From contig JAHFHZ010000006.1 in NCBI GenBank assembly GCA_023246715.1, positions 1 through 42,201 of the forward strand: a stretch of DNA of 42,201 nt, given 5' to 3'. Below, in pieces: positions 1 to 42,201 of this stretch (position 1 is the stretch's first letter; each line of letters opens with the position of its first letter). The notes beneath the pieces are model-generated. The model saw only the letters and a program-made list of their open reading frames with translations. It was not told where the DNA came from and did not search any database. Position numbers and translations under genes: made by a program. Source of the DNA: Candidatus Magasanikiibacteriota bacterium (GTDB taxonomy: Bacteria > Patescibacteriota > Patescibacteriia > Magasanikbacterales > GWA2-37-8).

Positions 1-1
1 C

Positions 2-1135
2 AGCAAAGCTCTGGCTGAGCTTGGTGACGTAGATACGGCACTGCGGGGCTTAGTTACAATGCCTCTTACTGTCATTCCGACCGATCCCGACCAAGAAGTT
101 GGGAGAGTGGAGGAATCGCGGAAATCAGCGATCATAACAAATCTAAGGGATTCCTCGACTCCGCTGCGCTCCGCTCGGAATGACAATAATGTACGACTAT
201 CTACTTACACCAAACCTACCTCTACCCGCCGCGCCTATGGCAACGCGCTCATTAAGTTGGGCTCTGTGAACGAAGCGGTTGTGGCGCTGGATGCGGAAGT
301 GAGCAACTCTACCTTTGCCGAGTTATTCAAACACAAATTTCCCGAGCGTTTTTTTGAGATGTTTATTGCCGAACAGAATATGGTGGGCGCGGCGCTGGGG
401 TTGGCACGGCGGGGTAAAATTCCTTTTGTTTCAACGTTTGCAGCATTCTTTACCCGGGCCTCTGATCAGGTTCGGATGTGCCAATACTCGGGCGCGAACG
501 TAAAATTTGTCGGTTCGCATTGCGGCGTGTCGATTGGCGAAGATGGAGCATCGCAAATGGGGCTTGAGGACATTGCCTTGTTTCGGGCAGGGCACGGCAG
601 CGTGGTCTTGTATCCGGCGGACGCAATTGCGGCCGAGCGGCTGGTAGCCGAAGCGGCCGAGCAGGTTGGCATCGTGTACCTACGCATGACGCGCAAAGAT
701 ATGGCGCTTCTGTACCAACCAACGGACACTTTCCCGATTGGCGGGAGCAAGGTACTCCGGCAAAGCGCCGCGGATCAGGTAACGATTGTCGCGGCAGGGA
801 TAACCCTGCACGAGGCACTGAAAGCTTACGAACAATTGCGCGAGAACGGCATCAGTGCACGGGTTATCGACCTGTACAGCATTAAACCGCTTGATAAAAG
901 AACCCTCGAGCAAGCCGCGCGCGAAACAAAGGCCTTGATTGTGGTTGAGGATCATTACCCAGAAGGCGGGATTGGTGAAGCGGTGCGGAGCGCTTTGGCT
1001 GGCTGCCCTACCGCGGTATATTCTTTGGCTGTGCGTAAACTGCCGCGGAGCGGAAAGCCGGAAGAATTGTTGGCGTACGCGGAAATTGACGCGGTGGCGA
1101 TTGTGGAAAAAGTGCGGGAAGTTTTGAAAAAATAA
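2..1135 (+). CDS. tkt: Transketolase, C-terminal part (5' end outside window)
   Basis: Transketolase moves two-carbon units between sugar phosphates in the non-oxidative pentose phosphate pathway, using thiamine diphosphate. The reading frame is open from base 2, so the true start and the N-terminal diphosphate-binding domain lie upstream of the window; the ATG at 59 is internal. Visible are the pyrimidine-binding domain (STFAELFKHKFPERFFE, IAEQNMVGAALGLA with the catalytic Glu, FVSTFAAFFTRASDQVRM, GSHCGVSIGEDGASQM) and the C-terminal domain (VVEDHYPEGGIGEAV, LPRSGKPEELL). By my recollection the wording is closer to the animal-type subfamily than to E. coli TktA. The linker before the pyrimidine domain contains an in-frame repeat (about 148-189). 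Stop is TAA. Identification is secure; only the upstream extent is unknown. Confidence 0.95.
   Translation, partial: SKALAELGDVDTALRGLVTMPLTVIPTDPDQEVGRVEESRKSAIITNLRDSSTPLRSARNDNNVRLSTYTKPTSTRRAYGNALIKLGSVNEAVVALDAEVSNSTFAELFKHKFPERFFEMFIAEQNMVGAALGLARRGKIPFVSTFAAFFTRASDQVRMCQYSGANVKFVGSHCGVSIGEDGASQMGLEDIALFRAGHGSVVLYPADAIAAERLVAEAAEQVGIVYLRMTRKDMALLYQPTDTFPIGGSKVLRQSAADQVTIVAAGITLHEALKAYEQLRENGISARVIDLYSIKPLDKRTLEQAARETKALIVVEDHYPEGGIGEAVRSALAGCPTAVYSLAVRKLPRSGKPEELLAYAEIDAVAIVEKVREVLKK
148..189. repeat. Palindromic repeat embedded in the tkt coding frame
   Basis: This G+C-rich stretch reads as a short palindrome-like unit (GATTCCTCGACTCCGCT followed by GCGCTCCGCTCGGAATGACA). It resembles the dispersed 'TCATTCCGAGCGGAG' type of intergenic repeat. 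It is translated in frame as RDSSTPLRSARNDNN in the linker before the second transketolase domain, a place where extra residues can be tolerated. The resemblance to Rickettsia palindromic elements is by analogy only. Confidence 0.6.
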
Positions 1136-1185
1136 CCCTTCTTCGTAAAAATAACTTCATAATTATTGGTACCTTTTGTAATTAA

Positions 1186-1350
1186 AAACTTTTTACCACC
1201 CTTTGTACGCACAAAGGGTGGCGCCTCAAAGCGCCGAGCGACGAGTTCACGGCCGTAGTGACAATGAATCCGAACTGGCTGCGCAGGTGGCAGCAGCTCG
1301 GAAACTTTTGGCGCCACCTTTTAGTTATAAAAGGTGGTGAGTAAAAAAAC
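1186..1350. repeat. Palindromic, MITE-like or structured-RNA element
   Basis: No gene is visible in 1136-1390; most of it is this element. Each end carries its own hairpin: CCACCCTTTGT with ACAAAGGGTGG (1196-1221), and CCACCTTTT with AAAAGGTGG (1314-1337). The two ends are also inverted relative to each other through GGTGGCGCC (1217-1225) and GGCGCCACC (1310-1318), a perfect 9-bp outer stem. Nested inside are CCGAGC/GCTCGG and GAGTTC/GAACT pairings. The flanks share an AAAAACTTT-like sequence that could be a target duplication. It could be a miniature inverted-repeat element or a structured RNA. Confidence 0.5.
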
Positions 1351-1390
1351 TTTATACTAAGGATCAAAAAAATAATCTAAAATTATAACC

Positions 1391-1427
1391 AAAAACACAA
1401 CACCCGCCGATTAAGGCGGGTGTTGTG
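1391..1427 (-). terminator. Rho-independent terminator of vapBC (repeat family copy 1)
   Basis: A 13-bp stem (CACAACACCCGCC with GGCGGGTGTTGTG) is followed on the minus strand by a TTTTT run. It sits just past the vapC stop. It is one of four copies of a hairpin repeat in the TA array. Similarity to the copy at 3538-3616 continues past the hairpin to about 1465 (GTGGTAAATCTGACACC, then GAGGCACA). Confidence 0.8.
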
Positions 1428-1471
1428 GTAAATCTGACACCAGGCAGGGAGAGGCACAGCCTCAACGATTG

Positions 1472-1846
1472 TTAACACCAAATAATTTTTAAGTCCGAAA
1501 CTTTTTTCATTTCTTTATCCCTGGTAACCAGCGAAGCGTTGTACAAAAGCGCCGTGGCCGCAATAATCGCATCGGGTGTTTTGATTCCAGACGTCCGCCT
1601 GATACGCGCAGCTAATCTGGCAATAGTAGAATCTAAATTAATGCTCGTCAGTTCGCTTAACCATTGGCTAATAAGCACTAAATTGGCGGGGCTTAAACCT
1701 GCAAAAGACAGGGCTTCCATCTCGGTCAGGGTGGCAACAGCAATCGCTGAATCTTTCTTACGAAGTTCGTCTACTAACCCAACAACTTGAGGGTCATTTT
1801 GTAAATAATAAATAACCGCATTAGTGTCGAGTAGAATCATACCCAC
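1472..1846 (-). CDS. vapC: VapC-type PIN-domain toxin (ribonuclease)
   Basis: PIN-domain toxins cleave RNA (often tRNA) with Mg2+ held by acidic residues. The 124-aa protein has the family layout: MGMILLDTNAVIYYL with Asp7, Glu42 in TEMEAL, Asp92 in TPDAIIAATAL and Asp110 in LVTRDKEM, so the active site looks intact. Its start overlaps the end of the small upstream gene by 10 bp, the usual coupling of antitoxin and toxin. It is the last gene of the array before a terminator at 1391-1427 and faces tkt. Confidence 0.88.
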   Translation of the reverse strand: MGMILLDTNAVIYYLQNDPQVVGLVDELRKKDSAIAVATLTEMEALSFAGLSPANLVLISQWLSELTSINLDSTIARLAARIRRTSGIKTPDAIIAATALLYNASLVTRDKEMKKVSDLKIIWC

Positions 1847-2022
1847 TCTTTGCGAATAGTTTTTTGGAATTTAAGACCGGAAATTTTTTTAGGCAAAATA
1901 CCCCGAACCGACTGCCAGGAATCGGTATTTTTTGTGAATGCTAAAAATTCAGCTGGATCCATGTTGAGACGTTTTATTTTTTGTAGTATTTTTTTTTGTC
2001 GGGAGAGACTAATGGTATTCAT
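1837..2022 (-). CDS. vapB: VapB-like antitoxin
   Basis: Small 61-aa protein (MNTISLSRQKKILQKIKR... ending LKFQKTIRKEWV) directly upstream of and overlapping the PIN toxin. Position, size and overlap fit a VapB-type antitoxin that binds the toxin with its C-terminal tail and the promoter with its N-terminus. I cannot assign the DNA-binding fold with certainty. A start further upstream, at 2082, is ruled out by the promoter at 2048-2076, which predicts transcription beginning near 2041. The ATG at 2022 fits a short leader. Confidence 0.75.
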   Translation of the reverse strand: MNTISLSRQKKILQKIKRLNMDPAEFLAFTKNTDSWQSVRGILPKKISGLKFQKTIRKEWV

Positions 2023-2047
2023 AGGCACATGACTAACCTGAAATCCT

Positions 2048-2076
2048 ACTATACCGAAAAATAAAGAACCTGTCAA
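2048..2076 (-). promoter_or_regulatory. Sigma-70 promoter of vapBC, merged with terminator
   Basis: The minus strand reads TTGACA (2071-2076), 17 bp, TATAGT (2048-2053). The -35 TT is part of the U-tract of the preceding hairpin terminator, so terminator and promoter form one compact junction. The spacer contains GTTCTTTA. Confidence 0.85.
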
Positions 2077-2110
2077 AAACACAACCCGCCGATTAAGGCG
2101 GGTGTTGTGG
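2074..2110 (-). terminator. Terminator of hicBA unit 2 (repeat copy 2)
   Basis: Hairpin with CCGCC/GGCGG core and ACAAC/GTTGT flank, then TTTTT on the minus strand. This copy has lost bases on one arm relative to copies 1 and 4, so the stem is slightly imperfect. Confidence 0.75.
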
Positions 2111-2143
2111 TAAATCTGAGAACGGGCGACAGCATATACCCTA

Positions 2144-2377
2144 TCAACGACGCATACGCCTAAATTCTGATGCGTCCAACCGAATATCGGCTAAAATTTT
2201 TTTGAGAAGCCCCTTGCCAATATCCTCAGACGCATGCAAAGGAACCACGGTGGTTCGCCCATCGCCCGGGTGGCGAAAAAAACAATGGCTGCCTTTTTGC
2301 CGGATTTGCTCAAACCCCAACGCTCGCAACAAGCGCAGCAACTTTTGAGAAGAAATAGGAGCCAGGTGCGGAGCCAT
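2144..2377 (-). CDS. hicA: HicA-type toxin (mRNA interferase)
   Basis: 77-aa protein with the HicA double-stranded-RNA-binding-like fold: KLLRLLRALGFEQIRQKGSHCFFRHPGDGRTTVVPLHA then GKGLLKKILADI. The catalytic His of the GSH motif is present. HicA cleaves mRNA until bound by HicB. It lies 9 bp downstream of hicB in the order hicB-hicA, less common than hicA-hicB but consistent with the second pair in this array. The stop is TGA followed at once by TAG. Confidence 0.9.
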   Translation of the reverse strand: MAPHLAPISSQKLLRLLRALGFEQIRQKGSHCFFRHPGDGRTTVVPLHASEDIGKGLLKKILADIRLDASEFRRMRR

Positions 2378-2386
2378 GTTGGCTGA

Positions 2387-2632
2387 TTAAAAAGTAAGCT
2401 CTAATTTTTGCACGCCATAAAGCTCATTTCTTGCGAGAGAAAAATTTTTATTACTGGATCGCTCCACCTCCAGGCACAGCCTGGCTACTTCTTCCAACCT
2501 TTCTAAGAGCGCTGGTATAGTACGAGCCTGGGTGTAGCAGCTGCGCAATGCCGGAATGCTGCCGATAAACCAGCCATTACCATCTTTTTCAATCAATACG
2601 GAAAGAGTATAGTGCGCTTTATTTTTTTTCAT
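2387..2632 (-). CDS. hicB: HicB-type antitoxin
   Basis: 81-aa protein beginning MKKNKAHYTLSVLIEKDGNGWFIGSIPALRSCYTQ, the partly degraded RNase-H-like HicB fold, followed by leucine-rich helices. I chose the ATG at 2632 because the family fold starts right after it; the upstream extension to 2704 runs into the neighbouring hic relic in another frame. It is followed 9 bp later by hicA. Transcription presumably starts at the promoter 2880-2908 and crosses the relic. Confidence 0.82.
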   Translation of the reverse strand: MKKNKAHYTLSVLIEKDGNGWFIGSIPALRSCYTQARTIPALLERLEEVARLCLEVERSSNKNFSLARNELYGVQKLELTF

Positions 2633-2636
2633 ATAT

Positions 2637-2870
2637 CTATGATATTGCAAAAATGTCATTCCCACGCAGCAGCTTCTGACCGGCGCCTTTTTGGAGAGCA
2701 ACAATAAAATAGTCCTCGATCACTTCGGCCAGCTTAGCACGGGCTTGTTCGACTGAATCAGCTTGCGCATACGCACCCGGTAAGCTTTGAATTACAAAAT
2801 GCCACACCCGTTCTCTCAAAAATTGCCACCAACTTCTGATAAGAAACGGGAACAATTTTTTAGTGGCTGC
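2637..2870 (-). pseudogene. Chimeric relic: hicA start joined to hicB middle
   Basis: Two broken pieces are visible between the promoter and hicB. The first reads IVPVSYQKLVAIFERTGV, like the opening of HicA, behind an ATG whose frame stops after four codons. The second, in another frame, reads FVIQSLPGAYAQADSVEQA and continues ARAKLAEVIEDYFIVALQKG, a HicB core that lacks its first strand. The simplest reading is a deletion between two hic genes that left a fused non-functional remnant. A short HicB-like protein from 2855 cannot be excluded. Confidence 0.5.
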
Positions 2871-2879
2871 TCATAACTT

Positions 2880-2908
2880 AGTGTAGCGGAAAGATAATAC
2901 TGTGTCAA
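2880..2908 (-). promoter_or_regulatory. Sigma-70 promoter of hic unit 2
   Basis: TTGACA (2903-2908), 17 bp, TACACT (2880-2885) on the minus strand, directly after the hairpin at 2909-2944. It now reads into the hic relic and then hicBA. Confidence 0.82.
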
Positions 2909-2944
2909 AAACACAACACCCTGCCGGAGAGGCAGGGTGTTGTG
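2909..2944 (-). terminator. Terminator of hicBA unit 3 (repeat copy 3, compensatory variant)
   Basis: Stem CACAACACCCTGCC/GGCAGGGTGTTGTG followed by a T-run. Compared with the other copies (CACCCGCC/GGCGGGTG) both arms have changed together, so base pairing is kept although the sequence differs. This supports selection on the hairpin. Confidence 0.85.
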
Positions 2945-2999
2945 GTAAATCTGACATCGTACGAGAGAGATTAACTAAAAGTCAGCTAAAATTTGTACC

Positions 3000-3224
3000 C
3001 TATAAGTCTACAAATTGTTCCACGGTCAACCCGGCATCTTTAATCAGCCGAACCAATAACCCTTTCTTGAGTTCTCGATGTAACGGGATAGTTAAGGAAG
3101 AGCGCGTTGAAGAATCTGGATGATGCAGCCGGATATGGCTCCCTCGTTGCCGGGCCATACTATAGCCTAGACGCTCAAACTTTTGTACGGCTTGCTGGCC
3201 TGAAAATCCGCCGAGTGTCGACAT
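3000..3224 (-). CDS. hicA: HicA-type toxin (mRNA interferase)
   Basis: 74-aa protein: SGQQAVQKFERLGYSMARQRGSHIRLHHPD, then LTIPLHRELKKGLLVRLIKDAGLTVEQF. The GSH catalytic His and the following basic strand are typical of HicA. It starts 6 bp after the hicB stop, so the two are one transcription unit. Stop is TAG. It is about as distant from the other HicA in this window as unrelated family members, so this is not a recent duplication. Confidence 0.92.
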   Translation of the reverse strand: MSTLGGFSGQQAVQKFERLGYSMARQRGSHIRLHHPDSSTRSSLTIPLHRELKKGLLVRLIKDAGLTVEQFVDL

Positions 3225-3230
3225 ATTTTT

Positions 3231-3485
3231 TTAAATAGCCACACTATGCAAACTGATATTTTCAACTAATCGCCGTACCCGAGCACGGGGAACATCCTGT
3301 AAAGACAGGAGCACCGCTTCACGAATATTACGCAAGGCTTCTTCGATGGTTTCTCCCTGGCTGTAGCACCCCTCTACTACCGGGCATTCCACCCAGTACC
3401 CACCTTCCTCCGCCGAATGCATTACTACCGGAAAATTTCCAACCTGATGAACAGTTGTCATTTTTTTAGCAATTTTTTTAGTCAT
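3231..3485 (-). CDS. hicB: HicB-type antitoxin
   Basis: 84-aa protein with a clear HicB core: FPVVMHSAEEGGYWVECPVVEGCYSQGETIEEALRNIREAVLLSL. The start at 3485 lies about 20 nt after the predicted transcription start; an internal ATG nine codons in is an alternative. It precedes hicA by 6 bp. HicB neutralises HicA and usually represses its own promoter, here the one at 3513-3541. Confidence 0.9.
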   Translation of the reverse strand: MTKKIAKKMTTVHQVGNFPVVMHSAEEGGYWVECPVVEGCYSQGETIEEALRNIREAVLLSLQDVPRARVRRLVENISLHSVAI

Positions 3486-3512
3486 AGTATGGTTAATCTA
3501 GCAAACAAGGAT

Positions 3513-3541
3513 ATTGTATCGAAAAATAAAGAACCTGTCAA
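3513..3541 (-). promoter_or_regulatory. Sigma-70 promoter of hic unit 3, merged with terminator
   Basis: TTGACA (3536-3541), 17 bp with GTTCTTTA in the spacer, TACAAT (3513-3518) on the minus strand. The stretch 3521-3576 is nearly the same as that around 2061-2110, so hairpin and promoter were copied as one piece. Confidence 0.85.
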
Positions 3542-3576
3542 AAACACAACACCCGCCGATTAAGGCGGGTGTTGTG
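3538..3576 (-). terminator. Terminator ending the G+C-rich operon (repeat copy 4)
   Basis: Perfect stem CACAACACCCGCC/GGCGGGTGTTGTG (3545-3576) followed by TTTTT on the minus strand. It lies between the G+C-rich gene block and the hic unit and is the only stem in this area with a proper U-tract. Confidence 0.8.
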
Positions 3577-3630
3577 GTAAATCTGACACCGTGCGAGAGA
3601 GGCACACAGTCTCATATTGTAGGGTGGGCG

Positions 3631-3741
3631 GCCGCGGCGATCATCGTGATCGCCGCGGCGCCCGGTAAGTTTCTGCTCTGTGAAGGTGACCCTCGAGTTG
3701 GAGCAGATGTCTGCTCGAGGGTGGCGCCGGGTGTTGGCGCC
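3631..3741. repeat. Three strong palindromes at the 3' end of the G+C-rich operon
   Basis: Perfect hairpins follow one another: GCCGCGGCGATCA/TGATCGCCGCGGC (3631-3659), ACCCTCGAG/CTCGAGGGT (3689-3722) and GGCGCC/GGCGCC (3723-3741). None has a U-tract. They could stabilise the 3' end of the mRNA or be remnants of the joint where the foreign segment entered. Confidence 0.7.
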
Positions 3742-3755
3742 TAGGGCCGGGTCTG

Positions 3756-4687
3756 CTAGGGGCAGCCGAGGGCGCCCGCGATCATGCCGCTGTTCTTGGC
3801 GTAGAGCGCGAGGTTGCCCTCGGAGTTGGTGTCCCCGGTGACGAGGAGGGGGTAGGTGGAGCCGGGCCGGGCGGTGTTCCGGATGTAGACGGTGACGTCG
3901 TTCATCCGGAACATGCCGGTCTCGCCAGCCCACCTCGTGGTGCCCTTGATCTTGCCCTTCACCTCGATGATCAGGGCGCCGCTGCCGCCCGAGCCGTTGA
4001 GGGCCGCGGGCTGGAAGCGGGTGCACGCCTCCTTCTGGGAGAGGAAGATCTCCTCGCCCGTGTCGGCCAGCGTGGTGTCGCCGCCGAGGTCCGTCGCGTG
4101 GTAAATGTAGAACTGGCGTTGGCCTGGTTGTAGAACTGGCCGGCGCCGGGCGCGGGGGCGACGAACTTGAGCGAGATGGGGAAGGTCGCCGGGGGCGGCG
4201 AGCAGGCGTTGGCGCAGGAGCCGCCGCAGTCGACGCCGGTCTCGGTGCCGTTCTGGATGCCGTCGACGCAGGTCGGCTGGACGACGACGGTGTCGGCGAC
4301 GCACTTGGGCGCCGTCGGCGTGCTGTTGTCGAGGTGCGTGTTGGGGCCGCAGGTGGGGAGCTTCTGGCAGACGTTGCTCGCGTCGGCGTAGGTGCCCGCG
4401 CCGCACGTGATCGTGGGGGGCGGCGTGGGTGCCACGGGCTCCGGCTTGGTCTTGCACCAGCCGACCTCGCCATCGGCGACATCGGGGGCGCAGACCTCGT
4501 TGTCGAAGCAGACGGCCTTGGCCTTCGCGGCCTTGACGTTGCAGCGGCAGGACTGGATGACCTTGAGGGGAGACACCAGCCGGTCGACCGGCTGCGAGCC
4601 GTCGACGCACTCGGGCTGCGGTGCGCAGGCACCGAGCATGAGGGCGGTGCTCAGGATGAGGAAGGACTTGATCGCGTTCGTGCTCAT
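3756..4687 (-). CDS. Cys-rich lipoprotein, G+C-rich gene with a one-base frameshift
   Basis: The product begins MSTNAIKSFLILSTALMLGAC, a lipoprotein signal with lipobox LGAC, so it should be lipid-anchored outside the membrane. The first two thirds are Cys-rich and include CVDGIQNGTETGVDCGGSC, a motif I associate with surface proteins of Myxococcota and other G+C-rich bacteria. The C-terminal third (FYIYHATDLGGDTTLADTG... to NSGMIAGALGCP) is in another frame. The two join cleanly near 4112-4119 if one base is restored, and the total length (932 bp) is one short of a multiple of three. The SD AAGGAG lies 7-8 nt before the ATG at 4687. Function unknown; either a pseudogene or a sequencing error. 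Confidence 0.7.
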
Positions 4688-4731
4688 CAACATTCTCCTT
4701 TTGTGCTGTCTGATTGATCTGTGAAGTGGCT

Positions 4732-5088
4732 CTACTGCGGCGCCTTGTACTCCCGGACCGGGAGCAAGGTGCCGAGCAACGCGCCGCTGCCCGCCGCCAC
4801 AACAGCGGTGCCGGCCATCGTCAGCCAGAACCACGGCTTCTTGTAGACCGGGGTCGGGGCGGGCGTGACCGCGCGGGCCGTCACCGGCACCTCCGCCATC
4901 AGGGCGAGGGCCGGAAGCTGCGGGGCCGGGGCGTCGATGTAGAGGGCCTGGCCGGGCGCGACCCAGTGCAGGGTCGTCTCCCGCGCCTCCGGCTGGGCCG
5001 GGGGGGCGACGGGCTCCTGCGCGTGGGCGGTGAGCACGGTGATGGACAGGGCGGCGGCCGCAAGGGCCGAAACGAGAAAACGGGGCAT
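4732..5088 (-). CDS. Small exported protein with C-terminal membrane helix (G+C-rich)
   Basis: 118 aa. The N-terminus (MPRFLVSALAAAALSITVLTA then HAQEP) is a signal peptide with an AxA-type cleavage site. A Pro/Ala-rich middle follows, then a single hydrophobic helix WFWLTMAGTAVVAAGSGALLG near residues 92-113. The start is fixed by AAGGAGGA 6-7 nt before the ATG. It lies 44 bp upstream of the lipoprotein gene and is probably co-transcribed with it. No family recognised. Base composition is far more G+C-rich than the flanking housekeeping genes. Confidence 0.72.
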   Translation of the reverse strand: MPRFLVSALAAAALSITVLTAHAQEPVAPPAQPEARETTLHWVAPGQALYIDAPAPQLPALALMAEVPVTARAVTPAPTPVYKKPWFWLTMAGTAVVAAGSGALLGTLLPVREYKAPQ

Positions 5089-5109
5089 GGTGTCCTCCTT
5101 GGTTCGCAA

Positions 5110-5460
5110 TCAATACGCTGCTCTGGACAAGTTTTTCCCGTGCTTGGTTTAGCACTAAAAAACTGGTACAGGCGGTTATAGCGAGGTAAAGATAAAACTA
5201 TGCGATGCATAGTAAGTATCTTTTCCCCCACTTCCTCTCTAAAGGAAGGGAAATAACTACCTACGGTATAACTACCTATACCAGTTGGATTGCTTGTCGT
5301 TGTAAAGGAGCGTACGGTTTTGTAACCGTCTTCTATCCACCAACGAGTGGTGAATATAAGACGAGTTCCTGCAGGACCCATCGGCAGCATATGAGCATGC
5401 CGTCGCCGTGGGCACTGTGCCCAGGCGTGGGGTCCTGCAGGGGTGATGTTCTACACTAGT
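5110..5460 (-). promoter_or_regulatory. Non-coding spacer/leader with hairpins and boxA-like motif
   Basis: No convincing gene here. Reading on the minus strand, there is a long palindrome with CCTGCAGGACCC ends (5371-5442), probably the 3' hairpin of the upstream gene. Then comes the hairpin ACGGTT/AACCGT (5314-5329), a degenerate boxA-like CTCCTTTACAACG (5298-5310), and a stem CTTCCT/AGGAAG (about 5231-5248) ahead of the SD of the gene starting at 5088. I see no good -35/-10 pair, so the gene at 5088 is probably read from promoters beyond 6330. Confidence 0.5.
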
Positions 5461-5504
5461 CGCCTCCCCGGGAGTTGAGCCGGGGGCTCTGTAGCCGTGA
5501 GGGG

Positions 5505-6020
5505 CTACTTGCCGCCGAGCTGCGCCGGGGTGCGGAGCCCCTGGGCGCCGGGGGCGGGGCCGACGTAGGGCACCGAGGTCCCGGCCGGCCGGTTCACGAC
5601 CACCGGCACGGCGCCGGGGGGCGCCTTGGTGACCGGGGGCGCCGAGGGCGCGGTGCCGACGAAGAGGCCGGTGCCAGCGACGGCCGCGCGAGCCGGGCGG
5701 CCGACGCGGGCGTTGAGGCTCGCGATCTTCTTGCCGTGCTCCACCAGCTGGCCCTCTTGCTCGTCGAGGATCAGGCCGATCGCCTCGAACTTCGCGTCGG
5801 AGTCGGCCCCCTTCGCGATGAGCGCGCTGGGCTTCGGCGCCTGGGCCTTCGCGGCCTTGGGGCACTTCGAGCCCTTGGCCTGGCAGAGCGCCTCGGCGAC
5901 GATCGCCGCGATCTGGGCCTTGTCGGCCTGATCGAGGGCGTGCGCCGGCGTGGCGAAGCCGAGGCCGAGAACGAAGGCGGAACCAGCGATGATGGACTTG
6001 ATGGACTTGATGGACTTCAT
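5505..6020 (-). CDS. Exported protein with coiled-coil and Pro-rich tail (G+C-rich)
   Basis: 171 aa. MKSIKSIKSIIAGSAFVLGL then GFATPAHA is a classical signal peptide; the DNA for the KSI repeats is a tandem GATGGACTT triplication. A helical, charged middle (KFEAIGLILDEQEGQLVEHG) could form a coiled coil, and the C-terminus is Pro/Ala/Gly-rich. SD GGAGGT lies 6 nt before the ATG at 6020, which decides the start over the longer frame from 6065. Two consensus promoters and an attenuator-like leader precede it. First gene of a probable three-gene unit with 4732-5088 and 3756-4687. No family recognised. Confidence 0.75.
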   Translation of the reverse strand: MKSIKSIKSIIAGSAFVLGLGFATPAHALDQADKAQIAAIVAEALCQAKGSKCPKAAKAQAPKPSALIAKGADSDAKFEAIGLILDEQEGQLVEHGKKIASLNARVGRPARAAVAGTGLFVGTAPSAPPVTKAPPGAVPVVVNRPAGTSVPYVGPAPGAQGLRTPAQLGGK

Positions 6021-6073
6021 TGTGGACCTCCAGTGAACGAGAGCCACGTCCTTCCAGAGCAGCATTGCTCGGC

Positions 6074-6205
6074 AGGACAGGGCGAGAGAGTAATCAACAA
6101 CGTTGAATCTTCTCTTGCCCTGTCCTATGGTTTGACTAGTGTAGAATCAGTTTTAAAGAACAGGTACCTTCACATCCTTAGTGCAAGCAAGAATCCTCGA
6201 TTCTT
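6074..6205 (-). promoter_or_regulatory. Leader: hairpin, boxA-like motif, hairpin, SD
   Basis: Minus-strand order: hairpin AAGAATC/GATTCTT (6189-6205); boxA-like GTTCTTTAAAA (6151-6161, in the context TGTTCTTTAAAACTGA, close to Gram-positive boxA); then a long stem AGGACAGGGC/GCCCTGTCCT (6074-6126) before the SD. A 13-bp sequence at 6134-6146 recurs inverted at 5449-5461, so the two copies bracket the gene. The role in antitermination is inferred from resemblance to rRNA leaders. Confidence 0.55.
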
Positions 6206-6235
6206 TATTACACTGAGCCGTTAAGGTCTGGTGAT

Positions 6236-6312
6236 AAAAAAAGCCTCAATATCATAGAGAGGCAACTTTGTGTGGTTACGCCTGGTAAATGCCTCTCTAA
6301 ACATTTATCAGG
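6236..6312 (-). promoter_or_regulatory. Candidate attenuator or riboswitch-like pseudoknot leader
   Basis: Just after the 6332-6360 promoter the RNA can fold a stem CCTGATAAATG/CATTTACCAGG (6302-6312 with 6281-6291; one mismatch). Its loop contains TAGAGAGG. The loop plus two stem bases (TAGAGAGGCA, 6290-6299) is perfectly complementary over 10 bp to TGCCTCTCTA (6255-6264). The GCCTC of that second strand can pair instead with GAGGC (6243-6247), directly followed by TTTTTTT (6236-6242), an intrinsic terminator. The two pairings exclude each other, as in transcriptional riboswitches. I do not recognise a known class. Confidence 0.5.
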
Positions 6313-6331
6313 TTTTTTAGTGTAACAGATT

Positions 6332-6360
6332 AGTATAGCACGTTTTGGGGGTTTTGTCAA
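6332..6360 (-). promoter_or_regulatory. Sigma-70 promoter P2 of the G+C-rich gene at 6020
   Basis: TTGACA (6355-6360), 17 bp, TATACT (6332-6337) on the minus strand. The predicted transcript starts near 6325, immediately before the attenuator-like leader. Confidence 0.88.
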
Positions 6361-6477
6361 GACCTTAGCCTTAACCCCCATTTTTTCTCTTTACTAAGCC
6401 TTAAATTGTCAATTAGGCTGTTTTTTTGTTTTATCTTAGCCTTTTTTGCTTTACGCCTTCTTTAAGCGTAACAACAC

Positions 6478-6506
6478 AGTATACCATAAAAATGTGCTCT
6501 TGTCAA
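6478..6506 (-). promoter_or_regulatory. Sigma-70 promoter P1 of the G+C-rich gene at 6020
   Basis: TTGACA (6501-6506), 17 bp, TATACT (6478-6483) on the minus strand. It lies in tandem 146 bp upstream of P2; between them the sequence is A+T-rich with repeated AAGGCTTAG-like words. Confidence 0.85.
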
Positions 6507-6539
6507 GAGGTGCTTTGAGCTACAATCTCATCATTTCTC

Positions 6540-6686
6540 CTTGCCTACCAAGAAGCAATCATGTGATTTGGGGCTGTTGAAGGCCGCCCCGCGCCGTATT
6601 CTGAAGGGAATCCCTTCTACCTGTCGCCGCCCTAGCCTACCGAGGATTACTCCCCTGTCAGAACACGGTGCGGGCTAAGCCAGGAA
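6540..6686. other. 3' region of the DUF4407-like gene, with palindrome
   Basis: G+C-rich non-coding tail after the stop at 6687. It includes the perfect short hairpin GAAGGG-AAT-CCCTTC (6602-6616). No U-tract terminator and no gene are visible. Confidence 0.5.
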
Positions 6687-8444
6687 TCAGGTGGCGGTTG
6701 GGCCGACCCAGCCGCTCGTCCGGAGCGCGAACTCGCTGAACGGCTCCTTGGTGAGCCGATCGCTGATGGTTTTCAGATCCGGGGAGAACTGCGGCTTCGG
6801 CGGCAGTGCACGCCCGTACTGCCTAAGCAGCCGTTCGTCGCTCGTGATCGAGTCGATGATCGGCACGATCTGCTCACGGAAGCGCTCCTGCTGGCGGCCG
6901 GAGAGCACATAGACCGGCTCGGTTGAGCCGCGAATGTCGCGGGCCGCCTCGTCGAGGAGGCTGAAGGCGGTCTGGCGCAACTTGATGTAACTCGCCGCGA
7001 GACGAGGCGCGGCCTGCTCCAGGGCCAAGATGGTCGGTGCCGGGTCCTCCCAACCCAGCGTGATCAGCTCGGGCGGGGTGATGGTGAGGCGCTCGGAGAG
7101 GCGGACATCGATGCCGTAGTCGAGCCCCCACTCGGGCACGGTGATGCCGAGCTGCATCAGCCGGCGTTCGTGAGCCACGACCGCGAGGCGGGCCGGGTTG
7201 GCGCAGTTGTTCCACCAGGCATCGCGCTTCTGCTGGATCTGGTGGAGCGTGGGGAACAGGCCGTCGTCACCCCGGTTGATGAGCCCGGTGGTGAAAGCCA
7301 GGAGCTGCCCGGGGCAGGCACCCAGCGCGACGCGCAGCGTGCTCAGTTCAGCCAATTCCACGGGGGTGATGAGCGCAATGGCTACGGGATGGCCCTGCTC
7401 GGCCTGCTTGAGCAGATTGTTGTAGTCCTCGAGGGCCGCCTGGGTGAACCAGCTGGCCAAGAGAACGAACAACTCCGCGAACAAGCCGACGAGCGCCCAG
7501 AGGACGAAGATGAGCAGGGACGCCGGGCGCCGGACCACCTCGAACAGAGCGACCACCTTGGCCATCAGGCCGCGGGGCTCCTTCCACGTGCCACCGCTCT
7601 CGCTGACGAGCTGCGCGACACCCATGGAACGGATGCTCTGCAGCGCGGTGTCGAGCTGCTCGCGCTGCTCGCTGGCCAGGCGCACGAGGCGCTCCTGCCC
7701 GTCGCGACGCTTCTTGTCGCGCAAGGCGCGGAGTTCGGCGAGCTTGGCGCCAGCACTGTCTTCGAGCTCGGCAACTCGCTTCTGGGTGGCGCGGGCAGTG
7801 GAGCCCAGAGCAATCGAGGCGTAGGGGTCTGAGCTCCCAGCCTGGATCAGCGCGGTGGACTTGTCCACCTCCGCCTGGGCCTCGGTGCGGAGCTTCGCGA
7901 GTCGGGCCTCTTCGGCCACGGTGTCGGCCTCGGCCTGAGTGAGCACGCTGGCGTTCTCACGCTCAACCTGCTTCTTCTGCTCTGCGGCCTGCAGCATCTG
8001 CTGCTCCTGCTCGCGCTGTTCGCGGGCCGAGCGGATCTTGTCGATGTTGGCCTTCTCCTTGTTGGCGATGATCTGCTCGATCTCGGGCGCGAACACCTCG
8101 AGGGTGAAGGGCAACATGTTGATCGTGGCCGCCATGATGGCGGCGGCCACGCGGCCGCGGTAGGCCCAACGATGGGCCTTGTCCTTGCCATTCTTCATGA
8201 TGAGGACGTTCAGATAGGCGATGAGGAGGGCAAAGACCAACCCGATCGGCACGGCTCCCCAGAGGGGCAACGCGTGCGCAAACAGGCGAGAAAACGCCCA
8301 CCATCCGTAAAAGAAGACCAGGACAATGATCGCAGTCCGGGCCCGGAAGACTCCGGCCACAGTGGGGGTATATAGGGCAGTGGCCCTCCCCCACACGGCG
8401 AAGTCAAACGGGTCGAAGCTGCGCTGCTGCTGTAGCTCTTTCAT
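6687..8444 (-). CDS. Membrane protein with central coiled coil, DUF4407-like (G+C-rich)
   Basis: 585 aa. About residues 35-105 hold three hydrophobic segments (TAIIVLVFFYGWWAFSRLF, GAVPIGLVFALLIAYL and a weaker VAAAIMAATINMLPF). A long Glu/Gln/Ala-rich coiled coil (roughly 110-275) follows, then a strong membrane segment SLLIFVLWALVGLFAELFVL near 305-330 and a soluble C-terminal domain. This order of helices matches the layout I know for DUF4407 proteins, but sequence identity cannot be judged here. AGGAG lies 9 nt before the ATG at 8444. It follows the gene at 8693-9802 with its own boxA-like leader between. Stop is TGA. Function unknown. Confidence 0.72.
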   Translation of the reverse strand: MKELQQQRSFDPFDFAVWGRATALYTPTVAGVFRARTAIIVLVFFYGWWAFSRLFAHALPLWGAVPIGLVFALLIAYLNVLIMKNGKDKAHRWAYRGRVAAAIMAATINMLPFTLEVFAPEIEQIIANKEKANIDKIRSAREQREQEQQMLQAAEQKKQVERENASVLTQAEADTVAEEARLAKLRTEAQAEVDKSTALIQAGSSDPYASIALGSTARATQKRVAELEDSAGAKLAELRALRDKKRRDGQERLVRLASEQREQLDTALQSIRSMGVAQLVSESGGTWKEPRGLMAKVVALFEVVRRPASLLIFVLWALVGLFAELFVLLASWFTQAALEDYNNLLKQAEQGHPVAIALITPVELAELSTLRVALGACPGQLLAFTTGLINRGDDGLFPTLHQIQQKRDAWWNNCANPARLAVVAHERRLMQLGITVPEWGLDYGIDVRLSERLTITPPELITLGWEDPAPTILALEQAAPRLAASYIKLRQTAFSLLDEAARDIRGSTEPVYVLSGRQQERFREQIVPIIDSITSDERLLRQYGRALPPKPQFSPDLKTISDRLTKEPFSEFALRTSGWVGPTAT

Positions 8445-8485
8445 CGGCTGTTTCTCCTGCACCTTGCGGCGCTTGTTCGAGCGAT

Positions 8486-8613
8486 AACTGTTCCTGCCAT
8501 GGTGATTTACTTTGTTAAATAAAACACAACAGCAGGAACAGTTGTTTGATTCCTAACTTACATTATTAAAGAACTTTTTCCCTATCTGGCCCAAATATGT
8601 TTGGAACAGATAG
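8486..8613 (-). promoter_or_regulatory. Intergenic leader: hairpin, boxA-like motif, hairpin
   Basis: Minus-strand order: imperfect hairpin CTATCTGTTCCAAA/TTTGGGCCAGATAG (8582-8613), boxA-like GTTCTTTAATA (8564-8574), then a perfect 12-bp stem AACTGTTCCTGC/GCAGGAACAGTT (8486-8543) before the SD. No consensus promoter is visible, so the downstream gene is probably read through from 9992-10020. Confidence 0.55.
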
Positions 8614-8692
8614 CGAAGCGACAGTCCGGCGGCACACGGGGGCCGGAGCTGTCGCGAAAGAGAGATGTGAAAGGGCTTGGGACCGAGCGCTG

Positions 8693-9802
8693 CTACTCGC
8701 TGTCGGGCGTGGGCGGCTCAGCGATGAGGCGAAGCTGTTCGGCATACCAGTCGGCGCTATCAATGGCCGTGGTCTGCGCGAAGCGCTTCTGGAGCCCCTT
8801 GGCCCAGGCGGCGGCCTTGGGGTGCTCGAGCGCCGCAGCGAGCTTGGTGAGCCAGAACTTGCCGCGGAGCTGGAACGCCTTGCAGTTGGCGATGCCGCCG
8901 TGCTCGAGGCAGCGGCGCAGGACGAATCCCTTGAGATCGTTGCCGGGATTCTTGCGGTAGAAGCTCAGCTCGTTGGGCTTGGTCGCGGCGTCGGCGGCGA
9001 GTATTCTCTCGTAGAATCTCTCAGCGCTCATGTCGAGCGCCTCGTAGATGTCTGCGATCATGGCATAGGCCTTCGGCCGCACCATTTCTGGCACCAGCAG
9101 GTGCACGTTCTTAACGATGGTGTCGCCGAAGCTCTGGGCGCTAGCATCTCCCTTGACCAGGATCCCGAGGGCGGCCTTGACGATGAGTCGCTTGACTTCG
9201 TCCCCGCCGGGGATGGACTCCTGCAGGACGTAGTAGATGTTCTCATCGCGCTCAACGCGGGTTTTCTCGTTGTCCCGATAGCTCCGCCCCAGGTAACTCT
9301 TCAGGCCGTTCCCCGCGTACGCTAGGGAAGCCCGCCAATCGGCGGCGTAGCTGATGTCCTTCGTCAGGTCGTTCTGATCTCCGGTGAGATAAAGCCAGCA
9401 CCGGTTGGTCACCGGGTCGATGGCCGCAGCCACCTCCGGGTAGGCGAAGTTGTACCCCGGAGATTTGAAGGGGGCGGGCAGCGTGCTCGTGGGGAACGCG
9501 GGAAGGCTGGCGGCCGTGGTGTGCAGGCGATCGTAGATCGCGTGCACTGCGTCAATGGACCGCTCGGCTGAACGCCGGCTGTTGCTGACGGAAGTTGCCA
9601 GCCTGGGGTTGGCGGCCTCGGCCATGGCAAGCGTACAGGACGATCCCCACTGCGCGGAGGCCACGCGGCGCTTGGCGCTGTGCGCCTGCATGGCGTTCTT
9701 GGTGATGTAGGCGGCGACGGCAAATATGCAGCATATCAGGAGCACGTTGAGCCAGCTCTTGGGGGCAGGCTCGTTGCTGTGGAAGTGCTTGCTGTCCGAC
9801 AT
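8693..9802 (-). CDS. Membrane-anchored protein of unknown function (G+C-rich)
   Basis: 369 aa. After a short hydrophilic start (MSDSKHFHSNEPAPKSW) comes one membrane helix (LNVLLICCIFAVAAYITKNA, about 18-38). The remainder should lie outside the cytoplasm: a largely helical domain with scattered Cys (RCWLYLTGDQND, VLRRCLEHGGIANCKAF). AAGGAG lies 7 nt before the ATG at 9802; the frame extends upstream without an SD. First gene after the 9992-10020 promoter, followed by the DUF4407-like gene. No family recognised. Confidence 0.72.
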   Translation of the reverse strand: MSDSKHFHSNEPAPKSWLNVLLICCIFAVAAYITKNAMQAHSAKRRVASAQWGSSCTLAMAEAANPRLATSVSNSRRSAERSIDAVHAIYDRLHTTAASLPAFPTSTLPAPFKSPGYNFAYPEVAAAIDPVTNRCWLYLTGDQNDLTKDISYAADWRASLAYAGNGLKSYLGRSYRDNEKTRVERDENIYYVLQESIPGGDEVKRLIVKAALGILVKGDASAQSFGDTIVKNVHLLVPEMVRPKAYAMIADIYEALDMSAERFYERILAADAATKPNELSFYRKNPGNDLKGFVLRRCLEHGGIANCKAFQLRGKFWLTKLAAALEHPKAAAWAKGLQKRFAQTTAIDSADWYAEQLRLIAEPPTPDSE

Positions 9803-9845
9803 CTTGACTCCTTCTGGTGGGTACGGTCGCAACACGGAAACCGTT

Positions 9846-9986
9846 CCGGGTGCTTTTTGGCTCAATCAAAATTTAAACATTGATTGCCCAAAAGGCACCC
9901 GGGAGTAATTTTTCACACCTCTCAATTGTAAAGAACGGTTATTTGGCTTAAATAAGCACAATTGTCCTTACTTTAGCCAAAATAAC
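9846..9986 (-). promoter_or_regulatory. Leader: hairpin, boxA-like motif, long hairpin, SD
   Basis: Minus-strand order after the promoter: stem GTTATTTTGGCTA/TAAGCCAAATAAC (9938-9986), immediately followed by boxA-like GTTCTTTACAATTG (9923-9936), then a long stem beginning CCGGGTGC and ending GCACCCGG with CAATCAA pairing inside (9846-9902). This is the clearest example of the leader shared by the G+C-rich genes. Confidence 0.6.
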
Positions 9987-9991
9987 AAGCT

Positions 9992-10020
9992 AGTATAGCA
10001 CATTTTGACGTTTTTGTCAA
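9992..10020 (-). promoter_or_regulatory. Sigma-70 promoter of the G+C-rich genes 9802 and 8444
   Basis: TTGACA (10015-10020), 17 bp, TATACT (9992-9997) on the minus strand. Confidence 0.9.
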
Positions 10021-10037
10021 TCGGGCGCTTTATTAAC

Positions 10038-10064
10038 AAAAAACTACCCGGTTGGGTAGTTTTT
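10038..10064 (-). terminator. Rho-independent terminator of the coiled-coil operon
   Basis: Stem AAAACTACCC/GGGTAGTTTT with a 4-nt loop and a T-run on the minus strand, about 20 bp after the stop of the 1687-aa gene. It is nearly symmetrical and could work on both strands. Confidence 0.9.
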
Positions 10065-10084
10065 GGATGTGTAAATTTGTTCTA

Positions 10085-13000
10085 TTAGCTGTTTTGGGCC
10101 TTCTGTAACTGATTTAGGTACTCCCCGGCCTGCGCGGCGGTAATGGGTGGCTCTCCGCCAAACGGTTTGCCCGCAGCATCCAGGGTGTGGAGCTTATTAT
10201 CGATTACTTTAAAGGTAATGTCACCCGTAACATACAGGCGTTCTTTGCCGGCCGCGGCATCGTAGATGCGTACCGCGTGGCCGCCGTTAGCCGTAAACGG
10301 CCCATCGGATTTCGGCTCCAACAAGAGTGCCAACTCTTTAGCGCCAAACTCTTTGGGCATACCGGCAATCTTTGGCAGCAGTTCTTTGGCCAAGGCTTCG
10401 GTATTTCCGCCGCGCGCCATTTGTTCCAAGGCGCTCAAACGAGCGGGATCCCCTTCTTGGCCCAGGGCCTGCTCGGCTTGCGCGTGCCAATCTATCAAAG
10501 CTTGCTTGAAACCATCTACTCGAGCGCCAAACAATGACTCGGTATCAATTTTTCCCAACCGATCGCTGATCGGTGAATAAAAGTTATTGAGGCGTTCCAT
10601 GGCAATCCCCCGCTGCGCTTCAAGCGCTGCCCCGGCGGTTTCGAGCGCTTTGTCAAATGTGTCCGGCCCAGCCGTTTTATGCAAGTCATTACGCAGATTT
10701 CCACCAGTAGAACGATTACCAACATCTTTACTCCAATCATGCTGGTGCGGTTTGAAATGGCCAATCACTTTATCGGCCTTAGCAATCACGCGTTCGCGGC
10801 CAAAGGTCTGGTAATTCGTGGTTGGCGCCGACTTGTCTGGTACCCAATCCGTGGGAACGCGCAGGGCATCAATAGTTCCCGGGCGGGCGCTGGTTGGCCG
10901 AGTGGTAACATCTATAAGCGTTTGATTTTCGCCGAGAGGAACGGTATGAGTACCCCCGCCAACGCCTTTATGTTCTACTGTTAAAGTATGCTCAATAAGC
11001 TTGGCCTCACCGCTGCCGCCTAAAATTAATTTGTTATGCATTTCACCCGTCCCTCGATAAATACCAAGCACGCGCATATTTTTTGGAATCCGGACGTCGT
11101 GCTTGCCGTCGCTGGAAAGATGGTGGTTGGCCAGATCGGTACTTTCTTCGGCGCGGAAGAATTGATGCAGCGATTTATCCAGCCCGTTGGGCAATGAGCC
11201 ACCACTCTGTTGAGCCGCGTGGACTTTTTCCGCTAACAGGTCAAGCGCCTTGCTTTCGTCTTTGCCTAAATGCAAATCTTTTAAATAACCCAAGGCACGA
11301 TTGCTCACGTGCTGCTCTCCAAAGAATTGCTCGTCATGCAAAAATGCTTTAGCCTGGCCCACGTCATGTTTGGCCAGCTCCACAAAGATAGTTTTCTTGG
11401 TGTCGCCCAAAATATTTTCAACGGCCCGGCCGCCATGACTGGCTTTGAAGATAGCCTGCAGTGATTCATTGTTGGCCAAAGCAGGGTATTTTTCAAGCAA
11501 CGGTTTATACCCGAGGTTAAATTCTTCTTCGCTGAGATGATGACTTTCTGCAAAATGGTAGCGGTCAAATGAGCCGCCGAGGTTTTCGGGAGCACTTTCA
11601 AGCTTGTTGCCCGAGCCAGAACCGGAACCTTTGGCATTATCAAGCCCATCAGGCCGGGGAGGGCTCACTTCAAGGGCGTTGCCGGAAGATCGGGTGCCGG
11701 TAGCGTGATGGTTGTCTATATTCGCCCCAGTTCCTGGTTTGTGATCGCTCACCAAATCCATTGCCCGACCGGCTTTTCCAGCCGCGCTGCGGAGCGCTTC
11801 GCCGCCATAATGAATACCGACAGCGCCTGCCGCGAACCCTGCTACGGCGCCCACCGCCTGGCGCCATGTGGTGGTTTTAAGCAACTGTTCTTTAATTCGG
11901 CGTTCGGCCGCGCTCAAATCAGCTAGGTCAGCATTGAGCGTGGCAAACATATTCTCAAGCGAAACGCGCCGGGCCTGTTCGATGTAAATCGTGCGCAAGG
12001 TGTGGGCCGTATCTAAACCGCGCACCCTGAGGCTGGTGAGTTGAGGCCCGTCGAGCACGCCAAGCGACAAGGTGGCGTTGAGCTGGTTATATAAACGGCG
12101 AATTTCGTCGCCACTCGTGCCCGCAAGCGACGTGGCAGTGGAATTAGTATAGTTACGAATAATATCGCGCGATTGGTTAATTTGACCTTCAAATTCCTGG
12201 CGCAGCGATTGTTCCTGTGCGCGACGATCGAGCATTTTGCCGAACTTGGCCCCCAGAATGCCGCCGACCAACCCGCCCATGGCTTGGCGCAGGCCCGGTA
12301 CGGTGGAAATGGCCGCACCAATTGCGCCACCAGCCACGACCGATTCAATAACAATCGCTGCTTTTTCACGGTCTTCGGCAGAAGACGCACCCACCGGCAG
12401 CATATCACGCAAGCCGGGGATTTTTTTGAATACTTCCACGATCGTCGGATCTTTAGCGAGCGCTTCTTTAATCAAACGTTTCATTTCGGGGCGCGAATCA
12501 AGGCGCAAGAGAGCCCCCTCTAAGCGGCGTAAATTAGTTTCTTTTTCTACGCCGGCTTCAACAGTTCGCGAAGGATTGTTTACCACCGTGCGTTCATACT
12601 CGGTTTCAATTTCCTCGATCGCACGGTCGGCCAACGCCTGAGTATTGGCATCCAAGAGCGCCGGGGTGTAGGCCCGGTGGGCAGCCTCAAAGCTGCTATC
12701 ACGCAAACCTTGACTGATGCATACCGCCATTTCTTCGAGCGCGCCTGGATTACGAAACTGCGCAATTAATGCGTTTTGCATTTGACTAGTTTTGGTTTCT
12801 TCTACGTGAATGCGGGCGGCGCTCAACGCTTCCTGGCGTTTTTTACCGCTCATCCAGCCATAGGCTTTTTTGAGGCCGCGCATCAAACCACCAGTGCCGG
12901 CAGTCGCGCCAACCGTAAGCGCCGCTCCCCCACCAAGGGCGGAAACAGCCAGGCCCACGCCGCCCACCGCGCCACCAACAACGGCCAAGTTAACAGCAGC

Positions 13001-15148
13001 CAGTTTAGCGGTTTCTTTGATGTTGGTGCCGAGCGTGTCTTTCCAGCTAATATTATTGTTAAACCAATTACGGGTTTCCTGCGTGACACTCTGGCGGATC
13101 AATTCAAGGGGTTTGCGGTATAATTTTTCCCGCCAGGCAGTGATGAATTCGTCCACGGTATACCCGAAGCCTTCCAGCAAGCGCCCGAATTGTTGGCGAT
13201 TAATGCCCGTAGAAAAAACTTCTTTCATGGCCGCGTGGGCGCTAGTCAGGCTCCCTTCGGGCCCAGCGGTAATGATGTGATTCACTACTTCGGCCATCCG
13301 CACATCGCCGATCATACGGAACAGTTCTTCGGCGGGAATATTCACGACTGATTTCAGGCGGTCGCGTAAGCGCTCGCCTTCGGCTTTGGCCCCAGCGCGC
13401 TTTGTTTCGGCAGTGGCTTTCTTTTTACCGGCTTCGCCAGTTCTTTCTTGAGATTTATCCAAATTTTTCTGCCAGGTCTCAAGGCCGCTGGCTTCTTGAT
13501 CGGCTTCTTCTTTCAGGCGTTCGGCTTCGGCCTGGTCGTTTCTGTATTTAGTTTCGGCGGCAGTACGACTGCGCGTGGCTTCACGCAATTCTTTCTCAGC
13601 TTGCAAAAGCGCAGCTTCCAAACTTCGAGTGGCAGTTTCCAATTCCGCGACTTCGTCAGGCAAATCAGCCTGCTCGGTGTCGGCGCGAGTAATTTTTTCC
13701 TGAACTTCGGCCAGCTTTTGTTCGGCGGCCTTTAGTTTTTCATCGGCCTTGCGCGCAGTGTCGCGAGCCTGGTTTAAGACTCCTTCGGCGGCTTCATAAT
13801 CGCGTTTAGCCGCCCGGATTTCAGTGCGGTGTTGTTGGGCTTCGGCCAAACGGCGAGTCCATTCGCCAACTACGCTTTGGGCATTATTAAACGCAACGCC
13901 TTTTGTCCGCTCAGCGCTAATTGCTTTGTTCAAGTCACGGGCGGCTTGGTCGCGGCGCGTTTGCAGTTGTTCTTGTTGGCGCTGGGCCGTGGTATAACGC
14001 GCCACCGCATCATTACCATCTTTAAGCGCCTGTTTGGCAGCCGCAAAATCTTGCTGGGCGTCGGCGAAGTCTTGCTGGCGCTGGCCCAGATTAGGATTGT
14101 TGGGCTGGTTTTGAGCCAGATTTAAATTTTTTTGCGCCTGCTTAAAAGCACGCTCCTCGTTGCCAAATATTCGCTTTAAATCATCAATATCTACGGCGTT
14201 TTTAGCGGCTTCTAACGCTGGCAAGGCGGCTTGGCTCCCGGCAAGCTTAGCATCAGCATCGGTCAAATCCCGGCGGGCTTCGGTCAAATCGGATTGAGCA
14301 GTAATATGCTCGCCTTCGGCACGGTGAGACTCGCGCTGCAAATCATCTACTTTACGCTGTGTACCGGGAACATCAGTAGTGCCCTCATATTGATCAACCA
14401 AATCCTGATGATGATCTTTTTTATTTTTAAAATCTTGCTCGGCTGTTGCCACCGCACTATCAGCGCCCTGCTTGGCTGTTTCGGCCGTAGTCCGGGCGGT
14501 TTTTTCTGGGCCCGCATCAGCAATAATCAGCGCTTTTAATTCGTCAAATTGGCGCCTTTTAGCATCGTAATCGCTCCGCCCCTTACGCGCGGCTTTTTCG
14601 GCATCGCGTTTAGCATCTTTAGCAGAACTTTCCCGAGATTTCGTGCTTTCGAAGTCGCTCTTGCTGGCAGAGGCTTTTTCGGCAGTAACACGATGTTTTT
14701 CGGCTGATTCTTCGGTTTTTTTCCGACGCTCACCATAGGTCTTTTCAACTGCTTTAGCCTGTTCGCCTAAGGTGTTTTCTTCTAGAGCGGTCTGGAGACC
14801 TTCTAACTCGGCAATTTGCTCGGCGGCCGAGGCACTACGCGCCAAATAACGATCCACCAATTGACGCAGAGCGTCATAATTATTACCCGCGCCCGGATTC
14901 GCCAAAGCGGCGGGGCTGGTTACCAAACTCTCCAACTCGGTCATCAGCGACATGGCTTCACGCATCAAGGTAAGATTTTGGCGGCCCGCAGCCACTGCTG
15001 GCGTGGAAACTTCGGTCAGGCGACGACGAAGCTCTTGCACTTTTTTTTGCTCGCGACCAATGGCCTCGGAATGAGAATTCCGAAGTTCCTGCATTAATTT
15101 AAGCGGGGCTTCCCGGCGACTGCGCTCGGGTTGGGGATGCTCGGGCAT
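10085..15148 (-). CDS. Giant coiled-coil protein (1687 aa), function unknown
   Basis: Residues 1 to about 600 are almost pure Ala/Glu/Lys/Gln heptad-type coiled coil. Three Gly/Ala-rich hydrophobic stretches follow: near 715-750 (LAVVGGAVGGVGLAVSAL), near 935-968 (VVAGGAIGAAISTVPGLRQA) and near 1100-1122 (VGAVAGFAAGAVGIHYG). These may be membrane-associated or buried helices. A Gly/Asn/His-rich linker leads to a C-terminal domain with a helical region and an NGGHAVRIYDAAAGKERLYV end. There is no signal peptide. It is the last gene of a five-gene operon (14 bp after the 66-aa gene), with a strong terminator behind it. I recognise no family; structural or surface-scaffold roles are possible but unproven. 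Confidence 0.85.
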   Translation of the reverse strand: MPEHPQPERSRREAPLKLMQELRNSHSEAIGREQKKVQELRRRLTEVSTPAVAAGRQNLTLMREAMSLMTELESLVTSPAALANPGAGNNYDALRQLVDRYLARSASAAEQIAELEGLQTALEENTLGEQAKAVEKTYGERRKKTEESAEKHRVTAEKASASKSDFESTKSRESSAKDAKRDAEKAARKGRSDYDAKRRQFDELKALIIADAGPEKTARTTAETAKQGADSAVATAEQDFKNKKDHHQDLVDQYEGTTDVPGTQRKVDDLQRESHRAEGEHITAQSDLTEARRDLTDADAKLAGSQAALPALEAAKNAVDIDDLKRIFGNEERAFKQAQKNLNLAQNQPNNPNLGQRQQDFADAQQDFAAAKQALKDGNDAVARYTTAQRQQEQLQTRRDQAARDLNKAISAERTKGVAFNNAQSVVGEWTRRLAEAQQHRTEIRAAKRDYEAAEGVLNQARDTARKADEKLKAAEQKLAEVQEKITRADTEQADLPDEVAELETATRSLEAALLQAEKELREATRSRTAAETKYRNDQAEAERLKEEADQEASGLETWQKNLDKSQERTGEAGKKKATAETKRAGAKAEGERLRDRLKSVVNIPAEELFRMIGDVRMAEVVNHIITAGPEGSLTSAHAAMKEVFSTGINRQQFGRLLEGFGYTVDEFITAWREKLYRKPLELIRQSVTQETRNWFNNNISWKDTLGTNIKETAKLAAVNLAVVGGAVGGVGLAVSALGGGAALTVGATAGTGGLMRGLKKAYGWMSGKKRQEALSAARIHVEETKTSQMQNALIAQFRNPGALEEMAVCISQGLRDSSFEAAHRAYTPALLDANTQALADRAIEEIETEYERTVVNNPSRTVEAGVEKETNLRRLEGALLRLDSRPEMKRLIKEALAKDPTIVEVFKKIPGLRDMLPVGASSAEDREKAAIVIESVVAGGAIGAAISTVPGLRQAMGGLVGGILGAKFGKMLDRRAQEQSLRQEFEGQINQSRDIIRNYTNSTATSLAGTSGDEIRRLYNQLNATLSLGVLDGPQLTSLRVRGLDTAHTLRTIYIEQARRVSLENMFATLNADLADLSAAERRIKEQLLKTTTWRQAVGAVAGFAAGAVGIHYGGEALRSAAGKAGRAMDLVSDHKPGTGANIDNHHATGTRSSGNALEVSPPRPDGLDNAKGSGSGSGNKLESAPENLGGSFDRYHFAESHHLSEEEFNLGYKPLLEKYPALANNESLQAIFKASHGGRAVENILGDTKKTIFVELAKHDVGQAKAFLHDEQFFGEQHVSNRALGYLKDLHLGKDESKALDLLAEKVHAAQQSGGSLPNGLDKSLHQFFRAEESTDLANHHLSSDGKHDVRIPKNMRVLGIYRGTGEMHNKLILGGSGEAKLIEHTLTVEHKGVGGGTHTVPLGENQTLIDVTTRPTSARPGTIDALRVPTDWVPDKSAPTTNYQTFGRERVIAKADKVIGHFKPHQHDWSKDVGNRSTGGNLRNDLHKTAGPDTFDKALETAGAALEAQRGIAMERLNNFYSPISDRLGKIDTESLFGARVDGFKQALIDWHAQAEQALGQEGDPARLSALEQMARGGNTEALAKELLPKIAGMPKEFGAKELALLLEPKSDGPFTANGGHAVRIYDAAAGKERLYVTGDITFKVIDNKLHTLDAAGKPFGGEPPITAAQAGEYLNQLQKAQNS

Positions 15149-15162
15149 ACTGATTTAAAAAA

Positions 15163-15363
15163 TTATTTCTTCTTAAGCATGGCTAAAATTTGCTGCATTT
15201 TCACCTGATCAATCGCGACGTGAATATCCTGCTTCACCACTAAACCATTTTTGTGCAGATCATTCAGTTCGCTTAACAGCCCAGAATACAACTCAATCAA
15301 CCGCTGATAACGCTCTTCCAATGCTTCATCGGTAGGCGGGGTGGACGGCGCGTTATCAGTCAT
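15163..15363 (-). CDS. Small helical protein (66 aa) in coiled-coil operon
   Basis: MTDNAPSTPPTDEALEERYQ begins a mostly helical, soluble protein (RLIELYSGLLSELNDLHKNG, then DIHVAIDQVKMQQILAMLKKK). It is placed 36 bp after the 108-aa gene and 14 bp before the 1687-aa gene. The tight spacing and stop-to-start order support a real gene. Function unknown; it might be a partner of its large neighbours. Confidence 0.72.
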   Translation of the reverse strand: MTDNAPSTPPTDEALEERYQRLIELYSGLLSELNDLHKNGLVVKQDIHVAIDQVKMQQILAMLKKK

Positions 15364-15399
15364 AATCCGCTTGGTTAATTAAAAAATTCCCTGGCAGAA

Positions 15400-15726
15400 T
15401 TAGGCTGACTCGCCGAGCAGTTGGGTAACCCGATCGGAGAACTTCATCAATATGTTCTTCACATCTTCTTCAAACGTGGGAATGGCGGCATACCAAAACT
15501 GGCGCCATTCATCGGCCGAAGTTTCTTCATTTTCAGCCAGCTGGGCAAACCGCTCTTTATTGCCAGGACTTAACTTAGGCAAAAGTTCAATGCCCAAACG
15601 CAACTGCGCGTGGCTGAGTAGCTGCGGGAGATACGTTTTTTGCTGTTCGGGAGTCAAACTGATTTTATTTTCCTCGAGCAGGCGGACGAGATATTCATTA
15701 AGAAAGTTGAATTGTGAAGCGGCCAT
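15400..15726 (-). CDS. Small helical protein (108 aa), possibly DUF5663-like
   Basis: MAASQFNFLNEYLVRLLEEN... with repeated Leu-rich helices (TPEQQKTYLPQLLSHAQLRLGI, FEEDVKNILMKFSDRVTQLL). The pattern (short acidic helices with LP and Q..L spacing) recalls DUF5663 proteins that I associate with CPR genomes, but the match is by memory and weak. It lies 44 bp after the 1474-aa gene in the same operon. Cytoplasmic; function unknown. Confidence 0.72.
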   Translation of the reverse strand: MAASQFNFLNEYLVRLLEENKISLTPEQQKTYLPQLLSHAQLRLGIELLPKLSPGNKERFAQLAENEETSADEWRQFWYAAIPTFEEDVKNILMKFSDRVTQLLGESA

Positions 15727-15770
15727 ACTAAAAAATAATTTTTAAATAAAAAAATTTAATTATTAAGTTA

Positions 15771-18700
15771 CTATTCTCGCAAGCCCTTCATAAAATCGTC
15801 ATACCTTTTGCTTACCCTCCTTAACAGGCCTTGGCGCGGGGCTGGAACCGTGGTGTCTGACAGAGAAAACAGTTCGGGTCTTGTTGGTAAATTAAGCTCA
15901 TCAGGGGAGTTCATCTGGCTCCCTGTCGAAGGGGGGCCAGGTTCCCCGGCAGACACGGCGAGAACCCGCTTAGATAATACTTGGTCATCGCTCACATCTT
16001 CTGTCTTAATTACAAGACCGGGATCAAGTTCAGGTAACTCTTCATCATTATCTCCTCGAAGCAAGCGTTGGAAAGCTTCGTCGGCTAGGCGTTTATGATC
16101 CATCTCGGCCTGATCTACGGCTTTGCGCGCGGTGCGCCAATGATCAACCAACGGGCTTAAATCATTCAAATTTGCTTCAAAACCAGCCACCAGTCTTTCT
16201 TTAGCCGCAAAGTCTTTATCGGTGAACTGAAAACCCCCTGCGATAGCAGTTGATTCAACTTTGGTCAGCGCCTGGCCCAATCGTACCAATTCGGTATTAA
16301 TTTCTTTGGCCTGCTCAAAATTTGCTCCTCCGGAAGCAATTCCAAAATCTTCCATTATTTCATTAATAATCTCCACTTTGGGATAATCAGACGTTTTTTG
16401 AGCAGCCTCTAAAAGCGCCGACAATTTACCGACTTCGCGATAGTATGCTTGATATTTTTGCAATAATTCAGCAAAATGCCGTTGCAATAATTCATAATCA
16501 GCAGCACTCTGTTCGGGCGCGGCCTGTGTTTCCACCCTGTCTGGTGTCACTGGGGCTGCTTTTACGAGAATTGCTTCTTTCTCTGGTGCGGCGGGGGTTT
16601 CAGGAATGTTGGCCTGACCACCATATTCGGGCGGCAGTGGCTGCACCGAGTCTAGGCCTCTTGCTTCAACCAATTTTTTATCGATACTGCCAATCGCAGT
16701 CTTTATTTGATTTTCGAGACGATTAATTTCGCCGGTGCTCGCGGGATCAACTGCTTGCAGCTCCTTTACCAAAGGTAAAACTTCTTTTTCGTAGCGCCCG
16801 TTGAAGTAAATGAACATCACCCGATTGAGTTCACCTGCCCGCATGGTATTGCGGGGTTGAATCGTAAACGAAAAATTCTTGATTTCACCAAGCAACCGCC
16901 CGTAATGATTTTTTTCCAAAACTGCGATACGCCGGATTTTTTCTGCTTCGGCAGGATTTTCTGGTTTATCAATTCTCCTCATATCGGTACGCTCACGAAC
17001 GGTCCTTAGATCAGCGGCAAGGTTACCAACATATTGCTCGGCGCCACTGCGTAAATCTTGGCGCAAGGTATCGGTATAATGAGTGGAAACATTACCAGCA
17101 TTCATCGTATCGGCTCCACTGGCAGCTTTGGCTGCAGCAAAAACATCCGATTCTGTATCGGATAAACCGGCTCGAGAACGCCCCCCCGGAGCACCCCCGA
17201 GGCGGGCCAACGCACGGCGGTCAAGTTCTTCATCGGACAATTCTACATCGCCACCACCACCGGCTTTTTCATAGGCGCGGCGGGCTTCGCCGGAGAGGCG
17301 TTTGCACTCTTCTTTTTCCTTACCCTCATATATTTGTGCAAAAAAGAATCTGCCAAGGCCAATGATATCTAAATCTGTTTCAGTATCATCAAATTTTCTA
17401 CCCTGCAAACGGGCTTCTTCAAGCATCAGCTTGCCAGCCGCAACTGGATCAAGAGAAAATCCAAGTAAACGTTCCTCAATTACTCGCTGCTCGGCCCGGC
17501 CGGCCAACTTGTTGGCCTCTGCTTCAGGCACACCGTTACCCCGAGCATACCAAAAGCAGGCTGTACCGGCCGCGAATGGCGGACTTTCTTTTTCTAAACC
17601 AATTTTTATTCTGGCGCCGTATTTGGCATTAAGTTCGGGGATCATTCGGGCGACCCAAGCTTTACCCATTTGGCCATCTTCGATTTCTTGTTTGATTTCG
17701 CCAATTTTGTTTACCAAAGCTTCATCAATAAGCTCCGGCGGCAGCTCGGTTTTTGATTTTGCCTCGCGGGGCGCAGGCAGCGAAGGTTTGACTTCAACTT
17801 TTGGTTCAACAAGTTCCGATCTTGCCGGACCAGGCTCAGCCGCAGAAGAACTGCCAGCTTGCCGACGACCGCCACCTTTTTCTAAATAATTACGCCCGAC
17901 GGCCGCAACACGTTCATCAATTGAACGAGCGTCTTCACCTTCGTAAAAAAGCGCGTGCAGATATTTCGCATATTGAACGATAGACAGCTCGTCGACTGGT
18001 TCAAACTCAATTATTTGACCAACAGGTACGGGAAATTTATACTCCTTCCCGGCGGCAATAATTTCCGCGATCTCAGCAATGATTTCCTTGGCGGTCTCCA
18101 GAATTCTGGCGGGGTCGTTGCCCTTTAATTCTCTGATGCGGCCTGAAACCAAACCCTTAAACGAATCAAGGGCTTGATCGGCCAAACCTTCGGCCTTACG
18201 CTTGTGCGCCCCACCTAACATTGCCCTCGCTAGGCGGCCTTCGTAAACGGTGCGGGCCGGATTACGATACGGTTCTTTATCGGTTTGAGGACTGATAAAT
18301 TGGCGAGCGCGGCGATCGAGCAGGGCTTCGTTGATACTGATTTGCGCCTCAATCAAATCAACGGAACTTTTTGCTCCCTCTTTGCGATCGGCGGCAGAAC
18401 CTTCTGTTCTCGGTTCCTTCTGAGCGACATCAACGACCGGGGTGGGATAATTTGTTTCATAAGCCCGGCGAGCGGCTATCGCAAAATCTTGGGCTTCTTT
18501 GTTTTTATACCGTAAATAAGCTTTTACGAAACGCAAAGCTCCCCGCTCAACAATGCCGGCCGGATTGGTATCGCGTGGCACAGCAGAACTTTGAGCGCTT
18601 TCACGATCTAAATCTTCAATGGTCTCTTGAGCAATGGTGAGCGCGTCAACACCTTTAAATTCTTCGGCGCGGCAGCGGAGAAATTCAATTCGCGAGTCAG

Positions 18701-20195
18701 CCCCAAACCGACGAGCGGCTTCGGGAGCCATGCCTTTCTGCTCGGCGTACAATTTACACCCTAAAGCAACCAAATCAGGCCGCCCCATTTTACCTAATTC
18801 AATCTTCGCAGCCGACAACCATGCCCGAGCTTGCTCAACCAACTTGGCACTACCGGCCGCCAGGTATACTTCCACTGTGGTAATTAATTCACCTCTGATT
18901 TTATCGTTGGCGCGATCGGCGCGGTTTTCTTTTTTGCCAGGCATCTTTTCCTTAATCTGCCTAGTTAGTTTGCCGAGCTCCGCAGTAATTTGAATTAAAG
19001 CAGCCAAACGTTTTTGAGGATCACGATCAATTTGCTCATTTAAACTATCGGCTTCCCCAAACAATCGGTCAAGCTCAACAAAAAGCTCCGTATTAGTGGT
19101 AGTTTCTTTTAAGCCCTTCTTGTCCCCATTACCGTAATACAATTCATGGAGCTCAGCGAGCTCATCGGCTACAGCAGTATAAGCACGCTCTTCAGGGCTA
19201 TCCGGGTTCCAATCACGATCTATGGGCGTGGGCGCTGAAGCAGCGGCTGCTTTTTCATAGGCAGCCTGGGCTGCGGCAGCTAATTGCTGTGCCTCGGGCA
19301 GCCTGCCTTTGTAACCTTCGTACAACCAGGCGTGAACGAGCCTGGCATTATACACTAATTCATTTTTGGTTTTTCCGTTTTTATTCAAATACTCTGCTAA
19401 AACAGCCGTCTCGCCTTGCGCTTCGGCTTCATCTGCAGCCTCTGCCAACACCTCAAGAGCAGCCTCATCTCCAAAAGCAGTTTGTAGCTGTTCTTTGCGC
19501 GACGCAATAAATTTAATGAAATGCTCCTGGGCATTTTTAGCGAGCTGTAAGGCCAGCGCATCGGGGAGATTTTTTTTCCCTCGGCCCGCGTACCAGGCGC
19601 AGGCAATATTAACAACGAATTCGGGCTTTTGTTTGGGACTTACCCTAACACCATCGTTAATGGCATGCGCCAATAATTTACGACATTCTTTAATATCGGC
19701 AAAAAGGCCGGCCGCGATTTTGGCTTCAACATCATGAACCGCTTCGGCTTCTTTTTTTTCTAATCCTGTTTCACCTTGTTCTAAAGCAGCTCCATCATGA
19801 GACTTTTCCTCTGTTTCACGTGGTGTACCAGCACTAGTTGCGGCTGGTGGCCCAGCCGGGAGTTTTGGTGCTGGGGCTGGTTCAGTCTTTGCTGGGTAAT
19901 CAGGGAAAATTAAAGCGACATCGGTCGGTAAAAAAGTCGTGGCTTCGTGAGAGAGTTCAGCAATGCGCTGATTATTATTATTTTGGATAGCCACTTGCAA
20001 CTGTTTATAGTGCTCTTGCACGCGCTCAATAGCTTCCTTCACTTTGGGTGCGTGATTTTTTATTTGCCTTTTTTCAAATTTACGAATTCGGCCAACTGAA
20101 TCAGATACTTCTCTACCAAATTTGGACTCTAAAATCTGCCCAATTTGTATGGCAATCATTTGCTCGCCCATGCTTTCTTTGCCTGGTTTACCCAT
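15771..20195 (-). CDS. Giant helical-repeat protein (1474 aa), function unknown
   Basis: There is no signal peptide or membrane segment. The N-terminal helix bundle (1-100) is followed by a Pro-rich linker and a long all-helical body. A degenerate repeat recurs: an aromatic-Tyr-Gly/Glu turn, then a helix of A-x-x-LA-x-x-A type. Examples are IACAWYAGRGKKNLPDALAL (about 197-216), VHAWLYEGYKGRLPEAQQLA (about 287-306), and later FFFAQIYEGKEKEECKRLS and GTACFWYARGNGVPEAEANK. This resembles TPR/Sel1-like repeats by pattern only. The C-terminus is again coiled coil and ends in a basic helix (RRVSKRYDDFMKGL). Second gene of the operon, 39 bp after the 694-aa gene. Confidence 0.85.
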   Translation of the reverse strand: MGKPGKESMGEQMIAIQIGQILESKFGREVSDSVGRIRKFEKRQIKNHAPKVKEAIERVQEHYKQLQVAIQNNNNQRIAELSHEATTFLPTDVALIFPDYPAKTEPAPAPKLPAGPPAATSAGTPRETEEKSHDGAALEQGETGLEKKEAEAVHDVEAKIAAGLFADIKECRKLLAHAINDGVRVSPKQKPEFVVNIACAWYAGRGKKNLPDALALQLAKNAQEHFIKFIASRKEQLQTAFGDEAALEVLAEAADEAEAQGETAVLAEYLNKNGKTKNELVYNARLVHAWLYEGYKGRLPEAQQLAAAAQAAYEKAAAASAPTPIDRDWNPDSPEERAYTAVADELAELHELYYGNGDKKGLKETTTNTELFVELDRLFGEADSLNEQIDRDPQKRLAALIQITAELGKLTRQIKEKMPGKKENRADRANDKIRGELITTVEVYLAAGSAKLVEQARAWLSAAKIELGKMGRPDLVALGCKLYAEQKGMAPEAARRFGADSRIEFLRCRAEEFKGVDALTIAQETIEDLDRESAQSSAVPRDTNPAGIVERGALRFVKAYLRYKNKEAQDFAIAARRAYETNYPTPVVDVAQKEPRTEGSAADRKEGAKSSVDLIEAQISINEALLDRRARQFISPQTDKEPYRNPARTVYEGRLARAMLGGAHKRKAEGLADQALDSFKGLVSGRIRELKGNDPARILETAKEIIAEIAEIIAAGKEYKFPVPVGQIIEFEPVDELSIVQYAKYLHALFYEGEDARSIDERVAAVGRNYLEKGGGRRQAGSSSAAEPGPARSELVEPKVEVKPSLPAPREAKSKTELPPELIDEALVNKIGEIKQEIEDGQMGKAWVARMIPELNAKYGARIKIGLEKESPPFAAGTACFWYARGNGVPEAEANKLAGRAEQRVIEERLLGFSLDPVAAGKLMLEEARLQGRKFDDTETDLDIIGLGRFFFAQIYEGKEKEECKRLSGEARRAYEKAGGGGDVELSDEELDRRALARLGGAPGGRSRAGLSDTESDVFAAAKAASGADTMNAGNVSTHYTDTLRQDLRSGAEQYVGNLAADLRTVRERTDMRRIDKPENPAEAEKIRRIAVLEKNHYGRLLGEIKNFSFTIQPRNTMRAGELNRVMFIYFNGRYEKEVLPLVKELQAVDPASTGEINRLENQIKTAIGSIDKKLVEARGLDSVQPLPPEYGGQANIPETPAAPEKEAILVKAAPVTPDRVETQAAPEQSAADYELLQRHFAELLQKYQAYYREVGKLSALLEAAQKTSDYPKVEIINEIMEDFGIASGGANFEQAKEINTELVRLGQALTKVESTAIAGGFQFTDKDFAAKERLVAGFEANLNDLSPLVDHWRTARKAVDQAEMDHKRLADEAFQRLLRGDNDEELPELDPGLVIKTEDVSDDQVLSKRVLAVSAGEPGPPSTGSQMNSPDELNLPTRPELFSLSDTTVPAPRQGLLRRVSKRYDDFMKGLRE

Positions 20196-20234
20196 AGATT
20201 TTGGTAAAGACTTACTTAAACTTTACCTAATGCC

Positions 20235-22319
20235 CTACTTCCCCAACCCCTTGAACGCGTCTAAACCATAGCCTTTCTTGCTGGCGGCTTGTTTGCCATA
20301 CGTGGCCGCATATCTATCGGCCGGGGAATGTTTAAAATTCAGCGTATCTACATGGGTTTTAAGCGGGCCAAGAATTTTACTCATCGCACCCGGTTCAAAC
20401 CTGATGGCATGATCGCCAATCTTGATTCCCTGGGCGAGCTCCTTGTAGCTAAAACTAAGGCTATCTACTTTAACGATGCCGTCGATTTTTTTGGCCAGCC
20501 GGATTTCACGCATTTGCTGAACGATCTGCACAACTTCGGCAGCGATTACCACGGCTTTTTCTTTGACACGTGGATCGCCTTGGAGTTCCCGGCCTAGAGC
20601 AGTGCTGACCATATTCAGGAGAGCTTGCTGCTCATGCGGCGAGGCCTCACCTTTACCCCATTTTATTTCTACACTTGAAGCTTCAACGGCAGCCCGAGTA
20701 TCTGGAGCAGCCGCTCGGCGCACATCGCGAGTAGCGGCCGGGCGTTCAACAACAGCACCAGTGCTACGCGGTAGCAAGGCGGCGGCTTCTTCGCGAGCAG
20801 CCGAAAGAGAGGCTTGTTCGGCTTCTGCCGAATAGACCCCTTCTGCCGAGGGAGCATTCACATAGTGAGTGCCGGATAGTTCGGCAGGAGCAGCTGCTCG
20901 AGGCGCAAGATCCCGATCTGCTTCTTGCGTCCAAGCAAGGTCGCGAAGGCGATCTTGCTTGGCCTGTGCATCAGTAATGGCAAGATTCTTTTCAGGCTGT
21001 TTCAGGTGAGCAGCGGCTTTCTTTTCACCACCAAAAAATTCCCAGGCTTTTCCAGCCAGACTACCAACCGCCAAAGCCGCGGTGAGCAAACCAGCCCGTA
21101 CGAAGCCTCTTTTTCTCATTTTTTGTAACGCCATTTGCTGGGCGGCATCGGGCAAGACCACGTTTTGAGTTTGCTCACTCAGATCTTCAACAATAATTGC
21201 TGGCCGCACAACTTCTATGCGATTCGGGCGCGGAGCAGACTCGGCAAACCCGGCTACTGCTTGCTTACCTGCGGCATTTACTTCCTGGCGCTTCTTTTCT
21301 TTGACCGTAAGTGCTGGCGCGGGCGCCGCTTCGCCAGCCGGGCGTTTGGCGGCACGCATCTTTTCGCGCAGCTCCCCTTTTTCGGCATCGCTCAATACTT
21401 TATTTTGAACCTCTTGATAAGCGGCTTCGGCGCGCTTAGCCCGTAAACGCAGTTCGTTAGCAGCGCTGTCAGCCAGAATTTTTTCACTCGGTTTCGGAGG
21501 AATGGCGCCGAGCGGGCGGACACGTTTTTCAAGTGACGCTAAATAATCGTCGCTGGTAAAGGTATTGGCAAAACTATGCCGATTGGCCTTGGCTTCAAAT
21601 TTGTCGGTTACTGCGTCTAAGTAGCCTATATCGGGCGTACCAATGGTTTTCTCCATCGGGTTGCGCGGCACGGCCAGTTCGACGGCTTCGTGGCTCAAGC
21701 CCCGAGCGCGCAGCTGGATACGTTCTAAATCTGGGCTGATGTCTTTATCAGCACGCAGGTCTTCAACACGCCGGTTGTGGGCAGCCGCGGCCATTTCGTC
21801 GGGGCTTACGCTATCTTCGGCGCGAGAAATAATTTTCTTAAGTTGCATGTCAATATCGCCTTCCTGGAAACGGTCTTCTTGCCGACGGTTATGGGCTTCA
21901 GCAACCATTTCATCAGGAGTAATTTTATTTTCAGCTCTGGCTTCGACTTGTTTCAAGTGAGCCTCAGCCTTGCGACGCTGCATAATTTCGCGCGCTTGAT
22001 TAGCGATGCGCTCCGGAGTTTCGCGAGCTTCGACTTTTCTCTCGAGTTGATCAGTAACCTTACCTAGATAAGCTAGATCGGGAGTTCCCACAGTTTTGTT
22101 AATTGGCCGGCGAGGAATGGCATGTTCGGCTGCTTTATGTGAAAGGCCGCCAACCCGCAGCTCAATCCGCTCTAAATCAAGCTCAGCGCGGTCACGCTGG
22201 GCTTCTTCGGCTGCTCGATATGAATCAGTCGGGACCAGCTTCAAATCAGGCTTAGTACGGGGAGAACGACTAGCCACTAAATCTGGAGAATATTCGGCGC
22301 GGTTAGCGACTGAACGCAT
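20235..22319 (-). CDS. Coiled-coil protein with one membrane helix and internal duplication (694 aa)
   Basis: First gene of the coiled-coil operon. It contains an internal duplication: LERIELRVGGLSHKAAEHAI...KTVGTPDLAYLGKVTD near 50-95 and LERIQLRARGLSHEAVELAV...KTIGTPDIGYLDAVTD near 200-245, with a shorter SPDEMAAAAHNRR/TPDEMVAEAHNRR pair between. One hydrophobic helix (AGLLTAALAVGSLAGKAWEF, about 404-425) should cross the membrane, leaving a helical domain of about 250 residues on the other side. There is no SD; the start at 22319 lies about 26 nt after the predicted transcription start. No family recognised. Confidence 0.83.
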   Translation of the reverse strand: MRSVANRAEYSPDLVASRSPRTKPDLKLVPTDSYRAAEEAQRDRAELDLERIELRVGGLSHKAAEHAIPRRPINKTVGTPDLAYLGKVTDQLERKVEARETPERIANQAREIMQRRKAEAHLKQVEARAENKITPDEMVAEAHNRRQEDRFQEGDIDMQLKKIISRAEDSVSPDEMAAAAHNRRVEDLRADKDISPDLERIQLRARGLSHEAVELAVPRNPMEKTIGTPDIGYLDAVTDKFEAKANRHSFANTFTSDDYLASLEKRVRPLGAIPPKPSEKILADSAANELRLRAKRAEAAYQEVQNKVLSDAEKGELREKMRAAKRPAGEAAPAPALTVKEKKRQEVNAAGKQAVAGFAESAPRPNRIEVVRPAIIVEDLSEQTQNVVLPDAAQQMALQKMRKRGFVRAGLLTAALAVGSLAGKAWEFFGGEKKAAAHLKQPEKNLAITDAQAKQDRLRDLAWTQEADRDLAPRAAAPAELSGTHYVNAPSAEGVYSAEAEQASLSAAREEAAALLPRSTGAVVERPAATRDVRRAAAPDTRAAVEASSVEIKWGKGEASPHEQQALLNMVSTALGRELQGDPRVKEKAVVIAAEVVQIVQQMREIRLAKKIDGIVKVDSLSFSYKELAQGIKIGDHAIRFEPGAMSKILGPLKTHVDTLNFKHSPADRYAATYGKQAASKKGYGLDAFKGLGK

Positions 22320-22351
22320 ATTTTTAGGTAATTATTTATTTAAAACTAGCC

Positions 22352-22380
22352 ACTATAGCACAAAATCAGGCAAAAGTCAA
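22352..22380 (-). promoter_or_regulatory. Sigma-70 promoter of the coiled-coil operon
   Basis: TTGACT (22375-22380), 17 bp, TATAGT (22352-22357) on the minus strand, between the Wzz-like gene and the 694-aa gene. Confidence 0.82.
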
Positions 22381-22395
22381 GCTATGAGCAGATGC

Positions 22396-23013
22396 CTATG
22401 CTTTATAAAAAAGGCCGTTGTGTTTATAACGAATCACCCACCAGGCGGCCAGCAGCACCCCCACCGCCAAGCCCGCCGCGCCGTTTAAAAGGGCGTTTGG
22501 CCGGGCTGGAAACCGTGAAACTAAGGCGCTATCTACCTGCTTAATAGAAACATCACCGCCCACATATTCGGCTCCGCGGGCAACCATGGTTTTGGTGACG
22601 GCGTCCGAAAGCGCCGCTGCTTTAGCGGGCGTACGATCATATACCAAAATATCCAATAGGCTTTGCCCGTAGACCACTCCCCCAACTACTTGCTTTTCCC
22701 AATTTTTACGCTGGTCACGTTCTGATAAACCTTGCCAGACAGACACATCCACGCCAGAGGCCGGAGCGTTTTCCATGGTTTTGTTATAAAAATCCGTCGT
22801 GCTCATGAGGGCGGCCAAATTTTCACCGATACGTTCGGCTGATTTTGCCTGGGTATAGGGGTCAACGCCGCTGCGATCCCGAGAAATGATCAGCACTTTG
22901 GTTTCAGCGCTGTAATACTGTGGGAATAAAAAAGTCACGGCGCAAGCGGCCGCACCAAGGATTATGCCCCACACTAGAATTAGCACCCAGTGCCGGGCGA
23001 ATAACGTAAACAT
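22396..23013 (-). CDS. Wzz/YveK-like chain-length determinant protein
   Basis: 205 aa with the two-helix Wzz layout: an N-terminal membrane helix (WVLILVWGIILGAAACAVTFL), an extracytoplasmic domain (YYSAETKVLIISRDRSGVDP ... LDILVYDRTPAKAAALSDAV) and a C-terminal helix (LLNGAAGLAVGVLLAAWWVI) followed by basic residues. Such proteins steer polysaccharide chain length or act with a tyrosine kinase; no kinase domain is fused here. The Pro-rich motif before the second helix (SRFPARPNALL) is typical. Last gene of a three-gene operon starting at 25011. Confidence 0.8.
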   Translation of the reverse strand: MFTLFARHWVLILVWGIILGAAACAVTFLFPQYYSAETKVLIISRDRSGVDPYTQAKSAERIGENLAALMSTTDFYNKTMENAPASGVDVSVWQGLSERDQRKNWEKQVVGGVVYGQSLLDILVYDRTPAKAAALSDAVTKTMVARGAEYVGGDVSIKQVDSALVSRFPARPNALLNGAAGLAVGVLLAAWWVIRYKHNGLFYKA

Positions 23014-23079
23014 GGATTTACAAAATTAAAAAATGAAGCTGTTGCCCTGTTTTAAAAATTTGTGGGCGCGAGTTATCAT

Positions 23080-24186
23080 TCATCGTTTCACAGCTTTTCC
23101 ATCTTTCAGCACCAACACCGGCAGAGTTATGGTAAAATTTTGCTTGTTGCGAAGAACGGTGAGCGTAACCTCGCTGCCACGAGTCGTAGCATACCACAAA
23201 TTTGGAAAGCTCACAATTAAACCGTTCACGGTAGTGAGCACATCACCGCGCCGCAGCCGCTGATTGCCCGCCAGCACCTTGCTCACGGCGAACCCGTCGA
23301 TACGCAGCGTGCCGTTAATGATAGGCTGCTCATCGCTAAACCAGCCTTCAACCCCCAGGGTCGGATAGACAATTTTCTCGGCCGATAACAGCCCGCCAAT
23401 AACTTCCTGAATCGCGTCAAAGGGCAGTAACGATCCGTCGCTTTCGATAAACCCGGCTAAACGCCCCTGCGCGGTGACTACCGGCGAGCCCGGCATAAAC
23501 GTTCGATCAAGCGTCCAGCGCTCTATGGGCAGTGAATCACTATGTGAACTGGCCGTTGGTGACAGCCGGGAATAACTAACCGTTGTTGCCAACCATTGAT
23601 TATCCTGCCCAACCGCCAAGATTGTGCCAGGCGCAAGCCGCTCGGGGAAACTAGAGACTGGAAACGGCGCGGGTGAAGAGCTGTCGTTGGAATTTTTTTC
23701 CACCGCGGCCAGTTTGAGATACAACAATCCGGTGGCGGGATCGGGCAATGCTTTTTCAACCGCGAACACTTCTCCATTTTTACGAATCCCCCGCCAAGTC
23801 TTGATGCCGCCCGTAAATCTGGGCTGGTAGAGCACCGCCCAACCATCGGAGCTCACTAGGAGCGCAGTACCAGCCAGCGAATCGCTTTTAGCAAATGTCG
23901 CTGGCGTGAGCGAGCTGGCATCGCGGTACACGTACACCACCCGCGAAGCTGTTTCGTCGGTAAATCGCGAATCAAGTGGGCTGCGCGTGTCACCGAGGTG
24001 CGCGACATTTACCGACCAAGCATTAGCTCCATCAAACGGAACCCAAATCCAGCCAAGCATAATGGCGGCGCCGCTGATGCCCGCCACCAGGCCAAGCGCC
24101 GCGCCGAGTAGCAAAATTTTTAACCGCTCCCGGCGCTCATGAGCCGAAAGGCTACAGGCGGGGGGCGGCAAATGAGGAGGATACAT
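23080..24186 (-). CDS. HtrA-like protease fold plus PDZ domain, catalytic triad lost
   Basis: 368 aa. A membrane anchor (ILLLGAALGLVAGISGAAIM, 24-45) leads to a trypsin-like domain (about 75-255) and a PDZ domain (about 265-355: LRIDGFAVSKVLAGNQRLRR, GDVLTTVNGLIV). In the protease part the recognisable family positions are altered. The 'SSDGYIVTNNHVV' region reads SSDGWAVLYQPRF with no His. The 'DLAVLKI' Asp region reads ATGLLYLKL. The 'GNSGGPL' Ser loop reads MPGSPVVT, with Pro where Ser should be. So it is probably a substrate-binding or scaffold pseudoprotease. It lies 18 bp after the gene at 24205-25011. Stop is TGA. Confidence 0.75.
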   Translation of the reverse strand: MYPPHLPPPACSLSAHERRERLKILLLGAALGLVAGISGAAIMLGWIWVPFDGANAWSVNVAHLGDTRSPLDSRFTDETASRVVYVYRDASSLTPATFAKSDSLAGTALLVSSDGWAVLYQPRFTGGIKTWRGIRKNGEVFAVEKALPDPATGLLYLKLAAVEKNSNDSSSPAPFPVSSFPERLAPGTILAVGQDNQWLATTVSYSRLSPTASSHSDSLPIERWTLDRTFMPGSPVVTAQGRLAGFIESDGSLLPFDAIQEVIGGLLSAEKIVYPTLGVEGWFSDEQPIINGTLRIDGFAVSKVLAGNQRLRRGDVLTTVNGLIVSFPNLWYATTRGSEVTLTVLRNKQNFTITLPVLVLKDGKAVKR

Positions 24187-24204
24187 ACAAATTTTTGTAA
24201 ATAA

Positions 24205-25011
24205 TTATTTCCAGCGGGCAATGAATAGCAAAAAAATCAACAGCAGTAGGCCGGTGAGAACAAACAGGGGCGCTTGTCGCCGCCAATCAACACCTTCTTT
24301 TGATAAATGAAACCGGCCAATCAACCACAGCAGATACCAGACCGTCGACAGGACGATGCTGGCGCTCAAAAAAATCAACGGCCAAAACATCACGACCCAG
24401 GCGGCTTCCAAAAATAACAAGAAAAAAACTAGCACCCAAAAAAACAGGCGGCGCGGATAAAAAATTTCGTACCGGCGCCACCACCACCAGGCCAACAAGG
24501 TGGAACACAGCACCCCGGCAATAATCCAGAGCCACGATCCCAGCGGGGCGATGTTAAAATCCCCAAGCGCGCCGATACCGCTCCACAATCCCGCCACCCC
24601 AAGCGTGCTCAAACACAGCTGCCAGCGCCGGGCGGGTTTGGGCACGTATGGTAACGAGCTGCTGCCGCTGGGCAGCACAACAAAACTGGCGGCAGGCACA
24701 ATCACAAACAAAAACTCAGTAGCGTACCATGACCAGGATAGATCGGTATGATCGATAAATAGCACAATGCCTAACATCCCCAAACCAAATGAAGCCAGAC
24801 ACAATAAATGATCCCAGCGTTTTAAACCCGCTCCATAATACACGACGCTCGTCAGAGCGACCCAGAGCCCCAACCGAACAACCACCCAGAGCACTACCTG
24901 CCACCAGAGGCTAAACGTGGCAAGCGAATACCACAAGCCCAAACCAAATAATACCTCGATACAGGCGGCTAACTGGGGATGCAGGGAAATTTTAGGCGCG
25001 ATGGCAACCAT
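24205..25011 (-). CDS. Polytopic membrane protein, function unknown
   Basis: About 268 aa with some seven or eight hydrophobic helices (IEVLFGLGLWYSLATFSLWW, VVLWVVVRLGLWVALTSVVY, FLFVIVPAASFVVLP, SWLWIIAGVLCSTLLAWWWW, LFFWVLVFFLLFLEAAWVVM, LFVLTGLLLLIFLLFIA). The start at 25011 is chosen because the promoter -10 at 25031-25036 excludes the longer frame to 25059. It shares an operon with the HtrA-like and Wzz-like genes, so a cell-envelope role is likely. No family recognised. Confidence 0.75.
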   Translation of the reverse strand: MVAIAPKISLHPQLAACIEVLFGLGLWYSLATFSLWWQVVLWVVVRLGLWVALTSVVYYGAGLKRWDHLLCLASFGLGMLGIVLFIDHTDLSWSWYATEFLFVIVPAASFVVLPSGSSSLPYVPKPARRWQLCLSTLGVAGLWSGIGALGDFNIAPLGSWLWIIAGVLCSTLLAWWWWRRYEIFYPRRLFFWVLVFFLLFLEAAWVVMFWPLIFLSASIVLSTVWYLLWLIGRFHLSKEGVDWRRQAPLFVLTGLLLLIFLLFIARWK

Positions 25012-25030
25012 ATGTTCTCTAATATGGCCA

Positions 25031-25059
25031 ATTATAGCGCACCTCCCCGCTGCAGGCAA
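25031..25059 (-). promoter_or_regulatory. Sigma-70 promoter of the envelope operon
   Basis: TTGCCT (25054-25059), 17 bp, TATAAT (25031-25036) on the minus strand; predicted 5' UTR of only about a dozen nucleotides. Confidence 0.75.
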
Positions 25060-25123
25060 GGCGCTTAGTTTTACATTTTAGCCCTTGAATGCTACACTTC
25101 GGCCACTATTGTATTGACTGGAT

Positions 25124-25564
25124 ATGCCAGAATTAGCCAACAATCGACGGGCACGTTTTGACTATGAAATCCTGGAGACTTTTGAAGCTGGCGTGGCACT
25201 CACCGGGCCCGAAGTGAAATCGGCCAAAGCCGGGCACCTCTCAATCGCCGAAGCGTTTGTTACATTCCATGGTACCAAAGCTTTTTTGATTAACGCGCAC
25301 ATCAGCCCCTATGAGCCAGCCGCGGTCAAAGACTATGAACCGCTCCGTAGCCGAGCTATTTTATTACACAAAAAACAATTTCTGTATCTGCGCGAAAAAA
25401 CGCTTACCGAAGGCTTGACAGTGGTGCCGCTCAAGGTATATACTAAAAACCGCCTTATCAAAGTAGAAATTGCTGTTGGTAAAGGCAAAAAACAGTACGA
25501 TAAACGAGCGGCAATTAAAAAACGCGACACTGATCGCGAAATTCGCCGCCACCTGACCCGCTAA
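25124..25564 (+). CDS. smpB: SsrA-binding protein SmpB
   Basis: 146 aa, normal family length. SmpB binds tmRNA and takes it to stalled ribosomes in trans-translation. Visible family motifs: N-terminal NNRRARFDYEILETFEAGV, LTGPEVKSAKAGH, FLINAHISPYEPA, the RAILLHKK stretch, VVPLKVYTKNRLIKVEIAV, GKGKKQYDKR and a basic C-terminal tail (REIRRHLTR) that enters the empty mRNA channel. The gene is 28 bp upstream of ssrA on the same strand, so the protein and RNA partners are adjacent. Stop is TAA. Confidence 0.97.
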   Translation: MPELANNRRARFDYEILETFEAGVALTGPEVKSAKAGHLSIAEAFVTFHGTKAFLINAHISPYEPAAVKDYEPLRSRAILLHKKQFLYLREKTLTEGLTVVPLKVYTKNRLIKVEIAVGKGKKQYDKRAAIKKRDTDREIRRHLTR

Positions 25565-25592
25565 AAACGGGCAGACAGTTTTTTAACAACTT

Positions 25593-25995
25593 GGGAGTGA
25601 TCGGCTTCGACAGTTCGACCCTCCCGCAACCCGCATATCGAGCGGGCCACCGACGCTCGTAAATATCCGGTGGCAACCTGATAATTGCCAATTTTATCAG
25701 CAACGCCAAGGCTTCTATCAGCCGCGTTTTCGCGAGCCTGAACGGATCCTTCGCGATGGCAATGGCCTAAGGGCCATGCCCGTCCCGTGAACAACACCCG
25801 GTAGTTCACTCGGGCGTCAATCACCGGGGGTAGGATAGCGCGCTCCGCCCAGCACGCGCCGTCCGAAGTAATGCCGGGCTTACCGCCGTTTATTTGGGAT
25901 ACTTTTTAGACGGCCGGGACACTACCAAGCATCCTAAATATGTAGACGGCGCGGTAGGACGATTCTGGACGCGGGTTCAATTCCCGCCACTTCCA
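25593..25995 (+). ncRNA. ssrA: Transfer-messenger RNA (tmRNA), one-piece
   Basis: The 5' end GGGAGTGATCGGCTTCGACA and the 3' end GTTCAATTCCCGCCACTTCC form the tRNA-like domain; acceptor strands GGGAGTG and CACTTCC pair over 7 bp. CCA is not encoded (A, then CGA). Pseudoknot PK1 is visible as CCACCG/CGGTGG (about 25648-25676). The tag frame most likely resumes at GCC 25687 and reads 27 residues (ANFISNAKASISRVF then ASLNGSFAMAMA) to TAA at 25768-25770, with the stop in a loop of ATGGCC/GGCCAT as expected. The Ala-rich end fits a degradation tag; the length is unusual. smpB is immediately upstream and infC immediately downstream. Confidence 0.93.
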
Positions 25996-26015
25996 CGATC
26001 ACGATTATATTTTCT

Positions 26016-26561
26016 ATGCGCATTTCGCGCCGACCAAAAAAAATCGAACCAAAACGAATTTATATTTATAACGAGGGAATCCAAGCCCCGGAAGTTTTGG
26101 TACTGGATAGCGACGGAAAAAGCCTGGGCACCATGCCCACGGCCGAAGCGGTTCGCCGCGCCCGGGAACGGGAGCTTGATTTGGTGGAAATTAATCCCAA
26201 AGCCACCCCCCCGGTGGCTAAAATGATTGATTACGGCCAATTCCGTTACGCCATGGAAAAAGAACAACGCCTGCGCAAAGCTCACCAGCACGTCGTAGAC
26301 GTGAAAGGCATCCGCCTTTCGATGCGAATTGGAGCGCATGATTTGGAAATTCGTAAAACACAATCACTTAAATTTTTGAACCAGGGTGATAAAGTAAAAG
26401 TAGAAATAATTTTACGCGGCCGCGAACATCAACAGGGCGCTTTGGCCATCGAACTGGTTAAAAAATTTTTTACTGAACTTTCAACGATCGAAAAAGTACA
26501 TTGGGAGCAAGATATTGAACGACAAGGCAATAAAGTGACTGGCGTCATCGCCAAGGGATAA
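26016..26561 (+). CDS. infC: Translation initiation factor IF-3
   Basis: 181 aa, normal length. IF-3 binds the 30S subunit, checks the start codon-initiator tRNA pair and prevents early subunit joining. N-domain: YIYNEGIQAPEVLVLDSDGK, ARERELDLVEINPKATPPVA, KMIDYGQFRYAMEKEQR. C-domain: KGIRLSMRIGAHDLEIR, FLNQGDKVKVEIILRGREHQ, HWEQDIERQGNKVTGVIA. Start is ATG at 26016, only 20 bp after the tmRNA end; no SD is visible. It is followed by rpmI and rplT, the conserved infC-L35-L20 order. Confidence 0.97.
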   Translation: MRISRRPKKIEPKRIYIYNEGIQAPEVLVLDSDGKSLGTMPTAEAVRRARERELDLVEINPKATPPVAKMIDYGQFRYAMEKEQRLRKAHQHVVDVKGIRLSMRIGAHDLEIRKTQSLKFLNQGDKVKVEIILRGREHQQGALAIELVKKFFTELSTIEKVHWEQDIERQGNKVTGVIAKG

Positions 26562-26609
26562 AACAAAATACATTCAAATAACCTAGCTTGATTAAGACCT
26601 GAATTATAT

Positions 26610-26813
26610 ATGCCTAAAATGAAAACCCACAAGGCCACCGCGAAGCGCTTTCGCGTGACCAAAAATGGGAAAATTCAAAAGCGCACTGCGGGCCAGAACC
26701 ATTTTAACGCCCGAGAAAATGGCAAAGTTGGACGAAACAAAAAATCAGACGTCATCGTTAGCCAAACGCTGAAACGCGTGATGCAGGTGAATCTGCCCTA
26801 TAAAACAGCTTAA
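26610..26813 (+). CDS. rpmI: Large ribosomal subunit protein L35 (bL35)
   Basis: 67 aa with the family signature MPKMKTHKATAKRFRVTKNG and KIQKRTAGQNHFN; strongly basic, as expected for an rRNA-binding protein. It is in the canonical position 48 bp after infC and 15 bp before rplT. No SD seen. Stop is TAA. Confidence 0.97.
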   Translation: MPKMKTHKATAKRFRVTKNGKIQKRTAGQNHFNARENGKVGRNKKSDVIVSQTLKRVMQVNLPYKTA

Positions 26814-26828
26814 CGAAATATTTAGCCT

Positions 26829-27176
26829 ATGACTCGTATTAAAGGCGGGCTACTGCACGCCAAACGCCGCCGGGGAATCCTGAAGCATACCAAAGGGTAC
26901 CGCTGGGGACGTAAATCCAAAATTAAAGTAGCCAAAGTGGCCAAGATGAAGGCTGGGCAATATGCTTTTGATTCGCGCCGCGATAAAAAGCGCACCGCCC
27001 GCGCCCTCTGGCAGGTCAAAATCAACGCTGCGGCCCGAAAGTTTGAACTCTCCTACAGCCGTCTGATGGACGGCCTGAAGAAAAAAGGTATTGCCTTGGA
27101 TCGTAAAATTCTGGCGACGCTGGCCGAACACCACAAAGAATTGTTCGAAGCGGCCGTGGCAAAAATTCGCGGTTAA
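26829..27176 (+). CDS. rplT: Large ribosomal subunit protein L20 (bL20)
   Basis: 115 aa: MTRIKGGLLHAKRRRGILKH, TKGYRWGRKSKIKVAKVAKM, YAFDSRRDKKRTARALW, INAAARKFELSYSRLMDGLK. This is the usual L20 pattern of a basic N-terminal extension and a globular C-domain. L20 is needed for early 50S assembly and in many bacteria represses its own operon; I do not see an obvious L20 leader here because ssrA occupies the space before infC. A long terminator follows. Confidence 0.97.
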   Translation: MTRIKGGLLHAKRRRGILKHTKGYRWGRKSKIKVAKVAKMKAGQYAFDSRRDKKRTARALWQVKINAAARKFELSYSRLMDGLKKKGIALDRKILATLAEHHKELFEAAVAKIRG

Positions 27177-27235
27177 AATTATCCACACGGGCTATTCTTG
27201 ACCGGTTGAATGCTCTGTGATATAAAAAACTCACT

Positions 27236-27328
27236 CGAAAAGATCCTGAAAAGTGTTTGGTATATGGTGGTGGTACCCCCTCCTTTACCACTTGCCTACT
27301 ACCGAACACTTCCAGGATCTTTTTTATT
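27236..27328 (+). terminator. Terminator of the infC-rpmI-rplT operon
   Basis: Unusually long imperfect hairpin: outer arms AAAGATCCTG/CAGGATCTTT, inner arms AAGTGTTTGGTA/TACCGAACACTT, followed by TTTTTTATTT. The apical loop is about 50 nt. Confidence 0.85.
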
Positions 27329-27479
27329 TCAGAACTAATCTTTTGGCGCATGACTTTGTCAGCGCCTCCGCTCCTCCTTCGCTGTATATCCAAACATACA
27401 GCTCAGTTCGGTGCTCGACGCTTCCTCGTCCTGCATCCAAAACCTTAGTTCTTCCAAAACAAACAATTGACAAGCTGGA

Positions 27480-27508
27480 TTGACAGCCGAAACGTAATAC
27501 TCTATAAT
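27480..27508 (+). promoter_or_regulatory. Perfect consensus promoter of tRNA-Asp
   Basis: TTGACA (27480-27485), 17 bp, TATAAT (27503-27508). A hairpin GGCCGTAGGC/GCCTATGGCT lies in the leader before the tRNA. A second TTGACA is at 27467-27472. The remaining 27330-27478 holds no gene that I can support. Confidence 0.9.
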
Positions 27509-27608
27509 TTTCATACAATTTATATTTTGGGATAGTTTTGGCCGTAGGCCAACGAGCCTATGGCTGGAAATTGGATAAAAAATAAATAGAGAGAAAATAC
27601 AACTTTTT

Positions 27609-27682
27609 GGGTCGGTAGTTCAACTGGTTAGAGCACTGCCCTGTCACGGCAGAAGTTGCGGGTTCGAGTCCCGTCCGACCCG
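27609..27682 (+). tRNA. tRNA-Asp (GTC)
   Basis: Acceptor arms GGGTCGG and CCGACCC pair over 7 bp with discriminator G at 27682; anticodon loop CTGTCAC gives anticodon GTC; T-loop GTTCGAGTC is standard. CCA is not encoded. Confidence 0.96.
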
Positions 27683-27696
27683 CGTAAATAAAATGT

Positions 27697-27720
27697 CCAC
27701 CTTCAGGTGGTTATTTTTTT
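27697..27720 (+). terminator. Terminator of tRNA-Asp
   Basis: Stem CCACCT/AGGTGG followed by TTATTTTTTT, 14 bp after the tRNA. Confidence 0.88.
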
Positions 27721-27817
27721 CCAGATATCAGAATACGGGGACTCGAACGGCGGGGCCCGACTTTTGCAGTTGTGGTAACAGTGCGTGCAGCGAACGCCCT
27801 AGGGGGTGGAAGACCCC

Positions 27818-28335
27818 TGGAAGCTCTGAATTACGAAACCCCTCTTTTAGCTATTTAGAGCAGGATATAGATCGGGAAATCTATCTCAAGAAGAAAGCCG
27901 AATTAATTCTCGAAAAGAAATCCTTGGAAGAAAAAATACACACTCTTGAACAGCGCCAAACGGCGTGGGTCGAACCGATGCAAAACTGGATAAAATCTGC
28001 TCAAACTGTGGGCATTACAGCCGGGGCCAACAACCTTTTTGAGAAAAAGGTTGTTGCCAAAGAAATCTTTGGGCCGAACATCCTCCTCACCACCCGAAAC
28101 ATTCGCCTGAAACCAACGGTAAGCGAGGGGGGAAAATGTATACCGCCGTTACCAATCGTGGGGGAAAAATCGTTCGACACCGCCGAAATCGTGAGTGAAA
28201 TCGGGGGGAAAAATACAATGTCGTTCCAAACCAACGGGGGAAAAAATCCGTGGGACACCCTTCGTTTCGCCCGTGAATTATTTACACAAAATCAAAACAA
28301 AAACACTCCCCAATTTTCGGAAAGTGTTATCGTCG
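27818..28335 (+). pseudogene. Serine site-specific recombinase relic (C-terminal part)
   Basis: The frame reads YLEQDIDREIYLKKKAELIL, EKKSLEEKIHTLEQRQTAWV, EPMQNWIKSAQTVG and ends with NPWDTLRFARELF. This matches the coiled-coil C-terminal region of large serine recombinases common in CPR genomes. The N-terminal catalytic Ser domain is missing; the frame upstream (from 27693) is non-homologous and overlaps the tRNA-Asp terminator. The frame runs into the 3' end of tRNA-Glu, so the lost element probably used that tRNA end as its attachment site. Confidence 0.65.
28300..28329 (-). terminator. Terminator of tRNA-Glu
   Basis: On the minus strand AACACTTTCC/GGGGAGTGTT (with G-U pairs) is followed by TTTTG TTTT, just past the tRNA end and inside the recombinase relic. 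Confidence 0.7.
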
Positions 28336-28407
28336 TAGCCCGTAGGGGAATCGAACCCCTATTTTCGCCGTGAGAGGGCAATGTCCTAGCCGTTAGACGA
28401 ACGGGCC
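28336..28407 (-). tRNA. tRNA-Glu (CTC)
   Basis: Acceptor arms GGCCCGT (28401-28407) and ACGGGCT (28337-28343) pair, with discriminator A; anticodon loop CTCTCAC gives CTC; T-arm GGGGTTCGATTCCCC. CCA is not encoded. Confidence 0.95.
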
Positions 28408-28422
28408 AAAATTGACCATTAG

Positions 28423-28451
28423 AAGATAACAAATGTTAGGCGCCGAGTCAA
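28423..28451 (-). promoter_or_regulatory. Sigma-70 promoter of tRNA-Glu
   Basis: TTGACT (28446-28451), 17 bp, TATCTT (28423-28428) on the minus strand, in the gap after the phosphohistidine-domain gene. Confidence 0.75.
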
Positions 28452-28468
28452 CATAAAAGCATAAAAAA

Positions 28469-29561
28469 TTAAATTTTTCTGACTATCCCCTGGATAGCAT
28501 CAACTTCCAATTGGTCACCGTTCTTAAAGCATTGGGTTCCAATTTTGGTCCCCACAATGCAGGGTATCTTGAGTTCTCGGCTCACCACCGCGGCATGCGA
28601 GAGCATTCCGCCTTCATCCGTAACAATCGCCGCGGCCTTTTGACATAACGGCAAAACCTCTGGTGTGGTGCTATGCGCAACCAAAATATCGCCAACTTGC
28701 ATCAACTGTGCGATACTGCGCACTTGCTCCTTATTAACGAGCATGGGCATTATCACCGCTCTGCCGCGAGCAGTCCCGGGGCACGTAACCACTCCACGCA
28801 ACTCTGTCGCCATATGAATATTTGTAAAAACATCCCTTAGGGCAAGGGCTTCTGGCAACGTAAACGTGACAAAATGATCTTTGGCAATTCCCGCCGCGCT
28901 ACAGCGCTTACGTTCCGCGATCAAATCATAGTCGGCGGCCTGATCTTGGTATAGTGCCAACAACTCATTGGAATACAAAAAAAATGCGTCCTGTTCTTCT
29001 TTTAAAAACATTCTGGAAACAGTTCGTAAAATATTTGGGAGCACTCCATCAGAAAAAATAAACTGGTTTAAAATCTCTCGCCCCTCAAATTTAAGCTGCC
29101 CTAAATCGGCTAAATTTTTTATGAGCACCGGATCGTTAGTTTCCAACATCCTCTGATAAGCCAGATCATGAAAAAAATATTCCGTAAAACCATAGTAAAG
29201 CCACAACTTGGCCAGGAGCGGCAATACGGTGTACAGCTCCTCCAAAGAAATTGAGCCGGGCGGCTGAGCGTATTTCGGGATAATTGCGATATTCGCCCTG
29301 TGAATATAGTTCCTAAACTCATTTTGATACTCAGCGTAACGCTCCGAGCAGCTAAAAAGCTCCAAACCTTTTTCAGCGCAATATTGTGCGTGATCCTGGC
29401 GAACAAAAGTCTGCCAGACCCCCCTGGCTGTTGATGGCAAGAGGCGCTCCAATTTTTAAAGAACCGTTCAAAAAAAATTCTGCGTGCAAACACGTAAGTA
29501 CCCCCTCCATCCGAAAAAACGCGCTAAACTCCTCGGGCCTTAAGTGATACTCGTGAGTCAT
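28469..29561 (-). CDS. PEP-utilising enzyme, phosphohistidine (swivelling) domain protein; frameshift in a G run
   Basis: The C-terminal 90 residues are a phosphohistidine domain of the PEP synthase/PPDK type: GVVTCPGTARGRAVIM, GDILVAHSTTPEVLPL, TDEGGMLSHAAVVSRELKIP with the phosphorylatable His, and NGDQLEVDAIQGIVR. No ATP-grasp or PEP-binding domain is present, so it may work with a partner or as a regulatory protein. The natural start appears to be ATG 29561 (MTHEYHLRPEEFSAFF), but the frame breaks in a run of six G (minus strand, 29419-29424). With five G it continues as SQGVWQTFVRQDHAQYC. As sequenced, only a frame from a TTG at 29452 is intact. The gene starts 14 bp after murF. Confidence 0.75.
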
Positions 29562-29575
29562 ATGCCCAATTAAAA

Positions 29576-30847
29576 TTAAGCCTGCACCAACACATCAGCA
29601 GCTTGTTCAGGATCAGCCATAATTTCTTTCACCACCAGTTCCAAATGCATGCCGCGCGAACCTTTTATCAATACCACATCCCCTTCGTCTAGTTTATCCT
29701 GCAAAAACCGCGCCGCCGATGTGGCGTCGGCAAACGTCGCGATCCGATCTGGATCATGCCCGGCTTCTTCGGCGGCGTGCGCCAGCTGCTTGGCCGCTTC
29801 ACCCACCGTTATCAAATAATCAACGCCTAATTCGGCCACTTTGAATCCAACCGCGCGGTGGGCATTTTCGGTTTCGGTGCCAAGTTCCAACATATCGCCG
29901 AGCACCGCGTACCGCCGGGCGGTTTCACCGATCCGTAAATCAGCCAAGGTGTGTAGGGCCGATAACGTGGAAGAAGGATTGGCGTTATACGAATCGTCAA
30001 TCACGAGCGTGTGTTTCACGCCTGGCAACAAACGCATCCGGCCCGGGCACGGCAACAAGTCTTCCAGGGCCAACGCCGCGTCTACCAAATTCACGCCGCA
30101 CGCATTGGCCACAGCCAAAGCTGCCAACGCCGCCGGGATCAAATGTTCGGCCACCACACCCGGCAAAAAAACCGGCACAATGTGGCCCGCAGAACTAACT
30201 TTAAAATTAATCCCCTCCGGCCAGCCGCTGGCCGGGTTGTAAATCAATTTCGCGTCGCTGGCTTGGAAATCCGCCCCATACTTAAATCCGTAAGTCAACC
30301 GGGGTGCTTTGCTCTGCGTGCCCACTTCCACCACCAAGTCATCGTCAAAATTCAATACCGCCTGCGCGTCGCCTGCCAAGTGCGTGACAATAATTTTTTT
30401 CTCTCGGGCAATTTGTTGCAAGGTTTTAAAAGCCTGGGTATGCGCGTGCGAAATACTGGTGAGCACTCCCACGTCGCACGGCGCCAGCCGCGTTAAGTAG
30501 GCAATATCACCGGGCTTGTCCGCGCCCATTTCGAGCACCAAAACTTCTGGATATACTTTGGTACTTATCAATAACCCCAACGCGCGGCCAAAAACCACCA
30601 ACCAACCAACCATGGATCGCCCGGGGGTCTCCCCCGCCCCAATAATCGTGAGCGGGATGCCGATTTCATTATTATAACTTTTCAAACTCTGGCGCAAACT
30701 AAACTTGGCCCCCAGCGCCACCGCCACCGCTTCTTTGGTACTCGTCTTGCCGACCGAACCAGTAATGCCAATAATTTTCGGCTGATATTTCCGCAGGATT
30801 TTTTTAGAAACTGAATATAATAACTTAATCAACAAATTCTTAAGCAT
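29576..30847 (-). CDS. murF: UDP-MurNAc-tripeptide--D-Ala-D-Ala ligase (MurF)
   Basis: 424 aa. MurF adds D-Ala-D-Ala to complete the cytoplasmic muropeptide. ATP-binding loop ITGSVGKTSTKEA is at about 28-40, followed by SYNNEIGIPLTI, VLEMGADKPGDIAYL, SISHAHTQAFKTLQQIAREK, the C-domain VIDDSYNANPSSTLSALHTL, the VLGDMLELG motif and a GSRGMHLE near the end. The N-terminus is short, starting with a hydrophobic helix (LKNLLIKLLYSVSKKIL), as often seen in CPR MurF-like proteins. ATG 30847 is chosen over the longer frame. It is followed closely by the phosphohistidine-domain gene and preceded by ftsI. Confidence 0.92.
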   Translation of the reverse strand: MLKNLLIKLLYSVSKKILRKYQPKIIGITGSVGKTSTKEAVAVALGAKFSLRQSLKSYNNEIGIPLTIIGAGETPGRSMVGWLVVFGRALGLLISTKVYPEVLVLEMGADKPGDIAYLTRLAPCDVGVLTSISHAHTQAFKTLQQIAREKKIIVTHLAGDAQAVLNFDDDLVVEVGTQSKAPRLTYGFKYGADFQASDAKLIYNPASGWPEGINFKVSSAGHIVPVFLPGVVAEHLIPAALAALAVANACGVNLVDAALALEDLLPCPGRMRLLPGVKHTLVIDDSYNANPSSTLSALHTLADLRIGETARRYAVLGDMLELGTETENAHRAVGFKVAELGVDYLITVGEAAKQLAHAAEEAGHDPDRIATFADATSAARFLQDKLDEGDVVLIKGSRGMHLELVVKEIMADPEQAADVLVQA

Positions 30848-30905
30848 ACGAACTATAAAATAAAGTGGAAATCCACATGTATGTAATTCAGGCCTAATCA
30901 CGCAT

Positions 30906-30975
30906 TGTCATTCCCGCGCAGGCGGGAATCCAGGTCAGATCGTGATACTGGATCCCCGTTTTCACGGGGATGACA
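30906..30975. repeat. Dispersed palindromic repeat (TCATTCCCG... type)
   Basis: Two G+C-rich hairpins, CCCGCGCAGGCGGG and CCCCGTTTTCACGGGG, are enclosed by inverted ends TGTCAT/ATGACA and ATCCAG/CTGGAT. It resembles a widespread bacterial intergenic repeat type that also occurs near mobile DNA. It fills the gap between ftsI and murF. Confidence 0.75.
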
Positions 30976-31012
30976 GACAAGGTATGCATTAACTGCATAG
31001 GCGTGGAAATCA

Positions 31013-32752
31013 CTATCTTTCTTTGGGTATTCCATAATACTCCAAAGCAAACTTCATAATATCACGAAACACCGGCGCGGCGGTAGACTCGGCCCACCGC
31101 CGGTCGGGTCGTTCGAATTTTACGATCAACACAAACGCTGGATCAGTGGCCGGGGCAAAACCCGCAAACGTATGGTTTGTGTCTTCGCTATAGCCCCCCC
31201 GCCCCGGAATCTGGGCAGTGCCGGTTTTACCGGCAATATAATAATCACTCAATCGCGCCTGGCGGTAGCTCTCGCCCCGGCTCACTACGGCCGTAAGCAT
31301 TCCTGTCAGCAACTTGGCTGTCCGCGGACTAATCACGCTATCCACCGGCCCAGGTTTGGTAACCTCGCGCGCGCCATTGTACTGGCGCGTTTCCTTTACA
31401 ATATATGGTTTCATCATCACCCCCTCGTTGGCAATCGCTCCATAAGCCATGGCCATTTGCAGTGGGGTCACCGTAAGGCCTTGCCCGAACGAACCATTAG
31501 CGGCGTAAATTGCAGGCTTCTGGGATAACGACGAAATATCCCCCGCGGTTTCGGTGTTCAACGTAATACCCACTTTTTTGCCAAATCCAAATTTTTCCAC
31601 GTATTGCCGAAAACGCTCCGTGCCAATTTTTTCTTCCACCCAGACCATGCCAGTATTAATAGAATTCACCAGCACGTTGGTCATGGTGGTGAGGCCGTAA
31701 CATTTATTCAGGGCGTTATGAATGGTGTGTCCGCTAATTTTTCGCTCGCACGGATCGGTAAAAGTTGTTTCGGGCGCAAGCTGCCCCAAATCCAGCGCCG
31801 CCGCCATGGTGATGGGTTTAAAAATAGAACCCGGTTCGTAGGGCGTAAAAATACTCGTGTTATTATAAGCACTCAAATCGCTCGCTTGAGAATAATTGTT
31901 CGGATCAAAATCCGGCAGACTGCACATCGCCAAAATAGCGCCCGTAGCCGGGTTCATGAGCACCAAGGCCGCGCTTTTGGCTCCATACTCCAACAAACCC
32001 TGCTGAAGACGTTCGCACGTTTTTTGCTCCAAAGTTCGGTCGATCGTTAAAACGACGTCCGCTCCGTTTTCGGCCGGGGTTAAATCGCGTTTGCCTAGCG
32101 TAATCCAACTGCCCCTGGCCCCCCGCTCGGCCCATAAAAACCCCCCTTTGCCAGCTAATTGTTTGTCAAAATAACCTTCAATTCCATATTGTCCTTCCAA
32201 TTCGCTTTGATCAGATAACGTGGTAAAGCCGAGAACGCCGGAGCCCAAACGCTGTTCAGGATAAAAACGAAATTGCGAGGGCGCAAAATAAATTCCTGGC
32301 CGTTGGGCCGCTTTAATTTTATCCACGGTCGCTTCAGGGATTTTTTTGTCTACCACCTCGTATGGGTCACCGGCTTTTAAAAGTTTAGCCTGTAATTCGG
32401 GAATTTTATTGGGATCGCTCCAACCTAAATCAACCGCCAGGCCAGCAGCAATAGCCGGGGCTTCGGTTGCCGGAATTTCGGTAGGCACCGCGTACACTAA
32501 ATAAAAGGGGCGGTTCACCGCTGCGGGATATTCTTCGCCGGTGCGGCTGTCGGTAAAAAAAATCTTGCCTCGCTCGGGCTGGAGTTGGCGGTAAATTTCA
32601 TGGTTATTAGAAGCGAACAGGGCGTAATAATCATGCTCAATCACTTGCAGCACAAACAAGCGCCCCAGCACCCAAAGGGCCAACGCCAAAAAAAATAGAC
32701 ATAAAAAACGTAAACGAGTATTTTCTTCGCTTTTATGAGCCTGTGCACGCAT
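31013..32752 (-). CDS. ftsI: Penicillin-binding protein 2 / FtsI, peptidoglycan D,D-transpeptidase
   Basis: 579 aa. It cross-links septal peptidoglycan at the outer face of the membrane. Features in order: cytoplasmic basic start, single membrane anchor (FLCLFFLALALWVLGRLFVL, about 15-35), PBP dimer domain, then the transpeptidase domain with SxxK (GSIFKPITMA, Ser near 307), SxN (NSINTGMVWV, near 363) and KTGT (AGKTGTAQIP, near 510). All three catalytic motifs are intact. It precedes murF, so this is a fragment of a division/cell-wall cluster. PBP2 (elongation) is an alternative paralogue assignment. Confidence 0.9.
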   Translation of the reverse strand: MRAQAHKSEENTRLRFLCLFFLALALWVLGRLFVLQVIEHDYYALFASNNHEIYRQLQPERGKIFFTDSRTGEEYPAAVNRPFYLVYAVPTEIPATEAPAIAAGLAVDLGWSDPNKIPELQAKLLKAGDPYEVVDKKIPEATVDKIKAAQRPGIYFAPSQFRFYPEQRLGSGVLGFTTLSDQSELEGQYGIEGYFDKQLAGKGGFLWAERGARGSWITLGKRDLTPAENGADVVLTIDRTLEQKTCERLQQGLLEYGAKSAALVLMNPATGAILAMCSLPDFDPNNYSQASDLSAYNNTSIFTPYEPGSIFKPITMAAALDLGQLAPETTFTDPCERKISGHTIHNALNKCYGLTTMTNVLVNSINTGMVWVEEKIGTERFRQYVEKFGFGKKVGITLNTETAGDISSLSQKPAIYAANGSFGQGLTVTPLQMAMAYGAIANEGVMMKPYIVKETRQYNGAREVTKPGPVDSVISPRTAKLLTGMLTAVVSRGESYRQARLSDYYIAGKTGTAQIPGRGGYSEDTNHTFAGFAPATDPAFVLIVKFERPDRRWAESTAAPVFRDIMKFALEYYGIPKER

Positions 32753-32764
32753 AGAATATCCTTT

Positions 32765-32793
32765 AGTATAGCATTTCTAACCTGCTCGGCCAA
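32765..32793 (-). promoter_or_regulatory. Promoter of ftsI
   Basis: TTGGCC (32788-32793), 17 bp, TATACT (32765-32770) on the minus strand; the -10 is strong, the -35 weak. Confidence 0.6.
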
Positions 32794-32847
32794 CAACTTA
32801 AAAATAAAAAAATCCCATTTGATATGGACCAAAATAATCAAGAAAAA

Positions 32848-32876
32848 CAAAAAACGGCCGTTTAAGGCCGTTTTTA
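32848..32876 (-). terminator. Terminator of typA
   Basis: Stem ACGGCC/GGCCGT followed by TTTTTTGTTTTT on the minus strand, right after the typA stop. Confidence 0.88.
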
Positions 32877-32885
32877 AGTAGCATC

Positions 32886-34691
32886 TTACATCCCCCGCGC
32901 TTTGCGTTTCGCCTCGTTTTCGTTCAAAATCTGCTTGCGGATACGGACATTCTTGGGGGTAATTTCCACTAATTCTTCATCGTCAATATATTCCAAAGCC
33001 TCTTCCAAATCCATAATATGCGGCGCGTTAAAATGCTCGGCCGAACCATCACCTTTGGAGCGCATATTAGAAAGTTGCTTGGTTTTGCAGACGTTCACGC
33101 GGATATCACCCGTGCGGCTGTTTTGACCCACTACCTGGCCTTCATATACCTGATAATTCGGCCCGATAAACAAGGCTCCGCGATCCTGCACGTTAAGCAA
33201 CCCATACAAATTACTCTCCCCGGTTTCGTGCGCCACCAGCGACCCTTGATTGCGTTCTTTCCAATTGCCCGGGTCGGGCAGATAATCATAGAAAACACTG
33301 TGGATAATCCCCAACCCCTTGGTATCGGTCAAAAATTCTGTCCGGTAACCGAACAACCCGCGAGTCGGAATAACAAATTCCATGAATACAGTCCCATTTT
33401 CGGTGCGCATATCTTTCATCTGGCCGTTGCGCCCGCCCAGCTTCTGGATCACCGATCCACTCGCCACTTCGGGGACTTCAATATACACCTGGTCATACGG
33501 GCACATTTTCTTGCCGTCAACTTCTTTCATAATCACGTGCGGGCGAGAAGCTTGAAACTCATAACCGTCGCGACGCATGCGCTCGATCAAAATCGCCAAA
33601 TGTAATTCGCCACGTCCCGATACGATCCAATCCCCTTCCGGGCCGTCTTCCACGCGCAACGCCACGTCGTTTTCCATTTCTTTAAACAAACGCTCGCGAA
33701 TCTGGCGCGAAGTGGTAAATTCACCTTCGCGTCCGGCAAACGGTGAATCATTTACGCTAAACGTCATTTTAACAGTGGGTTCGTCGATCGTGATTGTCGG
33801 CAGCGCCACCGGCTCGGCCACATCCGCCACGGTTTCACCAATCGCGATATCCGGAATACCAGATAAGGCCACAATGTCGCCGGCAATCGTGCTGTCGATT
33901 TCCACCCGATCCAGGCCCATAAAACTCATCAGCGAAGTTAAACGGAATTTTTTCATCGCGCCGCCCCGGGCAATGTGCATCACGTCCTGATTTTTCTTGA
34001 TTGTGCCATTATAAATACGGCCAATCGCGATCCGGCCCTTAAAATTATCCATGATAGTGGATACCGCCAGCAACTGTAACGGTTTGGTCGGGTCGCCGCC
34101 CGGGGCCGGCACGTTTTTCACGATGCTTTCAAACAAGGGGGTGATATCAGTCATCGCAGCCAAATCCTGCTCCAAGCCAGCCTTGCCCTGCTTGGCCGAA
34201 GCGAAAACCACCGGAAAGTCGGCAATCTCATCGCTCGCGCCTAATTCCAAAAATAACTCGAGGGTTTTATCGAGCACATATTGAATACGAGCATCTGGTT
34301 TATCAATTTTATTCACCACTACAACCACACGCAGACCGATCTGCAGCGCTTTGCGCAGCACGAAGCGGGTTTGCGGCATGGGGCCTTCTTTGGCATCTAC
34401 CAACAACAAACAACCGTCGGCCATTTTTAAGACGCGTTCCACTTCGCCGCCAAAATCGGCGTGGCCCGGGGTATCAATAATATTGATTTTCGTATCACCC
34501 CACAGCACGGCCGCGTTTTTAGAAAAAATAGTAATGCCGCGCTCACGCTCTAAATCGTTCATGTCCATAATCGTCGTCGTCTGGTCCAACTCTTTGGCCA
34601 ACTTGGTTTTGGATTGGCGAAGCAAAGAATCCACGAGCGTGGTTTTGCCGTGGTCAACGTGGGCGATAATGGCGACATTGCGAATGTTCAT
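32886..34691 (-). CDS. typA: Ribosome-associated GTPase TypA/BipA
   Basis: 601 aa, normal length. TypA is an EF-G-like GTPase that aids ribosome assembly and stress adaptation. G1 IIAHVDHGKTTLVDSLL (9-25), G2 RERGITIFSKNAA, G3 NIIDTPGHADFGGEVERVL, G4 VVNKIDKPDARI, then domain II (MDNFKGRIAIGRIYNGTI), domain III and the TypA-specific C-terminal domain (GQNSRTGDIRVNVCKTKQLS, NMRSKGDGS). No truncation. Start is ATG 34691. Single-gene unit ending at the terminator 32848-32876. Confidence 0.97.
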   Translation of the reverse strand: MNIRNVAIIAHVDHGKTTLVDSLLRQSKTKLAKELDQTTTIMDMNDLERERGITIFSKNAAVLWGDTKINIIDTPGHADFGGEVERVLKMADGCLLLVDAKEGPMPQTRFVLRKALQIGLRVVVVVNKIDKPDARIQYVLDKTLELFLELGASDEIADFPVVFASAKQGKAGLEQDLAAMTDITPLFESIVKNVPAPGGDPTKPLQLLAVSTIMDNFKGRIAIGRIYNGTIKKNQDVMHIARGGAMKKFRLTSLMSFMGLDRVEIDSTIAGDIVALSGIPDIAIGETVADVAEPVALPTITIDEPTVKMTFSVNDSPFAGREGEFTTSRQIRERLFKEMENDVALRVEDGPEGDWIVSGRGELHLAILIERMRRDGYEFQASRPHVIMKEVDGKKMCPYDQVYIEVPEVASGSVIQKLGGRNGQMKDMRTENGTVFMEFVIPTRGLFGYRTEFLTDTKGLGIIHSVFYDYLPDPGNWKERNQGSLVAHETGESNLYGLLNVQDRGALFIGPNYQVYEGQVVGQNSRTGDIRVNVCKTKQLSNMRSKGDGSAEHFNAPHIMDLEEALEYIDDEELVEITPKNVRIRKQILNENEAKRKARGM

Positions 34692-34741
34692 AAGGATGCT
34701 CTTTCTGCCAAATAGTTAGCTGTATTTAAAATAAAATTTTA

Positions 34742-34768
34742 TAAAAAACACCAGCGCCAGGCTGGTGT
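34742..34768 (-). terminator. Terminator of the 34788-35099 gene
   Basis: Stem ACACCAGC/GCTGGTGT with a 5-nt loop followed by TTTTTT on the minus strand. Confidence 0.9.
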
Positions 34769-34787
34769 CTTGAATTGGCTAAAAAAC

Positions 34788-35099
34788 TCAATTCGCCTGT
34801 ACTCGATCCCAACCGTCGTGATCAACTGTTAAACTGTATTCAATGTGTCCTTCGGGCGATTCCTCGCGGGTAATTTTAACCGGCACGCCTTCCACCACGT
34901 CGGCCATGGTTTCACCGGGTTTAAGCTCCCCAGCTTTTTTCTCAATCATGGCGCGGGTTTCAGAACCCAGGTTCATCATAAGCATTTTTGCGCGCTGGTC
35001 TTTCGACAAGCCTTTAGTTGGCAAATCTGCCTCGAGGTTGGCTTTATAACCCACTCGTCGCTCAATTGCCGCCAGGCGCTGTTCCATTCCTCCTTCCAT
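34788..35099 (-). CDS. Small acidic/helical protein, function unknown
   Basis: 103 aa from ATG 35099 (MEGGMEQRLAAIERRVGYKA). Helical N-terminus, then a short strand-rich end (VPVKITREESPEGHIEYSLTVDHDGWDRVQ). AAGGAGG lies inside the first codons and just before the second ATG at 35087, so either start is possible. The longer frame to 35237 passes through a terminator and is rejected. Stop is TGA. No family recognised. Flanked by terminators on both sides, so it has its own promoter, which I could not place. Confidence 0.65.
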   Translation of the reverse strand: MEGGMEQRLAAIERRVGYKANLEADLPTKGLSKDQRAKMLMMNLGSETRAMIEKKAGELKPGETMADVVEGVPVKITREESPEGHIEYSLTVDHDGWDRVQAN

Positions 35100-35111
35100 A
35101 AGAAATTGGTT

Positions 35112-35152
35112 AAAAAATAAGTACCTGGTTCCGTCATAAAGGTACCAGGTAT
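35112..35152 (-). terminator. Terminator downstream of the G+C-rich gene at 35274-35858
   Basis: Stem ATACCTGGTACC/GGAACCAGGTAC followed by TATTTTTTAA on the minus strand. It ends the barrel-protein transcript and lies in the 5' region of the next gene. Confidence 0.8.
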
Positions 35153-35221
35153 TGGCAAAAAAATCAAGTACCTGCCCCAAATGACTTTTTAAATTGTTAA
35201 AAATCAAATTTAGGGTAGATT

Positions 35222-35256
35222 GCCGAACGCGCGCCAACGAGGTTGGCGGCTTCGGC
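35222..35256. repeat. 3' palindrome of the G+C-rich barrel-protein gene
   Basis: GCCGAA...GCCAAC/GTTGGC...TTCGGC forms a strong two-part hairpin 18 bp past the stop, comparable to those at 3631-3741, 5371-5442 and 6602-6616 behind the other G+C-rich genes. Confidence 0.65.
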
Positions 35257-35273
35257 TTGATTTAGCAGAAAAA

Positions 35274-35858
35274 TTAGCTCTTGGGGATGTGGAGCTCGGC
35301 GCCGATCCCGACGAACGCGCCGGGGGTGCTGGTGTGCATCGCGGGATGCACCACCGCTTCGGTTGGCGCGCTGAGCGGCCGCGTAAACAGCGGCCCGGCG
35401 AGCGCCAGGAAATCGAGCACCTTCGGGATGGCGGTGACTTGCACCGCGCCCAAAGCGCCGAATTCCATCTGCGCCAAACCGTTCGGCTCAACAACCGCGC
35501 ATCCCAGGAACGCGGGCCCGATGCGGACCCGGTGGGTGATGTCGATGAGCGGCGCCAGGATGGCGCAGGCCTCGAACGCCCCGGTGATGACGTCGCGCCC
35601 AACCGAGAGCTCGCCAAAGAGCTCGAGACGGCCCACGCGGTAGGTGACCGCGAAGCCGACATCAAAACTGTAACCGCTGTTCAGTGTGTGGCTCGGCAGG
35701 GCCTTGTAGGCGCTGCCGACGGTAAGCGCGAGCCCCCAACCGTTGTGGGGAGGCTCAGCGCTGTTCGCTGCTGCGCGCTGCTCCGGCTGGCGGGCCTCTG
35801 TGGCCAGGGCCGAGCCGGAGATAAGCGCAAGACAGAGCGCTACCAAGATCATCCTCAT
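35274..35858 (-). CDS. Exported beta-barrel-like protein (G+C-rich)
   Basis: 194 aa. MRMILVALCLALISGSALAT is a signal peptide. The mature part alternates hydrophobic and polar residues in strands (WGLALTVGSAYKAL, SFDVGFAVTYRVGRLELFGE, VRIGPAFLGCAVVEPNG, FVGIGAELHI), like a small outer-membrane barrel of Gram-negative bacteria. SD AGGAGGT lies 6-7 nt before the ATG at 35858. Base composition is far above that of the neighbours typA and the reductase. It has its own promoter, hairpin/boxA-like leader and 3' hairpin, like the block at 3.6-10 kb. The barrel assignment is from pattern, not from a family match. Confidence 0.68.
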   Translation of the reverse strand: MRMILVALCLALISGSALATEARQPEQRAAANSAEPPHNGWGLALTVGSAYKALPSHTLNSGYSFDVGFAVTYRVGRLELFGELSVGRDVITGAFEACAILAPLIDITHRVRIGPAFLGCAVVEPNGLAQMEFGALGAVQVTAIPKVLDFLALAGPLFTRPLSAPTEAVVHPAMHTSTPGAFVGIGAELHIPKS

Positions 35859-35902
35859 GGAGCTACCTCCTGCTGAATTTTTCGAAGAAGAAATCGACAG
35901 GG

Positions 35903-36072
35903 AAAGCTCACCAGTGAGCTTTTAGTCCGAGTAGGCGGACTCCCTTTGCAATGTTGATGGTCACCAATTGTAACCAGCGGCATTGCACATAGAGTCGCTC
36001 ATCCCACAGGGATCCCTGCACAGATTCAACCTTCGTGTTGTAAAGAACTATCTTCAAAATATTCATTTTGAA
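35903..36072 (-). promoter_or_regulatory. Leader of barrel-protein gene: hairpin, boxA-like motif, hairpins
   Basis: Minus-strand order: perfect hairpin TTCAAAAT/ATTTTGAA (36053-36072), boxA-like GTTCTTTACAAC (36037-36048), a TGCAATG/CATTGCA stem, then AGTCCG/CGGACT (35924-35941) and AAGCTCAC/GTGAGCTT (35903-35922) before the SD. Confidence 0.6.
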
Positions 36073-36079
36073 TTAAATT

Positions 36080-36108
36080 AGTATACCATACAAAAATGAT
36101 CTTGTCAA
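36080..36108 (-). promoter_or_regulatory. Sigma-70 promoter of the barrel-protein gene
   Basis: TTGACA (36103-36108), 17 bp, TATACT (36080-36085) on the minus strand. Confidence 0.9.
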
Positions 36109-36138
36109 GTCATTTTTGGGAAAAATGCCTATTTTTAG

Positions 36139-36831
36139 CTAAAAAATCTCAAAATGAATCTGTTTCATGGGTACACCACCAGCCACCAGCTTGGTTCGCA
36201 CGTCCTTTACCATCTCCACGCTGCCGCAAATATAATAATCCCCCGCCGGGTCAATAGTTAAATGCTCAGTCACCCGACCATGCAAACCATCCCATTGTTC
36301 GGGGCGTTCCGGCTGGGATAAAACCAACTGGTGCTTAAATAACGGAGCGGTTTGCCCCCAGGCATTGATTTCATTGGTCCAAAACAAATCACCTTCGGAG
36401 CGAACGCCGAAGAGAAGTTCTAGTCGTTCATCGATAGCCGGTTTAGCCAGCCTGCCCCCCAGCATGGCCATAATCGGGGCAATGCCGGTACCGGTAGCCA
36501 CAAAATACTTGCGCGGGGAATGATGATCCTCGCAAACAAATCGGCCCGCGGCAGCGGTAAAAGAGACAGCGGTGCCGGGAGCAATCATCGCAAAAAAGGC
36601 CGATGCCTTGCCGTCGGGTAATATTTTTAAACAAAAACGTAATTCCGATTGGTCTGGCAGTGACACAATAGAATAACTACGGGCTACCGAGCCTTCAGCG
36701 CCCGGAATTAAAAATTGCACGAATTGCCCCGGCAAGAAAGAAAAATTAGCTGGTTTTTTAACCCAAAATTCCAAAATATCTTTGGCTATAAGTGCCGTAT
36801 GGGTGAGCAAGGCGGAAAACTGACCAGGCAT
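36139..36831 (-). CDS. FAD/NAD(P)-binding oxidoreductase, ferredoxin reductase family
   Basis: About 230 aa with the two-domain ferredoxin-NADP reductase fold. The FAD-binding barrel shows GQFVQFLIPG and RSYSIVSLP. The nucleotide-binding domain shows YFVATGTGIAPIMAMLGGRL, LLFGVRSEGDLFW and the end DYYICGSVEMVKDVRTKL. No [2Fe-2S] domain is fused. It probably passes electrons between NAD(P)H and a small carrier. ATG 36831 is preferred; a TTG at 36858 is also in frame. It is divergent from sufB, which suggests a link to Fe-S assembly or repair, but this is inference. Confidence 0.85.
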   Translation of the reverse strand: MPGQFSALLTHTALIAKDILEFWVKKPANFSFLPGQFVQFLIPGAEGSVARSYSIVSLPDQSELRFCLKILPDGKASAFFAMIAPGTAVSFTAAAGRFVCEDHHSPRKYFVATGTGIAPIMAMLGGRLAKPAIDERLELLFGVRSEGDLFWTNEINAWGQTAPLFKHQLVLSQPERPEQWDGLHGRVTEHLTIDPAGDYYICGSVEMVKDVRTKLVAGGVPMKQIHFEIF

Positions 36832-36843
36832 AGGCGTTGCCAA

Positions 36844-36872
36844 TTGACAAAAGGCCAAAATTTCAATAGAAT
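36844..36872 (+). promoter_or_regulatory. Sigma-70 promoter of sufB
   Basis: TTGACA (36844-36849), 17 bp, TAGAAT (36867-36872). It overlaps the early transcribed region of the divergent reductase gene. Confidence 0.78.
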
Positions 36873-36888
36873 AAGCGAAAGTTATCTC

Positions 36889-36917
36889 AGTATACCAGCC
36901 GTTATTAGCCTTGGCAA
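36889..36917 (-). promoter_or_regulatory. Sigma-70 promoter of the reductase gene
   Basis: TTGCCA (36912-36917), 17 bp, TATACT (36889-36894) on the minus strand. The two divergent promoters lie within 75 bp, so they may compete or share a regulator. Confidence 0.72.
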
Positions 36918-36931
36918 CCGTCTAATCATCC

Positions 36932-38353
36932 ATGAAAAAAACTACCCCAGCAGTCAAATCCGCCGCTCCGCGCCTGGATCGCTCAATTTACGATACCGCG
37001 GAACCCGAACAATCTTCGTTCCGCTCCGAACCCGGGGTAAACGAAGCCTTGGTGCGCGAAATTTCGGCTCAAAAAAACGAACCAGCCTGGATGCTCAAAA
37101 AACGCCTCCAGGGTTTAGCGTTGTTCAAGACAAAGCCCTTACCTGCCTGGGGGCCGGACTTATCCGGGCTTGATTTAGACAAAATTACTTACTTTGTTCG
37201 CCCCGGTAGCGCCGAAGCCACTAGCTGGGAGGATGTTCCCGAAAGCATCAAACGCACGTTTGACCGGCTGGGCATTCCCGAAGCAGAAAAAAAATCACTC
37301 GCTGGCGTGGGCGCGCAATACGATTCCGACGTGGTGTACCACAATCTGAAAAAAACCTGGCAAGACAAAGGCGTTGTTTTCGAAAACATGGATACCGCCG
37401 TCCAACAATACCCCGAATTAGTCAAAAAATACTTTATGACTCAGTGCGTGCCAGTGCACGATCATAAATTCGCGATGCTGCACGCGGCAGTATGGAGCGG
37501 CGGCACCTTTATCTATGTGCCAAAAAACGTCAAACTAGATTTGCCGCTGCAGGCCTACTTCCGCATGAACGCGCGCCAGGGCGGGCAATTTGAACACACC
37601 CTGATCGTTGCCGACGAGGGATCTGAACTGCACTACATCGAAGGTTGCTCGGCCCCACGCTACGGCCAAAGCTCGCTGCACGCCGGCTGCGTGGAAATTT
37701 TCGTGCACGAAGGCGCGCGCGTGCGCTATTCATCGATTGAAAACTGGTCTAAAGATACCTATAACCTCAACACCAAACGCGCCCTGGTGGATGCTAACGG
37801 CGTAATTGAATGGGTGAACGGTAACATGGGCTCGGGAACTACCATGCTCTATCCCTCATCGATTCTGCGCGGGCAAGGGGCGCATTCCGATTCGCTCGGC
37901 GTGGCCTTTGCCGGGCCAGGGCAGAACCAGGATACCGGTGCCAAAGCCATTCATGCCGCACCGCATACCAGCTCTACAATTGTTTCTAAATCAATTTCGG
38001 TTGATGGCGGCATCAACACCTTCCGGGGTTTAATCCATATTACGCCAGCCGCCGAACACGTTAACGCTTCAATGGTTTGCGACGCTTTATTAATCGGCAA
38101 AGGCGCCGTGGCCAACACAATTCCGGAATTAAAAATTAAAAACGAACAAGTGAACGTAGCGCACGAAGCGCGGGTGGGCCGCATCGGCGAAGAAGAAATT
38201 TTTTATTTGCAATCGCGCGGCTTATCTGAACAAGAAGCCGTTCGCTTGGTGGTCTCGGGATTTATTGAACCAATTATCAAAGCGCTGCCGGTGGAATACG
38301 CCTTGGAGTTAAACAAGCTCATTGAAATGGAAATGGAAGGGGCCGTGGGGTAA
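36932..38353 (+). CDS. sufB: Fe-S cluster assembly scaffold protein SufB
   Basis: 473 aa, normal length. SufB with SufC and SufD builds Fe-S clusters. Family hallmarks: IYDTAEPEQSSFRSEPGVNE-like start, FMTQCVPVHDHKFAMLHAAV, GGTFIYVPKNVKLDLPLQAY, the beta-helix core with FEHTLIVADEGSELHYIEGC, SSLHAGCVEIFVHEGARVRY (two Cys near 240 and 253), GGINTFRGLIHI and the C-terminus VAHEARVGRIGEEEIFYLQS, GLSEQEAVRLVVSGF. No sufC, sufD or sufS is adjacent; the next gene downstream is unrelated and on the other strand. Its promoter is interleaved with that of the reductase gene. Stop is TAA. Confidence 0.95.
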   Translation: MKKTTPAVKSAAPRLDRSIYDTAEPEQSSFRSEPGVNEALVREISAQKNEPAWMLKKRLQGLALFKTKPLPAWGPDLSGLDLDKITYFVRPGSAEATSWEDVPESIKRTFDRLGIPEAEKKSLAGVGAQYDSDVVYHNLKKTWQDKGVVFENMDTAVQQYPELVKKYFMTQCVPVHDHKFAMLHAAVWSGGTFIYVPKNVKLDLPLQAYFRMNARQGGQFEHTLIVADEGSELHYIEGCSAPRYGQSSLHAGCVEIFVHEGARVRYSSIENWSKDTYNLNTKRALVDANGVIEWVNGNMGSGTTMLYPSSILRGQGAHSDSLGVAFAGPGQNQDTGAKAIHAAPHTSSTIVSKSISVDGGINTFRGLIHITPAAEHVNASMVCDALLIGKGAVANTIPELKIKNEQVNVAHEARVGRIGEEEIFYLQSRGLSEQEAVRLVVSGFIEPIIKALPVEYALELNKLIEMEMEGAVG

Positions 38354-38371
38354 AAATAATTAAATGAAACA

Positions 38372-38391
38372 CCCCGGGCTGACGCCCGGGG
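38372..38391 (+). terminator. Hairpin after sufB, weak terminator
   Basis: Perfect 8-bp stem CCCCGGGC/GCCCGGGG, 18 bp after the sufB stop, but only AATT follows; termination strength is uncertain. Confidence 0.5.
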
Positions 38392-38412
38392 AATTGCGGG
38401 GGACTATTAAAA

Positions 38413-38438
38413 CAAAAAGTCCACGTGCATCGTGGACT
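38413..38438 (-). terminator. Terminator of the 38520-38795 gene
   Basis: Stem AGTCCACG/CGTGGACT followed by TTTTTGTTTTA on the minus strand. Confidence 0.8.
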
Positions 38439-38519
38439 CTATACCAAAACTCAACAGAAAATAATCGAGACGATTCTAAGTGGACGAAACGTGAAGAAAA
38501 AACCAACTGGAAATGTACA

Positions 38520-38795
38520 TTAAACCATTTTCTCTAGAATATCACGTGCTTCCCCTGGAGTGATAGTAAAATTTTTTCCTTTTTTTAACTCATAGGATAC
38601 AATTTTGCCTGTTCTATCAGCAACTCCTGCGGCAATAAATTCAGCTAAAAGACCCGGCCTAATGTCAATTTTAATTGCACCATCATCTTCTTCTTCGACA
38701 GTGTGTGAAGAAATTTTTTCCTCTTCAAAATATTCTCGTCCACTTCTTACTCGTTTTTTTTCGGGTGAACCGCCGCCAATTTCTGGTTTGCTCAT
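38520..38795 (-). CDS. Small protein, function unknown
   Basis: 91 aa: an acidic/basic N-terminal half without clear structure (MSKPEIGGGSPEKKRVRSGR) and a compact C-terminal half (IKIDIRPGLLAEFIAAGVAD, KNFTITPGEARDILEKMV). Cytoplasmic. Supported by its own terminator and an A+T-rich upstream region with a TATAAT-like hexamer; no SD. No family recognised. Confidence 0.6.
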   Translation of the reverse strand: MSKPEIGGGSPEKKRVRSGREYFEEEKISSHTVEEEDDGAIKIDIRPGLLAEFIAAGVADRTGKIVSYELKKGKNFTITPGEARDILEKMV

Positions 38796-38905
38796 AGTAT
38801 TTTTTGTTTAGTTAATAATACATAAATTATATTACAAGCTATGTCCGACCGAAATAAATTGCCAAAAAAATCTAAAAAATAATGAAGAAATTTCTGGCTA
38901 TTTCA

Positions 38906-39032
38906 CATAACTTTCCTGTGTATGCGATGTTTGCCAGTGGTATAATTGCACGAAATGCTTACCACTGGCAAATATGGGTTGGGGATTGTGGCGGTACGGA
39001 GCAAGCCGTAACCGCATACGCAGTGTTATATG
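38906..39032. repeat. attC-like imperfect palindrome A
   Basis: The outer ends CATAAC and GTTATATG are followed inward by TGTGTATGCG/CGCATACGCA, separated from the ends by 5 and 2 nt. Inside is a perfect 13-bp hairpin TTTGCCAGTGGTA/TACCACTGGCAAA. The order resembles an integron attC site (R box, spacer, L box, variable terminal structure). Both arms resemble those of the palindrome at 40942-41065. An apparent 87-aa frame here is only a shadow of the palindrome. Confidence 0.5.
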
Positions 39033-39210
39033 CTGTAGTGCAAAGCAATAGCTGTCCAGAAGGGCAGCCGTTATATTTTGGGGGGATTTTCTTTTCTCTT
39101 TTATCAATGCAGCGGCAGCCAAATGACGTTTTTGTTCTGCCATAAATTTTATTATGAGCTAACCGGAGGGGGTTTGGTAACATTAGTTGTGAGATGAAAA
39201 ATTCAATTTA

Positions 39211-39560
39211 TCAATGCACCACTTTTAGATACTTTTGAATAACTCCATTTGGCGTTTGGTAATTTAGACGTTTTCTTGGTCGATTGTTCAATTTCTCCTG
39301 TATGGCATAGAGATCGTTATCAGTTACATCGTCCAGTCTGGTATCTCGTGGTAAATACCGTCGGAGTAATTTGTTCACGTTTTCCACTGATCATTTTTGC
39401 CACGAAGCGAATGGTCGACAGAAATAGGTGTCAACACCGAACTGTTTTAATTCGGTATGTCGGTGGTTTTCAACACCATTATCAAACGTCATCGTTTTCA
39501 TCAGCTCGCCCGGTACGGATTCGATCGTCTTGGTCAGGGCGTCGACAGTGTCAGTTTGAT
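39211..39560 (-). pseudogene. IS30-family transposase relic (DDE C-terminal part)
   Basis: Minus-strand translation gives NRIGKNQTDTVDALTKTIES, MTFDNGVENHRHTELKQFGV, DTYFCRPFASWQK, a TGA codon, then SVENVNKLLRRYLPRDTRLD and LNNRPRKRLNYQTPNGVIQ. TFDNG and the W-Q-K-G-S-V/I-E-N block are IS30 hallmarks. The N-terminal half is absent and the TGA stands where the family has Gly, so it is inactive as read. The last codon is TGA followed by TAA. Confidence 0.8.
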
Positions 39561-39621
39561 TTTTTCCGATTCGGTTCTGGGCAGAGGGGCAGGGGGTGAA
39601 TTACCCGCCAATAACTTTCGC

Positions 39622-39876
39622 TCAATATAAATCAGAGTGTGTGCCAATGTTGATGAAGATAATGAATTCTCCATGGTCCTCAAAAACAGCTCGATAATCA
39701 CCGCTAACATTAATACTTCTGCAGTTGGGGTATGCTCTATCAACGGAATGATTATTGAGCACTTTGCAAAATTTTTCCTGCACAAATAACTCCAGCCTTT
39801 CGTAAAAACGTTCTTGCATTTTTGGCGGAATTCTTTTCAACTTTTTTCTGAATGTAGTATGGAATTTTACTTCCAT
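39622..39876 (-). CDS. relE: RelE/ParE-family toxin
   Basis: 84 aa: MEVKFHTTFRKKLKRIPPKM, QERFYERLELFVQEKFCKVL, NNHSVDRAYPNCRSINVSGD, YRAVFEDHGEFIIFINIGTH. The helix-helix-beta layout and the Y-R-A-V/I-F strand are typical of RelE/YafQ mRNA interferases, which cut mRNA in the ribosome. It starts 3 bp after the antitoxin gene. Stop is TGA. Name given by family; YafQ-like is equally possible. Confidence 0.85.
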   Translation of the reverse strand: MEVKFHTTFRKKLKRIPPKMQERFYERLELFVQEKFCKVLNNHSVDRAYPNCRSINVSGDYRAVFEDHGEFIIFINIGTHSDLY

Positions 39877-39879
39877 ACC

Positions 39880-40155
39880 CTACGCTTTGAGGAACTCGAT
39901 TGCATCTTTGGCTGAGGTGAATCCGGGAGAAAGGTTTTTACCGTGAGAAATGTCCTTTAACGCATTCTTCACTTCTCGTGCAGTCTTTGCGTTAAATTTT
40001 TCGCTCCCAATCAATCCCAACGTTAAATCACCCTCAACAAAGGCTTTGGTGGCGAGCTTGAGGATAGACGCAAAGGTAATGCCCTCATGTTGGGCCTTTG
40101 CCATGGCTTTTTCCTTCAGTTTTTTATCAATTTTGAAAATCACTTGTGTGGTCAT
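39880..40155 (-). CDS. relB: RelB/DinJ-type antitoxin
   Basis: 91 aa: MTTQVIFKIDKKLKEKAMAK, AQHEGITFASILKLATKAFV, then a C-terminal tail that would wrap around the toxin (TAREVKNALKDISHGKNLSP...). The N-terminal strand-helix-helix is the ribbon-helix-helix DNA-binding fold of RelB/DinJ. The promoter 40188-40216 is directly upstream and is probably autoregulated by the pair. Confidence 0.87.
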   Translation of the reverse strand: MTTQVIFKIDKKLKEKAMAKAQHEGITFASILKLATKAFVEGDLTLGLIGSEKFNAKTAREVKNALKDISHGKNLSPGFTSAKDAIEFLKA

Positions 40156-40187
40156 ATGGTATAAAATCGGTAATTTAATCTGTATAT

Positions 40188-40216
40188 ATTATAGCTATAC
40201 TTTATATATATGTCAA
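40188..40216 (-). promoter_or_regulatory. Perfect consensus promoter of relBE
   Basis: TTGACA (40211-40216), 17 bp, TATAAT (40188-40193) on the minus strand. Confidence 0.9.
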
Positions 40217-40303
40217 GTGAGAGAGTCCACAACCGGAAATTCCACTCATACTCTATTTTTCCATCTGAAATACGACCGGTACACTTACTATGTTGCAAAA
40301 GTA

Positions 40304-40777
40304 TTATTTTACAATGAACAAAGAGCCACGACCATTTTTGTAAGCCCTAGCCACTTGTGCCTTTGACAAATATTTTCCTGACAATCGTGGATCAAGATAG
40401 TGTCTTCCGGTTTTGATTTTTCCATTCTCCATTTCAAGCACAAGTACCAGTGGTGTTCGGTATACCTTTTTTGTTTTTGGATCTGGATAACTTTCTATAA
40501 GCTCCACCATCACCAAATCACTACCCTCGGCAATATTTTTTATATCGTATTGCCTTCCCTTAATAGGATACACTTCTTCAAGCTCACCTTTTAGGTCATT
40601 TGTGGTTGTAGGAAAAAGCTCCTTTCCTACGATACCTAAATCTACCCAGGTCATGGAGTAATCTTTTGTCATTTTTTGCAGAGCAGACGTAACATTACCA
40701 TCGACTTCATCTTGAAGAATGTCCAATACTGTTTGTATCTGTTTGCTATATTCCATCTTTTTATATTTGTCAGTCAT
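40304..40777 (-). CDS. Small alpha/beta protein, possibly NTF2-like
   Basis: About 157 aa from ATG 40777 (MTDKYKKMEYSKQIQTVLDI). Helices first, then strands (DLVMVELIESYPDPKTKKVY, RTPLVLVLEMENGKIKTGRH, YLDPRLSG). The order (helix, W-V-D, then long strands ending GRHYLD) recalls NTF2/SnoaL-like proteins, by pattern only. The frame extends to 40918, but the extra residues are not of the same style; 40756 is another possible start. No SD. It lies between relBE and the attC-like site B in the same orientation. Confidence 0.6.
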   Translation of the reverse strand: MTDKYKKMEYSKQIQTVLDILQDEVDGNVTSALQKMTKDYSMTWVDLGIVGKELFPTTTNDLKGELEEVYPIKGRQYDIKNIAEGSDLVMVELIESYPDPKTKKVYRTPLVLVLEMENGKIKTGRHYLDPRLSGKYLSKAQVARAYKNGRGSLFIVK

Positions 40778-40941
40778 ATATTTTATCATGCATAAATCTT
40801 TTTCAGAGTAGTAGCATAATCGCACCTCATACACAGTCATATCACTATCTAACCCGTCACCCTCTCTGAAAATGTAGATCAAATTCGCCCGATTGATAAT
40901 GAAAAATCGGCGTAACATCCGGAATGGTGAAAATATATTGC

Positions 40942-41065
40942 GAATAACGTTCGCGTGTATGCGATGTTTTGTGGAGCGTAGTGAAACAAAATATGTGTGA
41001 GAAAATTTTTTACTCCTTTAAAATTAATATTGAAAAATTTTGGAACCGCATACACGCTGTTAGGC
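40942..41065. repeat. attC-like imperfect palindrome B
   Basis: AATAAC at the left end and GTTAGGC (41059-41065, an exact GTTRRRY) at the right end enclose a perfect 11-bp stem GCGTGTATGCG/CGCATACACGC (40953-40963 with 41047-41057), offset by 4 and 1 nt. The central part is A+T-rich. The arms share TAAC...GTGTATGCG with palindrome A at 38906-39032. Confidence 0.55.
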
Positions 41066-41075
41066 GGTGTAAAAT

Positions 41076-41966
41076 TTATACTTTATTTTTTTGCGGAACG
41101 CCAATTTTCCACACGCCTTTTTCAAGAAAAGCCTCTATTGTTTGGCGTGAGGCTTTATTGATTAAATTAGAATGCGATATTTTATTTATTTTTCCATATT
41201 CAGCGAGTGTCATAATCTGCGCACCCGCTAAATATGCGAGTCGTTTGTGATAGCTATTGGTAAGCGCCTTGCCTACTATTTCTTCCATAATTGTTGTCGC
41301 GCCTTTGGCATCAAATTCTCTGAATGCTTCGTAGTATTTATTTCTGTCAATAAATTTTATGTTTATCGACACAAATCCTTCCCGTATCAATAAATAATTA
41401 TTTATTACCCGTCCAATCCGGCCATTACCGTCGCAAAATGGGTGAGTATATTCAAAAGCCAGATGCAACTTCGCAATCCTTTTGATTATATTTTCATGAC
41501 TCGCGGCATTGTACTCGGACAACATTTTTTCCAAACGACCAACCACTTCCTTGGAGTTGGGAGCGATATGACTGCCCACACGCACAAATTCATTATCTGT
41601 TCTAAATCTACCGGCAATATCATCACGAATATTTGAAATCAACATTTTGTGAAGTGATAAAATCACTTCTAGGGTAAGTTCTTGCTCTTTGGCTCTGTGG
41701 TCAATATATATAACGACTCGTGCCAAATTTTTTGTCTCAAACATCTCTCGTTCGGTGATGTATCGATCCAAATCTATCTGGAGAAGTATTTTTTCGGTTT
41801 CTTCCAGAGTGAGGGTGCTATTTTCAATAGCGTTAGAGTTGTATACCTGCTCGGCTACTTCGGCATCGCTGATTAGCTTTAAAAGCGCCTGTTTCCCAAC
41901 GGCCGTGTTATAGAATCGCTCTCTTAATTGCGAGATTGTTTTGAAAATATGTAATGTTTTGGACAT
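41076..41966 (-). CDS. Fic-domain protein (class II), protein AMPylase or related
   Basis: 296 aa. Fic enzymes transfer AMP or another phospho-group to protein hydroxyls. The active-site motif HPFCDGNGRIGR (about 174-185) is complete, including the catalytic His. The inhibitory helix motif S-N-A-I-E-N (44-49, Glu48) precedes the Fic fold, placing it in class II (self-inhibited by an N-terminal helix). The C-terminal 60 residues look like a winged-helix tail (NLINKASRQTIEAFLEKGVW, KIGVPQKNK), as in many Fic/DOC-like regulators. It has its own perfect promoter. It could be part of a toxin-type system or a regulator; the target is unknown. Confidence 0.92.
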   Translation of the reverse strand: MSKTLHIFKTISQLRERFYNTAVGKQALLKLISDAEVAEQVYNSNAIENSTLTLEETEKILLQIDLDRYITEREMFETKNLARVVIYIDHRAKEQELTLEVILSLHKMLISNIRDDIAGRFRTDNEFVRVGSHIAPNSKEVVGRLEKMLSEYNAASHENIIKRIAKLHLAFEYTHPFCDGNGRIGRVINNYLLIREGFVSINIKFIDRNKYYEAFREFDAKGATTIMEEIVGKALTNSYHKRLAYLAGAQIMTLAEYGKINKISHSNLINKASRQTIEAFLEKGVWKIGVPQKNKV

Positions 41967-41995
41967 GGGTATTATTAACAGTTAATAGTAACCTT

Positions 41996-42024
41996 ATTAT
42001 ACACCATTTTCATCTTTTTGTCAA
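41996..42024 (-). promoter_or_regulatory. Perfect consensus promoter of the fic gene
   Basis: TTGACA (42019-42024), 17 bp, TATAAT (41996-42001) on the minus strand; short leader to ATG 41966. Confidence 0.9.
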
Positions 42025-42027
42025 TAT

Positions 42028-42069
42028 AATCGTGAAAATACTTAAAAAATTGAGTAATTTCACGATTAT
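42028..42069. promoter_or_regulatory. Inverted repeat upstream of the fic promoter, possible operator
   Basis: AATCGTGAAA...TACT and AGTA...TTTCACGATT form an imperfect palindrome just upstream of the -35 box. It may bind a regulator (perhaps the winged-helix tail of the Fic protein) or be a weak terminator. Confidence 0.45.
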
Positions 42070-42138
42070 TAAATAGGTACGTAGCTCTAAATTACGAAAC
42101 TCCATTTTAAAGCAAATCTAAGCCACATTTGGTATACT

Positions 42139-42167
42139 AAAAGACACTCCCAAAGGGAGTGTCTTTT
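42139..42167. terminator. Bidirectional rho-independent terminator
   Basis: Perfect 13-bp stem AAAAGACACTCCC/GGGAGTGTCTTTT with a 3-nt loop; A-run and T-run on either side allow use on both strands. The rest of 42070-42201 shows no gene. Confidence 0.85.
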
Positions 42168-42201
42168 AGTTAACTGCTGTGTCGCATGGATACCCATTCA
42201 C

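Follow-up and report, generated by a model that had tools for sequence, protein, structure and literature searches.

G+C-rich genes with rRNA-like leaders recur across the order of a patescibacterial genome

Why should a low-G+C patescibacterial genome carry sharply G+C-rich genes for exported proteins, and were these genes captured from elsewhere? The question was raised by a 42,201-nucleotide contig of a Candidatus Magasanikiibacteriota bacterium of the order Magasanikbacterales (GenBank assembly GCA_023246715.1, contig JAHFHZ010000006.1; "the window" hereafter means this entire stretch), in which five adjacent genes and one solitary gene (g1 to g6) stand out from their surroundings. The initial annotation, made from the sequence alone, described these genes as G+C-rich, led by strong Shine-Dalgarno (SD) sites that most neighboring genes lack, encoding exported or membrane proteins, bordered by palindromes, and preceded by host-style consensus promoters, and it proposed repeated capture of envelope or secretome genes from a G+C-rich diderm, possibly a host or prey cell, followed by installation into a standard local expression frame.

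The observation itself is confirmed, and the pattern is much larger than first described. All six genes are real and lie at the positions originally given, with a GC content of 0.64 to 0.75 and a GC3 of 0.81 to 0.96, compared to a GC3 of 0.42 to 0.61 in the neighboring host genes, most of which lack a strong SD. All six products have a signal peptide, a lipobox, or membrane helices, and g4 is a DUF4407 membrane protein (PF14362; 62.8 bits versus a Pfam gathering score of 31.3; E value = 4e-17). Two corrections and additions are needed. The reading frame at 3756 to 4687 is not intact, as its length is not a multiple of 3, and the initial annotation missed a boxA-like site in the leaders and could not show that the same class recurs on other contigs and in most sampled genomes of the order. 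Single-nucleotide errors from long reads are an unlikely cause of the frameshifts in g1 and in c49c, another G+C-rich cassette, since contig ends overlap by 120 bp as in short-read assemblies. The features of the window are listed in Table 1.

Table 1. Coordinates of the G+C-rich genes and their associated elements in the 42,201-nucleotide window
Position	Strand	Feature	Detail
3631..3659	.	Perfect G+C-rich palindrome downstream of g1	3' folding z of -3.4 for g1
3756..4687	-	g1, G+C-rich lipoprotein gene with Cys-rich motif	Frameshifted near 4120; open parts 4131-4687 and 3756-4118
4695..4700	-	SD of g1	AAGGAG
4732..5088	-	g2, signal peptide plus one membrane helix	GC3 0.94
5094..5100	-	SD of g2	AAGGAGG
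5300..5311	-	Degenerate boxA-like site in g2 leader	GCTCCTTTACAA; weak, the 200 nt of the g2 leader that were scanned score only 8/11
5368..5441	-	Long palindrome between g3 and the g2 leader	CCTGCAGGACCC..GGGTCCTGCAGG
5505..6020	-	g3, secreted Ala/Pro-rich protein	GC3 0.96
6027..6031	-	SD of g3	GGAGG
6074..6126	-	Leader hairpin of g3	AGGACAGGGC..GCCCTGTCCT; z -4.5
6151..6161	-	boxA in g3 leader	GTTCTTTAAAA; 11/11 to GYTCTTTAANA
6332..6360	-	Promoter upstream of g3	TTGACA-17-TATACT
6478..6506	-	Second promoter	TTGACA-17-TATACT; near-identical copy upstream of cassette c55 on contig C11
6687..8444	-	g4, DUF4407 membrane protein	Homologues are G+C-rich in other genera
8454..8458	-	SD of g4	AGGAG
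8486..8543	-	Leader hairpin of g4	AACTGTTCCTGC..GCAGGAACAGTT; z -4.8
8564..8574	-	boxA in g4 leader	GTTCTTTAATA; 11/11
8693..9802	-	g5, membrane-anchored orphan protein	One marginal hit in 380 genomes of its phylum
9808..9813	-	SD of g5	AAGGAG
9846..9902	-	Leader hairpin of g5	CCGGGTGC..GCACCCGG; z -3.5
9926..9936	-	boxA in g5 leader	GTTCTTTACAA; 10/11
9992..10020	-	Promoter of g5	TTGACA-17-TATACT
35274..35858	-	g6, solitary secreted protein	Beta-rich, outer-membrane-like pattern; fold not confirmed
35866..35871	-	SD of g6	AGGAGG
36038..36048	-	boxA in g6 leader	GTTCTTTACAA; 10/11
36080..36108	-	Promoter of g6	TTGACA-17-TATACT

To determine whether these genes form a class, we examined 417 kb sampled from the same genome, using a simple gene caller of our own. 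Among 384 called genes, 18 form the same class, with GC3 values of 0.71 to 0.94 compared to a median of 0.51, and an SD of 5 nt or more was found in 16 of 18 compared to 17 of 343 of the rest (P = 6e-17). A boxA-like site was present in 9 of 18 versus 28 of 343 (P = 1e-5). With the independently published consensus GYTCTTTAANA (PMC5725501), 11/11 matches occurred in 4 of 20 cassette leaders versus 1 of 327 host leaders, and matches of at least 10/11 occurred in 7 of 20 versus 9 of 327 (P = 6e-6), although about half of the cassette leaders lack a clear boxA. The palindromes at both ends are also supported by folding, with a median leader z of -2.9 for the class versus -0.25 for host genes (P = 4e-7) and a 3' z of -2.8 versus -0.4 (P = 3e-4). 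Units typically consist of a sigma-70 consensus promoter, a boxA-like site (GTTCTTTAAAA), a long hairpin, an SD, a G+C-rich gene, and a 3' hairpin. Covariance-model searches of the leaders against Rfam gave only subthreshold matches, such as miRNA-type hairpins.

We then searched 86 genomes of the order for the promoter plus boxA (GTTCTTT) alone, with no composition criterion. This blind search hit 70 genomes, whereas the reversed-pattern control was nearly empty; a first pattern with the wrong spacing had found nothing. Of 67 downstream genes examined, 45 have an SD of 5 nt or more and 38 are at least 10 GC points above their flank, with a mean elevation over the upstream flank of +10.4 GC points (Wilcoxon P = 3e-10). 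GC elevation was found in 6 of 8 cases for promoter plus boxA versus 12 of 103 for promoter alone (P = 2e-4), and leaders with a hairpin showed more GC elevation (28 of 36 versus 11 of 31). The pattern is not uniform, however, as in G002 and G008, two of the sampled genomes, many promoter-boxA leaders are short and hairpin free and lead only mildly elevated genes.

The interpretation in the initial annotation, capture from a G+C-rich diderm, is only partly supported. The proposed standard expression frame is real and more specific than suggested (promoter, boxA, hairpin, and SD), the foreign composition is real, and several products look like Myxococcota secretome proteins, including g1 with its motif CVDGIQNGTETGVDCGG and the CTDC-repeat lipoproteins L147 and L155. 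Such Cys-rich lipoproteins, also represented by L050 and L072, still suggest such genes as one source. However, no donor was found. A search with 8-residue seeds returned no close relative of g4 in 84,980 species; g2, g5, and g6 have none in 284 genomes of the Myxococcales bacterium's phylum, in which g1 matches only by its short Cys motif; and the one cassette protein with a good family, the trypsin c68, is at most about 31% identical to anything found. These searches were limited to close-relative seeds or sampled genomes. No relative of g4 was found among viral contigs, and no plasmid matches were found for g5, g6, or c68. Most of the additional GC-rich proteins scanned lack a clear Pfam hit, and an AlphaFold model of g6 built without an alignment reached a pLDDT of only 34 and was not used, leaving the outer-membrane barrel idea unconfirmed.

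Close homologues of the same GC in sister genomes had been named beforehand as grounds for rejecting capture, and this condition is partly fulfilled, as sister genomes carry genes of the same class with the same GC. A DUF4407 homologue of g4 lies at the same prfB-groL site in two genera (genomes G042 and G055) with 28% protein identity, while prfB is 78% identical, yet the gene is still 61 to 67% GC in genomes of 39 to 40% GC. Among the window genes, this comparison of sites covers DUF4407 only. The composition therefore looks maintained and old, and recent one-by-one capture would not give such a pattern. A 3' element shared by G042 and G055 (CAGTGATCTTGAA..TTCGAG) is a single-copy feature and not a mark of the class.

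The best reading, to which we assign a probability of about 0.62, is that the cluster and the solitary gene belong to an order-wide class of autonomous transcription units using an rRNA/nut-like antitermination leader. What the sequences show is the architecture: each typical unit has a near-consensus sigma-70 promoter (TTGACA-17-TATAMT), a boxA-like site within about 5 to 60 nt downstream, a long and sequence-divergent hairpin, a strong SD with ATG, a G+C-rich reading frame that often encodes an exported, lipoprotein, or membrane protein, and a 3' hairpin; this architecture recurs across families of the order, and the leader predicts the G+C-rich, SD-led gene downstream. The function, in contrast, is inferred from sequence resemblance, without expression or binding data. 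In this view, boxA in the GTTCTTTA leaders would recruit NusB-NusE(S10), as at rRNA operons and lambda nut sites, so that RNA polymerase would carry long structured G+C-rich RNA past Rho; the hairpins would stabilize or process the RNA; and the SD would pair with the intact anti-SD (CACCTCC is present in the 16S), giving these genes a translation initiation mode that most genes in this genome do not use. Expression would thereby be tied to rRNA-type (growth or host-attached) transcription. It is likewise an inference that the coding sequences turn over fast, may be drawn partly from G+C-rich diderms or traded among relatives, and keep high GC3 long after arrival. The organism's own rRNA leader has only a loose match to boxA (GCAACTTACAATTG), as does the rRNA leader of genome G035 (GCTCGTTTACAATT).

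Among the alternatives, repeated recent capture, in which each gene keeps donor codons, SD, and signal peptide and lands next to native promoters, seems unlikely but cannot be dismissed. It is consistent with the GC and GC3 contrast, the Myxococcota-style lipoproteins, the orphan status of the genes, and the competence and horizontal gene transfer known in Patescibacteria (PMC12455944, PMC11665869), but beyond the lack of a donor within about 31% identity for anything tested and the GC maintained at the DUF4407 locus over deep divergence, the leader architecture recurs across the order with different sequences and so predates the individual genes. About equally unlikely is that the boxA leader acts as a repressor or switch, keeping costly foreign G+C-rich exported proteins off through Nus/Rho until needed. 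In Escherichia coli, a boxA leader represses suhB through Rho instead of protecting it, and a Citrobacter toxin gene is Nus regulated through a putative boxA (PMC5725501); strong hairpins between boxA and SD could also gate initiation. On the other hand, near-consensus promoters and strong SDs fit high expression better, and whereas boxA lies close to the SD in suhB, it is usually 80 to 190 nt upstream of the start here, although repression was shown in that study with up to 100 nt of added spacing.

It is less likely still that the units are cargo (morons) of a mobile element or phage lineage moving among these bacteria. Their own promoters and terminators, atypical GC, sporadic distribution, and sites differing between genomes would fit such modules, but no common flanking repeat or att site, such as would be expected also of integron or site-specific gene cassettes, was found among the islands in the 417-kb sample; no integrase was seen, without a dedicated search, beside the islands examined; and apart from a weak coiled-coil hit there was no PHROG match. 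Assembly chimeras or contamination can be excluded in practice. Some islands lie near contig ends, which overlap as in de Bruijn assemblies, but islands are flanked on both sides by host genes in long contigs, begin with host-type AT-rich promoters, and recur in about 70 other, independent genomes, including near-complete ones.

These units resemble several known systems but differ from each of them. Bacterial rRNA operon leaders (boxA with flanking stems) and lambda nut sites (boxA plus boxB hairpin) likewise place a boxA GYTCTTTAANA-type site shortly after a strong sigma-70 promoter, followed by a stem-loop, and would be expected to load NusB-NusE on RNA polymerase, but here the leader precedes many scattered protein-coding genes with an SD, the hairpins are 10 to 26 bp and differ in sequence from unit to unit, and an N-like factor or NusB dependence has not been shown. 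The suhB mRNA also carries boxA in its 5' leader but is a single autoregulated gene repressed by boxA, compared to a genome-wide class with G+C-rich coding sequences and long hairpins. Horizontally transferred genes and genomic islands of Patescibacteria (PMC12455944) are accessory genes of foreign composition, whereas these are single-gene units with a shared leader architecture, order-wide, with no donor found and a composition that is apparently maintained. The large GC-rich lgr genes of Protochlamydia amoebophila (PMC2216083) are G+C-rich genes with conserved promoter motifs in a low-GC host-dependent bacterium, but they are one paralogous LRR family at 41 to 43% in a 35% genome with ordinary codon usage, while the genes described here belong to unrelated families, commonly at 55 to 70%, with GC3 up to 0.96. 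Phage morons are autonomous promoter-gene-terminator modules of atypical GC, but the present units are chromosomal, have a boxA leader, and have no phage genes seen nearby.

We speculate, with considerable doubt, that the order may run two gene expression regimes in one small genome, with ordinary genes lacking an SD alongside a dispersed, secretome-rich regulon that is transcribed through an rRNA-like antitermination leader, led by SD sites, and kept G+C-rich by selection over deep divergence. In an extreme form of this idea, the high GC, diderm-type export signals, and SDs would reflect adaptation to expression inside a G+C-rich host cell after delivery of DNA or RNA.

Overall, this tiny, probably parasitic bacterium and most of its sampled relatives carry a scattered second class of unusually G+C-rich genes, which is a real, repeated genome feature and not a one-off gene capture. 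Patescibacteria have few known regulatory systems, and how they equip themselves to live on hosts is largely unknown. A searchable leader (promoter, boxA, hairpin, and SD) that marks an orphan-rich gene class often encoding exported proteins gives a direct handle on their candidate host interaction genes. It also raises the question of how G+C-rich codon usage can persist for long in a low-G+C genome, and it suggests that rRNA-type Nus antitermination, here inferred from sequence, can be used as a regulon for protein-coding genes.

The window is a whole contig (C44 of G000, the source genome) of a 1.06-Mb genome bin that consists of 44 contigs, is 92.8% complete, and is inferred to be patescibacterial from its genome size and content. 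The six G+C-rich genes described in the initial annotation were confirmed, with GC contents of 0.64 to 0.75 and GC3 values of 0.81 to 0.96, compared with GC3 values of 0.42 to 0.61 for the neighboring host genes. The observation itself held, except that gene 1 (g1) is frameshifted. A second GC-rich gene, c49c, also carries an apparent one-base frameshift, while the host genes translated in the window appear intact, and these two cases may represent either pseudogenes or assembly errors. Gene 4 encodes a DUF4407 membrane protein, and the other five genes have no family. The GC-rich cluster starts right after the fourth of four copies of a 70- to 90-bp repeat (terminator CACAACACCCGCC..GGCGGGTGTTGTG plus promoter TTGACAGGTTCTTTATTTTTCG), which separate small genes that resemble toxin-antitoxin genes by eye (VapC-like and HicAB-like). 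At the other end of the window is a low-GC tail (36 to 43%) with a gene for a Fic protein and what appears by eye to be a broken IS30-like transposase gene.

Such genes occur genome-wide, judging from a sample of 417 kb (39%) of the same genome, mostly contig C11 plus the first 20 kb of other contigs. With a simple and admittedly crude gene caller, 18 genes (leaving out a frameshifted g1 fragment) had GC3 values of 0.71 to 0.94, against a median of 0.51. Of these 18 genes, 16 have an SD of 5 nt or more, compared with 17 of the 343 remaining genes (Fisher's test, P value = 6e-17), although starts were chosen by the same SD-favoring rule in both groups. Their products include lipoproteins, a trypsin-like lipoprotein, membrane proteins, and some cytosolic proteins, most of which have no Pfam family. 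Some GC-rich proteins, encoded in the sequence stretches L063, L158, L163, and L175, share a similar Trp/Gly-rich C-terminal pattern (e.g., LYLYGGSDWRDLDRGTVEGYWCRYYLVGF) in style across genera. This resemblance was judged by eye only, and it may point to a possible variable, lectin-like surface or DGR-type family. In L063, a 121-bp direct repeat lies at the end of and after one such GC-rich cassette (c63b), possibly representing a template/variable repeat or an assembly k-mer duplication.

Coordinates of individual features in the window and in other sequence stretches (L numbers).
Feature	Sequence	Position
Four copies of the 70- to 90-bp repeat, with small toxin-antitoxin-type genes	window	1390-3606
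g1, frameshifted	window	3756-4687
Apparent frameshift in g1	window	near 4120
Low-GC tail	window	38400-42201
Broken IS30-like transposase gene (by eye)	window	about 39249-39900
Fic protein gene	window	41076-41966
GC-rich NUDIX-like gene (by eye)	L047 (genome G017)	10955-11515
Apparent frameshift in c49c	L049	near 12605
Gene for protein with Trp/Gly-rich C-terminal pattern	L063	11996-12577
121-bp direct repeat, first copy	L063	12455-12575
121-bp direct repeat, second copy	L063	12939-13059

Reading of the leaders revealed a repeated order of parts, namely, TTGACA-17-TATACT, then GTTCTTTAMAA, then a long hairpin, and then the SD. GTTCTTTAMAA resembles boxA, the NusB-NusE site of rRNA operons, for which a consensus of GYTCTTTAANA was published independently (PMC5725501). 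When scored against that consensus, 7 of 20 cassette leaders reached 10/11 or better, compared with 9 of 327 host leaders (P value = 6e-6), and 4 cassette leaders compared with 1 host leader were perfect matches. The rRNA leader of the organism itself has only a loose boxA match. The 150 nt before the start codon fold far more stably than shuffled sequences (median z = -2.9, compared with -0.25 for host genes), and so do the 110 nt after the stop codon (-2.8 compared with -0.4). The leader hairpins in L163 and L175 (from genomes G016 and G029; TCCTGGCTTTCT..AGAAGGCTGGGA) are alike across two families of the order, with an apparent compensatory pair change, suggesting a possible common ancestor of the leader RNA.

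We then searched 86 genomes of the order for the promoter plus GTTCTTT only, with no composition criterion. Hits were found in 70 genomes, with up to 16 hits each, while the reversed pattern gave almost none. For 67 loci with a downstream open reading frame, drawn from about 30 genomes (one locus may be counted twice), the gene averaged 10.4 GC points above its upstream flank (Wilcoxon test, P value = 3e-10), with 38 genes exceeding 10 points and 45 having an SD of 5 nt or more. In sampled sequence that was not chosen by leader, promoter plus boxA predicted GC elevation in 6 of 8 cases, compared with 12 of 103 cases for the promoter alone. Leaders with a strong hairpin carried most of the effect (28 of 36, compared with 11 of 31, at about 10 points or more). 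Two genomes, G002 and G008, show the leader with short, mostly hairpin-free 5' regions and, in G008, with weaker elevation, indicating that the class has subtypes. Across the sample, gene GC rose only partly with flank GC (slope = 0.69, r = 0.40). In another genome of 40% GC (G017), a GC-rich gene that is NUDIX-like by eye lies directly upstream of the rRNA operon.

DUF4407 genes occur sporadically in the class (10 of 381 genomes), and their GC content is above that of the flanks nearly everywhere. In G042 and G055, two genomes of different genera, the gene lies between prfB and groL in both. The two DUF4407 proteins are 28% identical, while PrfB is 78% identical, and both genes are 61 to 67% GC in genomes with GC contents near 39 to 40%. 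Synonymous sites must be saturated, and the composition is therefore probably maintained or repeatedly renewed in place. The initial annotation had instead suggested repeated capture of envelope or secretome genes from a G+C-rich diderm, possibly a host or prey cell, and this interpretation is only partly supported. Searches for a donor found none within their limits, which were close-relative seeds in 84,980 species and 284 genomes of the Myxococcales bacterium's phylum. On the other hand, Myxococcota-like Cys-rich repeats in g1 and in lipoproteins selected by their leaders leave capture as one source of coding sequence.

The leader architecture, its recurrence in the order, and its association with G+C-rich, SD-led genes are shown by the sequence comparisons, whereas how the leader acts is inferred. 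That boxA functions here at all, and in which direction, is inference from sequence resemblance; in suhB, boxA represses through Rho (PMC5725501). The most economical reading is that rRNA-type processive antitermination drives long, structured, G+C-rich mRNAs, which in this view would undergo SD-led translation through an anti-SD that is intact in this organism.
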